Below are positions 1-64,000 of a stretch of 64,000 nt of DNA, one piece after another. The stretch comes from Eubacteriaceae bacterium. Its GTDB lineage: Bacteria; Bacillota; Clostridia; Peptostreptococcales; Anaerovoracaceae. Within the stretch, counting starts at the first letter, position 1; every line of letters starts with the position of its first letter. A model generated the notes under the pieces. The model did not search any database. It was not told the origin of the DNA and worked only from the letters and a program-made list of their open reading frames with translations. The stretch covers positions 186,001 to 250,000 of the forward strand of contig CABIXY010000005.1 of NCBI GenBank assembly GCA_902362805.1. Reading direction: 5' to 3'. The position numbers were made by a program, and so were the translations under genes.

Positions 1-268
1 TTTCTCCCTCTGTATCAAAGACTGCCAGATGAAAGTCATAATCGCCCAAAGCATCGGCCCACTGCTGCCAGTCTGTACCGTACCCTTCTTCTTTCAACAT
101 TTGCTGCACCTGCGTTGTATATGTTGAGAGCTCGGAATTTTCGCTTTGATGAGTCAGAAAGGTATGCTGGAAAATCGTCAGCAAAAGACTTCCTACTCCC
201 AGCAACACCAAAAGGGCAACTAATATCATGATAGTATTCGTAATAAATATTTTTCTTTTGATGGTCAT
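1..268 (-). CDS. N-terminal part of a membrane-anchored sensor protein (cut by window edge)
   Basis: The reading frame is open from the ATG at 268-266 to base 1, so only about 89 codons are visible. The start codon overlaps the TGA of the DUF6933 gene as ATGA, which suggests translational coupling. A basic start (MTIKRK) is followed by one hydrophobic segment at about residues 7-34 (contains LVALLVLLGVGSLLLTIF) and then a hydrophilic Gln/Glu/Thr-rich stretch. This is the layout of an inner-membrane anchor with an outside sensor region, as in many two-component kinases. No kinase or other catalytic domain is visible, so histidine kinase is an inference only. Confidence 0.55.
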   Translation of the reverse strand, partial: MTIKRKIFITNTIMILVALLVLLGVGSLLLTIFQHTFLTHQSENSELSTYTTQVQQMLKEEGYGTDWQQWADALGDYDFHLAVFDTEGE

Positions 269-783
269 TGGATTCCCACTCTCTGCATATCCCTTTGCAA
301 AAACCTCCACGGCTCGTCGCAGCCGCAGCCGTCAAACCCTGCCGCATGACACAGATCACGATTTACTTCTAGACTCCAAAGGCTTTGATACAGCTGTTCT
401 TCGGCAGGTATCGGTATGTAAAAAAGCCTTTCAATGGCACGGTTTAGCCCGGCAACAGGTCTTCTGCCGTGGGTTTTGGTCATTATGGGAATTCCCGCTA
501 TGGCAAAATACCGTGCAATCTGTTCTTCAGTATAACCTTCGCTGGCAAAACCCCTGCGAATCGCCTCCTCTGCCCGCTGCGCAATGGCATTCCAGTCTTC
601 TGCCATCATACCCGCCATAATACAGCAAAATCGATTGCTGGCGTTAACCACAATCAGCAGGTTTTTCTTTTGAAAGCGAATAATGTGAAGCTCCCAGCAG
701 AAAAAAAGATCTGTGATGCCGCCGTAACTCAGCTCCTTTATTTTTAGATGTTTCTGTAGTGGAATCGTAATACCTAGTTCCAT
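265..783 (-). CDS. DUF6933-family protein
   Basis: A soluble protein of 172 residues. It shows the pattern I associate with DUF6933: a short N-terminal strand with an LFFCWELHIIRF segment (residues about 26-37), the LLIVVNASNRFCCIMAG strand-turn-strand, a helical middle and the TKTHGRRPVAGLNRAIE segment near residue 101. The family function is not known. The start is supported by GAGGAG 6 nt before the ATG. The gene is coupled by an ATGA overlap to the membrane sensor gene on its 3' side and follows the MazG-like gene, all on the minus strand. Family assignment is by recognition of the pattern, not by a search. Confidence 0.7.
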   Translation of the reverse strand: MELGITIPLQKHLKIKELSYGGITDLFFCWELHIIRFQKKNLLIVVNASNRFCCIMAGMMAEDWNAIAQRAEEAIRRGFASEGYTEEQIARYFAIAGIPIMTKTHGRRPVAGLNRAIERLFYIPIPAEEQLYQSLWSLEVNRDLCHAAGFDGCGCDEPWRFLQRDMQRVGIQ

Positions 784-798
784 GGTCTCTCCTCTGTC

Positions 799-1116
799 CT
801 AATCGAGTTCATTGTATTTTTTACTGCTTCCCTTGCATTTTTCTACAGGATATTTTTGCTTGTTCTCTTCCAGTTTTCTGAGAATTTCCTGCTCCAGGTT
901 GATGTCAATTTTGTCAGCAAGCATAATGCAGTACATCATTACGTCTGCAATTTCATCGCTGACGGCTCGCTGGTCAAAGTCGTTGTTCCACTGGAAACAT
1001 TCCAAAAGTTCTCCTGCCTCTATGGCGACTGACTTAGCTAGATTCTCTGGTGAATGGAACTGGTCCCAATCCCGCTCCTCGTTAAAAATTCTCAGTTGTT
1101 CTTTGATGTCGTTCAT
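799..1116 (-). CDS. MazG-like nucleotide pyrophosphohydrolase
   Basis: A 105-residue all-alpha protein of the MazG/dUTPase-2 superfamily, single-domain class, which hydrolyses (d)NTPs to NMP and pyrophosphate. Visible signatures are the NEERDWDQFHSPENLAKS start, the EAGELLEC motif (EExxE-like metal ligands, residues about 33-40) and the DEIADVMMYCIMLADKI helix (residues about 54-70) with paired acidic residues. Length is normal for the stand-alone class. It lies 1 nt from the end of the unknown gene upstream, so the two are probably one transcript that begins near the CRISPR array. Such enzymes clean up modified nucleotides or act in stress; which substrate this one uses cannot be read from the sequence. 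Confidence 0.88.
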   Translation of the reverse strand: MNDIKEQLRIFNEERDWDQFHSPENLAKSVAIEAGELLECFQWNNDFDQRAVSDEIADVMMYCIMLADKIDINLEQEILRKLEENKQKYPVEKCKGSSKKYNELD

Positions 1117-1117
1117 A

Positions 1118-1768
1118 TTAATCCTCCGAATTCAAATATAGGGTCATTAAGTCATGAAACTTTTTCGTACCTTCACGCACGATAATCGTTTTGGAACTAC
1201 CGTCTTTATATAAGATGAAAAATCTATGAAATACCTTTTCTGGCATCTGTTTCTCCTCAACTGCAGAGGCGGCACCCAGGAAGGCACCGATGGGACCAAA
1301 GCTGCTTCCAATTAAACTCCGTATTACTGCGCTTCCTTTCTTGCATTTGAATGTCGTTCCTCCGCCAACTACTTCAGATTCCAAATACTGTACAGCTTTA
1401 ATGCTATCTAACCAATCGCCTTGGCTTTGGTCACTTTTGGCAGTCTTATTTCGTTTAAGTGCCTGGCACTTTTGCTTCTGTTGTTCTGCATCCCTTTTCT
1501 TCACTTCTTTTTTGGCTTCTCTCTGTATTCTTTCTTCAACGCGCTTTTCTATTTTTTCATTTCTCGCAATGGTTTCACGAACCTCAGCTTTACGAAGCAA
1601 TTGACGAATTTCCTCTTTTCCGACCTGCGAAGAGTGGACATATTCCACCCTTGTTCCGTCGTTTCTCTTTATCACTGTGTCTTTCTCAGCAGATTCTGCA
1701 TGCGGATATTTCTCGATTCTTATATATTCTGTTTCAAAACCATTTTTATCTTTGATTTTTATACTCAT
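1118..1768 (-). CDS. Unknown coiled-coil protein directly downstream of CRISPR array 1
   Basis: I do not recognise this 216-residue protein. Residues about 1-50 look like a short beta domain. Residues about 55-105 are strongly charged (Lys/Glu/Arg-rich), probably a coiled coil or long helix. A Gly/Ser/Ala-rich hydrophobic patch (IGSSFGPIGAFLGAAS) sits near residues 153-168, followed by a beta-type C-terminal part ending in a FHRFFILYKDGSSKTIIV segment. The start codon is only 24 nt beyond the last CRISPR repeat and on the same strand as the predicted pre-crRNA. I see no separate strong promoter, so it may be transcribed through the array. Confidence 0.7.
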   Translation of the reverse strand: MSIKIKDKNGFETEYIRIEKYPHAESAEKDTVIKRNDGTRVEYVHSSQVGKEEIRQLLRKAEVRETIARNEKIEKRVEERIQREAKKEVKKRDAEQQKQKCQALKRNKTAKSDQSQGDWLDSIKAVQYLESEVVGGGTTFKCKKGSAVIRSLIGSSFGPIGAFLGAASAVEEKQMPEKVFHRFFILYKDGSSKTIIVREGTKKFHDLMTLYLNSED

Positions 1769-1792
1769 AATAGGGAAGTCCTTTCAATCTGT

Positions 1793-2302
1793 ATTTCAAT
1801 CACTTGCTCCATGCGGAGCAAGACGATATTTGAAGAAGTGTATGAAAACGCTAAAATCATTTCAATCCACTTGCTCCGCAAGGGAGCAAGACCAGAGCAG
1901 GCAGGAGACTGGATGGCGCAGTGGAATTTCAATCCACTTGCTCCGCAAGGGAGCAAGACCTAAGTGGCGTTCTTTAACACATGCCGTTTTGGTATTTCAA
2001 TCCACTTGCTCCGCAAGGGAGCAAGACCGTTAAACCACTGTACCATCGGATAAGTCTCCTTATTTCAATCCACTTGCTCCGCAAGGGAGCAAGACCCAGT
2101 CGCAGAACTCGTGTCAATTGACTCTGTTAATATTTCAATCCACTTGCTCCGCAAGGGAGCAAGACCACTACGCTGATTGGCGTGGATGTAAAAGATGTTA
2201 TTTCAATCCACTTGCTCCGCAAGGGAGCAAGACTAAATATTGATTTTAATGCAGAGATACAAGATCTAATTTCAATCCACTTGCTCCGCAAGGGAGCAAG
2301 AC
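1793..2302 (-). CRISPR. CRISPR array 1: 8 repeats of 34 nt, 7 spacers
   Basis: Seven repeats are perfect at 1859-1892, 1926-1959, 1994-2027, 2062-2095, 2132-2165, 2200-2233 and 2269-2302. An eighth, degenerate 32-nt copy lies at 1793-1824. Spacers are 33-36 nt. In crRNA direction (minus) the repeat begins GTCTTGCTCC, forms an 8-bp stem (CTTGCTCC/GGAGCAAG) and ends GTGGATTGAAAT, the handle typical of type I-B/I-C-like repeats. The decayed repeat marks the leader-distal end at the left, so the leader is at the right. No cas gene is adjacent. Confidence 0.98.
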
Positions 2303-2464
2303 GGCAAAATATCTCCAATTTTCTAGAAATATTCATATTTTTTAGAACTTTTTCCCTTTTTTCAGCAAACTAACTCCCATTATTACCCATCTATGTCATT
2401 TTACGCTCAAAGATTCTGGTGCGAAACACCCAGGGAATTCATGTTCACTTGCCTTTCGCACCAG
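2303..2464 (-). promoter_or_regulatory. Leader of CRISPR array 1 with a conserved hairpin
   Basis: This AT-rich stretch abuts the leader-proximal repeat. It ends in a perfect 11-bp inverted repeat, CTGGTGCGAAA (2416-2426) and TTTCGCACCAG (2454-2464). The block CCCAGGG and ATGTTCACTTGCC lie between the arms. The same hairpin sits at exactly the same distance (113 nt) from the first repeat of the array at 48529-48885, and both leaders begin with GCAAAATAT within two bases of the repeat. The rest of the two leaders is not alike. Promoter or adaptation role is inferred from position. Confidence 0.75.
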
Positions 2465-2497
2465 CAGAAAACGGAACAGTTTGGTATTTTCTTTGTG

Positions 2498-5400
2498 TTA
2501 CCTGAGTGCCTTGAAGTAGTTCTCCAATATATCCTTAATATGATTATACCTCCTTGCGTAGGAATTTTCCACCCGAATCAGCTCCATTTGATGTGCCCGG
2601 CAGATTTCCTTCTTTTGCGCATCGCGCCGTTTTACAACTTCATCTTCAAAATGCTCTCGTCCGTCCAGTTCAATCACAAGCACCGGCAGTTTGTGATTTT
2701 CATCGACTTTTTCGTAGACCACAAAATCGAACCGACCGGAATAAAACAAATCGCTGCATGTGGTATTGCCCTGAAAGACATGGGCGATGCCCACCTCTTT
2801 CTCCACCACAAAACGATTGTGAGAAAGCCAGATGTTTTCCAGCGCGTGATGCATATTTTGCAAAAAAGCCTCTTCTGTGGCTGTGCTGAACGGTTTTACT
2901 CCCAGCGCCCTGGAAGCGGCAGATTTTGGTGTCACCTCAGACCTTCCATTGGTCCTCACATATTCCACCAGCTCATAAAGATCATCCTCTTCATTCCTTC
3001 GACGCAGGCGATGTAGATTCTGCAGGCTGCCCAGAACGATCAGCTTATCCTTCGCCCTGGAGGTTGCAACGTTGAGCAGTTCTTTGTTGTTCTTCAGCCA
3101 CTGGTAGGTCGTCTCATGAGTAGTGCCCGTAATGGCAGTGGAAAACAGCACCACATCCTTCTCGTCACCTTGGAAGGAGTGGACTGTCCCACAGACGGCA
3201 TTCTGAATTCCTGCCGCTTCCAGGCTTTGCTCAATCATTTTCCTTTGATTGACAAAAGGCGTGATGACGCCGATGGATTTCTCTGGATGAGACGCTGCAT
3301 AACCGACGATTTCCGCTGCCTCACCCGGCGCAGTGTTCTTACTGCCGCACATTTGATCCTCCACATCGATAAATACCAAAGGTTCCTTTTCTTCACTCTT
3401 TGAGAGAATCGCCAATTTGTCGTGGTAGTATTTTTTGTTATTAAACTCGATAATCTGTTTATTGCAGCGATAATGATTGTGGAGCAAAATTTCATCACTG
3501 ACAGAATCACAGGTCAAAAACGTCTTGTAAATAGAATTTTGCAGGTAGTCATATTCCTCTGACACCCGATATTTCCTTCGCAGCTTTTTGTTAGTCAGTT
3601 CATCTAGCAAAATCACGGGATTCAGCTGCTGTGGATCTCCTACCAGCATCAGGTTCTCGCCCCGCAGAATCGGGATCAAAGACACCGCTACATTGCACTG
3701 ACTGGCTTCATCCATGATGGTCATATCAAAATAGCAGTCAGGTTCTCCTAATTTGTGGGCTGAAATACAGGTGGTCGCTACGATAGGAAAGATGCGCAGA
3801 AACTTCTTTAAGTTTTCACCCTCGCTGAGGTAGTGATTCATCGCCTCCCTCTGTTCTTTTCCAGTGAATTCCAGAATGATTTCTTTCAAGTCCGCATACT
3901 TCGGCTCATCCAGTCTTTTGATATATTTTGCTGATGTATAATAGAGGTATTTCTTAAAGTCCTCTATATCATCGGTCAAAAGCGAAAAAGCGTCCGCATC
4001 ACTGATTTCGCCTCGCTTTTCGATTTCTTCTTGAACCCAACGGTGCTGCCGCTTGCGGATATCCATCTGGAAGGGAATGAGGTGCATATTCGACTCCTGT
4101 TTCCCTTCAAAATCTAGCAGCCGATCGATGGTCTCGCTGCGCTCTTTCAGCTCCAATACGTCTTCGTATCTCTTCAGCAGCTTTGCCAGTTCCCTAGCTC
4201 TCTGGGTACGGTCTCCCTTGTTCCTGTCCAAAGTCCTATCGAAGATTTTGATGTCTCTGGTCTCAAGATAAAGCCGCTTGATGGTCATTGCCGCCTCTTC
4301 CACCTTGTCGTTGTTTCCCAGGCGAACCATGGGGAAAGGAATCTCCTTTCCGTTGTACTTGAGATGGGACAGCTTCTCATAAACGCCATCGATGGGATGA
4401 TTGTTATTTGACGCAAACAAGACGGTTCGTTCATTGAAGAAGGCCGTCACGATAGTATTGATGATCGTATTGGTTTTGCCCGTTCCAGGCGGACCCTGGA
4501 TGTATGCGAGAGGATATTTCATAGCATTGTTGATGGCAAGAAGCTGATCCAGATTGACCCTTCGATTGAGCAGCGTAATGGGATAAGCTTTTCTCCTGAT
4601 GGGTCTGTTCAGCAGTCCGCCAAAGGAAGCCTGCAGCGGTACCGAAATATTCTCCTCGTGATACATGTCGATGATGGCACCGTATTCCTCGTGCAGATCC
4701 AGTACGAGGTCCATTCCCAAACCAATCACATAAGGCATGTCATCTACCCCGTTAATCTGGCGGTTATTCTCCGTAATCCGGTCTTTGATGCGTTCCTGAT
4801 TTGCCTCAAAATCTTCCAAAAGTAAAAAGTCTTCGGCATCCAGGAATTGGCGGATGCTTTCTTTTTCCCCATTAATCGTAAATTCAGTGCAAATGGTAAT
4901 ATCCTCATCGGGGCGGAGCCTTTTGTTTTTGACGTCCAAATCCAGCTTGCGATAGGCAAGCACGTAAAGTCCTTTTGGCGTATGCACACTGAGCACGTTC
5001 ATGGCCAGCCTTTTGATCTGAAATCTCTGCGTTGGTTTCTTGTCATCCTCTGCCTTTCGCTGAAAATTCCTGACGATCTGACGAAATTGTTCTTCACTGA
5101 GTATGTAGTCTGCGCCAGCGATACGATCTCGATCCAGAAATCTGATCAGAGCAAAATCTGTCTCATAAGGCGTCCTGTCCATGCGGCTGCATTCTTCCAA
5201 ATAGCTCAAGATTTTCAAGTTTGCTGCATGGTCAAAGAGATTTTGATATTTATGGGGATTCTCTGCAATGTCCCTGACGAGACGTTCATTGACCGGGTAA
5301 TAGGAACCGTCTATCACCTGGGATGACATAATAGAGTCTATGTAGATATAAGGAAATTTCTCAATGGTATACTGACCGATGTGAAGGCCTTCTACCGACA

Positions 5401-5536
5401 AAGTCTTCGTCCGCGGGTACAGATCCTTGATAGCGATCCAGTATTTTGTGAGTTGTCCCGTCTTGTTGCGGTACTCAATGCTAATCCACCTGCCCTCATG
5501 GATGGCGCGGAAAATATCACGATAAATGCTGGTCAT
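2498..5536 (-). CDS. WYL-like domain / superfamily 1 helicase / C-terminal nuclease-like fusion
   Basis: A 1012-residue protein. Residues 1-95 resemble a WYL-type ligand-sensing domain (HEGRWISIEYRNKTG, then the KYWIAIKDLYPR segment). A central SF1 (Upf1/DNA2-like) helicase follows: Walker A GPPGTGKT at 348-355, Walker B IMDEASQ near 607-613, motif III LVGDPQQLNP at 631-640, motif V VHSFQGDEKDVV and motif VI LLNVATSRAKDK further on. The last ~110 residues (GRFDFVV, LVIELDGREHFED) match the DUF2726/PD-(D/E)XK-like nuclease pattern. It is transcribed toward the leader of CRISPR array 1. The architecture suggests nucleic-acid defence or repair, but the target is unknown. Confidence 0.82.
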   Translation of the reverse strand: MTSIYRDIFRAIHEGRWISIEYRNKTGQLTKYWIAIKDLYPRTKTLSVEGLHIGQYTIEKFPYIYIDSIMSSQVIDGSYYPVNERLVRDIAENPHKYQNLFDHAANLKILSYLEECSRMDRTPYETDFALIRFLDRDRIAGADYILSEEQFRQIVRNFQRKAEDDKKPTQRFQIKRLAMNVLSVHTPKGLYVLAYRKLDLDVKNKRLRPDEDITICTEFTINGEKESIRQFLDAEDFLLLEDFEANQERIKDRITENNRQINGVDDMPYVIGLGMDLVLDLHEEYGAIIDMYHEENISVPLQASFGGLLNRPIRRKAYPITLLNRRVNLDQLLAINNAMKYPLAYIQGPPGTGKTNTIINTIVTAFFNERTVLFASNNNHPIDGVYEKLSHLKYNGKEIPFPMVRLGNNDKVEEAAMTIKRLYLETRDIKIFDRTLDRNKGDRTQRARELAKLLKRYEDVLELKERSETIDRLLDFEGKQESNMHLIPFQMDIRKRQHRWVQEEIEKRGEISDADAFSLLTDDIEDFKKYLYYTSAKYIKRLDEPKYADLKEIILEFTGKEQREAMNHYLSEGENLKKFLRIFPIVATTCISAHKLGEPDCYFDMTIMDEASQCNVAVSLIPILRGENLMLVGDPQQLNPVILLDELTNKKLRRKYRVSEEYDYLQNSIYKTFLTCDSVSDEILLHNHYRCNKQIIEFNNKKYYHDKLAILSKSEEKEPLVFIDVEDQMCGSKNTAPGEAAEIVGYAASHPEKSIGVITPFVNQRKMIEQSLEAAGIQNAVCGTVHSFQGDEKDVVLFSTAITGTTHETTYQWLKNNKELLNVATSRAKDKLIVLGSLQNLHRLRRRNEEDDLYELVEYVRTNGRSEVTPKSAASRALGVKPFSTATEEAFLQNMHHALENIWLSHNRFVVEKEVGIAHVFQGNTTCSDLFYSGRFDFVVYEKVDENHKLPVLVIELDGREHFEDEVVKRRDAQKKEICRAHQMELIRVENSYARRYNHIKDILENYFKALR

Positions 5537-5606
5537 AGACTCCCTCCCTTGCTTTGATAGGTCTATTTTAGTATGGATAGGTTGCTTTGTCCATAGATGG
5601 GATAGA

Positions 5607-5650
5607 AAACCCCGCTATCTGCGCACAAAAGGCACTCGAAGCGGGGCTTT
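5607..5650 (-). terminator. Intrinsic terminator after the UPF0158 gene
   Basis: On the minus strand AGCCCCGCT pairs with AGCGGGG and is followed by TTTT. It lies immediately 3' of the UPF0158 stop codon. Confidence 0.7.
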
Positions 5651-5654
5651 GCTT

Positions 5655-6068
5655 TTACTTGTATTCAATTCCATTTTCCTCACACCAGCGGATTGCGATC
5701 TTGCGAAACTCCTCGTCTTTGCATTCGTACCATTGCTTTTCAATCCCTAGATCGTAGAGAGTATCTTTAAAATACCGGAAAGCACCACTTCCCCTGATTG
5801 CACGTTCTAACCGCTTCTGCACCTTGCCAGGCGGAAGGCTTCTGATGAATGCTCTCATCAGTTGATATTCATTGATTTCATATTTTGAGGGCAGCCGAAT
5901 GTATTTCTCTCCATTTTCCTCCAGATCATCGAGTAGTTCCTGATCATCGCAGCCGAAAATCGGGTCCATGACAAAAACCAATGCCTCTGTTTCTTTGTTG
6001 TAATAGTATGCCGATTCATCACTGGAAATCGCCAGCGCTTCCACAACATCATTCAGTTTTACTTTCAT
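5655..6068 (-). CDS. UPF0158 family protein
   Basis: A 137-residue acidic protein matching the UPF0158 layout. It has an N-terminal VKLNDVVEALAISSDE segment, a middle with the ENGEKYIRLPSKYEINEY motif (residues about 51-68), and a helical C-terminus with LRRAIRG-like (RLERAIRGSGAFRYFKDTL) and WYECKDEEFRKIAIRWCEENGIEY segments, which is the most diagnostic part. Length is normal. Function of the family is not established. The start is supported by AGGAGG about 7 nt upstream of the ATG. A SWIM-protein remnant lies just upstream on the same strand. Confidence 0.85.
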   Translation of the reverse strand: MKVKLNDVVEALAISSDESAYYYNKETEALVFVMDPIFGCDDQELLDDLEENGEKYIRLPSKYEINEYQLMRAFIRSLPPGKVQKRLERAIRGSGAFRYFKDTLYDLGIEKQWYECKDEEFRKIAIRWCEENGIEYK

Positions 6069-6078
6069 CTTGCACCTC

Positions 6079-6322
6079 CTATACCTTATCCAATTCTCCC
6101 ATCATTACTCTTCTGTTTCGATATAAGGTCTTCCATTCATGCACCAAATCTGCTGTGACCGCAGTACCACCAGGATATTTTTTCAACATCGTATCTTTCA
6201 CTGCCCAAAACCTCCGCAGTTACCTTTCCGTTTCCTTCGTTCAAATTTTCCACTGCATCATCGCAGTGATACTCGTATCCCCGGTCGAGGATGTGTGGTT
6301 TGAATAAATATTCCCAGTCCAT
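6079..6322 (-). pseudogene. Remnant of a SWIM zinc-finger protein gene
   Basis: The first ~42 codons (MDWEYLFKPHILDRGYEY, then the AEVLGSERYDVE segment) look like the N-terminus of SWIM zinc-finger proteins. The frame then breaks. A second frame on the same strand gives KYPGGTAVTADLVHEWKTLY and ends RRVMMGELDKV before a TAG at 6081-6079, which resembles the C-terminus of the same family. The SWIM CxCx(n)CxH core and hundreds of central residues are missing. This is best read as a large internal deletion that left both ends out of frame. Family assignment is by recognition, moderate certainty. Confidence 0.6.
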
Positions 6323-6391
6323 CGTTTTTCTCCAAAATTCGATTTGTCCTTATATGATGCATATTGGGAATATCGTTCAACATCATTTATG

Positions 6392-6862
6392 TTAAAACCC
6401 ACCTTCATTATATGCTCTCGTAATTACATAAGAAGGCTCATAATACGCACTGGCATTGTAATTATCTATCGTTTCACAAATAGAATGATTATATACTCTG
6501 ATCAGCCCTTCAACAAAGTTCTCATCTGGCTGCAGCGTATCAATAATCAAACGCATATATACTTTGCCTATCTATGTCTCTGTCGGGATTTGTTGAACTA
6601 AATCTTTATTCACGTTTTTGATGTCAAAGTTACCTTCCTGCAAGTTGTACTCTTGAATCCATTGGTCTTCGATTTTTAACGGATTTTCACAATGCAATAC
6701 GTTAGCCAAGCTGATTAATCGGATAAACTGGTCTTTTCCAATGGCGTTAACCACATAGGAATTCTTTTGATGTAGTCGTCTTACAACTCGTTCAATCATA
6801 TTGCATAGGAAGTATAAATCATCTCTTCTGATTTCCTCATCAGGGAAAAATATATTTGTCAT
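6392..6862 (-). pseudogene. Conserved unknown gene interrupted by an in-frame TAG
   Basis: Codons 1-96 run from the ATG at 6862 to a TAG at 6574-6572. The same frame then stays open for another 59 codons (IGKVYMRLIIDTLQPDEN, later NYNASAYYEPSYVI) to a TAA at 6394-6392, giving 156 residues in all. The continuation has the same style as the first part and no frame change, so a single base change (for example CAG to TAG) probably broke it. I recall similar full-length proteins in Clostridia but no function. Its ATG overlaps the stop of the DUF3990 remnant as ATGA. Confidence 0.72.
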
Positions 6863-7217
6863 ATCTCATAACTCCTTACAAAATTCAGGGTTGATAGTGC
6901 TTTATCCGTGTAGAATACAATCTGATGGGTTGGAGATTTGAATTTCACCAGTTCCCAAAATGCAGATCTAGAAATAATTTCAGCAGTGTAATCTTCAATA
7001 TAATTCTATATCGTATCATCTGCCATTGGTCCCTCAACAATATCATACTGATGTTCAATTCCTTTGCGGCAATTCACTATAAACTCCAGCCATGCCTGCT
7101 TTTCCATATTCGTAAATAAAAGCCACAACCGAAATCTTTGTAATACCCCTTTATCATTACCTTCGGGTTCTGCACAACCATGCTGCTTCCATGAAATATT
7201 TTCAGATCGTCCACCAT
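6859..7217 (-). pseudogene. Decayed DUF3990 (ADP-ribosyltransferase-like) gene
   Basis: Starting at the ATG at 7217, one frame reads MVDDLKIFHGSSMVVQNPKV and continues to KDFGCGFY, the usual N-terminus of DUF3990 proteins. It then shifts to a second frame reading FTNMEKQAWLEFIVNCRKG and YDIVEGPMADDTI, then an in-frame TAG (7008-7006), then NYIEDYTAEIISRSAFWELV to the final TGA. About 35 residues between EKQA and WLEF also appear to be missing. So frameshift, internal deletion and nonsense codon are all present. The HGS and FGxGFY elements recall the ADP-ribosyltransferase fold; enzymatic activity is surely lost. Confidence 0.72.
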
Positions 7218-7219
7218 AA

Positions 7220-8239
7220 TTATCTATTGTCAATCTCAAGCTTTCTCTTCGCATTATCCATAAACGTATTTGATAACTCCATGATCTCAGGAAAATCACT
7301 ATTACCTCCAAATAAGATAATCCGAGATAAGAACATTTCTTTTAGCGAAATTGCCCCTCTTCTGCTGTCTTCAACACTTTCCTCCCATTTTCGCATCAAA
7401 TCGTCCGGAAGTTCAAAATAGTATGATTTGTCTTGATTACAGAGAAGCCAAGATTTTTTGTCATCCGCCCAATGCAATGTATAACCGTCTCCGTAGTCCA
7501 TCCAGTCATCAGTAATTAAGTGTGGATTATTTTTCTCATTCTCGACTAAAAATAGAATAAGGCCGTTTTCCAATAAACCAATTTTAACCTTCTGCGCCAA
7601 ATTATCAACTTCCTGGATAAAAGCATCCGCTAATTGCCATATTCTATCATCGTAATATTCATTTTTTGACGTTCTGAAAAACCTTTCTAATATTTTAATA
7701 TCTTCTTTATTTTTCATCCGATCCAAATTTTCTATTCTATTTCTAATATCTTCGAAAATTTGACTATCTGCAAAAGAGATTAAGGGTATCTTATGTGTGG
7801 CTGCGAATGAAATAGTGGTCTTCTTGAACCCACTAAGGGACGCTAATGCAACCTGATACAAATATCTTTCCATCGGGAATTTTCTTTGTTTTGTACTTCG
7901 TCCACTTTTACGATTATTCAATATATCTTCAGTCACTATGTCAAAGTTGTTAATATCTTCTCTCAAGCCCAAAACGTTGCGTACTATTCCAATCCCTAAT
8001 TTATCAGAATAGCATTTACACTCTACTACTAGTCTTGTTTGAAAATAAAAAGGAGTTTGAATTGGTGGCGAAACTAAAACATCTGCATTATGACACTCCC
8101 CCAAGCCCTGTATCATTTGTCCCGCTGATCCATCAAAAACAAGCAAGCCGTCGGACGGCACAGCTTTAAAACCACAATGATACAATAACGTCCTTACAAA
8201 ATACTCTAATGCATGACCCTTTAACGAACTATTCGCCAT
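7220..8239 (-). CDS. Mrr-like restriction endonuclease-fold protein
   Basis: A 339-residue protein with an N-terminal PD-(D/E)XK nuclease pattern: Asp53 in NADVLVSPP and Glu73-x-Lys75 in LVVECKCYS, with an upstream helix GHALEYFVRTLLYHCGF. This is typical of Mrr-like/type IV restriction-like enzymes that act on DNA. The remaining ~200 residues are helical and not recognised. The start is supported by GGAGG 6 nt upstream. The stop lies 2 nt from the DUF3990 remnant, so this was the first gene of a three-gene unit (nuclease, DUF3990, unknown) in which only the nuclease is still intact. A defence role is inferred from fold and context. Confidence 0.72.
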   Translation of the reverse strand: MANSSLKGHALEYFVRTLLYHCGFKAVPSDGLLVFDGSAGQMIQGLGECHNADVLVSPPIQTPFYFQTRLVVECKCYSDKLGIGIVRNVLGLREDINNFDIVTEDILNNRKSGRSTKQRKFPMERYLYQVALASLSGFKKTTISFAATHKIPLISFADSQIFEDIRNRIENLDRMKNKEDIKILERFFRTSKNEYYDDRIWQLADAFIQEVDNLAQKVKIGLLENGLILFLVENEKNNPHLITDDWMDYGDGYTLHWADDKKSWLLCNQDKSYYFELPDDLMRKWEESVEDSRRGAISLKEMFLSRIILFGGNSDFPEIMELSNTFMDNAKRKLEIDNR

Positions 8240-8402
8240 AGTAAACCTCCGTTATCTGTATGTTTTTACGATATGGCATACAATTATGAATCAAACAACT
8301 AGTTAGCTATATCTTATATCAATCTTCTCCACATATTTATCCTTCAGAATGAATACTTTTAATATATTTTATCACAAACTTCAAACAATTTACAGCCTGC
8401 GA

Positions 8403-11165
8403 TTACACTTCCACTCTGATCTCCGCCTGACTGCCTCCTGCTCTGTCCTTCTTCACCACGATCTGCTTTTCAATCTTCTCTTTCAGTTCGCCGACATGAG
8501 AAATGATGCCCACCAGCTTGTTTCCTTCGGACAAGCCTGCCAGTACCTGGATGGCCTGCTGCAGAGATTCATCATCCAGAGAGCCGAAGCCCTCGTCCAC
8601 AAACATGGTATCCAGGCGGATGCCTCCTGCCGAGGACTGGATTTCGTCGGAAAGACCCAGAGCCAGACAGAGGGAGGCTTTGAAGGACTCTCCGCCGGAC
8701 AGGGTGCGCACGCTGCGCTGTGACCCGTTATAGTGGTCGATGACATCCAATTCCAAGCCGCTCTGGCTGCGGTTATTCTCCGCCTCATTGCGTCGTTTCA
8801 GCTCATACTGCCCACTGCTCATGACCATCAGACGGCTGTTGGCACGCTGAATCACCAGATCAAAATATCGCATCTGTACGTAGGTTTCCAGCATGATTTT
8901 CTCCTTGCCGCTGAGATTGCCGTTTGCCGTATTAGAAAGAACCTTGACCCAGCCCCATTTTTCTGAGATCTCCGCCAGGTTCTCCGCCTGACTGCGAATC
9001 TTCTCAAGGGCTGCCTGATTAACTCCAATCCGTGCCGAGATTTTCGTAAAAGACTGACTCAGGCTTTTCTTTTCTTCCGTCAGTTCAGCCTGCCTTCGCC
9101 GCATAACACCGACATCATATTCCGGTGTCTCCGCTAGCTGGCCAGAAAGGCTGTCCACTCGTCCCTGTAGAGCACTCACTTCCTCTTTGCAGGTTGACAA
9201 ATTGTTCCTTGCCTGCTCTATTGATTTCTGTATCGCATCCGCCTCTGACTGCAGCTTCTTGATCTGCTTTTCCGCCTGTGCCTTGCTCTCATATTTCAGT
9301 CTACCAGTCACGGCAGCCAAAGACTTCTCGCCCTCCTTGATTTCACTATCTAAAGCAGCGGACTGTTGATCCAGTTCTCCCAAGGCTTCCTGCCGCTGTC
9401 CTAGCTCCGCCTCCAATTTTGGAATCTGCTCCTCCAACCGCTTTTTTTCCTGCAGCTTTTCCTGCTCCAGGCGCAGAAGCTCGTTCAATTCGTCAATCTG
9501 CGATTTACATTCCTTTACTTTCTTAACAATTTTCTCGCTGAGCTCCGCAAAGGGCACCTCGTCAAATAGTTCCGCACCTTTCTTCTTTATTTCTTCTTCC
9601 TTTGCAGTAACCTTTCCCCTAAGAGTGCTGGCCTCAGCGCTGAAAGAGGATGCCTCGGCTCGTGCTGCATCACTTTTCTTCTTTGCTTTTTCCAGATCGG
9701 TTTCCGAAGGCGCATCAGCCATCTTTTCAGCAGGAGATGGGTGTTCAGTCGAACCGCATACCGGACACGGCATACCTGTATCCAAAGTTGCAGCCAGAAT
9801 GCCTGCCTGTTCATCCAGAAAGGCTCTGTTCATCTGCTGATATTTCTGCTGTAACTTTTCCGCTTTTTCAGCAGCATCCAGGTAGCTCCGCTGTTCTTCT
9901 GCAAGCTGTCGTGAAAGAGCATCACATTCTGTCAAAGCGGCAGACAGACCTTCCAGCGCTTTCAGCCTCCGTTCTGTCTGCTGCAAGTTACTTTCCAAGA
10001 CCGCTTCTTCTCTGCCGGCATCCTTGACCACTTCCAGCTTCTTCTTCGCATCGTTTAACGAAAATTCGCATTTTTCGTGCAGCTTTCGATATTCTTCTTT
10101 TTGGAGCAAAGCCTCCGCGAAAGATTTTTTCCTTGTCTCCAATTCTTCCCGCACCTGCTCCAACTGATCATATTGAGGCAGTTCGTTTTCTGCTAAGGCG
10201 ACCTGCTGGCGCAAAGCGGCTTGCTCCGGCTCCCGCTTCTGCTCTGCTTCATACTTTGCCAAAAGCTGCTGCAGTTTTTCAGTCTTTTCCTGCAAAGCGG
10301 AACTTGCCTCCTTCAAGGCGGTCTCAGTCCGTTCCACATCTACTGCCTTGCCCAGATTTACATTGACTTGCGTGAGCCATTTTTCGTTTTTATCGATTTC
10401 GCCCTCGATTTTGTCTTTCTCTGCCTGATCACAAGCGATTACATCGTCAACTTTTTCAATTAATTCAGCTAACAATATATCGGATTCTTTTGCGTTTTCC
10501 AATAGTTCTTCGTTTTCATCAATGGTCAGTCCGTCAAGATACTGACTGATGCTGTTTTTGATTTCTTCATACCTGTGGGACAGCTTGCCTGACTCCGATT
10601 TGAGGCGCTCCTGCAGCTCTTGGAACAGCTCTGTCTTGAAAATCTTGCGAAAAATCTTCTTCCGATCTTCTGTGGGCGCTAGAAGCAGTTTCAAAAATTC
10701 CCCCTGGGCAATCATGGCAATCTGGGTGAACTGATTTCGGTTTACACCCAGTATCGACTCCACCGCTGCCGTCACGTCCTTGGTCTTGGTGACGATATTA
10801 CCGTTGGGATAAGTTAACTGGGCATCTGCTTTCTGGGTGACCATACCCCCTCCCCTTTTGGCCGGACGCTGGTATTCCGGATTTCTGCACACGGTATACT
10901 CTTTGCTGCCATAGATAAAGGAAAGTTCCACCTCTGTCGGCACATCGTCCGCAGCGTATTTTGATCGGAGCATATCGCTCCTGCGGGTGTCTCCGCTGGT
11001 TTCCCCATAGAGGGCAAAGGTAATGGCATCAAAAATGGTGGTCTTTCCTGCTCCAGTATCCCCTGTAACCAGATAGATTCCCTTTCTCCCCAGCTTGTCC
11101 AAGTCCAGAACCTGCCTGCCGGCATAAGGCCCAAAGGCCGAAATTGTCAATTTTGTCGGTCTCAT
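8403..11165 (-). CDS. sbcC: SbcC, ATPase subunit of the SbcCD nuclease
   Basis: About 920 residues, the usual length of SbcC/Rad50-type SMC-like ATPases. Walker A GDTGAGKT lies at about residues 35-42, long coiled coils run through about 180-800, the zinc hook CPVC is near residue 468, the ABC signature LSGGESFKASL is near 825 and Walker B with the D-loop (MFVDEGFGSLD) near 858. With SbcD it forms the Mre11-Rad50-like complex that opens hairpins and removes protein-blocked DNA ends. I chose the ATG at 11165 (MRPTKLTISAFGPYAG) because GGAGG is 8 nt upstream and it overlaps the sbcD stop as ATGA; an in-frame start 15 nt earlier is less likely. Confidence 0.97.
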   Translation of the reverse strand: MRPTKLTISAFGPYAGRQVLDLDKLGRKGIYLVTGDTGAGKTTIFDAITFALYGETSGDTRRSDMLRSKYAADDVPTEVELSFIYGSKEYTVCRNPEYQRPAKRGGGMVTQKADAQLTYPNGNIVTKTKDVTAAVESILGVNRNQFTQIAMIAQGEFLKLLLAPTEDRKKIFRKIFKTELFQELQERLKSESGKLSHRYEEIKNSISQYLDGLTIDENEELLENAKESDILLAELIEKVDDVIACDQAEKDKIEGEIDKNEKWLTQVNVNLGKAVDVERTETALKEASSALQEKTEKLQQLLAKYEAEQKREPEQAALRQQVALAENELPQYDQLEQVREELETRKKSFAEALLQKEEYRKLHEKCEFSLNDAKKKLEVVKDAGREEAVLESNLQQTERRLKALEGLSAALTECDALSRQLAEEQRSYLDAAEKAEKLQQKYQQMNRAFLDEQAGILAATLDTGMPCPVCGSTEHPSPAEKMADAPSETDLEKAKKKSDAARAEASSFSAEASTLRGKVTAKEEEIKKKGAELFDEVPFAELSEKIVKKVKECKSQIDELNELLRLEQEKLQEKKRLEEQIPKLEAELGQRQEALGELDQQSAALDSEIKEGEKSLAAVTGRLKYESKAQAEKQIKKLQSEADAIQKSIEQARNNLSTCKEEVSALQGRVDSLSGQLAETPEYDVGVMRRRQAELTEEKKSLSQSFTKISARIGVNQAALEKIRSQAENLAEISEKWGWVKVLSNTANGNLSGKEKIMLETYVQMRYFDLVIQRANSRLMVMSSGQYELKRRNEAENNRSQSGLELDVIDHYNGSQRSVRTLSGGESFKASLCLALGLSDEIQSSAGGIRLDTMFVDEGFGSLDDESLQQAIQVLAGLSEGNKLVGIISHVGELKEKIEKQIVVKKDRAGGSQAEIRVEV

Positions 11166-12301
11166 CGCTTCTCCTCCCAAATCGAATCCATCAGTTCCTC
11201 CAGAAAATGCTGCTGAACGTCACTCATCGGCTGATTGTTCTGTTTCTCATAGAGCTCCGAAAACAATTCTATGGGGGATTTCTGCTCGGTTCTATCCATT
11301 CCTTCCGATTTCCCATTAGCGCAGTTTCGTTCATTATCAAAATCCAGTTTCATGAGGTTGGGATAGATTGCCCGCAGTTTTCCTATCACATCGAGGATAT
11401 CCTCTTCATCGGTCAAAGTGATATGCATATAAGATTCCTGATAGTCCGTTCCCTCATAAAAACGCTTCAAAGTGACCTCTTCATAGGTGCCTTTGATCTG
11501 GTGCATGTCCCTAAGCGGTACAAGGGGCAGCGTCTCCACCGATACCTGACCCTTTGCAGCAAGATTCACTATGGTCACTGACTTCTCATGACTTGCTTCT
11601 GAAAGAGAATATTTCAGCGGCGTTCCGCAGTAGCGGATTGTCTCGCGGGTCACGCTCTGCGCCTTGTGAAGGTGACCCAGAGCCACATAATCAAAGGCAT
11701 CAAAGACAGAGGCATCTACATTGTCAGCCCCGCCTACAGAAATTTCTTCTGATTCACTGCGCACTGCACCTGTTACGAATTGATGGGTGATCAAAACGTT
11801 CCGTCTGCCCGGGTCCAAATCTAAATGGTCTATAGCCACGTTCATGGCATCCGTATAGCTGTCGATTTCCTCATCTGGGAAAAATCGGCGCACATGGGCC
11901 GGCTTCAAAAAAGGCAGCAGATAGATGTCTGCTTTGCCGTATGCATCCTCCAAGGTAACAGGTTTTACTGACCCATCATAAACAGGCGACAGATACACTC
12001 CGCTGCTGGTCATGAGCCTGCTGCCAAAAGCAACCCTCTCCGCGCTGTCGTGGTTTCCGCTGATGATGAACACTGGCAGGCTTTGTTCTGCCAAGCGGAC
12101 GAGAAAATCGTCAAAGAGCTGCACCGCCTCTGTGGGCGGCACGGATTTGTCGTAGACGTCCCCTGCAATGAATACCCCGTTTGGTTTCTCCCTGGCTGCA
12201 ATTTCAACAATCTGATTTAAAATATATTGCTGATCTTCGATCATAGAAAACTCGTTGACGCGTTTTCCCAGGTGAAGATCAGATAAATGTATAAATTTCA
12301 T
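11162..12301 (-). CDS. sbcD: SbcD, nuclease subunit of the SbcCD complex
   Basis: A 379-residue Mre11-type metallophosphoesterase. Motifs are HLSDLHLGK (residues 4-12), FIAGDVYD, ISGNHDSAER and LITHQFV, followed by GHLHKAQ, all metal-binding signatures of the family. It provides the ATP-dependent double-strand exonuclease and endonuclease activity when bound to SbcC. I chose the ATG at 12301 (MKFIHLSDLHL) because AAGGAG is 6 nt upstream; an ATG 39 nt further out has no such site. It is the first gene of the sbcDC pair, overlapping sbcC by 4 nt. Confidence 0.97.
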   Translation of the reverse strand: MKFIHLSDLHLGKRVNEFSMIEDQQYILNQIVEIAAREKPNGVFIAGDVYDKSVPPTEAVQLFDDFLVRLAEQSLPVFIISGNHDSAERVAFGSRLMTSSGVYLSPVYDGSVKPVTLEDAYGKADIYLLPFLKPAHVRRFFPDEEIDSYTDAMNVAIDHLDLDPGRRNVLITHQFVTGAVRSESEEISVGGADNVDASVFDAFDYVALGHLHKAQSVTRETIRYCGTPLKYSLSEASHEKSVTIVNLAAKGQVSVETLPLVPLRDMHQIKGTYEEVTLKRFYEGTDYQESYMHITLTDEEDILDVIGKLRAIYPNLMKLDFDNERNCANGKSEGMDRTEQKSPIELFSELYEKQNNQPMSDVQQHFLEELMDSIWEEKR

Positions 12302-12368
12302 CGTAACTCCTTCTGTATTTAAACAATCTCTTCCTTTCATCTTACCACAGATTGAGGAATTTTAGCAG

Positions 12369-12400
12369 AAAAAAGACAGCAACCTGCTGCCTGATTTTTT
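12369..12400 (-). terminator. Intrinsic terminator after the gene at 12410
   Basis: On the minus strand GGCAGCA, the loop GGT and TGCTGTC form a hairpin followed by TTTTTT. It separates the unknown gene from sbcD. Confidence 0.75.
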
Positions 12401-12409
12401 ATCCATTTT

Positions 12410-13759
12410 TTAATTCCAGGTGGCAGGCTTTGATGCCTCCCAATAGTAATCCAAAACCGGAATATGATTGATGATGATATTCATATTGTCGCTATCTCCA
12501 AATGTGTAGTCCGGTGCTGTGAAAAGTGCGACAAAACACCGGATATTGTTATCATCCATGACTCTGTCGAAAATGTAGTTCCAGGTATCTTCCGTCAGAC
12601 GAAGATGTCTTGCGTTTTGTATAAACCAATTTTCCCTTTCGATTCTGCTCAGACTGACAAAGGCCTTTGCTTCTTCTATCCCTTCCCTGCGGACTTTCAT
12701 AAAATTTTTCTTGATATGCGCTTCCAGGTCAGGATCTACTTTGCATCCGGGTGTAAATTTACGCAGATCCTCGTAATACACGATGTCATACTTCTCATAT
12801 TGCAAGCGCTGCTCTTCATGTATCTCTCGGCCGGTCTGCCTGGCTCTTCCATAGAAATCGTAATAGCTGTACTGCGTCGATTCACCGTGCTCCCGCGCCT
12901 TCAATTCATTTTTCAACAGTGTCCTGGCAAGGTCAGAAGCTCCCTCCTCAGCGATGATATCGCAGAGATCGCCAAAGTCAAAGCCCATATAGAGATACTC
13001 AAAGAACGCGTCGTCCGCACAGCCCTCAATCGCAAGTCGCTCTTGATAGTATTGCCGTATTTCTTCCTCTGAGAACTCCCTCAGAATATACTGCCCCATC
13101 TGCGGATCCTTCTCTTCAATGGTCAGCTGAAAAAATGCATTGAGCAGCTGCTGCCGCGGAACCCCTGCCAGGACAAGCCGCTTCATCAGTTTTTCCTTCA
13201 CTGCCGTGTCAGGCACGTCAATGGGCCTGTCCAGATATTGGTTCGCCCAGTTCACCGCCTCCCTGCACAATGCGGCGTTCACATCGTAAGAAACCTTTGC
13301 CGCATCTGGAAAGCGGGAAACGATCAGACATGCTGCTGCGAGCAGATACATCCAGGAATTTCTTCCCCTTGTCTTAGAAAACCAAATTGATGAACTGGTA
13401 GATGGCCTGATCACATCGATGTCGTAGCGCAAATCCCCCAGCCACACATCGGCTCCATTGTCCTTTGCCCGGTTTGAAGACTTACGATATGCCTCCAAAT
13501 CTGAAAGCACCGTAAAGCGTTCTGTTCCGGCAAAGGTACGAAGATCCCCCACAGACAGCCAGCCGTCATAACCGCCCTCAATGTTGCTGCGATGCTGTGC
13601 TGGCCTGACAAATGAATACGTTAATCCGTTCCGCTCTCCATCGACAATGTCCATAAAGGGATATTGGGCGGTTAGTTTCAGCGTCTCTTGATATACCGCC
13701 GCCCATTCTTCGTCGGCAATCCTTTCTGGTATGATACTTAATCCAAGATATACTCCCAT
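12410..13759 (-). CDS. Unknown conserved protein, 449 residues
   Basis: I do not recognise a family. The protein is soluble with no signal peptide or membrane segment. The N-terminal third begins MGVYLGLSIIPERIADEEW, then shows mixed strands. A helix-rich middle contains MYLLAAACLIVSRFPDAA. The C-terminal half is charged and Tyr/Asp/Glu-rich. The start ATG follows AAGGAG. It stands alone between two terminators, with an AT-rich 250-nt region upstream, so it is probably a single-gene transcript. The nearby sbcDC operon offers no functional clue. Confidence 0.75.
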   Translation of the reverse strand: MGVYLGLSIIPERIADEEWAAVYQETLKLTAQYPFMDIVDGERNGLTYSFVRPAQHRSNIEGGYDGWLSVGDLRTFAGTERFTVLSDLEAYRKSSNRAKDNGADVWLGDLRYDIDVIRPSTSSSIWFSKTRGRNSWMYLLAAACLIVSRFPDAAKVSYDVNAALCREAVNWANQYLDRPIDVPDTAVKEKLMKRLVLAGVPRQQLLNAFFQLTIEEKDPQMGQYILREFSEEEIRQYYQERLAIEGCADDAFFEYLYMGFDFGDLCDIIAEEGASDLARTLLKNELKAREHGESTQYSYYDFYGRARQTGREIHEEQRLQYEKYDIVYYEDLRKFTPGCKVDPDLEAHIKKNFMKVRREGIEEAKAFVSLSRIERENWFIQNARHLRLTEDTWNYIFDRVMDDNNIRCFVALFTAPDYTFGDSDNMNIIINHIPVLDYYWEASKPATWN

Positions 13760-13904
13760 GGTTGTACTCCTTTCGGTAATAAAATTACATTATTTAACTG
13801 TTATTATTATACAGTAAAATAAATCCAATTTCAACTGTTTTGTCTAAAAAGAGTTATCGATACGAAAACATCCGCCCAATTCCCCGTCACACCTCAAAAA
13901 AGAC

Positions 13905-13966
13905 AAAAGCACCTGACAATTTTGGACAGCAAAGGGAATGCCATTGCCAAATTGATAGGTGCTTTC
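13905..13966 (-). terminator. Long terminator hairpin after the NhaC gene
   Basis: On the minus strand AAAGCACCTATCAATTTGG pairs with CCAAAATTGTCAGGTGCTTT across a ~24-nt loop, then T-rich sequence. It lies about 50 nt after the antiporter stop. The ~140 nt from here to the next gene are AT-rich and hold only its likely promoter (TATACAGTAAAAT region). Confidence 0.7.
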
Positions 13967-14015
13967 ACGCAGAATAGATCTAATGACGGGTCATCCAAGG
14001 ATTACTGCCGTCAGG

Positions 14016-15464
14016 TCATTTTATTTTTTTCTTCACAATCTCTCCGTTTTCCCCTTCATACTCTCTTCCCCAGCCGGTAAACATGGTGACAAAGAATACC
14101 AGTGGGAACATCATACAGTAGAACATGCCGCCCGGCAGGGACATTGGGCTGACCGGGTCAATGAAGCTGTATTGCTCGACCACGCCGCTTACACCGCCCA
14201 GAGTGAGAATGACAAATACGCTGGAAAATGGATTCATAGCTGGCAAAGTTGATGAGAAGCAGGCCAGCAGATTTGCACGCCTATAGGGATGCAGACCCGC
14301 CCCTTTCCCTACTTCGTTGGCAATGGGACCATACATCAGGCAGGAAGGTCCGTTCATGGAGCCCAGCATCAAACTGGTTATCGCTGTGCCCAATGAAATC
14401 ATCAAATCTGCGCCCAGCGGGCTTTTGCCGGCTTTGCTGTTTGTCAGCTTTGTGACGATGGAGTCCATCATACCGCAGCTCTTGAGAATGCCGATCATAG
14501 CCACAATCATATATACTGCCAGAACCGTTCCAATCATGTTGTTAATGCCATCAATGATAAAACCACTCATAGCGCCGTCCTCTACCATCAGAATATCCGA
14601 CGGATGCATAATGCCGGAAATCAGGCCTACGATGGTGCCGACGACGATTCCGACGGTAGCCGCCAGGAATATGCTTTTCGTCTTAAATGCCACCAACAGC
14701 AAAACGACCATCGGTATGAGCATCAGCAGGCCCTTAGGATCGGAGTATTGTGTCAACAGGGCTTTGCTCTCCGCCGTCATCTCACCGCCGCCTCCAAATA
14801 TGAAAAACAATACGATGGACAGCGCTGCGGCAGTCAGCGAGTATTTTATCCTCGCTTTTACAACGCCCCCGATATCCGGTCTGGCGCCGTCTCTGAACTC
14901 CTGAGTCTGTGATGATGCGATGGTTACGTCAGAAACCGGACCGATGGAATCCCCAAACAGAGCGCCGCTCATAATAGCACCGATCAAAATGTTCATGTTG
15001 GCACCCATGATGGAAGCAACAGGCATTAAAATCGGTACCATGGTCAAAATCGTGCCGATAGACGTTCCTGTGGACGTAGCAATGATGGCAGTAACGATAA
15101 AAGCAAACACGCAGATGGTGCTGCCGCTCACGTTGAGGGAATCGCCAATCCAGACAAATCCTTCTGCAATGTGCCCTCTCGTCATCATCTTGCCAAAGAT
15201 GCCAACTACCAGCAAAATCAGTGCAAGGACGTTTCCCAGTTCATCAGCCATGCCGCCGATGGCTGCGTCCCAAAAGGACAAGATATTTTTGGCAAAAAAA
15301 CTGCCGATAATCAAAGCGACCAGTCCCCCAAGGGCCAGAGCCAAAGTGTCATAAACGCCTGCAAAACCAAAGAAGTAGACTGCAAAAGCGATCATTACAA
15401 CCAGGGGAATCAGGCTCATTGCCTTACTCCCTCTAAATACGAGAGGATATTTTTTCTCTTCCAT
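14016..15464 (-). CDS. NhaC-family Na+/H+ antiporter-like transporter
   Basis: About 482 residues with 11-12 hydrophobic segments. It matches the NhaC/YuiF ion-transporter group: ATSTGTSIGTILTMVPILMP in the middle, then GALFGDSIGPVSDVTIASS, the conserved discontinuous-helix signature, and SCLMYGPIANEVGKGAG in the C-terminal half. Such proteins exchange Na+ for H+ or organic substrates at the membrane. I chose the ATG at 15464 (MEEKKYPLVF) because GGAGG is 5 nt upstream; the in-frame ATG 18 nt earlier overlaps that site. It is the last gene of the aminotransferase-aldolase operon, so substrate uptake for that pathway is a fair inference. Confidence 0.9.
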   Translation of the reverse strand: MEEKKYPLVFRGSKAMSLIPLVVMIAFAVYFFGFAGVYDTLALALGGLVALIIGSFFAKNILSFWDAAIGGMADELGNVLALILLVVGIFGKMMTRGHIAEGFVWIGDSLNVSGSTICVFAFIVTAIIATSTGTSIGTILTMVPILMPVASIMGANMNILIGAIMSGALFGDSIGPVSDVTIASSQTQEFRDGARPDIGGVVKARIKYSLTAAALSIVLFFIFGGGGEMTAESKALLTQYSDPKGLLMLIPMVVLLLVAFKTKSIFLAATVGIVVGTIVGLISGIMHPSDILMVEDGAMSGFIIDGINNMIGTVLAVYMIVAMIGILKSCGMMDSIVTKLTNSKAGKSPLGADLMISLGTAITSLMLGSMNGPSCLMYGPIANEVGKGAGLHPYRRANLLACFSSTLPAMNPFSSVFVILTLGGVSGVVEQYSFIDPVSPMSLPGGMFYCMMFPLVFFVTMFTGWGREYEGENGEIVKKKIK

Positions 15465-15485
15465 TTTTTCCTCCTTTCCCATCCG

Positions 15486-16259
15486 CTAGCCGCGGATTTT
15501 GTTCACGAAAGACCTGTATGCCTCCGTGATGATTACCGAATCGATACTGTTTGCTACAGCGTCAAAACCTGCCTCCAGGTATCTCCTGGATTCCTCGGCG
15601 TTGTTTGTAAAGATAAAGCACGGCTTTCCGACAGCCTTGCAGGCTTTCAAAATACGATCCACGGCCGCCTTGAATTCCGGTTTATCAAATTTCGCCGGAA
15701 TCCCCATGGTTATAGACAAGTCAAATGGACCAATAAAGATGCCGTCCACGCCGTCGATGGCGACGACTTCCTCGATGGATTCCAGGCACTCCACGGTTTC
15801 ACACTGTGGCAGAACCAAAACTTTTTCATTGCTGTTTGCCATGTACTCTTCCAAAGTTCCCATTGCCCAGGGTTCGTTGCCAAACCCGCAGCCGCGGCTT
15901 TTGATGAAACCTCTGTTTCCGATCGGCGCAAATTTTGCCAGATCAACCAGTTTCCTGATATCTTCGATATCCCGAAGGCATGGCACGATCAGGCCGCCGG
16001 CACCATTGTCCACAGCTCTTTGGATTTCTTTGTGTGTCACGTCTGCAATACGGACCAGAGGTGTGATGCCGCCGTTTTCGGCAGCTTTGATCAGGTCACT
16101 CATAGGCTGGGTGTCAAAGACTCCGTGTTCCGTGTCGATGATGACGTAATCGAGCCCTGTATACCCCAGGCATTCCATCACTGCCACGTTGCTCATACAG
16201 AAAAATGTACCGATGGCTTGCTCGCCCTTTTCAAACTTTTTTCTCAAAGAATTTAACAT
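15486..16259 (-). CDS. HpcH/HpaI-family aldolase
   Basis: A 257-residue TIM-barrel class II aldolase of the HpaI/citrate-lyase-beta superfamily. Such enzymes cleave 2-keto-3-deoxy acids (for example 4-hydroxy-2-oxoheptanedioate) to pyruvate and an aldehyde. Seen: DYVIIDTEHGVFD with the catalytic His near residue 45, PLVRIADV, GAGGLIVPCLRD, the metal-ligand Glu in QCETVECLESIEEV and Asp in FIGPFDLSITMG. Length is normal. The start has AAGGAGG upstream and overlaps the aminotransferase end by 7 nt, so both are translated together. The true substrate cannot be told from sequence. Confidence 0.9.
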   Translation of the reverse strand: MLNSLRKKFEKGEQAIGTFFCMSNVAVMECLGYTGLDYVIIDTEHGVFDTQPMSDLIKAAENGGITPLVRIADVTHKEIQRAVDNGAGGLIVPCLRDIEDIRKLVDLAKFAPIGNRGFIKSRGCGFGNEPWAMGTLEEYMANSNEKVLVLPQCETVECLESIEEVVAIDGVDGIFIGPFDLSITMGIPAKFDKPEFKAAVDRILKACKAVGKPCFIFTNNAEESRRYLEAGFDAVANSIDSVIITEAYRSFVNKIRG

Positions 16260-17479
16260 GATGCACCTCCTTGCTGCAGTTTCACTTTAAAGAAGTTGCC
16301 TAGCTTTTCCAAATTTTCTGTGATAGATTCCTCTGTCTGCCCGCTGAAGTTCATTCTCATGCAGTTGCTGCCAGCGCCTTCCGGATTTCCTTCACTGAAG
16401 AAGATGGAGCCGTCTCCGTAGCAGATATTCAGCTTTTCTGCCACTTCCGGCGCCAGTTTTCCTGTATCCAGTTCCTTCGGCAATTCCACCCATACATAGT
16501 AGCCGCCATCTGGATAGGTATGTTTTGTTCCTTCCGGGAAGTAAGCATCCAGAGCTTTTACCATAGCATCTCTTCTGCTTCTGTACAAATTCTTCAAATT
16601 TTCCAGGTGCTGCGGATAATACCCCTGCTTGAAGAATTCGCCGGCGATGGTCTGGGTCATGGTATTGGTGCAGGTGTCCGTGCCCAGCTTGATGTTGCAG
16701 AGTTTATCCATAAATTCGTCACTGGCCACCATGAAGCCCAGACGACTGCCTGGAGCAAAGATCTTAGAAAAACTGCCGGCAAAGACAGTATTCCCTGTCT
16801 GGTCAAAGGCTTTGATCGGAATCAGTTCCTCCCCGCTGTACCTGATTTCTCTGTACGGGTCGTCTTCTAAAATAATGACATTGTATTTGCTTCCCAGCTC
16901 AGCCAGCTGTTTTCTTCTCTCCTGGGTCAGGGTAACACCTGTCGGGTTCTGGAAGGTCGGCACCGTGTAGATCATCTTCGGATGATATTTCTTGATTTTC
17001 GCTTCTACGTCTGCAATGACCAGTCCATCGTCATCCATTTCACATGGTACCAGATTTGCCTGAAACATCTTGTAGATCATGCTAGTGTGCACAAAGGTCG
17101 GCGTTTCCACTAGGATGGTGTCGCCAGGATCGATAAACAGCTGACAGAGCATATTGATGGGCTGAATACCCCCTGCTGTAATCATGATATTGTCGATGTC
17201 CACACTGAGCCCGCGCGGCGCCAGCAAAACATCTCTCACAGCCTCTCTGAGAGAGACTACACCCATGGTTGTGCCGTAGACCACGGAGCCGAACCCCCTG
17301 GCATCCGGCCGAAACACTTCTTTGGCAATGTCGCCGATGGCTTCAAAAGGATAGGCTTCTTTTGCCGGTGCACCCCCAGCAAAAGAAATGATGTCAGGCG
17401 ATACCAAGGACTCCGTTAAAACCTTCAGGTTCTTTACTTCCTCTGCCATCACTGAAACTCTCTTCGCAAATTCACTCAT
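16253..17479 (-). CDS. PLP-dependent class I/II aminotransferase (2-aminoadipate transaminase-like)
   Basis: A 408-residue fold-type I enzyme. It starts in the style of MocR-like catalytic domains without the DNA-binding part (MSEFAKRVSVMAEEVKN, then ISFAGGAPA). Key segments are the substrate/PLP region TVPTFQNPTGVTL, the aspartate in IILEDDPYREIRY that binds the pyridine nitrogen, and the Schiff-base lysine in FAGSFSKIFAPGSRLGF near residue 237. It would convert an amino acid to its 2-oxo acid. It is the first gene of an operon with an HpaI-type aldolase and an NhaC-type transporter. AGGAGG precedes the ATG. Confidence 0.9.
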   Translation of the reverse strand: MSEFAKRVSVMAEEVKNLKVLTESLVSPDIISFAGGAPAKEAYPFEAIGDIAKEVFRPDARGFGSVVYGTTMGVVSLREAVRDVLLAPRGLSVDIDNIMITAGGIQPINMLCQLFIDPGDTILVETPTFVHTSMIYKMFQANLVPCEMDDDGLVIADVEAKIKKYHPKMIYTVPTFQNPTGVTLTQERRKQLAELGSKYNVIILEDDPYREIRYSGEELIPIKAFDQTGNTVFAGSFSKIFAPGSRLGFMVASDEFMDKLCNIKLGTDTCTNTMTQTIAGEFFKQGYYPQHLENLKNLYRSRRDAMVKALDAYFPEGTKHTYPDGGYYVWVELPKELDTGKLAPEVAEKLNICYGDGSIFFSEGNPEGAGSNCMRMNFSGQTEESITENLEKLGNFFKVKLQQGGASC

Positions 17480-17585
17480 AATGATTACCTCCTTGTGTTT
17501 TTAGTCCAATTATCTGAATCTTCTGTTGTTATAATCATTATAAGCGCACTCCCGGTTGTAGAAAAGCGCATTTATAACCATGTAA

Positions 17586-17783
17586 ACATGAGCAATTACT
17601 CAACTAGCAGAGCAATCAATGTACCCCAGCGTGGGGCTGTTACGCATTTGCAGGCATCCAGCCACAGGTTGCTTAACAGAACTCCGCAAACCAGCCCAAT
17701 CTGCGTAACGCACCCTTGCGAAGCGCTTGATGCCACCCGTCAGATATATCAGGAAATCATACTAAGTTGAGTAAATTCTCATG
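17586..17783. repeat. Nested imperfect palindrome (~198 nt) upstream of the aminotransferase operon
   Basis: The 373-nt gap 17480-17852 has no gene. It contains an outer inverted repeat in which CATGAG and TTACTCAACT (17586-17604) pair with AGTTGAGTAA and CTCATG (17766-17783). Inside lie a second stem, GTTACGCA (17639-17646) with TGCGTAAC (17702-17709), and a third, GGTTGC with GCAAACC. The unit could be a MITE-like element or a structured 5' leader of the operon. The arms are seen directly; the role is inferred. Confidence 0.6.
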
Positions 17784-17802
17784 TATCAAGCTTTTGGGGA
17801 CA

Positions 17803-17840
17803 AAAAAACTGCCTCAGCGGTTTTCACTGAAGCAGTTTAT
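17803..17840 (-). terminator. Intrinsic terminator after the LysR gene
   Basis: On the minus strand AAACTGCTTCAGTG and GCTGAGGCAGTTT form a stem followed by a run of T. It lies 12 nt after the lysR stop codon. Confidence 0.8.
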
Positions 17841-17852
17841 TGTAATAAAACT

Positions 17853-18743
17853 CTATACATTCATCAGCTGTGATTCTGACATATATCTGATAATGTGATC
17901 TCTAAACAAGCTGGCGGCGGGAGAAATAAAATCGGGAAAGACAGTTACCAGGCCGATGATACGCATATAGGCAGGCTCAATGGGCCACACGCTCACATCC
18001 CTCGGGTTACAGTGAAAGGTCATCAGCGGTGCAATGCAGAAGCCGAAGCCCTTTTCCACATAGGCGTGGCAAGTTGCATCCACTTCAATTCGAAAATCCG
18101 CTTCAACCGGTAGTTTATTTTGCCGTAAGAATTTAATCATTTCCGTATCGTATCCCTCTGACTGCAGAATCAAAGGCTTTCCTCTCAAATCCTCTGCTGT
18201 AATGCTCTTGCCGTTGATCGGCGTATAGTCCTTCGGCGTCAGGCAGACGAGCGGTGTCTTGTGCAGCGGAAAAAAAAGAGTATTGCTGTCTATCATGTCT
18301 TTGGAGACGAAGGCCAGGTCCACTTCCCCCGCCTGAATCATGCGCTGGATATTCTTATCCCCAGCTTGTCTTACAATCACTCTGATGCCTGGATACTCTT
18401 GTTGGAATTCTTTCAATATCTCCGGAATCCAGGACAGCGTCGCACTGTTAAAGGCTGCAACCTTGACCTGACCTTTGCTGATATTGCCCAAGTTGGCAAT
18501 CTCCTGATCCAAAGATTCCATACAGGCTAGCAAATTGCGTACATAGGGCATCATCAGTTTGCCGTTTGTGGTCAGCTCCACGTTGTTTCGGTTTCTAACA
18601 AAAAGAAAATAGCCGTACTCCGCTTCCAGCTTAGCGATGGTGTGGCTGACGGCTGATTGTGTAACGTTCAATATGCGGGCAGCTTTTACAAAGCTTTTCT
18701 GCTCTGCTACCGTAATAAATACATACCATGGATAAAGCGTCAT
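17853..18743 (-). CDS. LysR-family transcriptional regulator
   Basis: A 296-residue LysR-type regulator. The N-terminal winged HTH covers residues about 1-60 (FITVAEQKSFVKAARILNVT then QSAVSHTIAKLE), followed by a linker helix and a two-lobed effector domain (GQVKVAAFNSATLSWIPEIL near residue 90). Normal length. It lies between an SDR gene 21 nt upstream and the aminotransferase operon downstream, all on the minus strand, so either could be its target. The effector is unknown. Confidence 0.93.
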   Translation of the reverse strand: MTLYPWYVFITVAEQKSFVKAARILNVTQSAVSHTIAKLEAEYGYFLFVRNRNNVELTTNGKLMMPYVRNLLACMESLDQEIANLGNISKGQVKVAAFNSATLSWIPEILKEFQQEYPGIRVIVRQAGDKNIQRMIQAGEVDLAFVSKDMIDSNTLFFPLHKTPLVCLTPKDYTPINGKSITAEDLRGKPLILQSEGYDTEMIKFLRQNKLPVEADFRIEVDATCHAYVEKGFGFCIAPLMTFHCNPRDVSVWPIEPAYMRIIGLVTVFPDFISPAASLFRDHIIRYMSESQLMNV

Positions 18744-18764
18744 AGCCGGCTCCTTTCATGATTA

Positions 18765-19556
18765 TCAGCCATATATTTTTCCCAGCAGGTACAGCATTAG
18801 ATTCGTCGGCAATATACGACACAAAAATCCGAGAAATTCGTTGGACATGCCCACAATCTTATGGGAGGGCAGATGTCTTCTCTTCAGCAGCTTACACGCC
18901 GTCTCTGCAACTTGATCAGGCGACATACCGCTACGTTCTGACTGTTCCATCTTCTCAACAGAAGCGCCGATTCTTCCCTCGTAGACATCGTCGCCCGTTG
19001 CGGTTTTTCGGCGGTTATCGGTGAATTCTGTCTTCACATCGTTGAGCATCAAGGTGCTGGTCTCCACCCCAAAGGGACGCAGTTCCAGTCCCAAAGCATC
19101 GCTGAAAGCATTGATTGCTGCTTTGCTGGCCGAATAAAAGCTCTGAAAAGGCAGGGGGAAAATTGCCGCGAGAGAGGAGATGAAGAGAATCCTGCCACTT
19201 CTCTGCTCTCGCATCAAAGGTACAGCCTGCAAAGCACAGCAGACGGCACCCATAAAGTTGACCTCCATCTGACGGGCGTAATCTTCTGCCGAAGTGAATT
19301 CCGCGGCTCCCGAAATGCCGATTCCTGCATTGCAGACCAAGAGATCAATCCTGCCCGCATCTTTCACAATCTTTGCAAAGACTTGCTTCACATCTTCTTT
19401 ATCTGTCACATCGCAAGTCATCCATCTTACTTCTTCCAGACTGCCCGGCTTTCGTGAAAGCCCATAGACTGTATATCCTTCCGTCAGCAAAGCCTTAGCA
19501 AGGGAAAAGCCAATTCCCTTTGAAGCCCCGGTCACGATTGCATTTTTTTCGTTCAT
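18765..19556 (-). CDS. Short-chain dehydrogenase/reductase
   Basis: A 263-residue classical SDR. It has the nucleotide-binding TGASKGIG (residues 9-16), LVCNAGIGISGA after the third strand, the catalytic Ser in FISSLAA and the YSASK catalytic Tyr-x-x-x-Lys near residue 145. An Arg in the LSRKPGS segment after strand 2 suggests NADP(H) preference. The substrate is not predictable. The C-terminal ~30 residues (FLGFLCRILPTNLMLYLLG) are hydrophobic, as in membrane-associated SDRs. It probably shares a transcript with the downstream LysR gene, 21 nt away. Confidence 0.92.
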   Translation of the reverse strand: MNEKNAIVTGASKGIGFSLAKALLTEGYTVYGLSRKPGSLEEVRWMTCDVTDKEDVKQVFAKIVKDAGRIDLLVCNAGIGISGAAEFTSAEDYARQMEVNFMGAVCCALQAVPLMREQRSGRILFISSLAAIFPLPFQSFYSASKAAINAFSDALGLELRPFGVETSTLMLNDVKTEFTDNRRKTATGDDVYEGRIGASVEKMEQSERSGMSPDQVAETACKLLKRRHLPSHKIVGMSNEFLGFLCRILPTNLMLYLLGKIYG

Positions 19557-19583
19557 CTCATCACCCCAGTTTCTATTTTACTA

Positions 19584-21446
19584 TCATTTTTGACGCATTT
19601 GCTGCTTTAGCACTGCCTGGAGCAAATCCGGCTCAATTGGCTTTGAAAGATGCGCATTCATCCCCGCTGCCATAGAATTCTCGATATCCTGATCAAAGGC
19701 ATTGGCAGTCATGGCTACAATAGGAATCGATACAGCATCTTTCGTCTTCATTTGACGAATCGTTTTTGCTGCTGTCAAACCGTCCATCTCCGGCATGCGA
19801 ATATCCATCAAAATCAAGTCATAGTATCCCGCTCCGCGGCTTTGGAACAAATCAATACATGCTATTCCATTCTCTGCCAATTCTACTTGATAGCCTTCTT
19901 TTTTTAGCAGCTTTGCGATAATTTCTCTATTAAGCGGATGATCCTCGGCCACTAAAATTCGTCCGCCAACAGTTTCCTCTGTTTCAGCAGATTCTCTTCT
20001 AGCTGCAATTTGCTTCTCCGCCAATGGAAACCCTATATCCAGGATAATTTCCGTGCCCGTTCCTGGCTGGCTGTGTAGCTCTAGGCTGCATCCGAGAAAA
20101 TCGGCCAGTTCTTTTACAATAGTCATCCCCAGACCTGTCCCTGTGTAGTTTGTCACATATTCTCTTTTTTCCTGTGTGAAGGGTTCAAAGATATGGCTGA
20201 CGAACTCCTCACTCATGCCGATGCCTGTGTCTGCAATAGATATGCGATACGGAACAACGGCTCCTCCGTCATCAATTTTTTCAACAGACAAAGTCACTCG
20301 CCCTCCTTTTGGCGTAAACTTCACGGCGTTAGAGAGCAGATTTGTGAGAATCTTCATGATTTTGACAGTATCTACGCAGACAAGGTCGTCTGTGAAGTTC
20401 TTTTTTTCCAGTAGAAACGTGACACCTTTTTCTTCAGCCACAGTCTGACTGGAAATAGCACACTGCTGAAGCAAGTCAGAGAGCATGATTGATTCCCGAT
20501 GGATCTCCAACTTCCCATTTTCAATGCGATTTACATCCAAAACATCGTTGATCAGACTCAGCAGTTGTTTTCCCGACGTATGAATCTTTGTCATATAGTC
20601 TTTCAGCTCTGATACATCCTCTGTGTCTGATGCCAGATTGGATAACCCGATGATGGCATTCATCGGTGTTCGCATGTCGTGACTCATCTTTGCCAAAAAG
20701 TCGGACTTTGCCATATTTGCAATCTCTGCTTTTTTCACTGCATCTTCCAGAGACTGATTCTGTCTGTTAATCTGCTCATAGAGGAGATCTCTCCGCTGTT
20801 CTTCTATCGTCATGTCGCAAAAAACATATACCACGGCATAGGCCGCGTTGATAATTAACCAACCCGGATTCGCTAACTGCACCCAGATTGATATTGCCGA
20901 TACCGCAAAAAAGGATATCAGCAGAAGGATGTTGGATTTCGGTTCTATCCGCTCTCTGTTCCACAAGACAAGTACAATTCCCACGATAGAATAGACCATA
21001 ATCAAACCGACACCCACCGAGATAAACAATGGTCCGCGTGAGTATTCAATATCTTTTGTCAAGTGAAAGAACCAGCCCGTTACTGGATTGGAAAGTGCCA
21101 ATATCATATAAATTAAAAATGGAGTCATTACAGCCGCTATGATATATTTCACTTTCTTTATGTTGTCGTGGTAAATTAATGCCACAGTATAGCATACCCA
21201 AATAGCCGCCAACATCGGTATGGTGATGACATAAGCCGTCATGGTCAGTTGATAAATCCACCAATTGGTAACGTCGTTCATTGCTGTTGAGGCGATGATA
21301 TCCACCGTCACACTGATGATGCTCAGAATCAATACCATTGAAAATACATTGTCCTGAAAGTTGATATCCTTCTTGATGCGATGCTTTTTAATCAGCATGA
21401 TGAGGAACACCGCCAGGGCGAAGTAATCTGTTTCCACGTGCCACAT
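19584..21446 (-). CDS. Hybrid sensor histidine kinase with C-terminal receiver domain
   Basis: A 620-residue membrane protein. Residues about 1-220 contain six to seven hydrophobic segments (7TM-type sensor), followed by a short coiled coil and a HisKA domain with the phospho-accepting His in SHDMRTPMNAIIGL near residue 254. A HATPase domain follows (N box LLSNAVKF, DTGIGMS, GTGLGMTIV), then a receiver domain with phospho-Asp in DLILMDIRMPEMDG near 545. It resembles the hybrid kinase at 62197-64000, which shares the GLSNL and HLSKPIEP elements. Its promoter region is a striking 91-bp repeat array. Signal and output are unknown. Confidence 0.93.
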   Translation of the reverse strand: MWHVETDYFALAVFLIMLIKKHRIKKDINFQDNVFSMVLILSIISVTVDIIASTAMNDVTNWWIYQLTMTAYVITIPMLAAIWVCYTVALIYHDNIKKVKYIIAAVMTPFLIYMILALSNPVTGWFFHLTKDIEYSRGPLFISVGVGLIMVYSIVGIVLVLWNRERIEPKSNILLLISFFAVSAISIWVQLANPGWLIINAAYAVVYVFCDMTIEEQRRDLLYEQINRQNQSLEDAVKKAEIANMAKSDFLAKMSHDMRTPMNAIIGLSNLASDTEDVSELKDYMTKIHTSGKQLLSLINDVLDVNRIENGKLEIHRESIMLSDLLQQCAISSQTVAEEKGVTFLLEKKNFTDDLVCVDTVKIMKILTNLLSNAVKFTPKGGRVTLSVEKIDDGGAVVPYRISIADTGIGMSEEFVSHIFEPFTQEKREYVTNYTGTGLGMTIVKELADFLGCSLELHSQPGTGTEIILDIGFPLAEKQIAARRESAETEETVGGRILVAEDHPLNREIIAKLLKKEGYQVELAENGIACIDLFQSRGAGYYDLILMDIRMPEMDGLTAAKTIRQMKTKDAVSIPIVAMTANAFDQDIENSMAAGMNAHLSKPIEPDLLQAVLKQQMRQK

Positions 21447-21463
21447 AGTCGAACCTTCTTTCT

Positions 21464-21815
21464 CTCTAAATGCAGGGTTTCCATTCTTTCAACCTTGCGG
21501 GCAATTTCGTTAGATCACTGCGTTTATTATACCATGAATATACCTTTGAAAATAGAATTGAAATTCATGATTCAATGGACGCTTCCTTACGGCAACGCCG
21601 TTAGATCGATGCGTTCATTATACCATGAATATACCTTTGAAAATAGAATTGAAATTCATGATTCAATAGTTCCTTCATTGCGGCAACGCCGTTAGATCAT
21701 GGAACTATTATACCATGGCGATACGTCTAAAAATGGAATTGAACGTCATGATTCAATGAACGCCTCCTTGCGGGCAACGTCGTAAGATTATGCGTTCATT
21801 ATACCACTTCTTGCA
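21464..21815 (-). repeat. Tandem 90-91-bp promoter-hairpin repeat, about 3.7 copies
   Basis: The 513-nt gap 21447-21959 is filled by this array and a terminator. Marker GTTAGATC or a variant recurs at 21509, 21600, 21691 and 21782. On the minus strand each unit carries TGGTATAAT, an extended -10 box, pointing toward the hybrid kinase gene. Each -10 overlaps one arm of an inverted repeat: AATGGACGC/GCGTTCATT (21574, 21611), AATAGTTCC/GGAACTATT (21665, 21701) and AATGAACGC/GCGTTCATT (21755, 21792). The arms differ between units but still pair. An inner CGGC-AAC-GCCG hairpin sits in the loop. Confidence 0.85.
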
Positions 21816-21847
21816 GCTCTGGGGTCATTATTTGTGCCATCGGCATC

Positions 21848-21889
21848 AAAAAAATAGAACAGCCGCTTTTGCTCTGCGGCTGCTCTATA
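21848..21889 (-). terminator. Intrinsic terminator after the BCCT gene
   Basis: On the minus strand ATAGAGCAGCCGC pairs with GCGGCTGTTCTAT and is followed by TTTTTTT. It is a strong hairpin about 70 nt after the stop codon. Confidence 0.85.
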
Positions 21890-21959
21890 CACTTCATTGC
21901 GAGCTTACAGCGCCATCAGCGTCAGCCGCGCGGCGCTTAATACTGAAACATTGTTCTCC

Positions 21960-23489
21960 TCAAAGCTTTCTTTCCACTCTATTTCGATAGGTTTTTCCTT
22001 CTTTTCTCAGACATTTTAACAAGGACCAACAGCATACGAGCATGATAAATAAAAATGGGAAGGCAATACCAAGCGATATGGTCTGCACCGATGAAAGGCC
22101 CCCGGTTACTAGAAATCCAACCGCAAGCAGGGAAATGACAACACACCAAGTGACTTTTCTCTTAGTAGATGGATTCTCATCGCCGTCCGACGTAAACATA
22201 CCGAGGACAAAGGATCCAGAATCTGCCGAGGTAATCAGGAATGTAAACAGCAAAACGACTGCTATCACCGACAGCACCGCCCCAGCTGGATATTCATTCA
22301 GAATGGTAAACAAAGCTGTTTCTGGTGTTGCAACCATCTCTGATAATGCATCCAGAGAAAATACGCGTTTTATTGCCAGACTGATTCCCAGGTTTCCGAA
22401 AATTGCAAACCAGATACAGGAGAATACGGTAGGCACCAGCAAAACGCCAATCATGAATTGTCGAATGGTCCTGCCTCTGGAGATTCTAGCGATGAAACTT
22501 CCTGTAAAAGGTCCCCAGGAAATCCACCAGGCCCAGTAGAATACGCGCCAGTTGATAATCCAGCTGTTATCACCATAGAGATGAAATTTGAAGCTTTCTT
22601 CTAAAATTCCCGAAAGATACGAACCCACGCCGCTGACAAAGCTGTTGACGATTTCGACCCTCGGTCCTATTAAAAACGCTGCTGCTGCAAGGAAAACAGC
22701 CAATAGCAGATTGCCATTGGATAGCATTTTGATTCCCTTGTCTACGCCGCTGACAGATGAGATGGTAAACGCTATCGTTACGGCAACGATAATCGCGATT
22801 TGAACCCTCAGGCTGTATTCCACATCTGACAAATAAGACAAGCCGCCGTTAATCTGCAGGGCACCGAGGCCTAGAGAAGATGAAACGCCCATGACCGTAA
22901 GGAATACCACATAGATATCAATCGTTTTCCCCATCCATCCTCTCACCCGCTCTCTGCCGATGATAGGAATAAAAGAGCAGCTGAGTAAATTCTTTTCCCC
23001 TTTTCGATAGCTAAAGTATGCTATAGCCAGACCACAGATTGCGTAAATGGTCCAAGGATGGATGCCCCAATGCATAAATGTAGCTTGCATGGCGAAATCC
23101 GCCGCCTCTCCAGTGCCTCCTTCTATGCCGTCTGGGGATAAAAAATGGGCTAAAGGTTCAGAAACGCTCCAGAATACCAGCCCGACTCCCATGCCAGCGC
23201 AAAATAACATGGCGAACCAAGATACAGCCCCATATTCCGGTTCTTCATCATCTGCCCCCAGCTTAATATTCCCATATCTGCTAAAAGCCAGAAACAAACA
23301 GAACAGAACAAAACCGCCAATAAGCAGCAGATACAGCCCGCCCATATCTTTACTCAAAAAACCGTACAAAGCAGACGCAAAGTTCATAAAGCTGGAGCTG
23401 CTGCAAATAGCCCAGGCCGCCGTCAGCAGCGTTACTAACAGGGAAACTGCAAATACTGCATTTCCTTTTCCTGATTTTGATGTCTTCAA
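21960..23489 (-). CDS. BCCT-family betaine/carnitine/choline transporter
   Basis: A protein of about 509 residues with 12 hydrophobic segments. It has the BCCT aromatic-rich signatures: FCAGMGVGLVFWSVSEPLAH in the segment-3 region, MHWGIHPWTIYAICGLAIAY, and WRVFYWAWWISWGPFTGSFI, the substrate-binding Trp-rich helix. It imports quaternary ammonium compounds with an ion gradient. I chose the TTG at 23489 (reads LKTSKSGKGN) because GAGAGG lies 8 nt upstream; an in-frame ATG at 23534 lacks a clear site. A terminator separates it from the small gene upstream, so the operon link is weak. Confidence 0.92.
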   Translation of the reverse strand: MKTSKSGKGNAVFAVSLLVTLLTAAWAICSSSSFMNFASALYGFLSKDMGGLYLLLIGGFVLFCLFLAFSRYGNIKLGADDEEPEYGAVSWFAMLFCAGMGVGLVFWSVSEPLAHFLSPDGIEGGTGEAADFAMQATFMHWGIHPWTIYAICGLAIAYFSYRKGEKNLLSCSFIPIIGRERVRGWMGKTIDIYVVFLTVMGVSSSLGLGALQINGGLSYLSDVEYSLRVQIAIIVAVTIAFTISSVSGVDKGIKMLSNGNLLLAVFLAAAAFLIGPRVEIVNSFVSGVGSYLSGILEESFKFHLYGDNSWIINWRVFYWAWWISWGPFTGSFIARISRGRTIRQFMIGVLLVPTVFSCIWFAIFGNLGISLAIKRVFSLDALSEMVATPETALFTILNEYPAGAVLSVIAVVLLFTFLITSADSGSFVLGMFTSDGDENPSTKRKVTWCVVISLLAVGFLVTGGLSSVQTISLGIAFPFLFIMLVCCWSLLKCLRKEGKTYRNRVERKL

Positions 23490-23572
23490 TAGTTTTTCCT
23501 CTCTTTTTATGTGCCGTTCCAATTCCAGATACACGAGTTACCAGCGATGTCTCATCTGCAGGCAGAAAAGGC

Positions 23573-23603
23573 AAAGGCATCAATCGCTGACGATTGGTGC
23601 CTT
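23573..23603 (-). terminator. Intrinsic terminator after the CDCPAC protein gene
   Basis: On the minus strand AAGGCACCAATCG pairs with CGATTGATGCCTTT. It lies 15 nt after the stop codon. Confidence 0.75.
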
Positions 23604-23617
23604 GTTTGTGGTTCGTC

Positions 23618-23977
23618 TTATTTAAGGAGCAGGTCCTTCTTTTCCAAAATTTCTCCTACAACTGCACAAGCGGGACAATCACAATATGCTCCTCCTGCAG
23701 CTTTGATTTCTTTCGCATGAGCCGCTACACCCGGTGCATCTGTACCGAATACCTGCGCCCCTGCATCAGATTCTGCAAAGGCGATCAAAGTGTCAATAGG
23801 CATGATGTCTTCTTCCAGTTCTGCTACATATTTTTTTGTTTCCTCAGCCTCTGTTTCCGTGCCTATTGCAGCAAGCCAGCTTTGGGCGGCTGCCTTTGTT
23901 TCGCTGCTGCATGTTGCAGCGTCAATCAGTTCATTGGTTTTCCCAACAACAAAATCTAAAACTTTTTTATCTATCAT
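23618..23977 (-). CDS. Small CDCPAC-motif protein (often labelled Hsp90-like without support)
   Basis: A 119-residue acidic, mostly helical protein. The middle has the well conserved AELEEDIMPIDTLIAFAESD stretch and the C-terminus a CDCPACAVVGEILEKKD motif with three Cys, suggesting metal or redox chemistry. I recall close relatives in Clostridia annotated as molecular chaperone Hsp90, but nothing of the real Hsp90 GHKL ATPase is present, so that label should not be trusted. AAGGAAGG lies upstream of the ATG. Function unknown. Confidence 0.8.
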   Translation of the reverse strand: MIDKKVLDFVVGKTNELIDAATCSSETKAAAQSWLAAIGTETEAEETKKYVAELEEDIMPIDTLIAFAESDAGAQVFGTDAPGVAAHAKEIKAAGGAYCDCPACAVVGEILEKKDLLLK

Positions 23978-24112
23978 CGCTACGCCTTCCTTCTTTATAA
24001 ATTTATCTATATTTTACCATAACCATGCAGTCTTTGCAATTGATGTTACACAGCAGTTCATCTGTAAAAATCATCTCGCTTTCATAGCTCAGTCGGCGGG
24101 AAAATAGAAGAG

Positions 24113-24154
24113 TTGACAAATCAATCCATTCAAGGTAAAATAACATTGTTATTT
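24113..24154 (+). promoter_or_regulatory. Promoter and palindromic operator of the TetR gene
   Basis: A consensus -35 TTGACA (24113-24118) is followed after 17 nt by -10 TAAAAT (24136-24141). Overlapping the -10 is the palindrome AAATAACA-T-TGTTATTT (24138-24154), the expected site for autorepression by the TetR protein encoded 17 nt downstream. Confidence 0.85.
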
Positions 24155-24170
24155 ACCAGGAGGTGAACAG

Positions 24171-24806
24171 ATGTCAAGAAAAGCCGGGACGGTCTCCGAG
24201 GATACGCAAAAAAACCTCATCAATGCAGCAATTTCAGAGTTTACAGAATACGGATTTCAAAAATCCTCCCTGCGCAGAATCTGTGCAAAAGCTGGCGTCA
24301 CCACAGGCGCACTCTATTTTTTCTTTAAGGATAAAGAGGATTTGTTCGCTAACGTCATCGCGCCTGTAACAGACGGCATCCTCACGTTGATGAAGGAGCA
24401 TTATGAGACAGAACTTGCCAGTCCTGCGCAGGAACTCATCACCGATGAAAACGAAGACGTGCGTGCCGGAGAAGAATTCCTCGAATTCTACTACCAAAAC
24501 AAGGTGCTCTGCCGAATTCTGTTAGACAATCAGGACCATCCTGTCGTGCAGGTATTTTTTAACCAGCTTGCAGAGATGATGGATCGTCAAACCATATTGT
24601 TGTTAAAGGTCCTCGCACCAGGTGCCATCACTGATCATACCTTTAATGAATGTACTGTTCACTGGTTTTCTTACCTGCTCATCGATTCCGTCATTCACAT
24701 TCTTTCCCACGACTTTGACGAAGATCGAGCAAAGGAACAGCTGAAAATCGTCACTCGTTTTCTGCGGGGCGGTATGCTGTCCCTAGTAGCAGGAGTTACC
24801 ATTTAA
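24171..24806 (+). CDS. TetR/AcrR-family transcriptional repressor
   Basis: A 211-residue TetR-type regulator. The N-terminal HTH covers residues about 11-57 (INAAISEFTEYGFQKSS, then ICAKAGVTTGALYFFFKDKE with the usual recognition helix), followed by an all-helical ligand-binding and dimerisation domain of normal length. AGGAGGTG precedes the ATG. It lies directly upstream of, and in line with, an ABC exporter gene pair whose promoter carries a related AT-rich palindrome. It most likely represses itself and the exporter until a drug-like ligand binds. Confidence 0.93.
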   Translation: MSRKAGTVSEDTQKNLINAAISEFTEYGFQKSSLRRICAKAGVTTGALYFFFKDKEDLFANVIAPVTDGILTLMKEHYETELASPAQELITDENEDVRAGEEFLEFYYQNKVLCRILLDNQDHPVVQVFFNQLAEMMDRQTILLLKVLAPGAITDHTFNECTVHWFSYLLIDSVIHILSHDFDEDRAKEQLKIVTRFLRGGMLSLVAGVTI

Positions 24807-24807
24807 C

Positions 24808-24830
24808 AAAAGGCCTCATGGGCCTTTTTA
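24808..24830 (+). terminator. Intrinsic terminator after the TetR gene
   Basis: AAAAGGCC, loop TCATG and GGCCTTTTT form a compact hairpin with a T-run immediately after the stop codon. Confidence 0.85.
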
Positions 24831-24858
24831 AATAACATTAACATAACATCGTTATTTT
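24830..24858 (+). promoter_or_regulatory. Second TetR-type operator, before the ABC exporter genes
   Basis: AAATAACA recurs here, followed by ATAAC-ATC-GTTAT, matching the half-sites of the operator at 24138-24154. It lies 37 nt before the ABC ATPase start codon, placing both transcription units under the same repressor by inference. Confidence 0.7.
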
Positions 24859-24894
24859 AAAGGCTGCACAGGGGTCACTAAGGAGGAAGGCAAT

Positions 24895-25593
24895 ATGTTT
24901 ATAGAAATTCAAAATATCAAAAAAAGCTACGGAGAAGGCCGCAGCTGCGTCCAGGTTCTGGACGGTATCTCGACGCAAATAGAAAGAGGCGCAATGTGTG
25001 TCATTTTGGGACCTTCCGGCTCCGGAAAGTCCACTTTGCTCAATATCATCGGCGGTCTGGATACGGTGGACAGCGGTTCTATCCGCATTGACAGCAGGGA
25101 AATCACCTCGCTATCACCAGAAATCCTTTCTGATTATCGCCGAGATACCCTGGGCTTTGTGTTTCAGTTCTATAACCTGATTCCCAACCTGACTGTCAAA
25201 GAAAATATCGAGGTCTGCCGTTACCTATCGCCTTCACCGCTGGATGTCTATGAACTCCTGGAAATTCTCGGGCTGACCGAACATCAGGATAAATTTCCAG
25301 CCCAGCTTTCTGGTGGTCAGCAGCAACGTTGCTCCCTGGCTCGCGCTCTGATAAAAAATCCAAAACTCTTACTCTGCGACGAACCTACCGGGGCGCTGGA
25401 CTCCAAGACCGCAAAGGATATGCTCAAACTCTTGGAAGAAATTAATGAAAGATATGGCACTACCATGTTAATTGTAACTCATAACGACGCAATCAGCGCC
25501 ATGGTACATAAGGTGATAAAAATCAGAGATGGTCAGATTGTCGAAGTGTATGAAAATGAAAAACGAATTTCCGCTGAAGCATTGGAATGGTAA
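24895..25593 (+). CDS. ABC transporter ATP-binding protein (MacB/LolD type)
   Basis: A 232-residue ATPase with Walker A GPSGSGKST (about residues 39-47), Q-loop FQFYNLIPNLT, signature LSGGQQQR (about 141-148), Walker B LLLCDEPTGALDSKT and the switch His in LIVTHND. The sequence is typical of ATPases paired with FtsX-like permeases, which move lipids, peptides or drugs at the membrane by mechanotransmission rather than through a channel. AAGGAGGAAGG precedes the ATG. The permease follows after 10 nt. Confidence 0.95.
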   Translation: MFIEIQNIKKSYGEGRSCVQVLDGISTQIERGAMCVILGPSGSGKSTLLNIIGGLDTVDSGSIRIDSREITSLSPEILSDYRRDTLGFVFQFYNLIPNLTVKENIEVCRYLSPSPLDVYELLEILGLTEHQDKFPAQLSGGQQQRCSLARALIKNPKLLLCDEPTGALDSKTAKDMLKLLEEINERYGTTMLIVTHNDAISAMVHKVIKIRDGQIVEVYENEKRISAEALEW

Positions 25594-25603
25594 GGAGGCA
25601 GCG

Positions 25604-28600
25604 ATGCAGAAAATATTACTCAGACGAACAGTTCGGGATTTCAAAGCAAACACCTTTCGCTATCTGACGCTGTTCTTGCTCATCGTCCTGGCGATGTTCA
25701 TGGTCGTCAGCACTGTCGCTTCTGCCGAAAGCGTCATTAAGACCGTAGATCGCAAAGCGGAAGCGCATCACCTGGAGGACGGGCAGTTTGGAATGTTTCT
25801 TCCTCTGACAGACAGACAGATGGACGAAATCAAAGAGATGAACGTATCTCTGGAACCTTGTTTTTATCTTGATTTTCAGATGTCAGACGATGCGACCCTT
25901 CGCCTGATGAAAAATCGTCAGCGTATCAATCTCTTGGAGTTAGAAAAAGGCCGTCTGGCCAAAGCTGAAAAGGAGGTCGTCATCGAGCGCATCTATGCTG
26001 ATGCGCACAACCTGGTACCCGGAAACACGCTGCTCATAGCCGGAGAGGCGTACACAGTCACCGGTATCGCCACATCACCCGACTATGATCAATGCCTGCA
26101 GAATCTGTCCGATATGTCCTCCGACGGCAAACTCTTCGGCACGGCCTTCGTCACTTCCGCAGCCTATGACCAACTGCGTGAGAGCGGCAAGGCGATTCAT
26201 AGTCAAGAATACCGCTACAGTTACCGCCTTGGTAAAGGAACCTCCAGTGATGACTTAAAACACTATCTGCTGCAGATCGAAGTCGATACAGATCAGGTGA
26301 AGGATCCCTATTTCCAGCAAATGGTCAAAGATTCCTCTGCCGATCGTGATGAGATGAGAGAAAGCGTCAAAGAGTTATCTGATGGTGCGTCCAGCATCAA
26401 CAAGACGCTGGACGATCTCGCTGACGGCTCCAGTCAGCTCGATATAGGGATCGCTGCCATTTATTCCGGCCTCGCTGCCTTAGACGACAAATCCGGCGAT
26501 CTGGTCAAAGGTTCTGCAAAAGTTCTCTCTACCTTAAGGGAACTAGAATCGGCAACGGCTAAACTCTCATCCTCGTCTGCTCCCATAACGAATTTACGAG
26601 AAGCTTCAGCTCTTTTGCTGATCGGTACGCGGGATCTCAACGCAAACCTGCAGAAGCTGTCAGCGCAAGTGACCTATGAAAAGTTTCACTCTGCGGCAGA
26701 AGCCGCGCTGAGGAAGGCAGATATGAATCCATCTGATCTGTCTCCTGATGCACAGGTAATTCTCGGTACAGCAAAAGGTTATCTGACTGAGGTTAATGGT
26801 TACCTTACAGAAGCGGCAAAAGGCTCCGCCTCACTCAATAAAAACTTTTCAGAATTTGATCATGCCATGGATACTCTGCCCGATGCCATCCTGCAGCTGA
26901 ATTCGAGTCTGAAAGCTTTGACAGATGCGGTCACAGTTCTGCGCACGGAATATGAGAGTCTCGACAGCAGCGTCACCACTTACACAGATGGCGTCGCAAA
27001 GATTTTCAATGGCTATGAACAAATCGCAGCAGGATCTAAAAGCATGGCTGTAGGCTCTAAACAGCTGTCGGAAAAAGGTGAAGACTTTTATGCAGGAGTC
27101 AGCTCGCTGCAAGAAGAGACAAATCAACTGATGGATAAGCATTTTCCCTTTCAGATTCAAGGCTTGACAGATTTTCTCAAGGCGGCTGACAACCCTCGAA
27201 TCAAAGCGGCTAACGATGATGTGTCAATCAGTATTAATGTCGGACTGATGGCGGGAGCCATTGTTTTGATCCTGCTCACCTATGTGATTTCCGTCTTTGT
27301 CATTCATTCCATTGACCGTGAAAGCGCCATGATCGGTGCCCTCTATGCTTTAGGGATAAAAAGGAAGCAGCTGATGCTCCATTACACCATGCTGCCAGTG
27401 GTGCTTTGCCTATTGGGTGGTATTGTCGGAACGGCTTTGGGCTACTCAGACTGGGGCATCACTGTGATGTCAGGAGCCTCCCGCTCTTACTATTCGACGC
27501 CTATCATTGAAACTTTTTATAGTCCTTATCTGCTGATTTATGGGTTGATACTTCCGCCTCTGATTGCATTGATTGTCAATAGGCTGATCATAGGCAGACG
27601 GCTTTCACGCACAGCTTTGTCCTTACTGCGGAAAGAACAGCCGGCAAAAAAGTTCAATCATGCAGTTTTGAAGGGACTGGGGTTCATTCAGGCATTCCAG
27701 ATCAGACAATTTCTCAGAGAAAAGCGAAGCTGCTTTGCCGTACTGGCCGGTATCTTCGTGTCCCTGTTGATTTTGATACTGGGACTCAACTGCTACGCAC
27801 TCTGCCGCAATGTACAGGTTCAGAATGCAGAAGATACGAAATACACCTATATGTATCAATACAAGTATCCTGCTAAATCTGCCCCTGCCGGCGGTCATGC
27901 CGCCTATATCGAAGGATTAAAAAAGGAGGCCCTGGGGTACAACATGGAGGTCAGCTTCGTCGGCATCGAGGAGGGTAATCCGTTTTTTTCATCCATCAAA
28001 AGCGAGAAGCAGAATGAAATCAGTATTTCTACTTCCGTAGCGGAAAAATATGGACTTTCTGTCGGTGATAAAGTCCTCTTCAGCGATGAAATCAGTGAAA
28101 AAGATTACGGCTTTGTCGTAAAGGAGGTCGTCCCCTATTCTGTGGGACTCACCTGCTTTATGAATGCTGACAGCATGCGCGCCCTCTTTGACCGGGAAGA
28201 GGACTACAACGTAATCTACGCAGATCACGCCCTGGACGTTGACACCGGCAGACTCTATTCTGTTTCTACCAAAGAGGACGTAGTAAAAAGTTCAGAAATC
28301 TTTATGGAGATCATGATACCTCTGATATCTATGATGACTGGCGCTGCCGCTTTGATTTTCCTGATTGTCTTATATCAGATGATGAAGGTGATGATAGACC
28401 GCTCGGCCTCCAGCATCTCTCTGATGAAGATCTTCGGCTATCGAAACAACGAAATCCGCAAACTCTACTTGAATGGCAGTTTCCTACTAATCGCGGTCGG
28501 CTCTTTGGTGCTGCTCCCTCTGGCCAAAGTGCTCATGGATTTGGTCTATCCTTTGTTCATTGCCAATGTAGCCTGCGGCATTGATCTGACCTGGCCGCCT

Positions 28601-28717
28601 GTGTTATATGCAATCGTGTACGTCAGTATCCTGCTGGGGTACCTGTTAATTAGAATGGTGCTCGTTGGAAAGCTGAAGAAAGTGGCACCCGCTGAGGTGC
28701 TGAAGGATAGGGAGTGA
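25604..28717 (+). CDS. FtsX-like ABC transporter permease with large coiled-coil extracytoplasmic domain
   Basis: About 1037 residues. One membrane segment at residues about 18-40 (YLTLFLLIVLAMFMVVSTVA) is followed by a ~530-residue outside region with a small beta domain and long helical, heptad-like stretches rich in Ser/Leu/Ala (about 240-540). Next comes a first FtsX-type block of three segments (about 570-690), a second outside domain, and a final FtsX block near the C-terminus. This duplicated layout is known in large single-chain permeases of Bacillota. AAGGAGG lies 6 nt before the chosen ATG. Substrate unknown; TetR control suggests an exporter. Confidence 0.92.
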   Translation: MQKILLRRTVRDFKANTFRYLTLFLLIVLAMFMVVSTVASAESVIKTVDRKAEAHHLEDGQFGMFLPLTDRQMDEIKEMNVSLEPCFYLDFQMSDDATLRLMKNRQRINLLELEKGRLAKAEKEVVIERIYADAHNLVPGNTLLIAGEAYTVTGIATSPDYDQCLQNLSDMSSDGKLFGTAFVTSAAYDQLRESGKAIHSQEYRYSYRLGKGTSSDDLKHYLLQIEVDTDQVKDPYFQQMVKDSSADRDEMRESVKELSDGASSINKTLDDLADGSSQLDIGIAAIYSGLAALDDKSGDLVKGSAKVLSTLRELESATAKLSSSSAPITNLREASALLLIGTRDLNANLQKLSAQVTYEKFHSAAEAALRKADMNPSDLSPDAQVILGTAKGYLTEVNGYLTEAAKGSASLNKNFSEFDHAMDTLPDAILQLNSSLKALTDAVTVLRTEYESLDSSVTTYTDGVAKIFNGYEQIAAGSKSMAVGSKQLSEKGEDFYAGVSSLQEETNQLMDKHFPFQIQGLTDFLKAADNPRIKAANDDVSISINVGLMAGAIVLILLTYVISVFVIHSIDRESAMIGALYALGIKRKQLMLHYTMLPVVLCLLGGIVGTALGYSDWGITVMSGASRSYYSTPIIETFYSPYLLIYGLILPPLIALIVNRLIIGRRLSRTALSLLRKEQPAKKFNHAVLKGLGFIQAFQIRQFLREKRSCFAVLAGIFVSLLILILGLNCYALCRNVQVQNAEDTKYTYMYQYKYPAKSAPAGGHAAYIEGLKKEALGYNMEVSFVGIEEGNPFFSSIKSEKQNEISISTSVAEKYGLSVGDKVLFSDEISEKDYGFVVKEVVPYSVGLTCFMNADSMRALFDREEDYNVIYADHALDVDTGRLYSVSTKEDVVKSSEIFMEIMIPLISMMTGAAALIFLIVLYQMMKVMIDRSASSISLMKIFGYRNNEIRKLYLNGSFLLIAVGSLVLLPLAKVLMDLVYPLFIANVACGIDLTWPPVLYAIVYVSILLGYLLIRMVLVGKLKKVAPAEVLKDRE

Positions 28718-28736
28718 GATGTATTTCAGAATATAT

Positions 28737-28776
28737 AAAAGGACAGGGTTCTGTTATCAGTATCCTGTCCTTTTCA
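28737..28776 (+). terminator. Intrinsic terminator after the ABC exporter operon
   Basis: AAAAGGACAGG and CCTGTCCTTTT pair across a 16-nt loop, with T-rich sequence 3'. It lies 20 nt after the permease stop. The ~170 nt to the next small gene show nothing else. Confidence 0.85.
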
Positions 28777-28945
28777 TTAAGAATGATTCCAAGCCCATCT
28801 TCAAATGACTGATTCATTATGATCGATGGTGAATCAGTCCTAAAAATAGAGATAAACAAGGCGATTGTGCACAGTATCTGTCCACCTGTGCAAGTATTGT
28901 TCGAAATAATAGCAAACTAACTAGGTTGTCGCTTTCTTTTCTCCA

Positions 28946-29107
28946 TTAATCTTCCCAAATTACTCTCTTCCTACGCTGCAAGCTATCGTGAAAAAGGGTT
29001 ATCCAACCTCCACGATACCACAGAGGCAACTCTTCACCTACCTTTTGAAATGCCGCTGCATATTTGATCGGATTATCCCTCTGACTCTCGCTGCACAGAA
29101 CAGTCAT
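28946..29107 (-). CDS. Small hypothetical protein coupled to tag
   Basis: A possible 53-residue protein (MTVLCSESQRDNPIKYAAAF, ending LQRRKRVIWED). Its ATG overlaps the tag stop codon as ATGA and GGAGG lies 7 nt upstream, so translation is plausible. The protein is basic at the C-terminus and contains GEELPLWYRGGWITL. I do not recognise a family, and it could be the remnant of a longer gene. Confidence 0.45.
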   Translation of the reverse strand: MTVLCSESQRDNPIKYAAAFQKVGEELPLWYRGGWITLFHDSLQRRKRVIWED

Positions 29108-29688
29108 TCTTTTACCTCCACAGGAAAGTGATCCATAATATACTGATACCTGAAGCAAGTCTCTTCATGATCGTTGATGATGCCGCAGGCCTGTAGATGG
29201 ACGTAAACAGTGATAGCCCCCAGATACTTGAATCGGCGCCGCTTCAGTTCTTTACTGACCTGTTCTGAAAGATCGTTGCTTGCCACATGGGTTTTCTGGC
29301 GGCTTTTGTAGACAATGGTTTTGTGCCCGCTGTAGTCCCACAGAAACTTGTCAAAAGTTCCAAACTCATCAATGATTTGCTTGTATAAAATGGCATTGTT
29401 GATGATAGCGCGAATCTTTCTCTCAGACTTGTTCATATTATCGGTCTGCATGATATCTGCAATTTTCTTTTCATTATACACAGCTATTTTGTCGTAATCA
29501 AAGTTATCAAAGCATTGGCGAAAAGTCTCCCGCTTTTTCAGCATCAAAGTCCAGCTGAGACCGCATTGCATGACTTCCATCATCAGATATTCGAAGTGTT
29601 TGTGATCATCATGGAGAGGAATTCCCCATTCTTCATCGTGATAGGTTTCTGATAAAGTGTCAGATTGACACCATGCACATTTGGTCAT
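29104..29688 (-). CDS. tag: DNA-3-methyladenine glycosylase I
   Basis: A 194-residue HhH-fold glycosylase that removes 3-methyladenine from alkylated DNA. Residues match the E. coli Tag numbering closely: zinc ligands Cys4 and His17 (KCAWCQSD, TYHDEEWG) with His174 and Cys178 in HEETCF, Glu38 (LMMEVMQCGLSW) and Trp46. Length is normal. It is on the minus strand with weak upstream AGGAA, and a tiny downstream gene is coupled by ATGA. Base-excision repair role is well established for the family. Confidence 0.96.
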   Translation of the reverse strand: MTKCAWCQSDTLSETYHDEEWGIPLHDDHKHFEYLMMEVMQCGLSWTLMLKKRETFRQCFDNFDYDKIAVYNEKKIADIMQTDNMNKSERKIRAIINNAILYKQIIDEFGTFDKFLWDYSGHKTIVYKSRQKTHVASNDLSEQVSKELKRRRFKYLGAITVYVHLQACGIINDHEETCFRYQYIMDHFPVEVKE

Positions 29689-29722
29689 AATGATATTCCT
29701 TTCTTTGTTGTTTATAAATTTG

Positions 29723-30130
29723 CTAATAATTCATAATAAAACCCAGCACAATAAACAGTAAACCGCTTCCAAAATATACAAAATAAATACCTCTTCCTTT
29801 TTCATTTGATAAGGATCTTATGTACGTGGGGTCATCAGGTGAGTAGGCGATGTCAATAATCTTGCCTACAAAGGTATCTTCCTTTTTCCAGCTTTCTGAA
29901 AGAGAGGAATCATATTTAACCTTATATCGCTTTCCTTTTACTTTATATTCAAGCGTTGGAATAATATCTTCCCAAGTAGTACCACCACTTCTCTTTTTAG
30001 AGATGTCAACTTTAATAATTTTAGCTTTTGTAACGTAACTTTGGCTGGTCTTTTGACCGCTATATATGATGAGACCAAATATGCCTACACAAAGCAGCAC
30101 GCCCCCTGCGATAATGCAAATTACTGACAA
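29723..30130 (-). CDS. DUF3592-type small membrane protein
   Basis: A 135-residue protein with a hydrophobic segment at each end (about residues 4-24 and 112-132). Between them lies an outside or cytoplasmic beta domain of about 80 residues (AKIIKVDISKKRSGG, LEYKVKGKRYKVKYDSS, IDIAYSPDDPTYIR), the layout of DUF3592 proteins. Function unknown. GGAGG precedes the ATG and it starts 12 nt after the flavin-protein gene, so the two are probably co-transcribed. Confidence 0.78.
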   Translation of the reverse strand: MSVICIIAGGVLLCVGIFGLIIYSGQKTSQSYVTKAKIIKVDISKKRSGGTTWEDIIPTLEYKVKGKRYKVKYDSSLSESWKKEDTFVGKIIDIAYSPDDPTYIRSLSNEKGRGIYFVYFGSGLLFIVLGFIMNY

Positions 30131-30141
30131 AATTTACCTCC

Positions 30142-30642
30142 TTACACTTGCATCATGAGCGGCAGCGGACGGCGTTTGGCAGTATAGTCACTGACCTGGA
30201 TTTTGATCACGTTGACCACGGAAACCATCTTGTCCTGGAATTCAAATTCTCTGCCTGTCTGGGATTTCATGAAAATGGAAAGCGCTTTTTTCTTTTCTTC
30301 TATATCGTCTAAAATCTCTGCTCGCCCTTCTCCCATAATCGATTGGTAAGACGTACCGTACTGACAGGCAGCTTTTCCATCAAAAGGCGTTACATCGCAT
30401 TCCATCTCAAAGAAAACATTGGGATTGGTTCTGATCAGGTCAGTCTTACGCCCCTTCGTCGCTCCGTGCATGTACAGGGTCAGCTGCCCTTCTTCCATGG
30501 TGTAGCCGTAGTTCATCGGCACCACATAGGGCAGATTTCCGTCGATAAGACCCAGATGTACGATCTTGCACTTGTCCAAAATTTCGATGATTTCGTTTCT
30601 GTCCGTCACTTCACGCTCGCGGCGGGTAATTCCTCTGTTCAT
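30142..30642 (-). CDS. Pyridoxamine 5'-phosphate oxidase-like flavin-binding protein (NimA-like)
   Basis: A 166-residue split-barrel protein. It has the NimA/PNPOx-like start (TRREREVTDRNEIIEILDKC, then HLGLIDGNLPYVVPMNYGY), the LYMHGATKGRKTDLIRTNP segment that binds FMN or heme in relatives, and YQSIMGEGRAEIL. Related proteins reduce nitroimidazoles or other small compounds. The start has GGAG upstream. The exact activity cannot be set from sequence. Confidence 0.88.
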   Translation of the reverse strand: MNRGITRREREVTDRNEIIEILDKCKIVHLGLIDGNLPYVVPMNYGYTMEEGQLTLYMHGATKGRKTDLIRTNPNVFFEMECDVTPFDGKAACQYGTSYQSIMGEGRAEILDDIEEKKKALSIFMKSQTGREFEFQDKMVSVVNVIKIQVSDYTAKRRPLPLMMQV

Positions 30643-30759
30643 GTTCGCACTCCTCTTTCTTATAATAATCTATATACATATTATCATCTGTGCCCGCTTT
30701 TCACCAGATATATTTAAAATGTCTGTCCAAAGGCTGCCGCTATTTTTTAGATTGGACAT

Positions 30760-30803
30760 AAAAAAACTGACCTCTGGAAAATAAATTCTCTTCGGTCAGT
30801 TTC
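30760..30803 (-). terminator. Intrinsic terminator after the DUF1801 gene
   Basis: On the minus strand AAACTGACC pairs with GGTCAGTTT followed by more T. It lies about 60 nt after the stop codon. Confidence 0.8.
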
Positions 30804-30863
30804 TCTCTTTAATATGCATAGGTGGAATCTGCGCTTTGTCAATCCGTTTTACTTGTTTACTTG

Positions 30864-31304
30864 TCATTGCCTCGAATCATTGTCCGAAAGTTCCCTGACG
30901 TACTTTGCTGCACTGCCAATCATTTCTGCCAAAACAGTGGTATCAATGTCTGTAAGTTTGTTTATATATACACAGCTCTTGCCCGAAGTGGTTTTGCCTA
31001 AGCGCTGTAAGTAGTCTTGAAGCTCTGGTTCGTTCAGATAGAGATGCAGCGTTATTTGTTTCTTTGTGACAGCGAACCCTGTCGCATAGATTTCGCCACT
31101 GTATCCGGAAGCACAGGTATATCTGTAGATTCCATACCCGATAAATTTTTCTCCCCACACTACGGGCGACTCACCCGTACTTTTCTCAAATATATCAAGT
31201 AAAATTTTTGCATCCGCTTGCTTTTTTTCGCTTGGGATCATTGTAATTACCTGCAAAGGGTCTTTATCCGTGGGCTGCGTTTTCAGTTTGTACTTGCTGC
31301 TCAT
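30864..31304 (-). CDS. DUF1801 (YdhG-like) protein
   Basis: A 146-residue protein. It has the DUF1801 pattern: an N-terminal helix-rich part (ADAKILLDIFEKSTGESPVV), the WGEKFIGYGIYRYT segment, beta strands (EIYATGFAVTKKQITLHLYL) and the conserved LGKTTSGKSCVYINKLTDID near residue 105. Biochemical role unknown. Start is supported by GGAG 7 nt upstream. Monocistronic, with its own terminator. Confidence 0.88.
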   Translation of the reverse strand: MSSKYKLKTQPTDKDPLQVITMIPSEKKQADAKILLDIFEKSTGESPVVWGEKFIGYGIYRYTCASGYSGEIYATGFAVTKKQITLHLYLNEPELQDYLQRLGKTTSGKSCVYINKLTDIDTTVLAEMIGSAAKYVRELSDNDSRQ

Positions 31305-32302
31305 ATCTAACTCCTCATATTTTATTTTATGTAATATCAGTTGATTCCACGGAAAATTTCAGTTTTAAATATGTACCTTATCATAATAACAGCTATTGAA
31401 GTAGTTTGTACTACTTGTAAAAAATTAAACGCTAATAAAAACGTGGAAATGACGGAATCAAAGACTCCTATTTCCACATGTCGCTCGCAAGGAATGGCAA
31501 TCCAGGATGTCATTATCCTGCCTGATTATGAATGCAGACAAAACTTGTAGAATTATGATTCGCGTTTCTCGGTATCCGCCGTTACAGCCTGACAATGGCT
31601 GGCAGACTTATGATTCCTGAACTCCGGAACAAAAGCGCTACGGTTGTTTTGTACTTTTTGCCATGTTTGTGCGCATCCTGCACAAGAGCGTGCCCGGAAA
31701 AGGACGTATTAATCTAAGAGACCCCTGCTGTTACAGGCGTTGGCATCCGAAAAACGGGCACGGATTATTTTTTGAAAGGATTCCATCATCAAAAGTCCCC
31801 TCTGGCAGTCTCCAAAATAACCCGCCGTATAGATAAATCCCATGCTTCACAACATCAGAAAGCAGTCCTGGTGAAATACTTTGTGCAGAACAGAGAAGAT
31901 ATGCTCAAAAAGTACAAAAGTATCGTGGAAAGCTTATATTATAAAAAACTGCCGGTTTAGCTTACGGAAAATCAAAATTTGTCACTAACTCCATTATCCT
32001 CAAATGGAAGCAGCAGAGTCAAAGAAAAGCCTTGATGTTTTGCGGGCAAAAAAGTAAGCTAGAAAACAGAAAAATAACGAGTAACTATATAATTTCATTC
32101 CACCAACGCAAAAAAAGGTCTTGCCAAATTGATTTCACTCAATTCGGTAAGACCTTTTTCGTTGGCTTAAATATTTTTTACTTGCTAACCACTGGCAAAC
32201 TTAGAATAAATGCCTTTTTACCAGTGTTATCAATTTCTTATCAAATAGAGCCATGAACCTCGACAAACCTAGTATTTATTCGGGTTCCCGGTACCTTGCC
32301 GA
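31305..32302. other. About 1 kb with no intact gene; possible gene remnants
   Basis: No frame gives a convincing protein. On the plus strand 31772-31960 reads a Lys-rich 62-residue stretch (KITRRIDKSHASQHQKAVLV, then YFVQNREDMLKKY) that looks like the C-terminus of a lost gene, without promoter or ribosome binding site. The rest up to 31770 has scattered stops. A hairpin terminator lies at 32110-32157. I see no repeats or RNA genes. Confidence 0.5.
32110..32157. terminator. Bidirectional terminator hairpin
   Basis: AAAAAGGTCTTGCC and GGTAAGACCTTTTT pair, and the inner AAATTGA and TCAATT extend the stem. A-run on the 5' side and T-run on the 3' side allow termination from either direction. 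Confidence 0.75.
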
Positions 32303-32446
32303 CTATTCAAACTCTTCGATGAGGAAGTACTCCTCCCATATACACGTTAGATTTTCAACGGTTGTCATCTCCATATCATTCATATTTCTCACCGTATTCA
32401 AATTCTCCAACCCTTTTAGTATCAAAGTAGTATCATACTCACTCAA
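32303..32446 (-). CDS. Possible small protein after the radical SAM gene
   Basis: A frame of 47 codons starting at TTG (32446) just after the radical SAM stop codon, ending at TAG (32305-32303). The product is acidic (NMNDMEMTTVENLTCIWEEY, then FLIEEFE). No clear ribosome binding site. It may be a third, small component of the radical SAM/TcmP unit, or the tail of a lost gene. Confidence 0.3.
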   Translation of the reverse strand: MSEYDTTLILKGLENLNTVRNMNDMEMTTVENLTCIWEEYFLIEEFE

Positions 32447-32448
32447 GC

Positions 32449-33228
32449 CTACTCACTTGAATTAGAAGTAACTGTCCCTTTTTTAATATGATAATTAATA
32501 TTTTTTTCATTGCAAAATTCAATTACCTTCTGGGCTTCATTATTATAAAATTCTTTATTTTTCTTATAAGACGATATTTCTTTACTATAATTTGTTCTAC
32601 CAAAAATTATTTTATCTGCAAATGCAATCTCAGAGAGAATCTTATAAATATCTTGTGTCACAATATTTGGTGTTGGGTATGGTTCGATACTCACCCATGT
32701 CTTGAATCCTGCTTTATGCATCTGAAATAGCGATTCTATTCTATCTTTATACATAGAAGCTCCTGGCTCATATTTTTCTCGGTATGTTTCATCCAGTGAC
32801 ACTAAAGTAATTCCATATTCATTTTCTTTCGAGAGCATAGTTAGTTCTATTGGCAGTAATCCTTTTGTTAAAACCGTGCATTTAATACCTTCTTGATTTA
32901 ATTTTTTTATAGAATTAATGCTCATTTGTTTTATCTCATTATACCCCAACATAAAAGGGTCGGTCGTAAAACAAAGATGTACTGATGAGATTTTTTCTTT
33001 CAATTTAGGAATTTCTTTATCCAATAATTCCAGTGTGTTTTCCACAATCACCGGTCGTTTCCATTCTTCATATGTTTTGACCCGGCCAAATCGTTTAGCC
33101 ATCAAAAATGCATAGCACGGATATTTACAACCATGACTGCACCCTTGCGTATGATTCATTGTGTAGTCACCATATTCAACCCCAGTTTTATATAGCATAG
33201 TTTTTCTTTGAATCTTCTTCACTTGCAT
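32449..33228 (-). CDS. Radical SAM protein, partner of TcmP (three-Cys-motif protein)
   Basis: About 259 residues. The cluster-binding motif lies in TQGCSHGCKYPCYAF near the N-terminus, a CxxxCxxxC arrangement that ligates a 4Fe-4S cluster for S-adenosylmethionine cleavage. Downstream strands resemble the spore photoproduct lyase/DUF5131 group (FTTDPFMLGY, CTVLTKGLLP, VSIEPYPTPN). AAAGGAG overlaps the tcmP stop. ATG 33228 is only 2 nt from it, so GTG at 33222 may be the real start. It is coupled to tcmP; the pair is a known but functionally uncharacterised module. Confidence 0.8.
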   Translation of the reverse strand: MQVKKIQRKTMLYKTGVEYGDYTMNHTQGCSHGCKYPCYAFLMAKRFGRVKTYEEWKRPVIVENTLELLDKEIPKLKEKISSVHLCFTTDPFMLGYNEIKQMSINSIKKLNQEGIKCTVLTKGLLPIELTMLSKENEYGITLVSLDETYREKYEPGASMYKDRIESLFQMHKAGFKTWVSIEPYPTPNIVTQDIYKILSEIAFADKIIFGRTNYSKEISSYKKNKEFYNNEAQKVIEFCNEKNINYHIKKGTVTSNSSE

Positions 33229-33235
33229 AGCTCCT

Positions 33236-34336
33236 TTAAAATCTATAATTGTCTTTTTTGTAATTAGATTTATATTCCACTTGCCCCATTTTTTTAATTT
33301 TTCCACTATTAATAAGTGGCTTGAGAACATGATTCAAAAACTGACTTTCTTTCATCATTGTTTTCTCATTTAAAAATAGTTTTATATCCTCGTATGAAAC
33401 CTCTGACCCTGAAAATTGTTGCAATAACAGATTTTTTGCGTTCTCAGCATGCATTTCAAGGAGAAGCTTTTCATCATCCTTTTTACTAAAGAAAGATATT
33501 TGATCTGTATTTTCTACAGAATTCCTATGATTAAACTTCCCATTAAATACTTTCCACAATGCTTCTTTAAGCTTTACTAAACCTGCTTCATTTGGTGTCG
33601 CAAAGATTATTTGATATAATTCTGTATTTGTAGAAGTCTTAAATTGGTATGAAAATCCGTATTTCATTTTTCCAACTTTGAGACTATCAAATATGTATTG
33701 CACTAATCCTTCTTTATCTGTTATTGTCGTATTACCTATACATTTTTTAATCCTATCATCTACCCCGTTTCTCACAAAATCACTTGTGAATAAGTTGAAA
33801 ATGACTTCACAATAATATCTGATAACAAATAGTTTAATATTGTCAATTACAACCGTTCCAAAATCATATGGATCAACAAATAGTATTGTTGCTGAAAATT
33901 TTCTTAACTCGGAATCAAATATATTATAATCATTTATATATCTATTTACATCCTTGCATGATATATGAACTTCAAGATTAGTAATGTTTTGTCCTTTAAT
34001 CAAATTATCGGATAGTTTGTTGCATATCGCAATTCGTTTTGGATCATTATCATTAATAAATAAATTAAATTTCTTATTCTTAAACTGTTTAGCATTTTCT
34101 AAAAATAGAACAAGCACTTCCATCGATGTACCAAAATCACCATCTTTATAAATCCCCGCATTGCTCATACAATCAATAAAATTTATGGATTGTATCTCTG
34201 TACGATTTGTATTTACAAATAGCCATTGTCTTACATATTCTGTGATATATCTGACTTTATATCCTGTTTGTTGTTTCTTATCGTCTAATATGTTTTCATT
34301 TATACTTAGTTTTTTGATTATTTCTTTATTTCCCAT
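33236..34336 (-). CDS. tcmP: Three-Cys-motif partner protein TcmP
   Basis: About 366 residues. It matches TcmP-type proteins, which sit next to a three-Cys radical SAM protein. The N-terminal half has methyltransferase-like pieces: INFIDCMSNAGIY, LFINDNDPKRIAICNKL and ATILFVDPYDFGTV. The C-terminal part is helical, with a likely winged-helix (SYEDIKLFLNEKTMMKESQF). I favour ATG 34336; a GTG at 34363 would add nine residues. AT-rich codon use differs from guaA next door, which fits horizontal transfer. Substrate unknown. Confidence 0.75.
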   Translation of the reverse strand: MGNKEIIKKLSINENILDDKKQQTGYKVRYITEYVRQWLFVNTNRTEIQSINFIDCMSNAGIYKDGDFGTSMEVLVLFLENAKQFKNKKFNLFINDNDPKRIAICNKLSDNLIKGQNITNLEVHISCKDVNRYINDYNIFDSELRKFSATILFVDPYDFGTVVIDNIKLFVIRYYCEVIFNLFTSDFVRNGVDDRIKKCIGNTTITDKEGLVQYIFDSLKVGKMKYGFSYQFKTSTNTELYQIIFATPNEAGLVKLKEALWKVFNGKFNHRNSVENTDQISFFSKKDDEKLLLEMHAENAKNLLLQQFSGSEVSYEDIKLFLNEKTMMKESQFLNHVLKPLINSGKIKKMGQVEYKSNYKKDNYRF

Positions 34337-34528
34337 ATCCTGTACCTGCTCGTTCTTCCACACACTATTTTATATATTTTACCATATACAAGTTGTCTTT
34401 GCATTAATTTCATCTTCAAATATAACCTAAATTCAAACCCGTTTTAATAGCTTGCGTAAAATGCAATGGATAATATGAATAACAACCTCTAAATTCTTAG
34501 TGTCAAAATAGAATCACAGGATATAAGC

Positions 34529-34572
34529 AAACCTCTGAAACGTGTATTTTCAACACATTCAGAGGTTTGGCA
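34529..34572 (-). terminator. Terminator hairpin after guaA
   Basis: On the minus strand AAACCTCTGAA pairs with TTCAGAGGTTT across a ~20-nt loop. It lies 13 nt after the guaA stop. The T-run is weak. Confidence 0.65.
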
Positions 34573-34584
34573 AGCCATATCCTA

Positions 34585-36126
34585 TTATTCAAACTCTATA
34601 GTTCCTGGTGGTTTTCCTGTGCAATCGTAGAACACTCTATTCACATGCTCCACTTCGTTGATGATCCTGGTGGTCACCTTTTCGATCAGCTCCCACGGAA
34701 GCTTTGCTGCTTCTGCGGTCATGAAATCGTTTGTGGTCACTGCTCTTAGCGCCACAGCATAATCATAGGTTCTAAAATCGCCCATGACCCCCACGGAACG
34801 CATGTTTGTCAGCGCTGCAAAGTACTGATTGACTTCCTTATCTAGACCAGCGGCTGCGATTTCTTCACGATAGATGAAATCTGCATCCTGCACGATTTTT
34901 ACCTTTTCTTCGGTGACTTCACCGATAATACGGATGCCAAGACCAGGCCCCGGGAATGGCTGACGGAATACCAGATACTCCGGAATCCCAAGCTCCAGAC
35001 CGGCTTTGCGCACTTCGTCTTTGAACAACATACGAAGCGGCTCAATGATTTCTTTGAAATCCACATAGTCAGGGAGCCCACCCACATTGTGGTGCGATTT
35101 GATTACAGAAGAATCGCCTAGGCCGCTCTCAATGACGTCGGGATAGATGGTACCCTGAACCAGGTAATCCACCGCACCGATTTTCTGCGCTTCCTCCTCA
35201 AAGACGCGGATAAATTCCTCGCCGATGATTTTTCTCTTTTCTTCAGGCTCCGTAACGCCTGCCAGCTTATCGTAAAAACGCTGTTGTGCATTGACGCGGA
35301 TGAAGTTCAGGTCATAAGCACCATCTGGTCCAAAGACTGCTTCCACTTCATCTCCCTCGTTTTTACGCAGGAGACCGTGGTCAACAAACACGCAGGTCAA
35401 CTGCTTGCCAACGGCTTTTGACAAAAGCACAGCTGCAACAGAAGAATCCACACCGCCCGAAAGGGCGCACAAAACTTTGCCGTCGCCCACTTTGTCGCGA
35501 ATTTCTTTGATCGTTGCCTCGACAAAAGAATCCATCTGCCAGTCACCCTTGCACCCACACGGGCCATAGACAAAGGCTGACAGGATTTCCTTCCCCTGAC
35601 GAGAATGCTCCACTTCAGGGTGGAACTGCGTAGCATAGAGTTTCAACTCATCGCACTCAAAAGCCGCCACTGGACACACTGGGGTGTGTGCCGTGATTTC
35701 AAAGCCTTCAGGAACTTTTTCGATGTAGTCTGTGTGACTCATCCAGGCGATGGTCGTGTCAGGGACATCCTTCATCAAAGTCTTCCTGCTGGCAACGGTT
35801 ACTTCCGTTTTGCCGTACTCACTCACTGGTGCAGTCTTCACCTGACCGCCCAAACTCCAGGCCATCAGCTGCGCACCATAACAAATACCCAGAATTGGAA
35901 TCCCGCACTGGAACAACGCTTTGTCATAATGCGGTGATGCCATATCGTAGACACTGTTCGGTCCACCAGTTAAAATGATACCCTTCGGGTTCTTTTTCTT
36001 TATATCGTCAATCGACATTGTATAAGGCTGAACTTCACAGTAAACGCCACATTCGCGCACACGGCGCGCAATCAGCTGATTATACTGACCTCCAAAGTCC
36101 AAAACAATAATCAATTCTTTATTCAT
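34585..36126 (-). CDS. guaA: GMP synthase (glutamine-hydrolysing)
   Basis: About 513 residues, normal length. It makes GMP from XMP, ATP and glutamine. The N-terminal class I glutamine amidotransferase has the nucleophile Cys in [13 protein letters not shown] (near residue 80) and the His/Glu pair in [10 protein letters not shown]. The central ATP pyrophosphatase domain has the PP-loop [11 protein letters not shown] (near 225). The C-terminal dimerisation domain ends KPPGTIEFE, as in all GuaA proteins. I chose ATG 36126 with GGGAG 5 nt upstream; a GTG six bases earlier is in frame but overlaps that site. guaB lies upstream on the same strand. Confidence 0.97.
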
Positions 36127-36163
36127 ACACACTCCCTATGTTAAATTAGTTTCTATATATACG

Positions 36164-36286
36164 GATAGTGCCCACAAATTGTTTGTAACAAGACGGCAAA
36201 GCTGTGCGCCCCGGAGCGTACTTGTACGCACGTGAGGAGTGCACAGCTGAAGCCAAACACCGTTACAGGCAATTTGGGGTGCTATC
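36164..36286. repeat. Long rod-like hairpin element between guaB and guaA
   Basis: The outer arms GATAGTGCCC and CAAATTG pair with CAATTTG and GGGTGCTATC. Then GTAAC pairs with GTTAC, GGC and AAAGCTGTGC with GCACAGCT and GCC, and the tip is GCGTAC-TT-GTACGC. The whole 123-nt gap sequence folds back on itself. It starts within the guaB stop codon. It may be a dispersed intergenic repeat or an RNA element that tunes guaA relative to guaB. Confidence 0.7.
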
Positions 36287-37790
36287 TGATTGCGTTCTGA
36301 CTGCTGTCACGAAGAATAACATCATGTGCTCCGCCCTCTACGATAGAAGTTGCAGATACCAACGTCAACTTCGCGTCTTTCTGCAGTTCCTGAATAGAGA
36401 GAACGCCGCAGTTGCACATGGTTGCTTTCACTTTGTTCAGAGAGAGGTTGACATTGTCGTGAAGTGAACCGGCGTACGGAACGTAGGAATCGACACCCTC
36501 TTCAAATTTCATCTTGGCGTCACCGCCCAGGTCGTATCTCTGCCAGTTGCGAGCACGGTTGGAACCTTCGCCCCAGTACTCTTTGACGTAATTTCCGTTG
36601 ATGTTCAATTTGTTTGTAGGTGATTCATCAAATCTGGCGAAATATCTGCCCAGCATGATAAAGTCCGCCCCCATGGCCAGCGCCAGGGTCATATGGTAAT
36701 CGTAAACGATGCCGCCGTCAGAACAGATTGGCACGTAAACGCCCGTTTTCTTGAAATATTCGTCTCTCGCTTCTGCCACTTCGATCACTGCGGAAGCCTG
36801 ACCGCGGCCGATGCCTTTCTGTTCCCTCGTGATGCAGATGGAACCGCCGCCGATACCGATTTTAACAAAGTCAGCGCCTGCTTCTGCAAGGAAGTTAAAG
36901 CCGTCTTTATCAACGACGTTGCCTGCTCCGATTTTGACAGTGTCGCCGTATCTTTCTCTCACCCATTTGATTGTATCCATCTGCCACTCAGAATATCCTT
37001 CAGAAGAGTCGATACAGAGCACATCGGCACCTGCCTCAACGAGAGCCGGGATTCTCTCTTCGTAGTCGCGAGTATTGACACCTGCGCCTACCACATATCT
37101 CTTGTGAGAATCGAGGAGTTCATTAGGATTTGATTTGTGATTGTCGTAGTCTTTTCTGAATACAAAATGAGTCAGTCTCTGGTTGTCATCGATGACAGGT
37201 ACTGCGTTAAGCTTATTATCCCAAAGGATATCGTTGGCTTCGCTCAGGGTGCAGCCTTCCTTTGCGTAAATTAACTTTTCAAAAGGCGTCATAAATTCAC
37301 TGATCTTCGTGTCTGGATCCATTCTGCTGACACGATAGTCCCTGCTGGTTACCAGACCGAGGATTCGGCCTTCTGCTGTTCCATCCTCTGTTACCGCAAT
37401 GGTGGAATGGCCTGTCCTGGCTTTCAGTTCTAATACATCCGTCAAAGTCTGATCCGGTCTCAGGTTGGTGTCGCTCTTAACAAATCCAGCCTTGTAGGAC
37501 TTTACGCGTTTCACCATCTCGACCTGGTTTTCCACGCTCTGTGAACCGAATATAAAAGAAATTCCACCTTCTTTTGCAAGTGCTACTGCCATCTTATCGT
37601 CTGATACGGCCTGCATCACTGCTGAAACCAGTGGAATATTTGCTGTAATCTTGGGTTCTTCACCCTTCTTATATTTTACAATAGGGGTTTTCAGGCTGAC
37701 ATTCTCAATTCTGCAGTCTTTTGATGAATAGCCTGGTACTAACAGATACTCGTTGAAAGTTCTTGATGGTTCATTAAAATAGTGGGCCAT
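36282..37790 (-). CDS. guaB: IMP dehydrogenase
   Basis: About 502 residues, normal length. It oxidises IMP to XMP with NAD+, the first committed step to GMP. The (beta/alpha)8 core is split by two CBS domains (residues about 100-220, with TVTEDGT-like and [12 protein letters not shown] segments). The catalytic loop is [15 protein letters not shown] with the active-site Cys near 315, and the flap has [17 protein letters not shown] chose ATG 37790 ([12 protein letters not shown]) because GGAGAGGAG is upstream. Operon with guaA is likely, separated by the hairpin element. I found no purine riboswitch upstream. Confidence 0.96.
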
Positions 37791-37950
37791 GTGTTGTTCT
37801 CCTCTCCTAAAAATAATATTGAAATACAAATTACTTATGAAAATAGACGGCTTTTTATAGCGCGTGCCGTCTCATGTTTCCAATTATTTTATACTATTTT
37901 ATTGTCATTTGCAAGGGTAAATTTACCCTTTCTCGCAGCAAAGATAAAAT

Positions 37951-37984
37951 CTTTCAAGCCGGTGCAAAGAGCCCGGCCTGAAAG
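37951..37984 (-). terminator. Intrinsic terminator after the lipoprotein gene
   Basis: On the minus strand CTTTCAGGCCGGG pairs with CCGGCTTGAAAG, followed by ATTTTATC. It lies 14 nt after the stop codon. Confidence 0.75.
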
Positions 37985-37997
37985 ACTAAAGATTTAG

Positions 37998-38537
37998 TTA
38001 TAATTTGAGATCTACCCAGTTGGTATTGCCTATGCTCTCGTCACCGTAAAACTCCATATAGTCCATGACAATCTCGTCCACATCTTCGTCTACAAGGAAC
38101 ACGATATCCCCTGTCAAAGTCTTTCCCGCTGCCAGGTCGGTTTCATCTGGGTACATATCGTCGTAAAAGCTGTCAGCTGTGTCCAAATGTCCGTCTTCTG
38201 ATGCTTCCATGTAGCCAATGAAGTCATAGTTGCCTGTTACAAAAGACTCTTTCGTGGTGTTTTTCACCGAAATATTGACAACTACGTATTTCTTGCCTGC
38301 ACCAGCAGACTTTCCACTCAGTTCTGTCTCTGTCTTGACGGAATTCACTTTCCATTCGAAGAAGGAATTCTTCATCGTGTCACCAACCATCCCGGTGGTA
38401 AGTTCCCCTTGATAAAACTCTGCTTCTTTCAGTTCATTTAAAAGCGGCCCGGGTTCTTTTTCGTCGCTTCCACATGCCGTAAATGTCAAAGCCAACATGA
38501 TTCCAAGCAAGACTGCCAGCAATTTTTTGTGTTTCAT
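37998..38537 (-). CDS. Lipoprotein with DUF4352-like domain
   Basis: A 179-residue exported lipoprotein. A basic start (MKHKK) is followed by a hydrophobic core and lipobox LTFTAC, so the mature protein begins at Cys22. Residues about 55-175 form a beta-rich domain of the DUF4352 type (FEWKVNSVKTE, KKYVVVNISVKNTTKE, LTGDIVFLVDED), usually an extracytoplasmic immunoglobulin-like fold. Role unknown. GGAGAAAGAT lies upstream of the ATG. It stands alone between guaB and the MBG protein gene. Confidence 0.85.
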   Translation of the reverse strand: MKHKKLLAVLLGIMLALTFTACGSDEKEPGPLLNELKEAEFYQGELTTGMVGDTMKNSFFEWKVNSVKTETELSGKSAGAGKKYVVVNISVKNTTKESFVTGNYDFIGYMEASEDGHLDTADSFYDDMYPDETDLAAGKTLTGDIVFLVDEDVDEIVMDYMEFYGDESIGNTNWVDLKL

Positions 38538-38629
38538 ATCTTTCTCCTATCACTGTTATCTTTAATTACAATATCATTATAACTTGAAGATTCCATCGAA
38601 TGCAAATGAGATTTTTGTGAAGATATGCA

Positions 38630-38658
38630 AAGTGGCCGCTCCCTTGGAGCAGCCACGT
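38630..38658 (-). terminator. Intrinsic terminator after the MBG protein gene
   Basis: On the minus strand GTGGCTGCTCC, loop AAG and GGAGCGGCCAC form a strong stem. It lies 31 nt after the stop codon. The T-run is imperfect. Confidence 0.7.
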
Positions 38659-38688
38659 TACTTGTTTTGTTATGAAATTTGTAGCAAG

Positions 38689-40482
38689 TTATTTTGCTTT
38701 GATCTTTTTATTGGCGGACCAATTACCAACTAGGGTATCTCCATTATCCAACACTTTGATAGCGCGAACTTTGACATAATATGTCTTTCCAGACGTGCGG
38801 TTTTTCAAAGTTGTTGAAGTCTTCGTATACTTGCTGTCGATATGTTTAACGTATTTAGAATAATACTTACCGTTTCTGCCGTATCTAACTTCATATTTTG
38901 TTGCACCTTTTACTTTTGTAATCTGTACTTTAATCTGCTTCTTGGCAGGCTTTGAAAGGGCTACGCCCGGTTTTACAGGTTTCACCTTCACAGTTACTAC
39001 CTTTGATGCCGGATCAGAAGTCTTTGTTCCCACAGTTTCAACAGTAATCTTTGCAACACCTGTATTTTCAATGATCACATATCCATCTTCATCAACAGTT
39101 GCAACCTCAGGATTAGCTGAAGTGTACTTGAAAGTAACGCCTGCTTCTGCAGTTGAAATTCTAGCATTGAGGTTGAATGAAACACTGTTCGTGTATCTTG
39201 TATAAGTAGTATATCCAGTAATCACTTTGCTGTCTGCACCTTTGATCTTGAACTCCAAAGTCTTTTCGCCAGCATATGTGCCAATCCCCTTCACAATCGC
39301 CTTGCCAGTACCTGCGTTTACATTGTTCTCATAAGTAACCGTGTAATCTGTACCCTGAACAAGGGTCTTAGCTCCATCTTTTACAGCAACCGCCGGTGTT
39401 TTTGCCGTTCCGTCATACTTCAGATTGTCAGCGCCAGTTAAAGCGATGTCTAATGTTGAAACGTCTTTGCCTGCAATTGTAAATGTGCCGCTGATTGCCC
39501 CAGTGAAGTTGCCTGCTTCAGTTGCAGTCAAAGTCAATGTCGCAGTACCCGTATTTACATTATTTGTTGCATTTGCTGTATAGTCTGTCGCCTTTAGGTC
39601 ATAGCCTCCAAGTTTTACTGTATAAGTAGGCATGATAGGCTGTCCTGTAGTGCCATAGGAATCTGGGCTAATCGTCAAAATAGCATCTGCTAATTTTGCT
39701 TTATTAATAGTAAAAGAAACACCTTTTGTTCCCGCATAGGAGCCAGCTCCTGTTACAACAATATTCGCAGTTCCAGCGTTCACATTGTTCATGTATTCTA
39801 CAGTATAATCCGTATTCTCTACAAGGGTTTTGCCGCCAAGTTCTACTCTGATTGCAGGTTTCTGCTCTGTTCCATCAAAAGTGTATGTCTGGTTGATCTG
39901 CTCAAAATATACAGCAGCTTTGCTGAAATCATTGGTTACTACATTGAACTGGTGCGTAATTGTTCCTGCATAATTTCCTTTGAATGAAATTGCTGCAGTT
40001 TCTGTTCCTGCTGTAAGTTTTTCTGCCGGCTGCTCAATCGTAAAGTCAGTGCCTTCTGCAAGGGTATTACCATTCCAAGTAATCTTTACGCCTTTAATTT
40101 CCTCTGCGCCTGTCAGCTGTGTAGGAATCGTGATCGTCGGCTTATTTGCGTTGCTGAAAGCTTTTGCAACAATGTTGAAGGCTGCTTCTTTGGTGCCTGT
40201 ATAAGCAGCAGTCTTTGCCTTTACAGTTACCTTTGCTTCGCCAACATTTATGTTGTTTTCATATACAACATCATAGTTTGCTGCTGCAACCTCTTTTCCG
40301 TCCAATGTCACTTTCACTTCTGGTTTAATTTCTTTTCCAGTATACGTAACATCTGTAATAGCGGCAATCGTCGCCTTACTTAAGTCAGTTGCAGTTGTTG
40401 CAGTGTCATCGGCAAAAATAGCCGCTGGCAATGCGCAAATCACCATTGCAACTGATAATACTAACGCCATTAGTTTTTTCAT
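38689..40482 (-). CDS. Secreted protein with MBG-like and Ig-like repeats and FN3-like C-terminus
   Basis: About 597 residues. A signal peptide covers residues 1-24 (MKKLMALVLSVAMVICALPA, cleavage after FA). Four to five tandem beta repeats follow, each with a YTGKEIKPEV or YDGTAKTPAV opening and a YENNVNAGTGKA-type turn, the pattern of MBG/Ig-like surface repeats. A Big2-like domain comes next (FKYTSANPEVATVDEDGYV), then a basic Tyr/Lys-rich FN3-like domain (GKTYYVKVRAIKV) ending WSANKKIKAK. No LPXTG or SLH motif. Its C-terminus resembles that of the neighbouring surface family, suggesting a shared way of holding to the wall. Start chosen at ATG 40482 after GAAAGG. Confidence 0.85.
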   Translation of the reverse strand: MKKLMALVLSVAMVICALPAAIFADDTATTATDLSKATIAAITDVTYTGKEIKPEVKVTLDGKEVAAANYDVVYENNINVGEAKVTVKAKTAAYTGTKEAAFNIVAKAFSNANKPTITIPTQLTGAEEIKGVKITWNGNTLAEGTDFTIEQPAEKLTAGTETAAISFKGNYAGTITHQFNVVTNDFSKAAVYFEQINQTYTFDGTEQKPAIRVELGGKTLVENTDYTVEYMNNVNAGTANIVVTGAGSYAGTKGVSFTINKAKLADAILTISPDSYGTTGQPIMPTYTVKLGGYDLKATDYTANATNNVNTGTATLTLTATEAGNFTGAISGTFTIAGKDVSTLDIALTGADNLKYDGTAKTPAVAVKDGAKTLVQGTDYTVTYENNVNAGTGKAIVKGIGTYAGEKTLEFKIKGADSKVITGYTTYTRYTNSVSFNLNARISTAEAGVTFKYTSANPEVATVDEDGYVIIENTGVAKITVETVGTKTSDPASKVVTVKVKPVKPGVALSKPAKKQIKVQITKVKGATKYEVRYGRNGKYYSKYVKHIDSKYTKTSTTLKNRTSGKTYYVKVRAIKVLDNGDTLVGNWSANKKIKAK

Positions 40483-40633
40483 ATTTTCTTTCCTTTCTAG
40501 TTTTATCAACAGATTTATTCTAACATAAATCTTTTACATTGTCACCAATACAATTCTTCCCATACCTATGTAGCTAAACGTAAACAAAATGTTCCGTTTT
40601 TAATCATTAGCTTACATTTTTTTGATTTTTCTG

Positions 40634-40788
40634 TATAATGTAATAGTGGATTGCAGACATTAAACTGGTCTCACAATCTACAATTTGCTTTGTTCAAAGC
40701 AAAACACCAAAATTCTATTAAAATGCAACCTAGCGTTATGCGGTTTTAATGGCGAGAGAAGGTCAAGGATACCCACTTGGCCTTTTTC
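40634..40788 (+). ncRNA. Candidate small RNA transcription unit
   Basis: The gap 40483-40958 holds a TATAAT box (40634-40639), a perfect palindrome TTTGCTTTG-TT-CAAAGCAAA near 40685-40704 and a terminator-like hairpin AAGGTCAAG-CTTGGCCTTTTT (40759-40788) with no coding frame between. A short RNA is possible. No -35 box is convincing, and the region might instead be the end of a lost gene. Confidence 0.3.
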
Positions 40789-40854
40789 TTGTTTTTGCAC
40801 TAACCATCATCAAAACAATTTAAAATTAGTTTCTTTATGTAAATCCCCCCCGCC

Positions 40855-41030
40855 CCTTGAGATCATTGTGAACTATCATTTCATTTGTAAGTTTTGTGCA
40901 AAAAAGCGCATAACTATAATCTTACAAAACGAACAAAAAAGAGGGAGGAATTCTTAAAATGAAGAAATTTTTAACAGTGCTTCTTGCATTGTCAGTTGTC
41001 TTCACTTACACAGTTGGTACTGCGTTTGCA
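40855..41030 (+). repeat. Surface-gene 5' cassette, copy 1 (promoter, UTR, RBS, signal peptide)
   Basis: The block is repeated almost base for base at 49239-49416, 53267-53436 and, inverted, at 61661-61826. It contains TATAAT (in CATAACTATAATC), flanking inverted arms TTTGTAAG and CTTACAAA, the ribosome binding site GAGGGAGG and the coding sequence for a 24-residue signal peptide starting [15 protein letters not shown]. Identity stops just after the signal peptidase site. Confidence 0.95.
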
Positions 41031-43517
41031 GCTGTACCAAATCCTGCAAGTACTAACGCAGTGGACTCTGAAAATGCATTCAAAGAAGTAGTTAAAGAAG
41101 TAAAAGATAGCATTTCATATGACGGAAAAGGCTATAACCAAAAAGCCGATGAAGGTGCTGGCTATCTGTCAAGAGAAGCAATCGAAGCACGTATTGACGA
41201 ATTGGCTAAGCCATATATCCAGGCTATTCGCAATGCAGATAACGCATGGGATTCAACATGGTCGACAGTTGCCACGGCAGCTGATTTCAAATCAGAAACA
41301 AAGCTTTTTGATGCTGCTGATGCTGCTGGTATCGTAGAAATTTTCAAGCTTCAGTATGATATCGAACTGAAAGCAGCCAACCTTGCAATGGCTCCTGATC
41401 TGAGTGGTTATGCCGCTGCAGACAAGGTAAAAATCAATGCGGTGATTGACACTCAGGTTGCAGCTATTGAAAATGCAAAGCTTACTATTTCAAATTCTAC
41501 AACAGTAGACGATGTAAAAGGTGCAATTGACGCGTTTAAAGCTGCAGTAAAGGCTGTTCAGGACGAAATGAAAAAGTACAATACTGCAACGACTGATGCA
41601 GAAAAATTAGCACAAGCAAAAAACGATGCGATTTTTGCCTTGAATCAGGCAGCTGATGCATTTACAGACGCAGTGGAAACAGCTTACAAAAACTCCGTCA
41701 ATGCAACAGAAGTTGCAAGATTAGCTTCACTTGACAAGGATGTTGACAAAATGGCTGCAATGTATGAAGAGAAAATCGAAGAATTTGCAGCAAAAGAAAA
41801 CATGTCGGCAACAGATAAAATCAACGCATTAGGACAGATTGCTGAATTGGCTAAGGCTAGATTTGCAATTGCTAATTTCTACACCGATTTAACTGTATTA
41901 AGCAATGCAGATGTATTATTAGCATATGCAGATACAGTTGCAGCTGAGAAAAAAGCCGCGATAGGTCCTGATGGTACGAAATTGTACGACAACACTGATG
42001 TTGATGTAAAGTTAGCAGAAGCAAAGAAAGCGGTAAATGATGCAGCATATGCAGTAATCGCTACTGGCGCAGCTGCTCCTACAAAAACAACGGTTACGGA
42101 TGTCTTTGCTACATTAGAAGCGAAAACATTCCCACTTGCCGCATACAAGAAAAAGGCAATTAAGACATTTACTGAAGGAAAATATGCTACAGTTAATCCA
42201 GCAGCTACTGCATGGTCTGGGGACAGATATGACAAAGTAGTCGACCTTCAGGACAAAGCATCCGATGAAATCTTGCTCGCAGAAACGACAGATGCAATTG
42301 ATGCTATCGCAAAACAGGCAGTCAAAGACATCGATGCAATTTTGACTGATGCACAGATTGATGCATTGGAGAGTAAGACTGAAACAAGAATCAATGTTCT
42401 AGGCTATGGCACTGCCTTTGATAAGTATTTTGATGCAGTAGTAGGTACTACCGGCTATTCTGCACAGATCAAAGCAGACGCTATCGATGCGGCAAAACAG
42501 ATCTTTAAAGACGCTGTCGTTGCTACGGAAAATACAAACATTACCTATGCAGAAATTGATAAAATCATCAAGGACAACTATAATACTGCTTTAGCAGAGT
42601 TAACAAAGGCTAAGACAAAGGCTGAACTTGTAACTCAGGCAACAGCTGTAGATACACTCATCAATGCACTTCCTCCAACAATCACAATTGCTGATAAGGA
42701 TGCTGTTCTGGCTGCACAGAAGGCTTTCGAAGATTATCTTGATTTGCCAGGAACTGATAAAGCAGACATTTCTTATGGAAATAAGCTGAAGACAGCAATG
42801 GCCACGTTGATTAACCTAGAGTCAAAAGCAGTCAAAGATCAAATAAAAGCACTTCCTTCAACAATTACTGTTGCAGATGCAGAAAAGGTAGAAGCTGCAA
42901 AAGCCGCCCTCGATGCTCTCGAAGCAACATATGGCGACTATGATGGAAAAGATAAATTTGGCGAAAACACAGATTTCGCATATGTATTAACTGTTGCTCC
43001 ATCAAATGCTGGAGACGTAAAAGACGCATTGAAGGCTTTAGAAACCGCTAAGCTTAAAGATGCCGCTGACAAAGTGAAAGCATTAGGATCAAATCCTACT
43101 GTTAAAGAAGTCAAAGCAGCAAGAGATGCTTATGACGCATTAAAGCTTGAGACAAAACTGTTATTTAACGATGAGTTATATGCAGATCTTCTTAAAGCAG
43201 AAAAGGCCGTCGATAACGCTGTAAAATCATTTAAAATCGTAGCATCCTCAAAACTCTATAAGGGCAATAAGATCCGTGTTAAATGGAGAATTGCAGAAGG
43301 TGACGTTGATGCAATAGACGGTTACAAAGTCTACAAGTCAACAAAGGCTCAGTCTGGCTACAAGTATATGGGCAAGACTAAGAAACTCTACATGGACAAC
43401 AAGAAAGGCCTGAAAAAGGGCAAGAGAATGTACTACAGAGTAAGGGCATACAAAGTAATCGACGGTAAGACATATTACTCCGACTACTCAAACAAAGCAA
43501 ACAGAATTTACAAATAA
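40959..43517 (+). CDS. Secreted surface-family protein 1 (852 residues)
   Basis: The signal peptide [20 protein letters not shown] plus TAFA is followed by a long Ala/Lys/Asp-rich helical body (residues about 30-760) with degenerate repeats of the type LPPTITIADKDAVLAAQKAF and LPSTITVADAEKVEAAKAAL. The last ~95 residues are a basic Tyr/Lys-rich FN3-like domain (KASSKLYKG-like start, YMDNKKGLKKG, ending NKANRIYK), the type also found in the remnant at 45763-47572. No LPXTG, SLH or membrane anchor. The repeats resemble helical bundle modules common in Clostridia surface proteins. Probably secreted and wall-associated; ligand unknown. Confidence 0.85.
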   Translation: MKKFLTVLLALSVVFTYTVGTAFAAVPNPASTNAVDSENAFKEVVKEVKDSISYDGKGYNQKADEGAGYLSREAIEARIDELAKPYIQAIRNADNAWDSTWSTVATAADFKSETKLFDAADAAGIVEIFKLQYDIELKAANLAMAPDLSGYAAADKVKINAVIDTQVAAIENAKLTISNSTTVDDVKGAIDAFKAAVKAVQDEMKKYNTATTDAEKLAQAKNDAIFALNQAADAFTDAVETAYKNSVNATEVARLASLDKDVDKMAAMYEEKIEEFAAKENMSATDKINALGQIAELAKARFAIANFYTDLTVLSNADVLLAYADTVAAEKKAAIGPDGTKLYDNTDVDVKLAEAKKAVNDAAYAVIATGAAAPTKTTVTDVFATLEAKTFPLAAYKKKAIKTFTEGKYATVNPAATAWSGDRYDKVVDLQDKASDEILLAETTDAIDAIAKQAVKDIDAILTDAQIDALESKTETRINVLGYGTAFDKYFDAVVGTTGYSAQIKADAIDAAKQIFKDAVVATENTNITYAEIDKIIKDNYNTALAELTKAKTKAELVTQATAVDTLINALPPTITIADKDAVLAAQKAFEDYLDLPGTDKADISYGNKLKTAMATLINLESKAVKDQIKALPSTITVADAEKVEAAKAALDALEATYGDYDGKDKFGENTDFAYVLTVAPSNAGDVKDALKALETAKLKDAADKVKALGSNPTVKEVKAARDAYDALKLETKLLFNDELYADLLKAEKAVDNAVKSFKIVASSKLYKGNKIRVKWRIAEGDVDAIDGYKVYKSTKAQSGYKYMGKTKKLYMDNKKGLKKGKRMYYRVRAYKVIDGKTYYSDYSNKANRIYK

Positions 43518-43536
43518 TCTGTACATGAAGTCTATT

Positions 43537-43565
43537 AAAAGAGGCCGGGAATCCGGCCTCTTTTT
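43537..43565 (+). terminator. Intrinsic terminator after surface gene 1
   Basis: AAAAGAGGCCGG, loop GAAT and CCGGCCTCTTTTT form a strong hairpin with a T-run. Confidence 0.92.
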
Positions 43566-43576
43566 AGTGCTCGATT

Positions 43577-44863
43577 TCAAATTGTCATGACTGCATACAA
43601 TGGGATGTTGACCAGCCAGTCCTGTTCCCTGTAGGCTGCCATGGACGTCCTCACTGCAGTTTCGGGATGAAATTTGTCACAATAGGCTTTTAAGCTCCGG
43701 GAACGTAGGTTCTCTTCCGCCTTGACCTCTATGGGTACGATCTGTCCCCTGCGCTGTATGGTGAAGTCAATCTCATTATGGGATGATGCAGAATAATAGT
43801 ACGGGATATATTCAGTATCGGAAACTAACTGCTGATATACATATTGCTCGGTCAGTGCGCCCTTAAATTCTGTAAATATGCTACTCCCTCCAAGGATTGC
43901 CTCCGCATCCAGATCGCTCATGGCCCCTAACAGTCCTACATCAAGCAGGAATATTTTGAAGACGGAAAACTCCATATAAGCTTTCAATGGCATGGCCGGC
44001 TTCTGTACCCTATAGACTTTGCTGATCAGTCCACAGTCCAGGAGCCATTCTATAGCAGTTTCAAAGTCCCTGGCTCTGGCGCCCTCTTTGATTTGTCCGA
44101 AGAAAAACTTCCTGTTCTCTTTGGCCAGCTGGACGGGCACCGAGTTCCACACCATCCTAATCCGTGGCAGCATATCTCTGTCAGTATGTTTGCTGAAGTC
44201 GTCCTCGTACATCTCCAGAATGGCTTTCTGGATTGAACGAACTTCTACGATGTCCCCTTCATCAACATAGCTTGCCACAGCTTCAGGCATGCCTCCAATA
44301 TAATAGTAAAGCTTCAGCCACCTGATATATTTCTCTGAAAAGACGTCAATCATCTTGTAATCCTTTTGGCCCAGCAGTGACGCAAGCTGTTCCTCCCCCA
44401 TGGCAGTCAGGAACTCCCTGTAGTTCATAGGATAGATGTCCAGCGTGTCAACCTTCCCCACTGGAAAGGACGTACCTTCGTGGATTGCTACGCCCAGCAG
44501 GGAACCTGCCGCTACGATGGCATATTCCGGCGCTTCTTCACAGAAGTATTTCAAGGAGGAGATGGCCCTGGGCACCTCCTGTATCTCATCAAAAATAATC
44601 AGCGTATCCTCTGGACGGATAACTTCCTTTGTCTCTATGTTGATGGCCTGGATAATGCTCCTGATATCAAAGTCGCCTTCGAACACCCGCTGCATCCTTG
44701 AATTGCGGTCAAAGTTGACATAGGCCACATTCTTGAACTGCCTGGCTCCGAACTCTTTCATAATCCAGGTCTTCCCCACTTGGCGAGCGCCTTTTAGAAT
44801 CAGAGGCTTCCTGTTCTTCTTTCTTTTCCACCGAACGAGTTCGTCCATGATCTGTCGTTCCAT
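43577..44863 (-). CDS. AAA ATPase with DUF4143 domain
   Basis: About 428 residues. The N-terminal AAA-type P-loop domain has Walker A LKGARQVGKTWIM (residues about 24-36) and Walker B TLIIFDEIQEVP near 90. The C-terminal DUF4143 part carries the EFKGALTEQYVYQQL, ASSHNEIDFTIQ and VPIEVKAEENLRSRSL segments, which form a restriction-endonuclease-like fold. Such proteins are very common, often with unknown targets. Start chosen at ATG 44863 (MERQIMDELVRWKRKKNRKP) after GGGGGA. It runs convergent to surface gene 1, separated by the terminator. Confidence 0.9.
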   Translation of the reverse strand: MERQIMDELVRWKRKKNRKPLILKGARQVGKTWIMKEFGARQFKNVAYVNFDRNSRMQRVFEGDFDIRSIIQAINIETKEVIRPEDTLIIFDEIQEVPRAISSLKYFCEEAPEYAIVAAGSLLGVAIHEGTSFPVGKVDTLDIYPMNYREFLTAMGEEQLASLLGQKDYKMIDVFSEKYIRWLKLYYYIGGMPEAVASYVDEGDIVEVRSIQKAILEMYEDDFSKHTDRDMLPRIRMVWNSVPVQLAKENRKFFFGQIKEGARARDFETAIEWLLDCGLISKVYRVQKPAMPLKAYMEFSVFKIFLLDVGLLGAMSDLDAEAILGGSSIFTEFKGALTEQYVYQQLVSDTEYIPYYYSASSHNEIDFTIQRRGQIVPIEVKAEENLRSRSLKAYCDKFHPETAVRTSMAAYREQDWLVNIPLYAVMTI

Positions 44864-45024
44864 AATATCCCCCTTTGTTGCTTTTCCTATATTATACCCC
44901 ATCCATACAGTGATTTCACTATTTTTGAATATATTTTATTACATTTACTCGTTTTTTTGAAGATAAACCCATCTTATACTACTAAAATTTTAACAAAGCA
45001 TAATAGCACGGCAATTCCAACGTC

Positions 45025-45762
45025 TCCATACCCTTTTCTGGATTGAGAATGCGACTGATTAAGCTCGACGATAGAAGTTTAGATATGCTATTTCAATCCA
45101 CGCATCCATGAGGATGCGACTTTACCTGCTATACCTGTAGGTAATAATAAGATAGATTTCAATCCACGCATCCATGAGGATGCGACCACAGACAAAAGCA
45201 CGAGTATAGAAGATTTGAAATTTCAATCCACGCATCCATGAGGATGCGACTTACTGAATCAGTATCCGAATACACGTAATCCTCCATTTCAATCCACGCA
45301 TCCATGAGGATGCGACACAGGCGTAAGATAACAAAGCCTAGGTCAAATTTGATTTCAATCCACGCATCCATGAGGATGCGACGGACTTTGGGTATAAATG
45401 GTGCTGTTATGATAGGTAATTTCAATCCACGCATCCATGAGGATGCGACTTTTACAAGTTTGATGCGGGATATTTTAACGATTTATTTCAATCCACGCAT
45501 CCATGAGGATGCGACTTATATTTAACAAGTTGCTCACCTAATTTTTGTATTTCAATCCACGCATCCATGAGGATGCGACGTAAGTCAACACCTAAGTATC
45601 TTATGTATATGCAAATTTCAATCCACGCATCCATGAGGATGCGACGGTATCGGTTTATTTAAAGGAGACAATATGGATATTTCAATCCACGCATCCATGA
45701 GGATGCGACCTTGATTGAATCGGTCTTAATATGCGCAACTCTATTTCAATCCACGCATCCAT
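45025..45762 (-). CRISPR. CRISPR array 2: 10 full repeats plus a truncated one fused to a surface gene
   Basis: Ten perfect 31-nt repeats start at 45090, 45156, 45220, 45286, 45352, 45419, 45485, 45549, 45615 and 45679, with spacers of 33-36 nt. In crRNA direction the repeat begins GTCGCATCC, has a CGCATCC/GGATGCG stem and ends GTGGATTGAAAT, a type I-C-like repeat. A decayed repeat lies at about 45025-45055 (keeps GAATGCGAC). At the leader side the eleventh repeat (45743-45762) keeps only 20 of 31 nt and is joined to surface-protein coding sequence. So the array has no leader and is probably frozen. Confidence 0.97.
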
Positions 45763-47572
45763 TGCTGCAAAAAAAGCAACGATTGCTTCCAACATTGCTG
45801 CATTCAAGGCTTCCGCAACGTACTTGAATGCCTCGGCTAATGATAAAGCAGCTTACGACGAGTATTTAGCTGCATACAATACGGCCCAGACCTATCTGGC
45901 AGAAAATGTTGCAAACCACACTGTTGGTGGTATTAATTCGTCTGATACAAACTTGATTGCCAATGTGAAAAAAGCTGCTGAAAAGATTGAAGCCGCAGCA
46001 GAATTCAAAGGCATGAAAAATAAAGATGGCTCTGACAAATACGATGCCGATAAAATTGATGTAAATCTTAAAACCATCTTGACTGCTTTGTATAGCGGAA
46101 CCACCACATCGGTCGACTTAACTGATGATGCCCTCATCACTTATGTTACAAACGCAGAAAAGGTGAATACTAAGGCAGTTTTAGCTAAAAAGGTTGATAA
46201 AGATGCAATGACTTATGACAGCAAGGCATATTATGCATTAGAATGGAAAGCAGTAGAAGCTGCCCTTGATTCATACTATGCCGCAGTTGATGCTGCTATC
46301 GTTGCTTCGGACTTAACTGACGCAAAGGCGACATTAGATAAAGCAATAGGTAAAATCGACACTTCTGCTACAGTTTTAGGCTACTATGCTGCTAGCGGAA
46401 AGCTGAACACAGCTGCAACATCCGAATTTGCCAAACTGAAGGTGTACGCACAGCTGCTTAATACGGAGCAGGGGACAAAAGACCCTTTAGTATTTGCTAT
46501 TACAGATATCCTTGCGAATACTATGGATACAACTGGTGCAGACAATACATTGGTTAAATTCTATATTGATAAGGATGCAAGGACCGCTGCTGAAATCACA
46601 GCTTTGAATAGTGAAGTAAAAGCATTATTAGGTTCTTCCAAAACATCCAGTGCACTTAAAGATGAGGCTAAGAATGTTGTCGCAATGATTGAGGCACTTC
46701 CTGCTAAAGCAAACATTACGGTTGCTGACAAAGCCGCTATCGAAGCTGCATATGACGCTTACGAGGCTTTGAATCCAGCATACAGAGTCTATGTTACAAA
46801 TCATAGCACTTTGAAAACGGCAATCGACACCGTTATGAAAGCTGAAAAGGATGAAATTCTGAAGGCAACTAAGAACTTCCCATCTGTGTATACTGTTACC
46901 ATTGCAGATAAGGATGCGATTCAGACTGTTGCAGATATGATTGATGCCTACAACGACACTGAAATGTATGATATCAGCACAAAGTATACAAATGCCAGCG
47001 TAACTAGCTTGTTAAATAAAATCAAGTCCTTAGAATTTGATGCAGTTAAGGCTGCCGTTAAGGCGATTCCAGAAGCAGATAAGATTGTTGCTGGTGATAA
47101 AGATGCAATCGAAGCAGCGAGAGCCGCTTACGATGATTTTCTGACCAACTATGGGGACTCTCTGACAAGTTCAGATGTTTCTACCTTAGCTGGATATGAA
47201 AAGAAAATTGTTGAAGCCGAGAAGGTTTTAGCAAAAGCTTTATCAGAAGATATGGCTAAGAAAATCAAAGAAATCGAATCTTTAAAAATTGTTGCTTCTT
47301 CAAAACTTTACAAAGGTAAGAAGATTCAGGTAAAATGGAGAATTGCTGACGGTGATGCTTCTGCCATCACTGGATACCAGGTTTACAAATCAACCAAGGC
47401 AAACAGCGGTTACAAGTTCATGGGTAAGACTAAGAAATTGTACATGGACAATAAGAAGAGCCTGAAGAAAGGAACCAGATACTTCTATAAGGTTCGCGCA
47501 TATATCGATGTTGACGGTGAGAGATACTTCTCTGACTGGTCAAACAAAGCAAACAGAATCTACAAGAAATAA
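45731..47572 (+). pseudogene. Surface-family gene 2, lacking its 5' cassette and fused to CRISPR array 2
   Basis: Family coding sequence begins at 45763, directly after the truncated repeat. The frame reads upstream into the last spacer, where an ATG (45731) gives the chimeric start MRNSISIHASIAAKKATIAS, with SIHAS encoded by the repeat. There is no signal peptide, ribosome binding site or promoter. The body (about 500 residues) has the family's Ala-rich helical repeats (ALPAKANITVADKAAIEAAY) and the NKANRIYKK type of FN3-like C-terminus, and is otherwise undamaged. This is either a dead gene or a silent cassette for recombination. Confidence 0.9.
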
Positions 47573-47593
47573 TCTTGTTCATCTGGTGTACAT

Positions 47594-47621
47594 CACGGGA
47601 AGGCTTTATAGCCTTCCCGTA
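47594..47621 (+). terminator. Intrinsic terminator after surface gene 2
   Basis: ACGGGAAGGCT, loop TTAT and AGCCTTCCCGT form a strong hairpin followed by ATTTG and further T. The 190 nt to the next gene hold nothing I recognise. Confidence 0.85.
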
Positions 47622-47812
47622 TTTGTTTTCTTTTCAAAATCATCGTATTATGACTGAAAAGAAAGTAGCTACCATTTTTCTATTTGTAATAAAGGGTTGT
47701 CAACGCTTCTAATTACATCCCCTTCGATTTCAACGCTCAAATTATCTCAGCATAAAAATAACCACCAGCTGATTATTTCCTGGTGGTCATGAATGTACTC
47801 CATAATTATTCT

Positions 47813-48112
47813 TTAGCAGCTTATCCTGCTCTCGTATGCATAACTTTTTGCATACATGGTCTCCGGAGCAATATCGATAGTACCGTCAGCCCATGTTACA
47901 ACGCCGTATTGGATCTCCGGCTTCAAGAATACGGTTATGTTCTTTAGTGGACGGAATGCCTCATATTCCAGTAATCCGGCAGCATCAAAAATCCGCTGTT
48001 CCCCGGTATCAAAAGTCAGCAGCATTGTCATGTTATCAAAGGCCCGGACTTCCCTTATCCTGATTCCGTGTCTCAGTTCTCCCGCATATGCGATTCCATC
48101 AACAATATACAT
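47813..48112 (-). CDS. DUF2442 protein
   Basis: A 99-residue protein with the DUF2442 pattern: IREVRAFDNMTMLLTFDTGE, then RIFDAAGLLEYEAFRPLKN and VVTWADGTIDIAPETMYA. It follows the DUF4160 gene by 11 nt with GGAGG before its ATG. This pair is often found together in mobile regions and has been suspected to be a toxin-antitoxin-like unit; that role is inference here. Confidence 0.88.
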   Translation of the reverse strand: MYIVDGIAYAGELRHGIRIREVRAFDNMTMLLTFDTGEQRIFDAAGLLEYEAFRPLKNITVFLKPEIQYGVVTWADGTIDIAPETMYAKSYAYESRISC

Positions 48113-48123
48113 CCTTTTACCTC

Positions 48124-48390
48124 CTATTTTAAAGGGCTTATCTTTTCAAACGGTTCCCCACGTACCGCATTATTCCATGCTCTGTATGCCTCTTCTTCGT
48201 GAAGGGCGAGCCATCCAACAACCATACGCAGCTGTTTATGTGGGAGTGACCCCGCAAGCAGGTCCCCATCAATGCCGACAGAGGCCTCATACTCGCCATA
48301 ATACACATGCACATGCGGCTTGTTATGCTGTACATTATCCTGAAACAGCATCTTAATCACCATTCCTTCAAATCTACTTAATTCAGGCAT
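48124..48390 (-). CDS. DUF4160 protein
   Basis: An 88-residue protein with the DUF4160 signature: PELSRFEGMVIKMLFQDN, HNKPHVHVYYGEYEASV (His-rich strand) and the tail ALHEEEAYRAWNNAVRGE. AGGAAAG lies upstream of the ATG. It is the first gene of the DUF4160-DUF2442 pair. Enzymatic function unknown. Confidence 0.88.
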   Translation of the reverse strand: MPELSRFEGMVIKMLFQDNVQHNKPHVHVYYGEYEASVGIDGDLLAGSLPHKQLRMVVGWLALHEEEAYRAWNNAVRGEPFEKISPLK

Positions 48391-48528
48391 TCGTTAAGAC
48401 TTCCTTTCCTGTTATATCTGTTGTTTTTATTTTACCATAAAGGGACACTATTTAAAACACAAATAAAGAATCTTTCACAAAATCCAGCAATTCCAACACT
48501 TCCACGTTCTTACCCGAGATTATTGTAA

Positions 48529-48885
48529 ATTTCAATCCACGCATCCATGGGGATGCGACGTGGTCTTTCCACCCAGTTTGGACGCATCAAATGTATTTCA
48601 ATCCACGCATCCATGAGGATGCGACTTAGCTAAAGACTGACGAGGGCGTTCTAAAATCATATTTCAATCCACGCATCCATGAGGATGCGACAAGAGGAGC
48701 ACGTGCACTCAATAGGAAAATTGAAATTTCAATCCACGCATCCATGAGGATGCGACGTAATTAGCGTTAGCGTGTGTAAATCCGCCTTATTTCAATCCAC
48801 GCATCCATGAGGATGCGACTACCCCCTCCAGTTTCAGAATCAGTACCAGGAAAAATTTCAATCCACGCATCCATGGGGATGCGAC
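48529..48885 (-). CRISPR. CRISPR array 3: 6 repeats of 31 nt, 5 spacers, leader retained
   Basis: Repeats start at 48529, 48595, 48661, 48726, 48789 and 48855, with spacers of 32-35 nt. The repeat is the same as in array 2. The two outermost copies (48529 and 48855) share one variant base in the loop (CCATGGGG instead of CCATGAGG). The leader lies on the right. No cas gene is near. Confidence 0.98.
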
Positions 48886-49045
48886 GCAAAATATGGTAGT
48901 CACGGGAGAAGCACACACTAAATACAGAAACCCTATATACGACCAAGTCTTTAAAGTGACGATTCATTCCTATATTTTCGGCATATTTCACCATATCGAG
49001 GTGCGAAAGACCCAGGGATTCCATGTTCACTTGCCTTTCGCACCT
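48886..49045 (-). promoter_or_regulatory. Leader of CRISPR array 3 with the conserved hairpin
   Basis: It begins GCAAAATAT next to the first repeat and ends in the inverted repeat AGGTGCGAAA (48999-49008) and TTTCGCACCT (49036-49045), with CCCAGGG and ATGTTCACTTGCC between. The distance from the repeat to the hairpin is 113 nt, exactly as in array 1. The remaining ~190 nt to the surface cassette hold only AT-rich sequence and the motif near 49213 discussed below. Confidence 0.78.
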
Positions 49046-49238
49046 GCAAATTTCACTGACTTCACACTTGCTATATATCTTTATTCTACCACAGATCTGT
49101 CAGAAATGGCATGTTACTTGAATATCCAACAAAACCCATACTTTACCCGCCATATTTCCTTCGTACTCCTATTACAAATAAACAAGCCTTCCTAAAACTA
49201 CATTAAAAACACCGTAATCCCAACGTTCCCTCGCCCCT

Positions 49239-49416
49239 CCCTTGAGATCATTGTGAACTATCATTTCATTTGTAAGTTTTGTGCAAAAACGCGCATAACT
49301 ATAATCTTACAAAACGTACAAAAAAAGAGGGAGGAATTCTTAAAATGAAGAAATTTTTAACAGTGCTTCTTGCATTGTCAGTTGTCTTCACTTACACAGT
49401 TGGTACTGCGTTTGCA
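49239..49416 (+). repeat. Surface-gene 5' cassette, copy 2
   Basis: Same block as at 40855-41030 with only a few differences (GCAAAAACGCGC, CGTACAAAAAAAG). It supplies promoter, ribosome binding site and signal peptide to surface gene 3. Confidence 0.95.
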
Positions 49417-52400
49417 GTAAGCGGCACAGCAGATACCAAGTACAGTTTAAGCGATGTAGAGACTGCAATTTATGAGCAGGCACGGACCAATATTGAAATG
49501 CTGAATACGGTCAAAAGCAACTTCATGACAAACTATGCCACGAATAAGGTGACTTATGACAAGAGTGGAGTTAATGAAGTTGAATTTTCCAAGGCGGCTG
49601 TAGAAAAAGTGATCGATGCGGTCTTTGCTGATCTAGCAAAAAAAATCACTGATAAAGCTGACCAGCAAAAAGAAGAAGCTTTGAAAGCGAGCCAGGCAGT
49701 AAATGCTGAAGCAACCTATACGTATACACCAAATGCGGGTGACTGGGTGGATGATGGTACTTTGTTTACGGATGAAGCCGGAACGCTTGCTACCGTTGCT
49801 AATGCTTTTGATGAGGCTACCGACGTAACTTCTATTAACTTTGACGAAAAAGTTGCTGCAGGTTTATATACTATTTCTGGTACCGCAACAAAACTGACAA
49901 ACGAATCATTTGATTCAGGCGCTACTTATTACACGCTAAAGACGTTATATACTAGAGCAGAGGACACTCCTGCAACAACAGCATTCAAAGGATATTTCGA
50001 AAAAGCGAAGTCGAAGCTTTTGAGGATGCAGTGAATACTGTTTATGAAGACTATGACACTGCAGTAGAGATCAAGTCATATATTGATACTGACTTAGCGA
50101 ACGGTTCATCCAAATATGCAAAGAATCTGTTAACTGCTGAACATGCTGCTCAGAAAGCAGAAATTACTGCACTGATTGACAAAGTGAATACAGCAAACTA
50201 CAGCAATGAAGTTCCTGCTAATGCAGACAAGGATTCAGACTATTACTTAGAAACAGCTGAAGCTGCTGCATACAGTTTAAAAGCTGCTGGATATTACAGC
50301 TACAGAGCAAGAGTTGAGAGTGTTATTGCAAATGCGAAAAAAGAACTGGCTAAAAATGATATTACCAGCACAATGACCGTAGTTCAAATCGCAGAAAAGG
50401 TTAAAGCTATAGCAGGTGAGGATGCATTCTACGCAACAAATGTATCTAATATCATCTTCGCTCCAGCGGCTACAGCTGTTCCAACAATTCTTGAAGAAGG
50501 ATGGACCACAGAAGATTTTGCAAAAGCACAGGAAAAATTAGTTGCTGCGCTTAAAGCATATCTTGATGATGCAAAATCCAAGGAGTACGATGCTGCATCT
50601 GATGTAGTAAGAGAAATGCAGAGAAAGGAAGCACAGGGTGAAACCCTGACTGCCGCAGAGAAGAAAGCACTGAAAGATGCTCAGGAGAAACTTGCAGCTT
50701 TAGACGGTGACTATGCTTCACTTACCGAAGTATATACATTTACTGCTAAAAATGATGTTGCCTATAACACAACCACTAAAATTAAAACTTATCTTCAAAG
50801 TCCTGACTGGGCTAACGATTTTCCTACAACTGCAGTGAAAAAATCATTGGCAGTTGTAAAAGCAGCCAAAGTTGACGAGTTCAACAAAAAAGCAGAAGCA
50901 TTCAACCAAATGACTGGTCTTGATGGAAAGCCAATGTATGATAAAGATGTGGTTTCTAAGGCGCTTACCGTTGCAATAAAAGCTGTTTATGCAGCAGCTG
51001 ATGCAGATGCGGTAAAGGCTGTTCCGTTTAATCCAAATCCATCACAAGATGTCGTAAAATCTGAAATGAAAAAAGTAATCGGGTCTATCGCCGATGCAAC
51101 AAAAATCGAGTTTTCCAAGAAATTGTATCCAACAATTGCTAACTGGTCAACTGCAGGTTACGACAAAGACAAAACAAAAGAAGTTAAAACTATTATTGAA
51201 GATACAAAGGCAGCAGTAAAAGCGGCTAAAACTGTAGATGCTGTAGATGAAGCCTTCATTGCTGGATATACAAAATATGATGCAGTTCCTACCCTTCAGG
51301 ATAGAGAAGATGCACAGGCTGAAAAAGCATACACTGACAAAGTCGCAGAGTATAAAACTGAATTAAAAATTCTGATTAATGCCAAGGCCGAAAGATACGG
51401 TACAACATTTGCAACAGATTTTGGTATTGATGCAGCTACTCTCTTAACTAACCTTGAGGGAACTAATGTAGCGAATACAGGACTGTATGCTGCATATACT
51501 GTTGAAGACATGAAAACCATGTACGATGATGCTGTGGCAGCTGTAAACAATCTGAAGCCAATAAAAGATATGGATGCAGAATTGAATGCAATCAACACTG
51601 CTATTGCTGCAGTCAAAGCACCAGTAACAGCTGATTCAAAGAATGAGATTCTTGCGCTGAATAAGAGAGTAAAGGAGTTTAAGGAGTCTGCTGAAATCAC
51701 TAATTACACAACAACTGCACTTAGAGAATCTTTACTTAAATCTCTTACCGATGCAATTAAGGTAATTGATGAAAAGGAAATTACAGATGCTGTTGCAGAA
51801 ATCATGAAAGATGGAAAAATTGACTTAAGTGAAAAATCTGCAGTAAAAGCAGTGATTGCTTTGGTTGATGCATACAGCGAAAACTATGATGTAGATTTAG
51901 CAGCAACAGTTGGCGATACAAAAACTGTATATGACCATGACTTTACTAAACAGGAGGTTGCCGCAGTCGAAGCAGCAATTGCAAAAATTGATGCAACTGC
52001 AAAGCCGCTTGATACAAACGCTATTAAAGCTGCGAGAGAGGCTTATGATGCTTTAGGCGAAGCTACAATCAGCACAGAAATGTATTCAAAACTTCTAGCA
52101 TTGGAGACTCTAGCTACTGAAGCAAAGAATACTAAACTAGTTACAGGTGTCAAGGATACCACAATCAAAGCTTCATCCAAAGCATACAAAGGTAGAACAA
52201 GAGTTTCATGGAAGAAATCCTATGGTTACAAGGTAGATGGATATCAGGTATACAGATCCACAAAAAAGAGCAGTGGATATACCAAGATGGGAACTACTAA
52301 GAAGACTTACATGGACAACAAGAAGAACCTGAAGAAGGGTACTAGATACTATTACAAGGTTCGCGGCTACAGAGTGATTAATGGAGAAACCGTTTACACG

Positions 52401-52436
52401 CAGTGGTCATCAAAAGCAATCAGAACTGCTAAATAA
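49345..52436 (+). pseudogene. Surface-family gene 3, one-base frameshift in an A5 tract
   Basis: The gene begins with the full cassette and reads 230 codons, then stops at 50034. The rest is in the next frame up to 52436. The break lies at GAAAAAG (A5 at 50000-50004): one more A gives [20 protein letters not shown], in register with both sides, and a total of exactly 1031 codons. The body carries family helical repeats, the C-terminus is the [18 protein letters not shown] type. It may be a phase-variable off state, a recent mutation or a base-call error. I annotate it as one interrupted gene. Confidence 0.88.
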
Positions 52437-52466
52437 TTCAGCATAACTGAATACTTAAAAAAATCA

Positions 52467-52493
52467 AGAAGGCCGGAATTCCGGCCTTCTTTT
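52467..52493 (+). terminator. Intrinsic terminator after surface gene 3
   Basis: AAGAAGGCCGGAATT and CCGGCCTTCTTTT pair. The same hairpin follows surface genes 4 and 5. Confidence 0.92.
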
Positions 52494-52502
52494 ATGCTTT
52501 TC

Positions 52503-52880
52503 CTATTTCTCGTGCAGCGTTATCCAACTGAGTACATCCTCATAACCGAATGAACCATCGGCCAGCGCCAGTCCAAGCCTAATAAGTTCTTCTTGCGTGT
52601 AAATGAGATCAATCCCATTTACAGATAGTGTCACTAGCATTACAAAGACTCCGATTCGTTTGTTTCCATCCACGAATGCATGATTTGCCGTCAATGCATA
52701 CGCATATCTCGCAGCCTTCTCCTCTAAGGAAGGATATCTTTCGACCCCGTCAAAGGAAGCAAAGACGCCGTGTATGGCAGACTCCAGCAAACCATGGTCG
52801 CGTATGCCGTTCAATCCACCGGTTTTCTCAATCAGCCTGTGATGCAGCTCCACAATTTCCTCAGTGTTCAAAAAAATCAT
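52503..52880 (-). CDS. doc: Doc-type toxin (Fic/Doc family)
   Basis: A 125-residue Fic-fold protein. The catalytic loop HAFVDGNKRIG (about residues 66-76) matches HxFx(D/N)GNKR of Doc, which phosphorylates elongation factor Tu, rather than AMP-transferring Fic enzymes with G-rich loops. Other family marks: EEIVELHHRLIEKTGGLNGI and RDHGLLESAI at the start. It overlaps the antitoxin gene by 4 nt. Length is normal for Doc. The activity is inferred from the motif. Confidence 0.93.
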   Translation of the reverse strand: MIFLNTEEIVELHHRLIEKTGGLNGIRDHGLLESAIHGVFASFDGVERYPSLEEKAARYAYALTANHAFVDGNKRIGVFVMLVTLSVNGIDLIYTQEELIRLGLALADGSFGYEDVLSWITLHEK

Positions 52881-53128
52881 TTTGCCAGCTCCTTAAAAGC
52901 CTCCAGATTTTCCGTAAGGATACGATCCGCAGTGCTGTTGATTGTATCCATGCGGTTCTGCCTCATCATCTGGATATCCTCATACTGGTCAAAATCCACA
53001 ACTACAAATTGGGGCTTGTTATTCTTCATGATAACAGCAATCCCTTCCTCCTCTACCATGTGTGCAACTTTTGAAAAATTCTGGTTTGCCTCCGTCATGG
53101 CTACCAGCCTGCTTGTATCAATCATCAT
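52877..53128 (-). CDS. phd: Phd-type antitoxin
   Basis: An 83-residue Phd/YefM-fold protein: MMIDTSRLVAMTEANQNFSK then VAHMVEEEGIAVIMKNNKPQ and FVVVDFDQYEDIQ, the DNA-binding N-domain, followed by a helical tail that would neutralise Doc. I chose ATG 53128 with AGAGGTG 6 nt upstream. The pair is probably autoregulated. It lies between two surface genes, where it may stabilise the island. Confidence 0.92.
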   Translation of the reverse strand: MMIDTSRLVAMTEANQNFSKVAHMVEEEGIAVIMKNNKPQFVVVDFDQYEDIQMMRQNRMDTINSTADRILTENLEAFKELAK

Positions 53129-53266
53129 TTTTATCACCTCTTAATTCATTATACCCCAAATCTAGGATAAAACAAACCTATTTAATTTATTTTTCCTCTC
53201 TAAGAATAGCTTTACTATTTAAGTGCGTAGCAAATTATTTAAAATTCAATGTTTCCCCATCCACCA

Positions 53267-53436
53267 AGATCATTGTGAACTATCATTTCATTTGTAAGTT
53301 TTGTGCAAAAAAGCGCATAACTATAATCTTACAAAACGAACAAAAAAGAGGGAGGAATTCTTAAAATGAAGAAATTTTTAACAGTGCTTCTTGCATTGTC
53401 AGTTGTCTTCACTTACACAGTTGGTACTGCGTTTGC
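53267..53436 (+). repeat. Surface-gene 5' cassette, copy 3
   Basis: Same block as at 40855-41030. Homology begins at AGATCATTGTGAAC and ends at GCGTTTGC, the signal-peptide cleavage region. Confidence 0.95.
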
Positions 53437-56227
53437 GGCTGCACCTGAACCATCAAAGGTTCTGACAACTGAACAGGCAGAAAAGCTGATCAACGATACT
53501 GCACAAAAAACTGCAGATGCTGTTGACCTAGCTGCTGCTAATGCAAAAAAAGCTGTGGACGTAAGCAAATTTAGTACTTACAAAAGTATTACAGAAGAAG
53601 CCTTAAAATCTTTTATTGATGAACAAGCTACAACAATAAAAGGAAATATTGAAACTGCAAGGCAGACACAGATTCAGGCGTTGAGGACTGCAATTGCTAG
53701 CACAACAGATTATGCTGGCTGTACGACCGATGATTCGACTGATGATGCTAAATATGTAAAACTAGCTGTATATTTAGCAGCTGTCTCTGAGGGTGAGTTT
53801 GATGACATGAATAAGCTTGCAAAGTATGTAAGTATTGAACCTGGTCAGCCAGATGGTCTTGCGGTAGACAGTAATGAGCTCAAAGGAATCGCACAGACAG
53901 GTTTTGATCAGATTAAAACTAAAACCATTAGTGCAGTTAACGCAATTGACCTTAACTCATATTCCAAAGAGGTTGAAAGCGGAGAGTGGCAGAGCAACTA
54001 TGACAAAGCTGCTGCTGATGTGGCAACCGCATTAAAGTCACTGAATGCTGCTTCAGTAAGCAAGTCAACTTCTGCTGCAGATTGTTCAACTGAAGCGGAG
54101 AAAATCATTGCAATTTATGTGGCTGGTATAAATGCTGCTGAACCTACTGGATTTTTATGGGTAGGTGGTACGGATGCTTATTCAAATACATATACTGGTT
54201 TGGTTAAAATTCCAACGGTAGGTGATTTGAATACAATTGCCAAAAAGTTCGAATATGCGAAGAATGTGGTACTGGCTAAAATAAAGTCTGCTGTTGAAAA
54301 TGGCAGAGCTACTGCTTTGAAGGCTCAGAATGATATCATTATTACTGAAGAGTTAAAGGCTAAGCCTAACCAGACAGTTATTGATGCTGCTAAAGCAGAG
54401 ATTGCTAACATTGAGAAAGAATATGACGCGATGTATGAAGCTCTTGTATACAGAGTCAATGCGTTAAAGGCAAATCAAGCTGGACTTGACGAATTAGGAA
54501 CATTCAGCGGTTCAGTCTTTACACCGAAAGCTCCTTATGATACAGAGCAGCACATTTTGGATTCTGTTGGCAGACCGTTGGCAAAAGCCATGGTAGAAAA
54601 AATTGCTAAGCTGAAAGAAGAAGCCGAATTGGCAAAATCATATATCACTTTAACAGGTGGTACTATGCAGGATGTTGAAGATGCTTTAGCTACAGCGATT
54701 GACAATGTATATAAAGCAACATCAGAAAATGCAGTTAACGCTGTATCCCTTAAAGTCGGTGGTGCGATTACTTCATATATTGATAGAATCAATGAATTAA
54801 TCGGTAACAGTGTTGATCAGGTAAAGATTAACAACAAGCCATATGATAACGTATTTAGCTGGACAGCCAACATCTCCTCTAAGTTTGAAGCAGAAAAGTA
54901 TGCTGAGGTTAGAAAGATTGCAGCAGATGCTAAAGAAGCAATTAAGTCGGCTGAATCTATTAGTGATGCTGAAACTGCTTTTGTTGCAGCCTACGAAAAA
55001 TATGCAGCAGTTCCTACTAAGACAGATTTGGCAACTGCACAGGCTCAATTGAGTGCTGACAAAGCAAAGTATGTAACTGATATTCAAGCTTATGTTGCAT
55101 ATAAACTTGCAAACATGGACGCTGATGATAAGGCTATTTATAATGAGACTACTTTAAAGAGTAACCTTGTTGCAGCTTTTGACAAGGCGTATACAAAGGC
55201 TGAACTAGATGCAGCATACCAGGATGCAAAAGCAGCTGTTGACGCATTAAAGACAAAGGCTCAGTTAGAAACTGAAAAAACTGCAGTTCAGACCAAAGTT
55301 CTGGCTATTAACGGTGCTGTAACAGTTGCTGATAAAGACAAAGTTGCAGATGCAAAGAAATCAGCGGATGACTTCAACACATATATTGATGATTACGCAG
55401 TTGATACTAGCAAAGTTGCAAAATATGTCACTACTTTAATTGATGGCTATTTCGCTACAGTACAGAATGCAGAAGCTAAAGCTGTAAAAGATGCGTACGA
55501 TGCAATCGATAAAGATAAAAGAGTATCATTAGATGAGGCAGATGCAGTTAAGGCACTGAGAACCGCATTTGATGCATATGTAGAATACTATTACGGCGAA
55601 GCTAATAAAACTGCGGCAACTCCGACGGTTGATGTAAAAGATAATGCTGGTGGTATTAAAGTTAGCGCCGTTGATATGAATAAAATGGAAGAGGCTCTTA
55701 CTGATCTTCAAGTTGAAGAAGTAGTCAAATTAATCGTTGCATTACCTACAACTATAGCAAGTAAAGCTGATAAGGCAAAAGTAGACGCTGCAAGAGTTGC
55801 ATTTGATGCTCTTCCAAAAGCGCAGCAACTTGAACTTATGGCTGACGATGAACAGTTCGGAGGCTACGGCATCTATGCTAAACTTGTTGTTTGCGAAAAA
55901 TATGCTGAGCAGTATTATAACGATTATCTAAAAGATGGCGTTAGAGACACTACACTCAAAGCATCTTCAAAAGCTTATAAAGGCAGAACCAGAGTTTCTT
56001 GGAAGAAATCTGCAGGATTCAAGGTTGACGGATACCAGGTATACAGATCCACTAAGAGAAACAGCGGATATACCAAGATGGGAACCACAAAGAAGATGTA
56101 CATGGACAACAAGAAGAACCTGAAGAAGGGTACTAGATACTACTACAAGGTTCGTGGCTACAGAACCATTGATGGCAAAACTGTTTATACTCAGTGGTCA
56201 TTAAAGGCAATCAGAACCGCTAAATAA
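53366..56227 (+). CDS. Secreted surface-family protein 4 (953 residues)
   Basis: The standard family signal peptide is followed by an Ala/Lys/Asp-rich helical body (residues about 25-855) with repeats such as [20 protein letters not shown] and [20 protein letters not shown]. The last ~95 residues are the FN3-like domain of the KAIRTAK type. The 3' end, from about 55930 through the terminator, is nearly identical at DNA level to that of surface gene 5, which lies inverted downstream. The central body is very different between the two. Probably secreted and wall-associated; no anchor motif. Confidence 0.87.
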
Positions 56228-56285
56228 TTTAGCTTAACTGAATACTTTACAGCTCAAGAAGGTCGGAATTCCGGCCTTCTTTTTG
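55930..56285 (+). repeat. Inverted near-identical 3' block, arm 1
   Basis: C-terminal coding sequence, 3' UTR and terminator of surface gene 4. It matches 58759-59112 in inverted orientation with only scattered differences. The terminator AAGGTCGGAATTCCGGCCTT lies at 56257-56285. Confidence 0.92.
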
Positions 56286-56289
56286 TATA

Positions 56290-56985
56290 AGTAAAACCAC
56301 GCGTTAGACGCGTGGTTCCGGAAAGGTTATACCTTTGAACAAAGAAACTCCTTCTGCTATACTTAGAATGCGGTCTGCCAACTGCAAACGAAGAAAGAGA
56401 AGGAGGACATTCAAATGAGTATGAATGACATTAACAGTTTATCGCATTCTAAGTGGAATTGCAAATACCACATTGTATTTGCGCCAAAATACAGAAGGAC
56501 GGCATTCTTTGGGGAACACAAGGATGCAATCGGTAAGATCCTGAGGCAGCTGTGTGAATGGAAGGGAGTGCATATCATCGCCGCAGAGATATGCCCTGAC
56601 CACGTCCATATGCTGGTGGAGATCCCGCCGAAGTATTCCGTGTCAAAGTTCATGGGATACCTCAAAGGGAAGAGCAGCACCATGCTGTATGAACAGTTCG
56701 GTGAGCTAAAGTACAAATACCGCAACCGGGAGTTCTGGTGCAAGGGGTATTATGTAGACACCGTTGGGAAGAATGAGGCAAGGATTGCCGAATACATTGG
56801 GAACCAGCTTGAAGAAGACCGGCTGGGTGACCAGCTGACGATGGCCGGAGTGGGTCCGTTTAAGAATTCGAAGAAGTAAGATATGAAACACGCAGTTGGC
56901 AGACTGCTTACACGTTTGACGTGTCCGCGAGGAGCAGAGGGCTTTGCCCGTCAAACGAAAACCACGCGTTTGACGCGTGGCTGGT
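56290..56985 (+). mobile_element. IS200/IS605-type insertion sequence (TnpA only)
   Basis: It is bounded by subterminal hairpins AACCACGCGT-TAG-ACGCGTGGTT (56295-56317) and ACCACGCGT-TTG-ACGCGTGG (56961-56980), both of the kind recognised by HUH transposases. A further small hairpin lies near 56911-56926. It sits 10 nt beyond the terminator of surface gene 4. No TnpB is present. Exact ends are not resolved. Confidence 0.85.
56415..56879 (+). CDS. tnpA: IS200/IS605-family transposase TnpA
   Basis: A 154-residue Y1 HUH single-strand transposase. The metal-binding HUH motif is His63-Val-His65 in CPDHVHMLVEIPP and the catalytic Tyr is in KGYYVDTVGKNE near residue 112. The N-terminal WNCKYHIVFAPKYRR is typical. 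Full length, no frameshift, so potentially active. It inserts via single-stranded circles, favouring the lagging strand. AGAAGGAGG precedes the ATG. Confidence 0.95.
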   Translation: MSMNDINSLSHSKWNCKYHIVFAPKYRRTAFFGEHKDAIGKILRQLCEWKGVHIIAAEICPDHVHMLVEIPPKYSVSKFMGYLKGKSSTMLYEQFGELKYKYRNREFWCKGYYVDTVGKNEARIAEYIGNQLEEDRLGDQLTMAGVGPFKNSKK

Positions 56986-57315
56986 TTTTTCAATACATTT
57001 CCTAGTTAATGTAAATTACTGTATTTTTTTGAATATATAGTGAACGAACCAAATAAATATAAATGCCTAATAACTTATTGTCTTGTATCTGCCATTTATT
57101 ATGCCTATGGCTCTTTTCCAACATTTTTATCTATCTATAAGAAATCATCAATTAGTACTTTCTTAGTACATTTTGCTCTTAACATTCCACAATGTCATTA
57201 CAAATTTTCACATTTTTATTAAATTCCAAAAATACTATTTTTTTGCTGATAAATTTTGGTATATAATAGTTTTAAAACCCAATTACTGAAATATTATAGG
57301 CAAGGAGGAATGTTT

Positions 57316-58395
57316 ATGCCCGCTTACAAGAATACCAATGGAACTTGGTATGTTTCATTCTATTACAGAGATCTGAATGGAAAAAACGTTAAGAAGAAGA
57401 AAACAGGTTTTGCTACTAAGAAGGAGGCTCTGAAATGGGAACGAAAATTCATTGAAACAAAGTCAGGAACACTTAATATCACCTTTGAGGCTTTTGTTGA
57501 AATCTATACGCAAGACATGAAACCAAGACTCAGATACAACACCTGGATTACCAAAGAGCATATTATCAAACAAAAACTGCTGCCATACTTTGGCGCAAAA
57601 TGTATGTCCGATATTAGCGCAGCAGATATCATCAAGTGGCAGAATATCATGATCAACTATCGCTTTAAGAATGGAAAGGGTTACGCTGATACTTATCTTC
57701 GGAGCATCCATAATCAGCTCAGTGCAATCTTTAATCACGCCGTAAGGTTGTATAACCTATCTACAAACCCAGTGAGAAAGGCTGGCGGCATGGGGCGTGA
57801 AAAGGCCAAAGAAATGCAAGTCTGGACAAAAGAAGAGTATCTGAAATTCTCTGAGGCGATCAAAGACAACTTGGATTCATATTATGCTTTTGAAATCCTT
57901 TATTGGTGCGGTGTGCGTATAGGAGAGTTGCTTGCACTGACGGGAAGAGACTTTGATTTTGATACCAAAACCATGACTATTAATAAGTCCTTTCAAAGAC
58001 TAGATAAAAAAGATTATATTACGGCACCGAAGACAGAAAAAAGCAATCGAATTATTACGCTTCCAGATTTTCTATGTACGGAACTGCAGAAATATCTGTG
58101 TAGGAAAAGGCGCATAAATTCGAAGAAACGAATCTTTACGATGTCAAGAAACTTTCTCCACACGGAGATGAACAGGGGAGCAAAAGCTGCTAATATCAAG
58201 AGGGTTAGAATTCATGATTTACGCCACTCCCATGTTTCTCTTCTCATCTCCATGGGTTTCACGCCTGTAGACATTGCTGGACGTCTAGGGCATGAAAGTA
58301 TAGATATAACTCTTCACTATGCTCATATGTTCCCTACACGTCAAACCGAAATGGCCGAGCGATTGAATATGGAAGTTTCGGGAAGCAAAATTTGA
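57316..58395 (+). CDS. Orphan tyrosine recombinase/integrase
   Basis: About 359 residues, phage/ICE-type integrase. The N-terminal arm-type DNA-binding domain (residues about 1-50, WYVSFYYRDLNGKNVKKKKT) is followed by a SAM-like core-binding domain (about 58-165). The catalytic domain has Arg in CGVRIGELLAL near 200, His-x-x-Arg in RIHDLRHSHVSL near 301-304, His in LGHESIDI near 325 and the Tyr nucleophile in LHYAHMF near 334. All catalytic residues are present. I chose ATG 57316 after AAGGAGG. No phage or conjugation genes or att site adjoin it. Confidence 0.93.
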   Translation: MPAYKNTNGTWYVSFYYRDLNGKNVKKKKTGFATKKEALKWERKFIETKSGTLNITFEAFVEIYTQDMKPRLRYNTWITKEHIIKQKLLPYFGAKCMSDISAADIIKWQNIMINYRFKNGKGYADTYLRSIHNQLSAIFNHAVRLYNLSTNPVRKAGGMGREKAKEMQVWTKEEYLKFSEAIKDNLDSYYAFEILYWCGVRIGELLALTGRDFDFDTKTMTINKSFQRLDKKDYITAPKTEKSNRIITLPDFLCTELQKYLCRKRRINSKKRIFTMSRNFLHTEMNRGAKAANIKRVRIHDLRHSHVSLLISMGFTPVDIAGRLGHESIDITLHYAHMFPTRQTEMAERLNMEVSGSKI

Positions 58396-58758
58396 ACAAA
58401 ACAGAGTGAAAAGTACCAATAAAGTACCAAAAAGGAAGGCATGCAATTTGGCCTTCTTTTTTGATATTCAGCCGTTTCTGAGATAATAGCTTTATTTTGG
58501 TACGCAAAATTTGCAAATTAATAAATATCAAAGTTATTGCATTATTAATCCAAATTGACATATTTTATGGTTTATAAAATTCTATAACACATCTAACGAT
58601 CTGTATGTAGTTAATTGACTATATTTTGTTTGCAATTTCAGACAGGATATAAAAATTATGTAGTTTCAAGAGTGAAGACTTCAAGAGAAATGTAACATCT
58701 TTATTAGAACGTTGCATTTTTAATTAAGACATTCTTTCGTATTGATTATTTCCGGACA
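58396..58758. other. AT-rich gap with integrase terminator only
   Basis: A hairpin AAGGAAGGC and GGCCTTCTTTTTT at 58426-58462 should end the integrase transcript. The remaining ~300 nt are AT-rich without a coding frame, RNA gene or repeat that I can see. The next terminator belongs to surface gene 5. Confidence 0.6.
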
Positions 58759-59112
58759 TAAAAGAAGGCCGGAATTCCGGCCTTCTTGAGTTTTAAAGTA
58801 TTCAGTTAAGCTAAATTATTTAGCGGTTCTGATTGCCTTTAATGACCACTGAGTATAAACAGTTTCGCCCTCAATGGTTCTGTAGCCGCGAACCTTGTAG
58901 TAGTATCTAGTACCCTTCTTCAGGTTCTTCTTGTTGTCCATGTACATCTTCTTTGTGGTTCCCATCTTGGTATATCCGCTGTTTCTCTTAGTGGATCTGT
59001 ATACCTGGTATCCGTCAACTTTGAATCCATAGGACTTCTTCCAAGATACTCTGGTTCTGCCTTTATAAGCTTTTGAAGATGCTTTGAGTGTAGTGTCTCT
59101 AACGCCATCTTT
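58759..59112 (-). repeat. Inverted near-identical 3' block, arm 2
   Basis: The 3' end of surface gene 5 with its terminator (58759-58788, AAGGCCGGAATTCCGGCCTT). It is the inverted counterpart of 55930-56285. Confidence 0.92.
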
Positions 59113-61731
59113 CAAGTAAGCACTATAAGTGTCTGCTACAGCTTCCTCTGCATCAATCAGATTCTTGTATGCCAATGTATCAACGATTTCTTTTTTCTCT
59201 GCAAGAGTTAAAGCATCATACGCAGCTCTTGCTGCTTCTACTGTTGCTTTGTCCTTGTAGGTTACCTTAGCAGGAAGTTTAATTAATGTTTCTTTTACTT
59301 CCTTAACTTTTGCAGCAGATAATTTCTTTTCAAGTTCTTTGACTTTAGCATTATCTGTTGTTGCAGTAGTCGTTGAGTAATCAGTTACAAATGCTTCATG
59401 TGCAGTTAACGCTGTTCTGAGTGCGGCGATAGCATCTGCATCAGCTGTTGTAATAGTGGATTTTGCTGCTAATGCATCATAAGCCTTATCTAACTCTTCG
59501 GCTGAAAGTCTTTCATATGTTGTAATTGCAGCGTTCAATACATATTCGTTGCTAATAGGAGTGTTTGTTCCTGGGAGCTCGTTATATGCGTCTCTTTCAT
59601 TAGCCGCTATAACAATGGCTTCTTTATCAGCTAATGTAACTGTTTTAGCAATTGCTGCGATTAAAGCCTCGACCTTCGTCTTTGCGGCTTTAACCTGTTC
59701 TTTGGTTAAAACTTTAGACATTGCTTCCTTTGCTTCAGTCAGTTTTGTAGCAAGTTCGTCAGTTGTATAAGCTTCAAACATGATTCCCTTTGCGATCTTA
59801 ACTAACTCAGCTTCTGATACAGAATTATATTTGTCAGCATCCATGTTGTCATGTACATATTTTGCATATGTAGTAATTGCTGTCTCATATTTTCCAGTAT
59901 TATATGCTGTGATAAGTTTTCCATTTGTCCACATAGCAATATGTTCAGTTACTGTAGTAATTGCTTCATATTTTGTATGTGCATCAGCAAAGATTTTTGC
60001 TAATTCACTTACGTTCTTAGCATCGTCTATTGCTTTTTCTGTTTCTTCAACTAATGCTTTTAATGCTTCAAGCTGTGCTTTGTCATATTTTGATACGCTC
60101 TTACCTGCTGCATATGCTTCATAACCGTTCATCACGTTTGTAGCACCAGGAGTAACAACACTGTCAATCTTATTCCATAGAGCTGTTACTGTATTTCCCT
60201 TGCTGTCCTTAGGACCTACTGCAAAGTCATTTGATTCACCAGTGATAAAATTGATATAGGCAATTTTAGACTCGATCAATGACTTCTCCTGACCTTTACC
60301 TAAAGCTGCTTTTGCGTTAGCTAAAGTAGTAGTACCCGCATAAAGCAATTCAGTCTGCTCTGCAAGGTTTGCTGCAAGCACATCTGCATCATAGTAAGGC
60401 TGCCCATTGACGTCTTTCTGAAGCGCTAATAAATCAGCTTCTTCTTTCAGTGCTTTAACATCAGAGGAAGTTTTAGCATACTTCTCTAATACAGCTTTTG
60501 CTCCAGTTGTTGGATTTGTGTATTCTGTATTGTCAGCTGTGCTGCTTCCATATGTCACTACTGCTTTAAACATATCTGTGTCTGCTTTAATAGCTGCAGC
60601 TTTAGTAGTCAACTGTGCACTAGTGGTGCAATTATTAATCCAAGCATTGTAGACTTCTTTTGCTGCTGCAATCTGTGAATCAAACGCAGCAATATCAGCC
60701 TTCAGATTCTTTAACAAAGTAGCATCTGGCTTTGCCTGCTGATTCAATGCGGTCAAAGCATTCTGCAGTACAGTGTTCATAGAAATGGATGCTGATGCTA
60801 AGTCCGCTTCCATCTGCTTGATTGCTGTAGCCTTTTTGTCTGCAAGTGTAGTGTCGGAAGAAATCTGATCCTTTGTCGGAACAGCTTCTACATAATATTT
60901 TTCACCTGTTGCAGTACCAATTTTGTGACCTTTAATAACATCTTTTGCAGTTGTTGTAGCTGTATTGATTTTTACTAATTCAGCTTTTACGTCTGCAACA
61001 GCAGTCTTTGTGATATCTGCATCGTTTACAGCTAATAACTGTTTAGCCAACATTGATTCAACCAGCTGCTTGCATGTTGCTTTTCCAGTGGTTAGGCTGG
61101 AAATTGTCTGTGGCGCATATGACGGAGCGTCTGCACCTGTTGCAAGGTTTGCATTTGCATCAATGTCATATTCTTTCTCTGAAAGGATATCTGAGTAAAC
61201 AGATGTATCATATGCCTGTAACTCTGCTGCTGCTGCCTTTTTGCTTGCTTTTAACTGCTCAATCAACACGTTAACCGCATCAGGACCGAGGACATCAGCG
61301 TCTGCGATTTTGGTTACAATGTTTGCATTATAATCTGCAACCAGTTTTGCAACTTCTTCATTTGCTGTAGTCGCAGTACTACTTGTTGTAACTGCGTCCT
61401 GTAGTTCCTTAGCTTTTTGAGCAACCGCAGTCTGTGCGACCCCTACAGCATCATTTATTGCTGTTATAACAATGGTCTTTGTTACAAGTGCCTTGTATTC
61501 AGCATCAATACCAGTCTTTGATCCGATGAGCATGCCATCTTCATCAAACTGCAATGTTTTCAAGTATGCCTCTCCAACACCTGGTAATCCAGATTGTAGT
61601 TCAGCAGATTTGGCGCCAATTGCATTTTTAATTGCAGTCACGTCATCTGCTGAATTATCAGCAAACGCAGTACCAACTGTGTAAGTGAAGACAACTGACA
61701 ATGCAAGAAGCACTGTTAAAAATTTCTTCAT
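58816..61731 (-). CDS. Secreted surface-family protein 5 (971 residues)
   Basis: The same signal peptide ([20 protein letters not shown] plus TAFA) is followed by a helical Ala/Thr/Lys-rich body with family repeats ([40 protein letters not shown]) and the KAIRTAK-type FN3-like end. Unlike the other four family members it is on the minus strand, tail to tail with gene 4 around the IS200 element and integrase. The bodies of genes 4 and 5 share the repeat style but not their sequence, while both ends are nearly identical. Upstream lies a hybrid kinase with no obvious link. Confidence 0.87.
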
Positions 61732-61826
61732 TTTAAGAATTCCTCCCTCTTTTTTGTTCGTTTTGTAAGATTATAGTTATGCGCTTTTTTGCACAAAACT
61801 TACAAATGAAATGATAGTTCACAATG
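61661..61826 (-). repeat. Surface-gene 5' cassette, copy 4 (inverted)
   Basis: Same block as at 40855-41030, on the minus strand. Homology starts at CATTGTGAAC. The ~370 nt between it and the hybrid kinase gene are AT-rich and show no gene or clear element. Confidence 0.95.
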
Positions 61827-62196
61827 AGTATAACCTAAATCAACCCATCTTGGCAAGCATTTTTTACATTTTAGGGATAAATACATCCCATAATTTGGTT
61901 TTTTTAAATACCTTGAAAGCCTTATGTATCAATGCTAGTACACAATCTGGACCGGTTCGGCCATGCATCATTATGCACTTGTATTTCATTTGTTCACATT
62001 ATATCATAAAACAACCACATTTCCAATAGCAAATTATGGGTTGGGGATAATTTTTGTTGTCCTTTCCCTGTCCGTCTCTTTTTGATAAAAGTCGAAAAAC
62101 GTCTAAAAATACCCGTTTACAAGGGTTTCGTCCATCTTTTGCCTTCCAAAAAGAAGGTGGTCAAAATCATATTTTTCTTGGTACTAAATCCAGTTA

Positions 62197-64000
62197 TTAC
62201 CGAAAATTCGCATATTTTAATAGCGTTTCGTACATTAACTGGGGTTCAATCGGCTTTGATAAATGAGCATTCATCCCTGCTTCCGCCGACTTTTCTTCGT
62301 CCACATCGTAGGCGTTAGCCGAAAGTGCGATAATGGGAATCTCCTCATCTGCCAGACGGATTTGTCTGGCGGCTTCAAGTCCATTCATTACTGGCATGCG
62401 AATGTCCATCAAAACAGCGTCAAAGGTCTTTGGCGGCGAACTGAGAAAGAGATCGACACCAAGCTGGCCGTTTTCTGCTGTGGTGACAATACAGCCTACC
62501 TTTGATAGAAGTTTCTTTACGACCAACGTATTCAGCGGGTGATCTTCACATACGAGAATGTGTTTTCCTCTGAGTGCCTCCATTGAAGCGTCAGTTATTT
62601 GCACATCGGCCTCTTTATCACGGTTCTTTATTTTCTCCAGCCATAGGAAAATCCTGAAGACAGTCCCTTGACCCTGGGTGCTTTCAACCTGAATAGTGCC
62701 GCCGAGCAAGTCTACTAGTTTTTTGACAATAGTAAGACCGAGCCCTGAACCTTTATCCATGTAAGAGGTTTCGTTTTCCTGTGCAAACGGCTCATACATA
62801 CTCTTCATAAAAGTTTCACTCATGCCGATTCCATTATCCGTCACAGTAAAGCAGTAGAGCAGTTTCTCATTTTTCTGCAGATTGTCAGAAGGTCGTTCTT
62901 CTACTTTTAATTCCACTGTTCCCTCGGAGTCAGTGAACTTAATCCCATTGGAAACCAAGTTATTTAAAATCCGTCTGATATGAATTGCATCCCCTTTGAC
63001 CATGCCGGCAGCGACTCCTCTAGTATCTACAACAAAGTGTACACCCTTCTCTTTTGCCAAAACTCTGCCGGTAGAAACGACTGGTTCAATCAAGGTCAGA
63101 GTATCCATCAATGACTCATGCACTTCAACGCGGTCACTCTCAATTTTGTTGACGTCCAATGTATCGTTGATCAAACTGAGCAGGTATTGGCCGGACGACT
63201 GAATCTTTTCCATATAACTTTTCAACTCGTTTACGTCATCACTTTCCATTCCTAGGTTAGAAAGTCCTAGAATGGCATTCATCGGCGTCCGCAAGTCGTG
63301 GCTGACTCTTGATAAAAAATCGGTCTTTGCCCTGTTCGCTTCTTCCGCTTCCCGCAAAGCTGTTGCGATACGGTGCAGCTGTGCCTGTTCGTTCTTGTAG
63401 ACCTCTGTCACATCGGATCTGGTGAACATGATGAGATCCTTATTCTCATCAAGGTAGGCAAATTGCAATTTTTTCTTCCTTATCTTCTCCCCGTCAGCAA
63501 AAGAGAACACAAAGAAATAAGTGTCTGTCTGACGCAGCCTGTCAATGATATGATCTAAATCTAAGTTTGCAATAACCTGCTCTTGTTGCTCTGGCAGCAC
63601 GTTTTTGAGGAGTCCCAGTATGTAATGCTTTGAATAGTGAACTGTTTTAGGCAATTCCCTCATATCCGCAGCGTCATTCACCGTCACTAACTGCAAGTGT
63701 TCTGTCTTTACATCCAGGATAGCGAGAAAGTCGTACTCCATATCAGCGATGCGATTGACAATCTGCTGCTGCTGCACACTATTGGTTCGATCATAAGTGT
63801 AGGCAAAGCAAATCAGATCGTCGCTGCCAGGCTGCAAAAAAGTGCGCAGCATCGTCTCTACCCAGATTATCTTTTGATCCTTTGTTTTACGCTGATATTT
63901 TACTGAGAAATTGTTGATTCCCTTTGTGTAATTTTCCATTAAGTTCTGGCGGGACATCACTGCGGCAAGTTCTTCTCGTTTACCTTCGTTCAAAGGCTGT
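62197..64000 (-). CDS. Hybrid sensor histidine kinase with receiver domain (5' end beyond window)
   Basis: The frame is open to the window edge, so at least 600 residues are coded here and the N-terminus is missing. Seen are PAS-like segments (about residues 20-190), HisKA with the phospho-His in SHDLRTPMNAILGLSNLG near 234, HATPase (LVSNGIKF, DNGIGMS, GSGLGLTIV) and a C-terminal receiver with Asp in DAVLMDIRMPVMNG near 530, ending SKPIEPQLMYETLLKYANFR. Architecture and several motifs match the kinase at 19584-21446, so the two are paralogues. Signal unknown. Confidence 0.92.
   Translation of the reverse strand, partial: QPLNEGKREELAAVMSRQNLMENYTKGINNFSVKYQRKTKDQKIIWVETMLRTFLQPGSDDLICFAYTYDRTNSVQQQQIVNRIADMEYDFLAILDVKTEHLQLVTVNDAADMRELPKTVHYSKHYILGLLKNVLPEQQEQVIANLDLDHIIDRLRQTDTYFFVFSFADGEKIRKKKLQFAYLDENKDLIMFTRSDVTEVYKNEQAQLHRIATALREAEEANRAKTDFLSRVSHDLRTPMNAILGLSNLGMESDDVNELKSYMEKIQSSGQYLLSLINDTLDVNKIESDRVEVHESLMDTLTLIEPVVSTGRVLAKEKGVHFVVDTRGVAAGMVKGDAIHIRRILNNLVSNGIKFTDSEGTVELKVEERPSDNLQKNEKLLYCFTVTDNGIGMSETFMKSMYEPFAQENETSYMDKGSGLGLTIVKKLVDLLGGTIQVESTQGQGTVFRIFLWLEKIKNRDKEADVQITDASMEALRGKHILVCEDHPLNTLVVKKLLSKVGCIVTTAENGQLGVDLFLSSPPKTFDAVLMDIRMPVMNGLEAARQIRLADEEIPIIALSANAYDVDEEKSAEAGMNAHLSKPIEPQLMYETLLKYANFR

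Follow-up and report, generated by a model that had tools for sequence, protein, structure and literature searches.

The 64,000-nucleotide stretch of DNA analysed here (the window) contains a CRISPR array whose eleventh repeat is cut short and continues directly into the coding sequence of a surface-type gene, and we consider this join quite probably the scar of one illegitimate deletion within a unit of array, leader, surface promoter and gene. The array, termed array 2, consists of ten identical 31-nt repeats of type I-C-like form at 45090..45709, separated by spacers of 33-36 nt that are all different. It is assigned to the minus strand, the strand expected for transcription from the side of the lost leader, an orientation based on the leader element of array 3 and on the cas-adjacent array of Emergencia timonensis. 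At the trailer end a probable decayed terminal repeat (45040..45055, minus strand), recognised by eye with 11/12 last bases matching, is followed by an extra 34-nt spacer (45056-45089, minus strand), likewise placed by eye. At the other end the last spacer, 33 nt and thus of normal length (45710..45742, minus strand), leads into repeat 11, which starts at 45743 and matches the 31-nt repeat for exactly 20 nt, to 45762 (45743..45762, minus strand), before the sequence continues as TGCTGCAAAAAA. From 45763 this is the body of surface gene 2 (45763..47572, plus strand), in frame to a stop at 47572 and followed by a terminator-like hairpin of 11 pairs (47595..47620, plus strand). The repeats of arrays 2 and 3 are not chance matches, since a search allowing up to 3 mismatches finds 16 full copies across the window, 10 of them in array 2 and 6 in array 3, whereas 100 shuffles gave none. 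An ATG at 45731, within the last spacer, opens a plus-strand frame of 613 aa (45731..47572) that reads MRNSISIHASIAAKK... and has the N-terminus MRNSISIHAS. Direct reading of 45743-47572 therefore bears out the original prediction that the repeat stops after 20 of its 31 nt and continues as in-frame surface coding sequence, and the translation agrees with its proposal of a chimeric ORF, begun in the spacer, in which the repeat encodes ISIHAS.

Array 2 has the regular repeats, the unique spacers of even length and the hairpin of GTCGC...GTGGATTGAAAT form characteristic of type I-C, the repeat form being judged against the E. timonensis array that neighbours the type I-C cas genes. Arrays 2 and 3 resemble type I-C arrays in repeat form, hairpin, spacer length (32-36 nt) and, at array 3, the leader element; unlike such arrays, array 2 is leaderless and has one cut repeat, and PADLOC finds no cas protein among the 30 window ORFs scanned. 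The leader element is a 50-nt sequence (GGTGCGAAAG ... CTTTCGCACC) at 49000-49049, 114 nt past the final repeat of array 3, the intact counterpart of array 2 (six repeats, 48529..48885, minus strand), and within the array 3 leader region (48886..49233, minus strand). It recurs at array 1 (2418-2466, 92%), at both E. timonensis island arrays (98% over 47) and beside the E. timonensis cas-adjacent array (97.8% over 46 bases). In a search of the window it is present at arrays 1 and 3 only, a placement which indicates that the right side is the leader side and that array 2 has lost its leader, as had been proposed; we therefore file array 2 as a relic and not as an active array. Array 1 itself (1859-2302), which keeps its leader element, uses another repeat (ATTTCAATCCACTTGCTCCGC...), one that resembles the repeat of an E. 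timonensis array at 1,429,920. E. timonensis encodes Cas_Csd1 (PF09709, E 1.5e-108), its type I-C cas cluster is tabulated at 1,453,194-1,461,082 (PMC10213047), and its cas-adjacent repeat differs from the island repeat.

The order array, leader, promoter, gene is seen in all three examinable arrays that have the island repeat and a leader. The distance from last repeat to ATG is 459 bp at array 3 and 448 bp at each of the E. timonensis arrays A and B, in all three the surface promoter points opposite to array transcription, and the two E. timonensis leader-promoter stretches are 98.9% identical over 447 bases. At array 3 the upstream region and promoter segment (49234..49344, plus strand) precede surface gene 3 (49345..52436, plus strand), which has a frame break near 50030, giving ORFs 49345-50034 and 50031-52436; the break reflects either decay of the gene or a sequencing error. 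The corresponding promoter and signal-peptide segment is found at four other window genes and not before gene 2, in agreement with the earlier claim that the join had stripped the gene of both.

An intact gene 2, anticipated by the original prediction, does exist elsewhere. A protein search with the chimeric ORF returned 61 relatives among 7,992 scored candidates, and the best of these, P0004 (902 aa, on a 6,023-base ENA contig), aligns with the window 3' of the join over 603 residues, of which 600/603 are identical, with no gap; the gene 2 body, together with the last two bases of the repeat, corresponds to P0004 residues 300-902. The 299 N-terminal residues of P0004 are absent from window gene 2, and tblastn at E 0.01 finds no counterpart of residues 25-299 in the rest of the window. 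P0004 carries the family signal peptide of 24 letters, which the window encodes at 40959, 49345 and 53366 and, on the opposite strand, at 61731. With the frame still open and only three differences from P0004, the sequence suggests that the join is a young event.

The predicted structure of P0004 (mean pLDDT 83.5, pTM 0.62) is mostly helical with a C-terminal Fn3-like domain, and residue 300, at the join, sits inside the predicted helix 286-315. Pfam identifies no family in surface genes 1, 2 and 4 or in either ORF of gene 3; a profile search of solved structures gave three weak matches, the best an Fn3-like protein at E 0.11, and a fold search gave one match below E 0.001, a titin Fn3 domain. 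The signal peptide, and relatives named 'fibronectin type III domain-containing protein', suggest a cell-surface location for the protein. Related genes were found in 6 of 296 genomes of the family of G001 (E 1e-20, three candidates scored per genome), the best being 50% identical and so too distant for reading the codons of the intact allele, and a scan of genome contigs for gene 2 found one locus, in E. timonensis, at 44% identity. No relative of P0004 was found in IMG/VR, and megablast of window 40800-50100 against plasmids gave no match.

Intact forms of both partners are thus at hand, in P0004 and in array-leader-promoter units at positions other than the join site. We propose that the ancestral unit would have been arranged as at array 3 and gene 3, with a leftward type I-C-like array, a leader, an opposed surface promoter and a surface gene with its signal peptide, and that a deletion would have fused one repeat to codon 300 of gene 2. 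The minimum loss would be about 1.36 kb, comprising 11 nt of repeat, some 450 nt of leader and promoter and some 900 nt of coding sequence, and it would be larger if further repeats or genes were included. As E. timonensis has no array at the join position, the starting unit is modelled on other positions; array 2 may once have stood directly before gene 2, but a longer deletion, with further genes lost, would explain the join equally well. The outcome would be a leaderless array and a silent, 5'-truncated surface gene.

Computed from the P0004 protein, the form in which the intact allele is known, the stretch shared by the two partners at the join is 2 to 9 bases, and the junction most likely lies across a shared 8-mer, GCATCCAT (45755..45762), possibly with one base more. 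P0004 residues 298-300 are A-S-I, as at the join, where the repeat encodes A-S. Without homology this A-S match would arise by chance with a frequency of about 0.011 (from P0004 composition) or 0.013 (from the P0004 AS dipeptide frequency), an improbability that makes a homology of 8-9 nt the probable one, whereas codon usage alone for A-A-S-I favours fewer shared bases, with at least 8 in about 6% of cases and 2-3 in about 85%. The repeat hairpin has a folding energy of -8.5 kcal/mol as DNA, equalled in none of 200 shuffles, and the cut lies in its loop. GCATCCAT forms the 5' arm and half the loop of this hairpin, which suggests slipped replication at the repeat hairpin as the likeliest mechanism. 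Homologous recombination between surface genes was considered as the direct cause of the join and rejected, as the partners share no more than 9 bases there. In this respect the original prediction, that recombination in the surface island had cut into a CRISPR locus, is not borne out as phrased; the broader idea that rearrangement of the island affects the arrays does find support, in two flank-matched positions that each have an array in one species and none in the other.

The short homology would also suit end joining, and since a type I-C cas operon is present in the relative E. timonensis, self-targeting by such a system could have cut the surface locus and left the ends to be joined into a deletion. 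We regard this Cas-driven origin as very unlikely: none of the 16 spacers convincingly matches the window or 74 kb of E. timonensis, a search that the lost DNA lies outside, and the best spacer match (25 bases, 88%, E 0.041, in gene 4) is about what chance would give in 16 such searches. Against the 74 kb of the E. timonensis region the 16 window spacers gave matches of 11 bases only, and the exact cores of 5 of the 16 were found in no IMG/VR contig. When 45090-48900 was compared with phage records, four records matched, the best at E 2e-3 and the others at E 0.03-0.3; the best match, in a faecal record, is to the repeats of a similar array and not to spacers. MT838487.1, an unverified faecal phage record, carries an array with a close repeat (CACGCTCTCCATGAGGAGAGCG core), and for this reason the record may be bacterial DNA rather than phage.

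The deletion reading presupposes that the join is present in the cell, and we judge it very likely real. The evidence is the assembled sequence, and there is a slim chance that array 2 and gene 2 are each intact in the strain and were fused by a chimeric molecule in the library or by a wrong contig join. Arrays and surface genes are both repetitive, the second island array of the E. timonensis draft contains N and a stretch present in duplicate, window gene 3 has its frame break, and an intact allele of gene 2 exists elsewhere. However, assembler k-mers are usually much longer than 9 bases, and the at most 9 bases that the partners share at the join are far below usual assembly overlaps. Furthermore the spacer before the join has the usual length, and the gene body continues undamaged as far as its stop and the terminator-like hairpin.

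The join has the look of damage and not of a new gene. Although no stop interrupts the frame across spacer, repeat and gene, and a promoter-like site lies upstream, it is extremely unlikely that a new, functional cytoplasmic protein is made from the chimeric ORF. That site, at 45121-45148 (9/12), is weak and lies on the plus strand within array 2, upstream of the join; a terminator-like repeat hairpin (45496-45513) separates it from the ORF. Across 43400-49500 there are 20 promoter-like sites against a shuffle mean of 14.7 (sd 4.6), not clearly above shuffles. No ribosome-binding site was seen by eye before the ATG at 45731, the ORF has no signal peptide, and its gene-derived part starts within a predicted helix. 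With promoter-like sites near shuffle level, these features make it improbable that the chimeric ORF is a working gene. A gene body without promoter, ribosome-binding site and signal peptide should be silent, and an array without a leader should gain no spacers and yield little crRNA, so that a silent gene 2 remnant beside a leaderless array is the most likely outcome.

Such a remnant might be kept as a sequence donor. Antigen gene families such as vlsE and pilS have promoterless silent cassettes, and gene 2 resembles these in being truncated at its 5' end, a part that is near-identical in its paralogs; unlike them, it is the single such copy, and donated tracts are not seen. Several window paralogs have promoter and signal-peptide segments that are nearly identical and resemble one another at their 3' ends, and the remnant is open over 603 codons. 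Outside the 3' part, however, they are only 33-42% identical to gene 2, so no recent donation is shown, and an open frame would be expected in a young pseudogene too. A donor role therefore carries very little probability, and the scar is better explained as a known kind of event, a short-homology deletion, in an unusual place.

Decay of CRISPR loci by deletion is described for Escherichia and Salmonella (PMC2886076), where the parts of the account available to us report loss of cas genes, of whole arrays and of spacers, with leaders remaining. Array 2 is like these loci in decaying by deletion; unlike array 2, none is described in those parts with a join within a repeat to coding sequence. 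A literature search of titles and abstract openings, with few subscription papers or preprints, found no repeat-coding fusion and no arrays in surface-gene promoters. The closest published counterpart is the array of E. timonensis SN18 (Marseille-P2260) at 1,380,564-1,381,183, whose repeat, GTCGCATCCTCATGGATGCGTGGATTGAAAT, is listed in Table 6 of PMC10213047 and is the same 31-nt repeat as that of array 2. Like the window it has the same surface island and the order array, leader, surface promoter; unlike array 2 it has its leader, and it occupies a position that has no array in the window. The main text of PMC10213047 contains none of the terms surface, fibronectin and S-layer.

The host of the window, a gut bacterium, is probably an Emergencia close to E. 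timonensis, judging from two matches: its IMPDH gene shares 92% identity with its E. timonensis SN18 counterpart, the top match among 349 family genomes searched (314 matched), and for GMP synthase a 99% match named Emergencia sp. is among the best 120 of 7445. The E. timonensis island has the same repeat in two arrays, A and B, with 17 repeat matches. In E. timonensis C8, at about 1375.5-1376.2 kb, N precedes a repeated copy of about 328 bases that span array and leader, which probably marks a contig join left unresolved; the N and the duplicated stretch in the second island array make the number of repeats there uncertain. Two positions can be matched between the species by their left flank, with E. 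timonensis coordinates computed from extracted stretches, and both differ in the presence of an array. At position 1 (window 34586-40802, E. timonensis 1,387,475-1,381,258, 86%) array A is present in E. timonensis and no array in the window; at position 2 (window 43227-45033, E. timonensis 1,371,184-1,369,376, 88%) array 2 is present in the window and none in E. timonensis, where a promoter match lies within about 10 bases of the left flank. Arrays with their leaders have therefore been gained or lost before particular surface genes.

At array 3 and at A and B of E. timonensis the trailer end meets the surface upstream segment at one and the same point, around ATCATTGTGAA; this segment recurs after the leader, both copies in array A being identical over 24 nt; the trailer end of array 2 breaks off slightly earlier. 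Window 40802-40859 and 45033-45090 are the points at which array plus leader is present or absent, with the surface upstream segment copied on both sides; the E. timonensis stretch compared is C8:1366000-1385999. Gain and loss of arrays would likely proceed by recombination between the repeated promoter segments. Among 13 genomes from the genus one contains the island repeat, as does one among 349 from the family (the completeness of the other genomes not being given), so that the arrangement can be compared in one relative only. The surface promoter is present in 7 of the 12 other genus genomes and the repeat in none of the 12, and the pattern thus rests on two genomes.

Further features mark the surroundings. 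Between surface genes 1 and 2 lies an AAA_14/DUF4143 ATPase gene (43577-44902, minus strand), in the same place in E. timonensis, whose product matches the PADLOC candidate defence family PDC-S01 (E 2.6e-189), and between gene 2 and array 3 lies a DUF4160/DUF2442 gene pair (47813-48390, minus strand). Inverted repeats of 369 nt (95%) at 55915-56283 and 58760-59128 lie at the 3' ends of two opposed surface genes and flank an IS200-type transposase and a tyrosine recombinase (56415-56879, 57256-58395). In E. timonensis the stretch with the recombinase runs the other way relative to the surface genes, a difference that inversion of the segment may explain. A tandem array of a 91-base unit, in about 3.4 copies, occupies 21493-21806.

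The fixed point at which arrays meet the surface upstream segment raises a wider, speculative reading, which we think unlikely, that array and leader are a module of the surface promoters. The module would sit at a fixed upstream point, and recombination between promoter segments that are nearly identical would carry copies of it from one paralog to another; the divergent promoter pair would let a phage memory and a surface protein, possibly a phage receptor, be inherited together and perhaps regulated together. Were this so, the scar would be a failed member of a moving set of arrays. As a scar with both partners identifiable, the join itself shows a route by which an array can lose its leader and become a dead-end memory. 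Of greater interest than the scar are its surroundings, where arrays lie at surface promoters in positions that change. Type I-C-like arrays of Emergencia that are remote from cas genes lie immediately upstream of the promoters of a surface family, and their positions differ between the two species, which makes it a testable proposition that CRISPR arrays may be spread, lost and perhaps regulated through the recombination of an antigen-like gene family.
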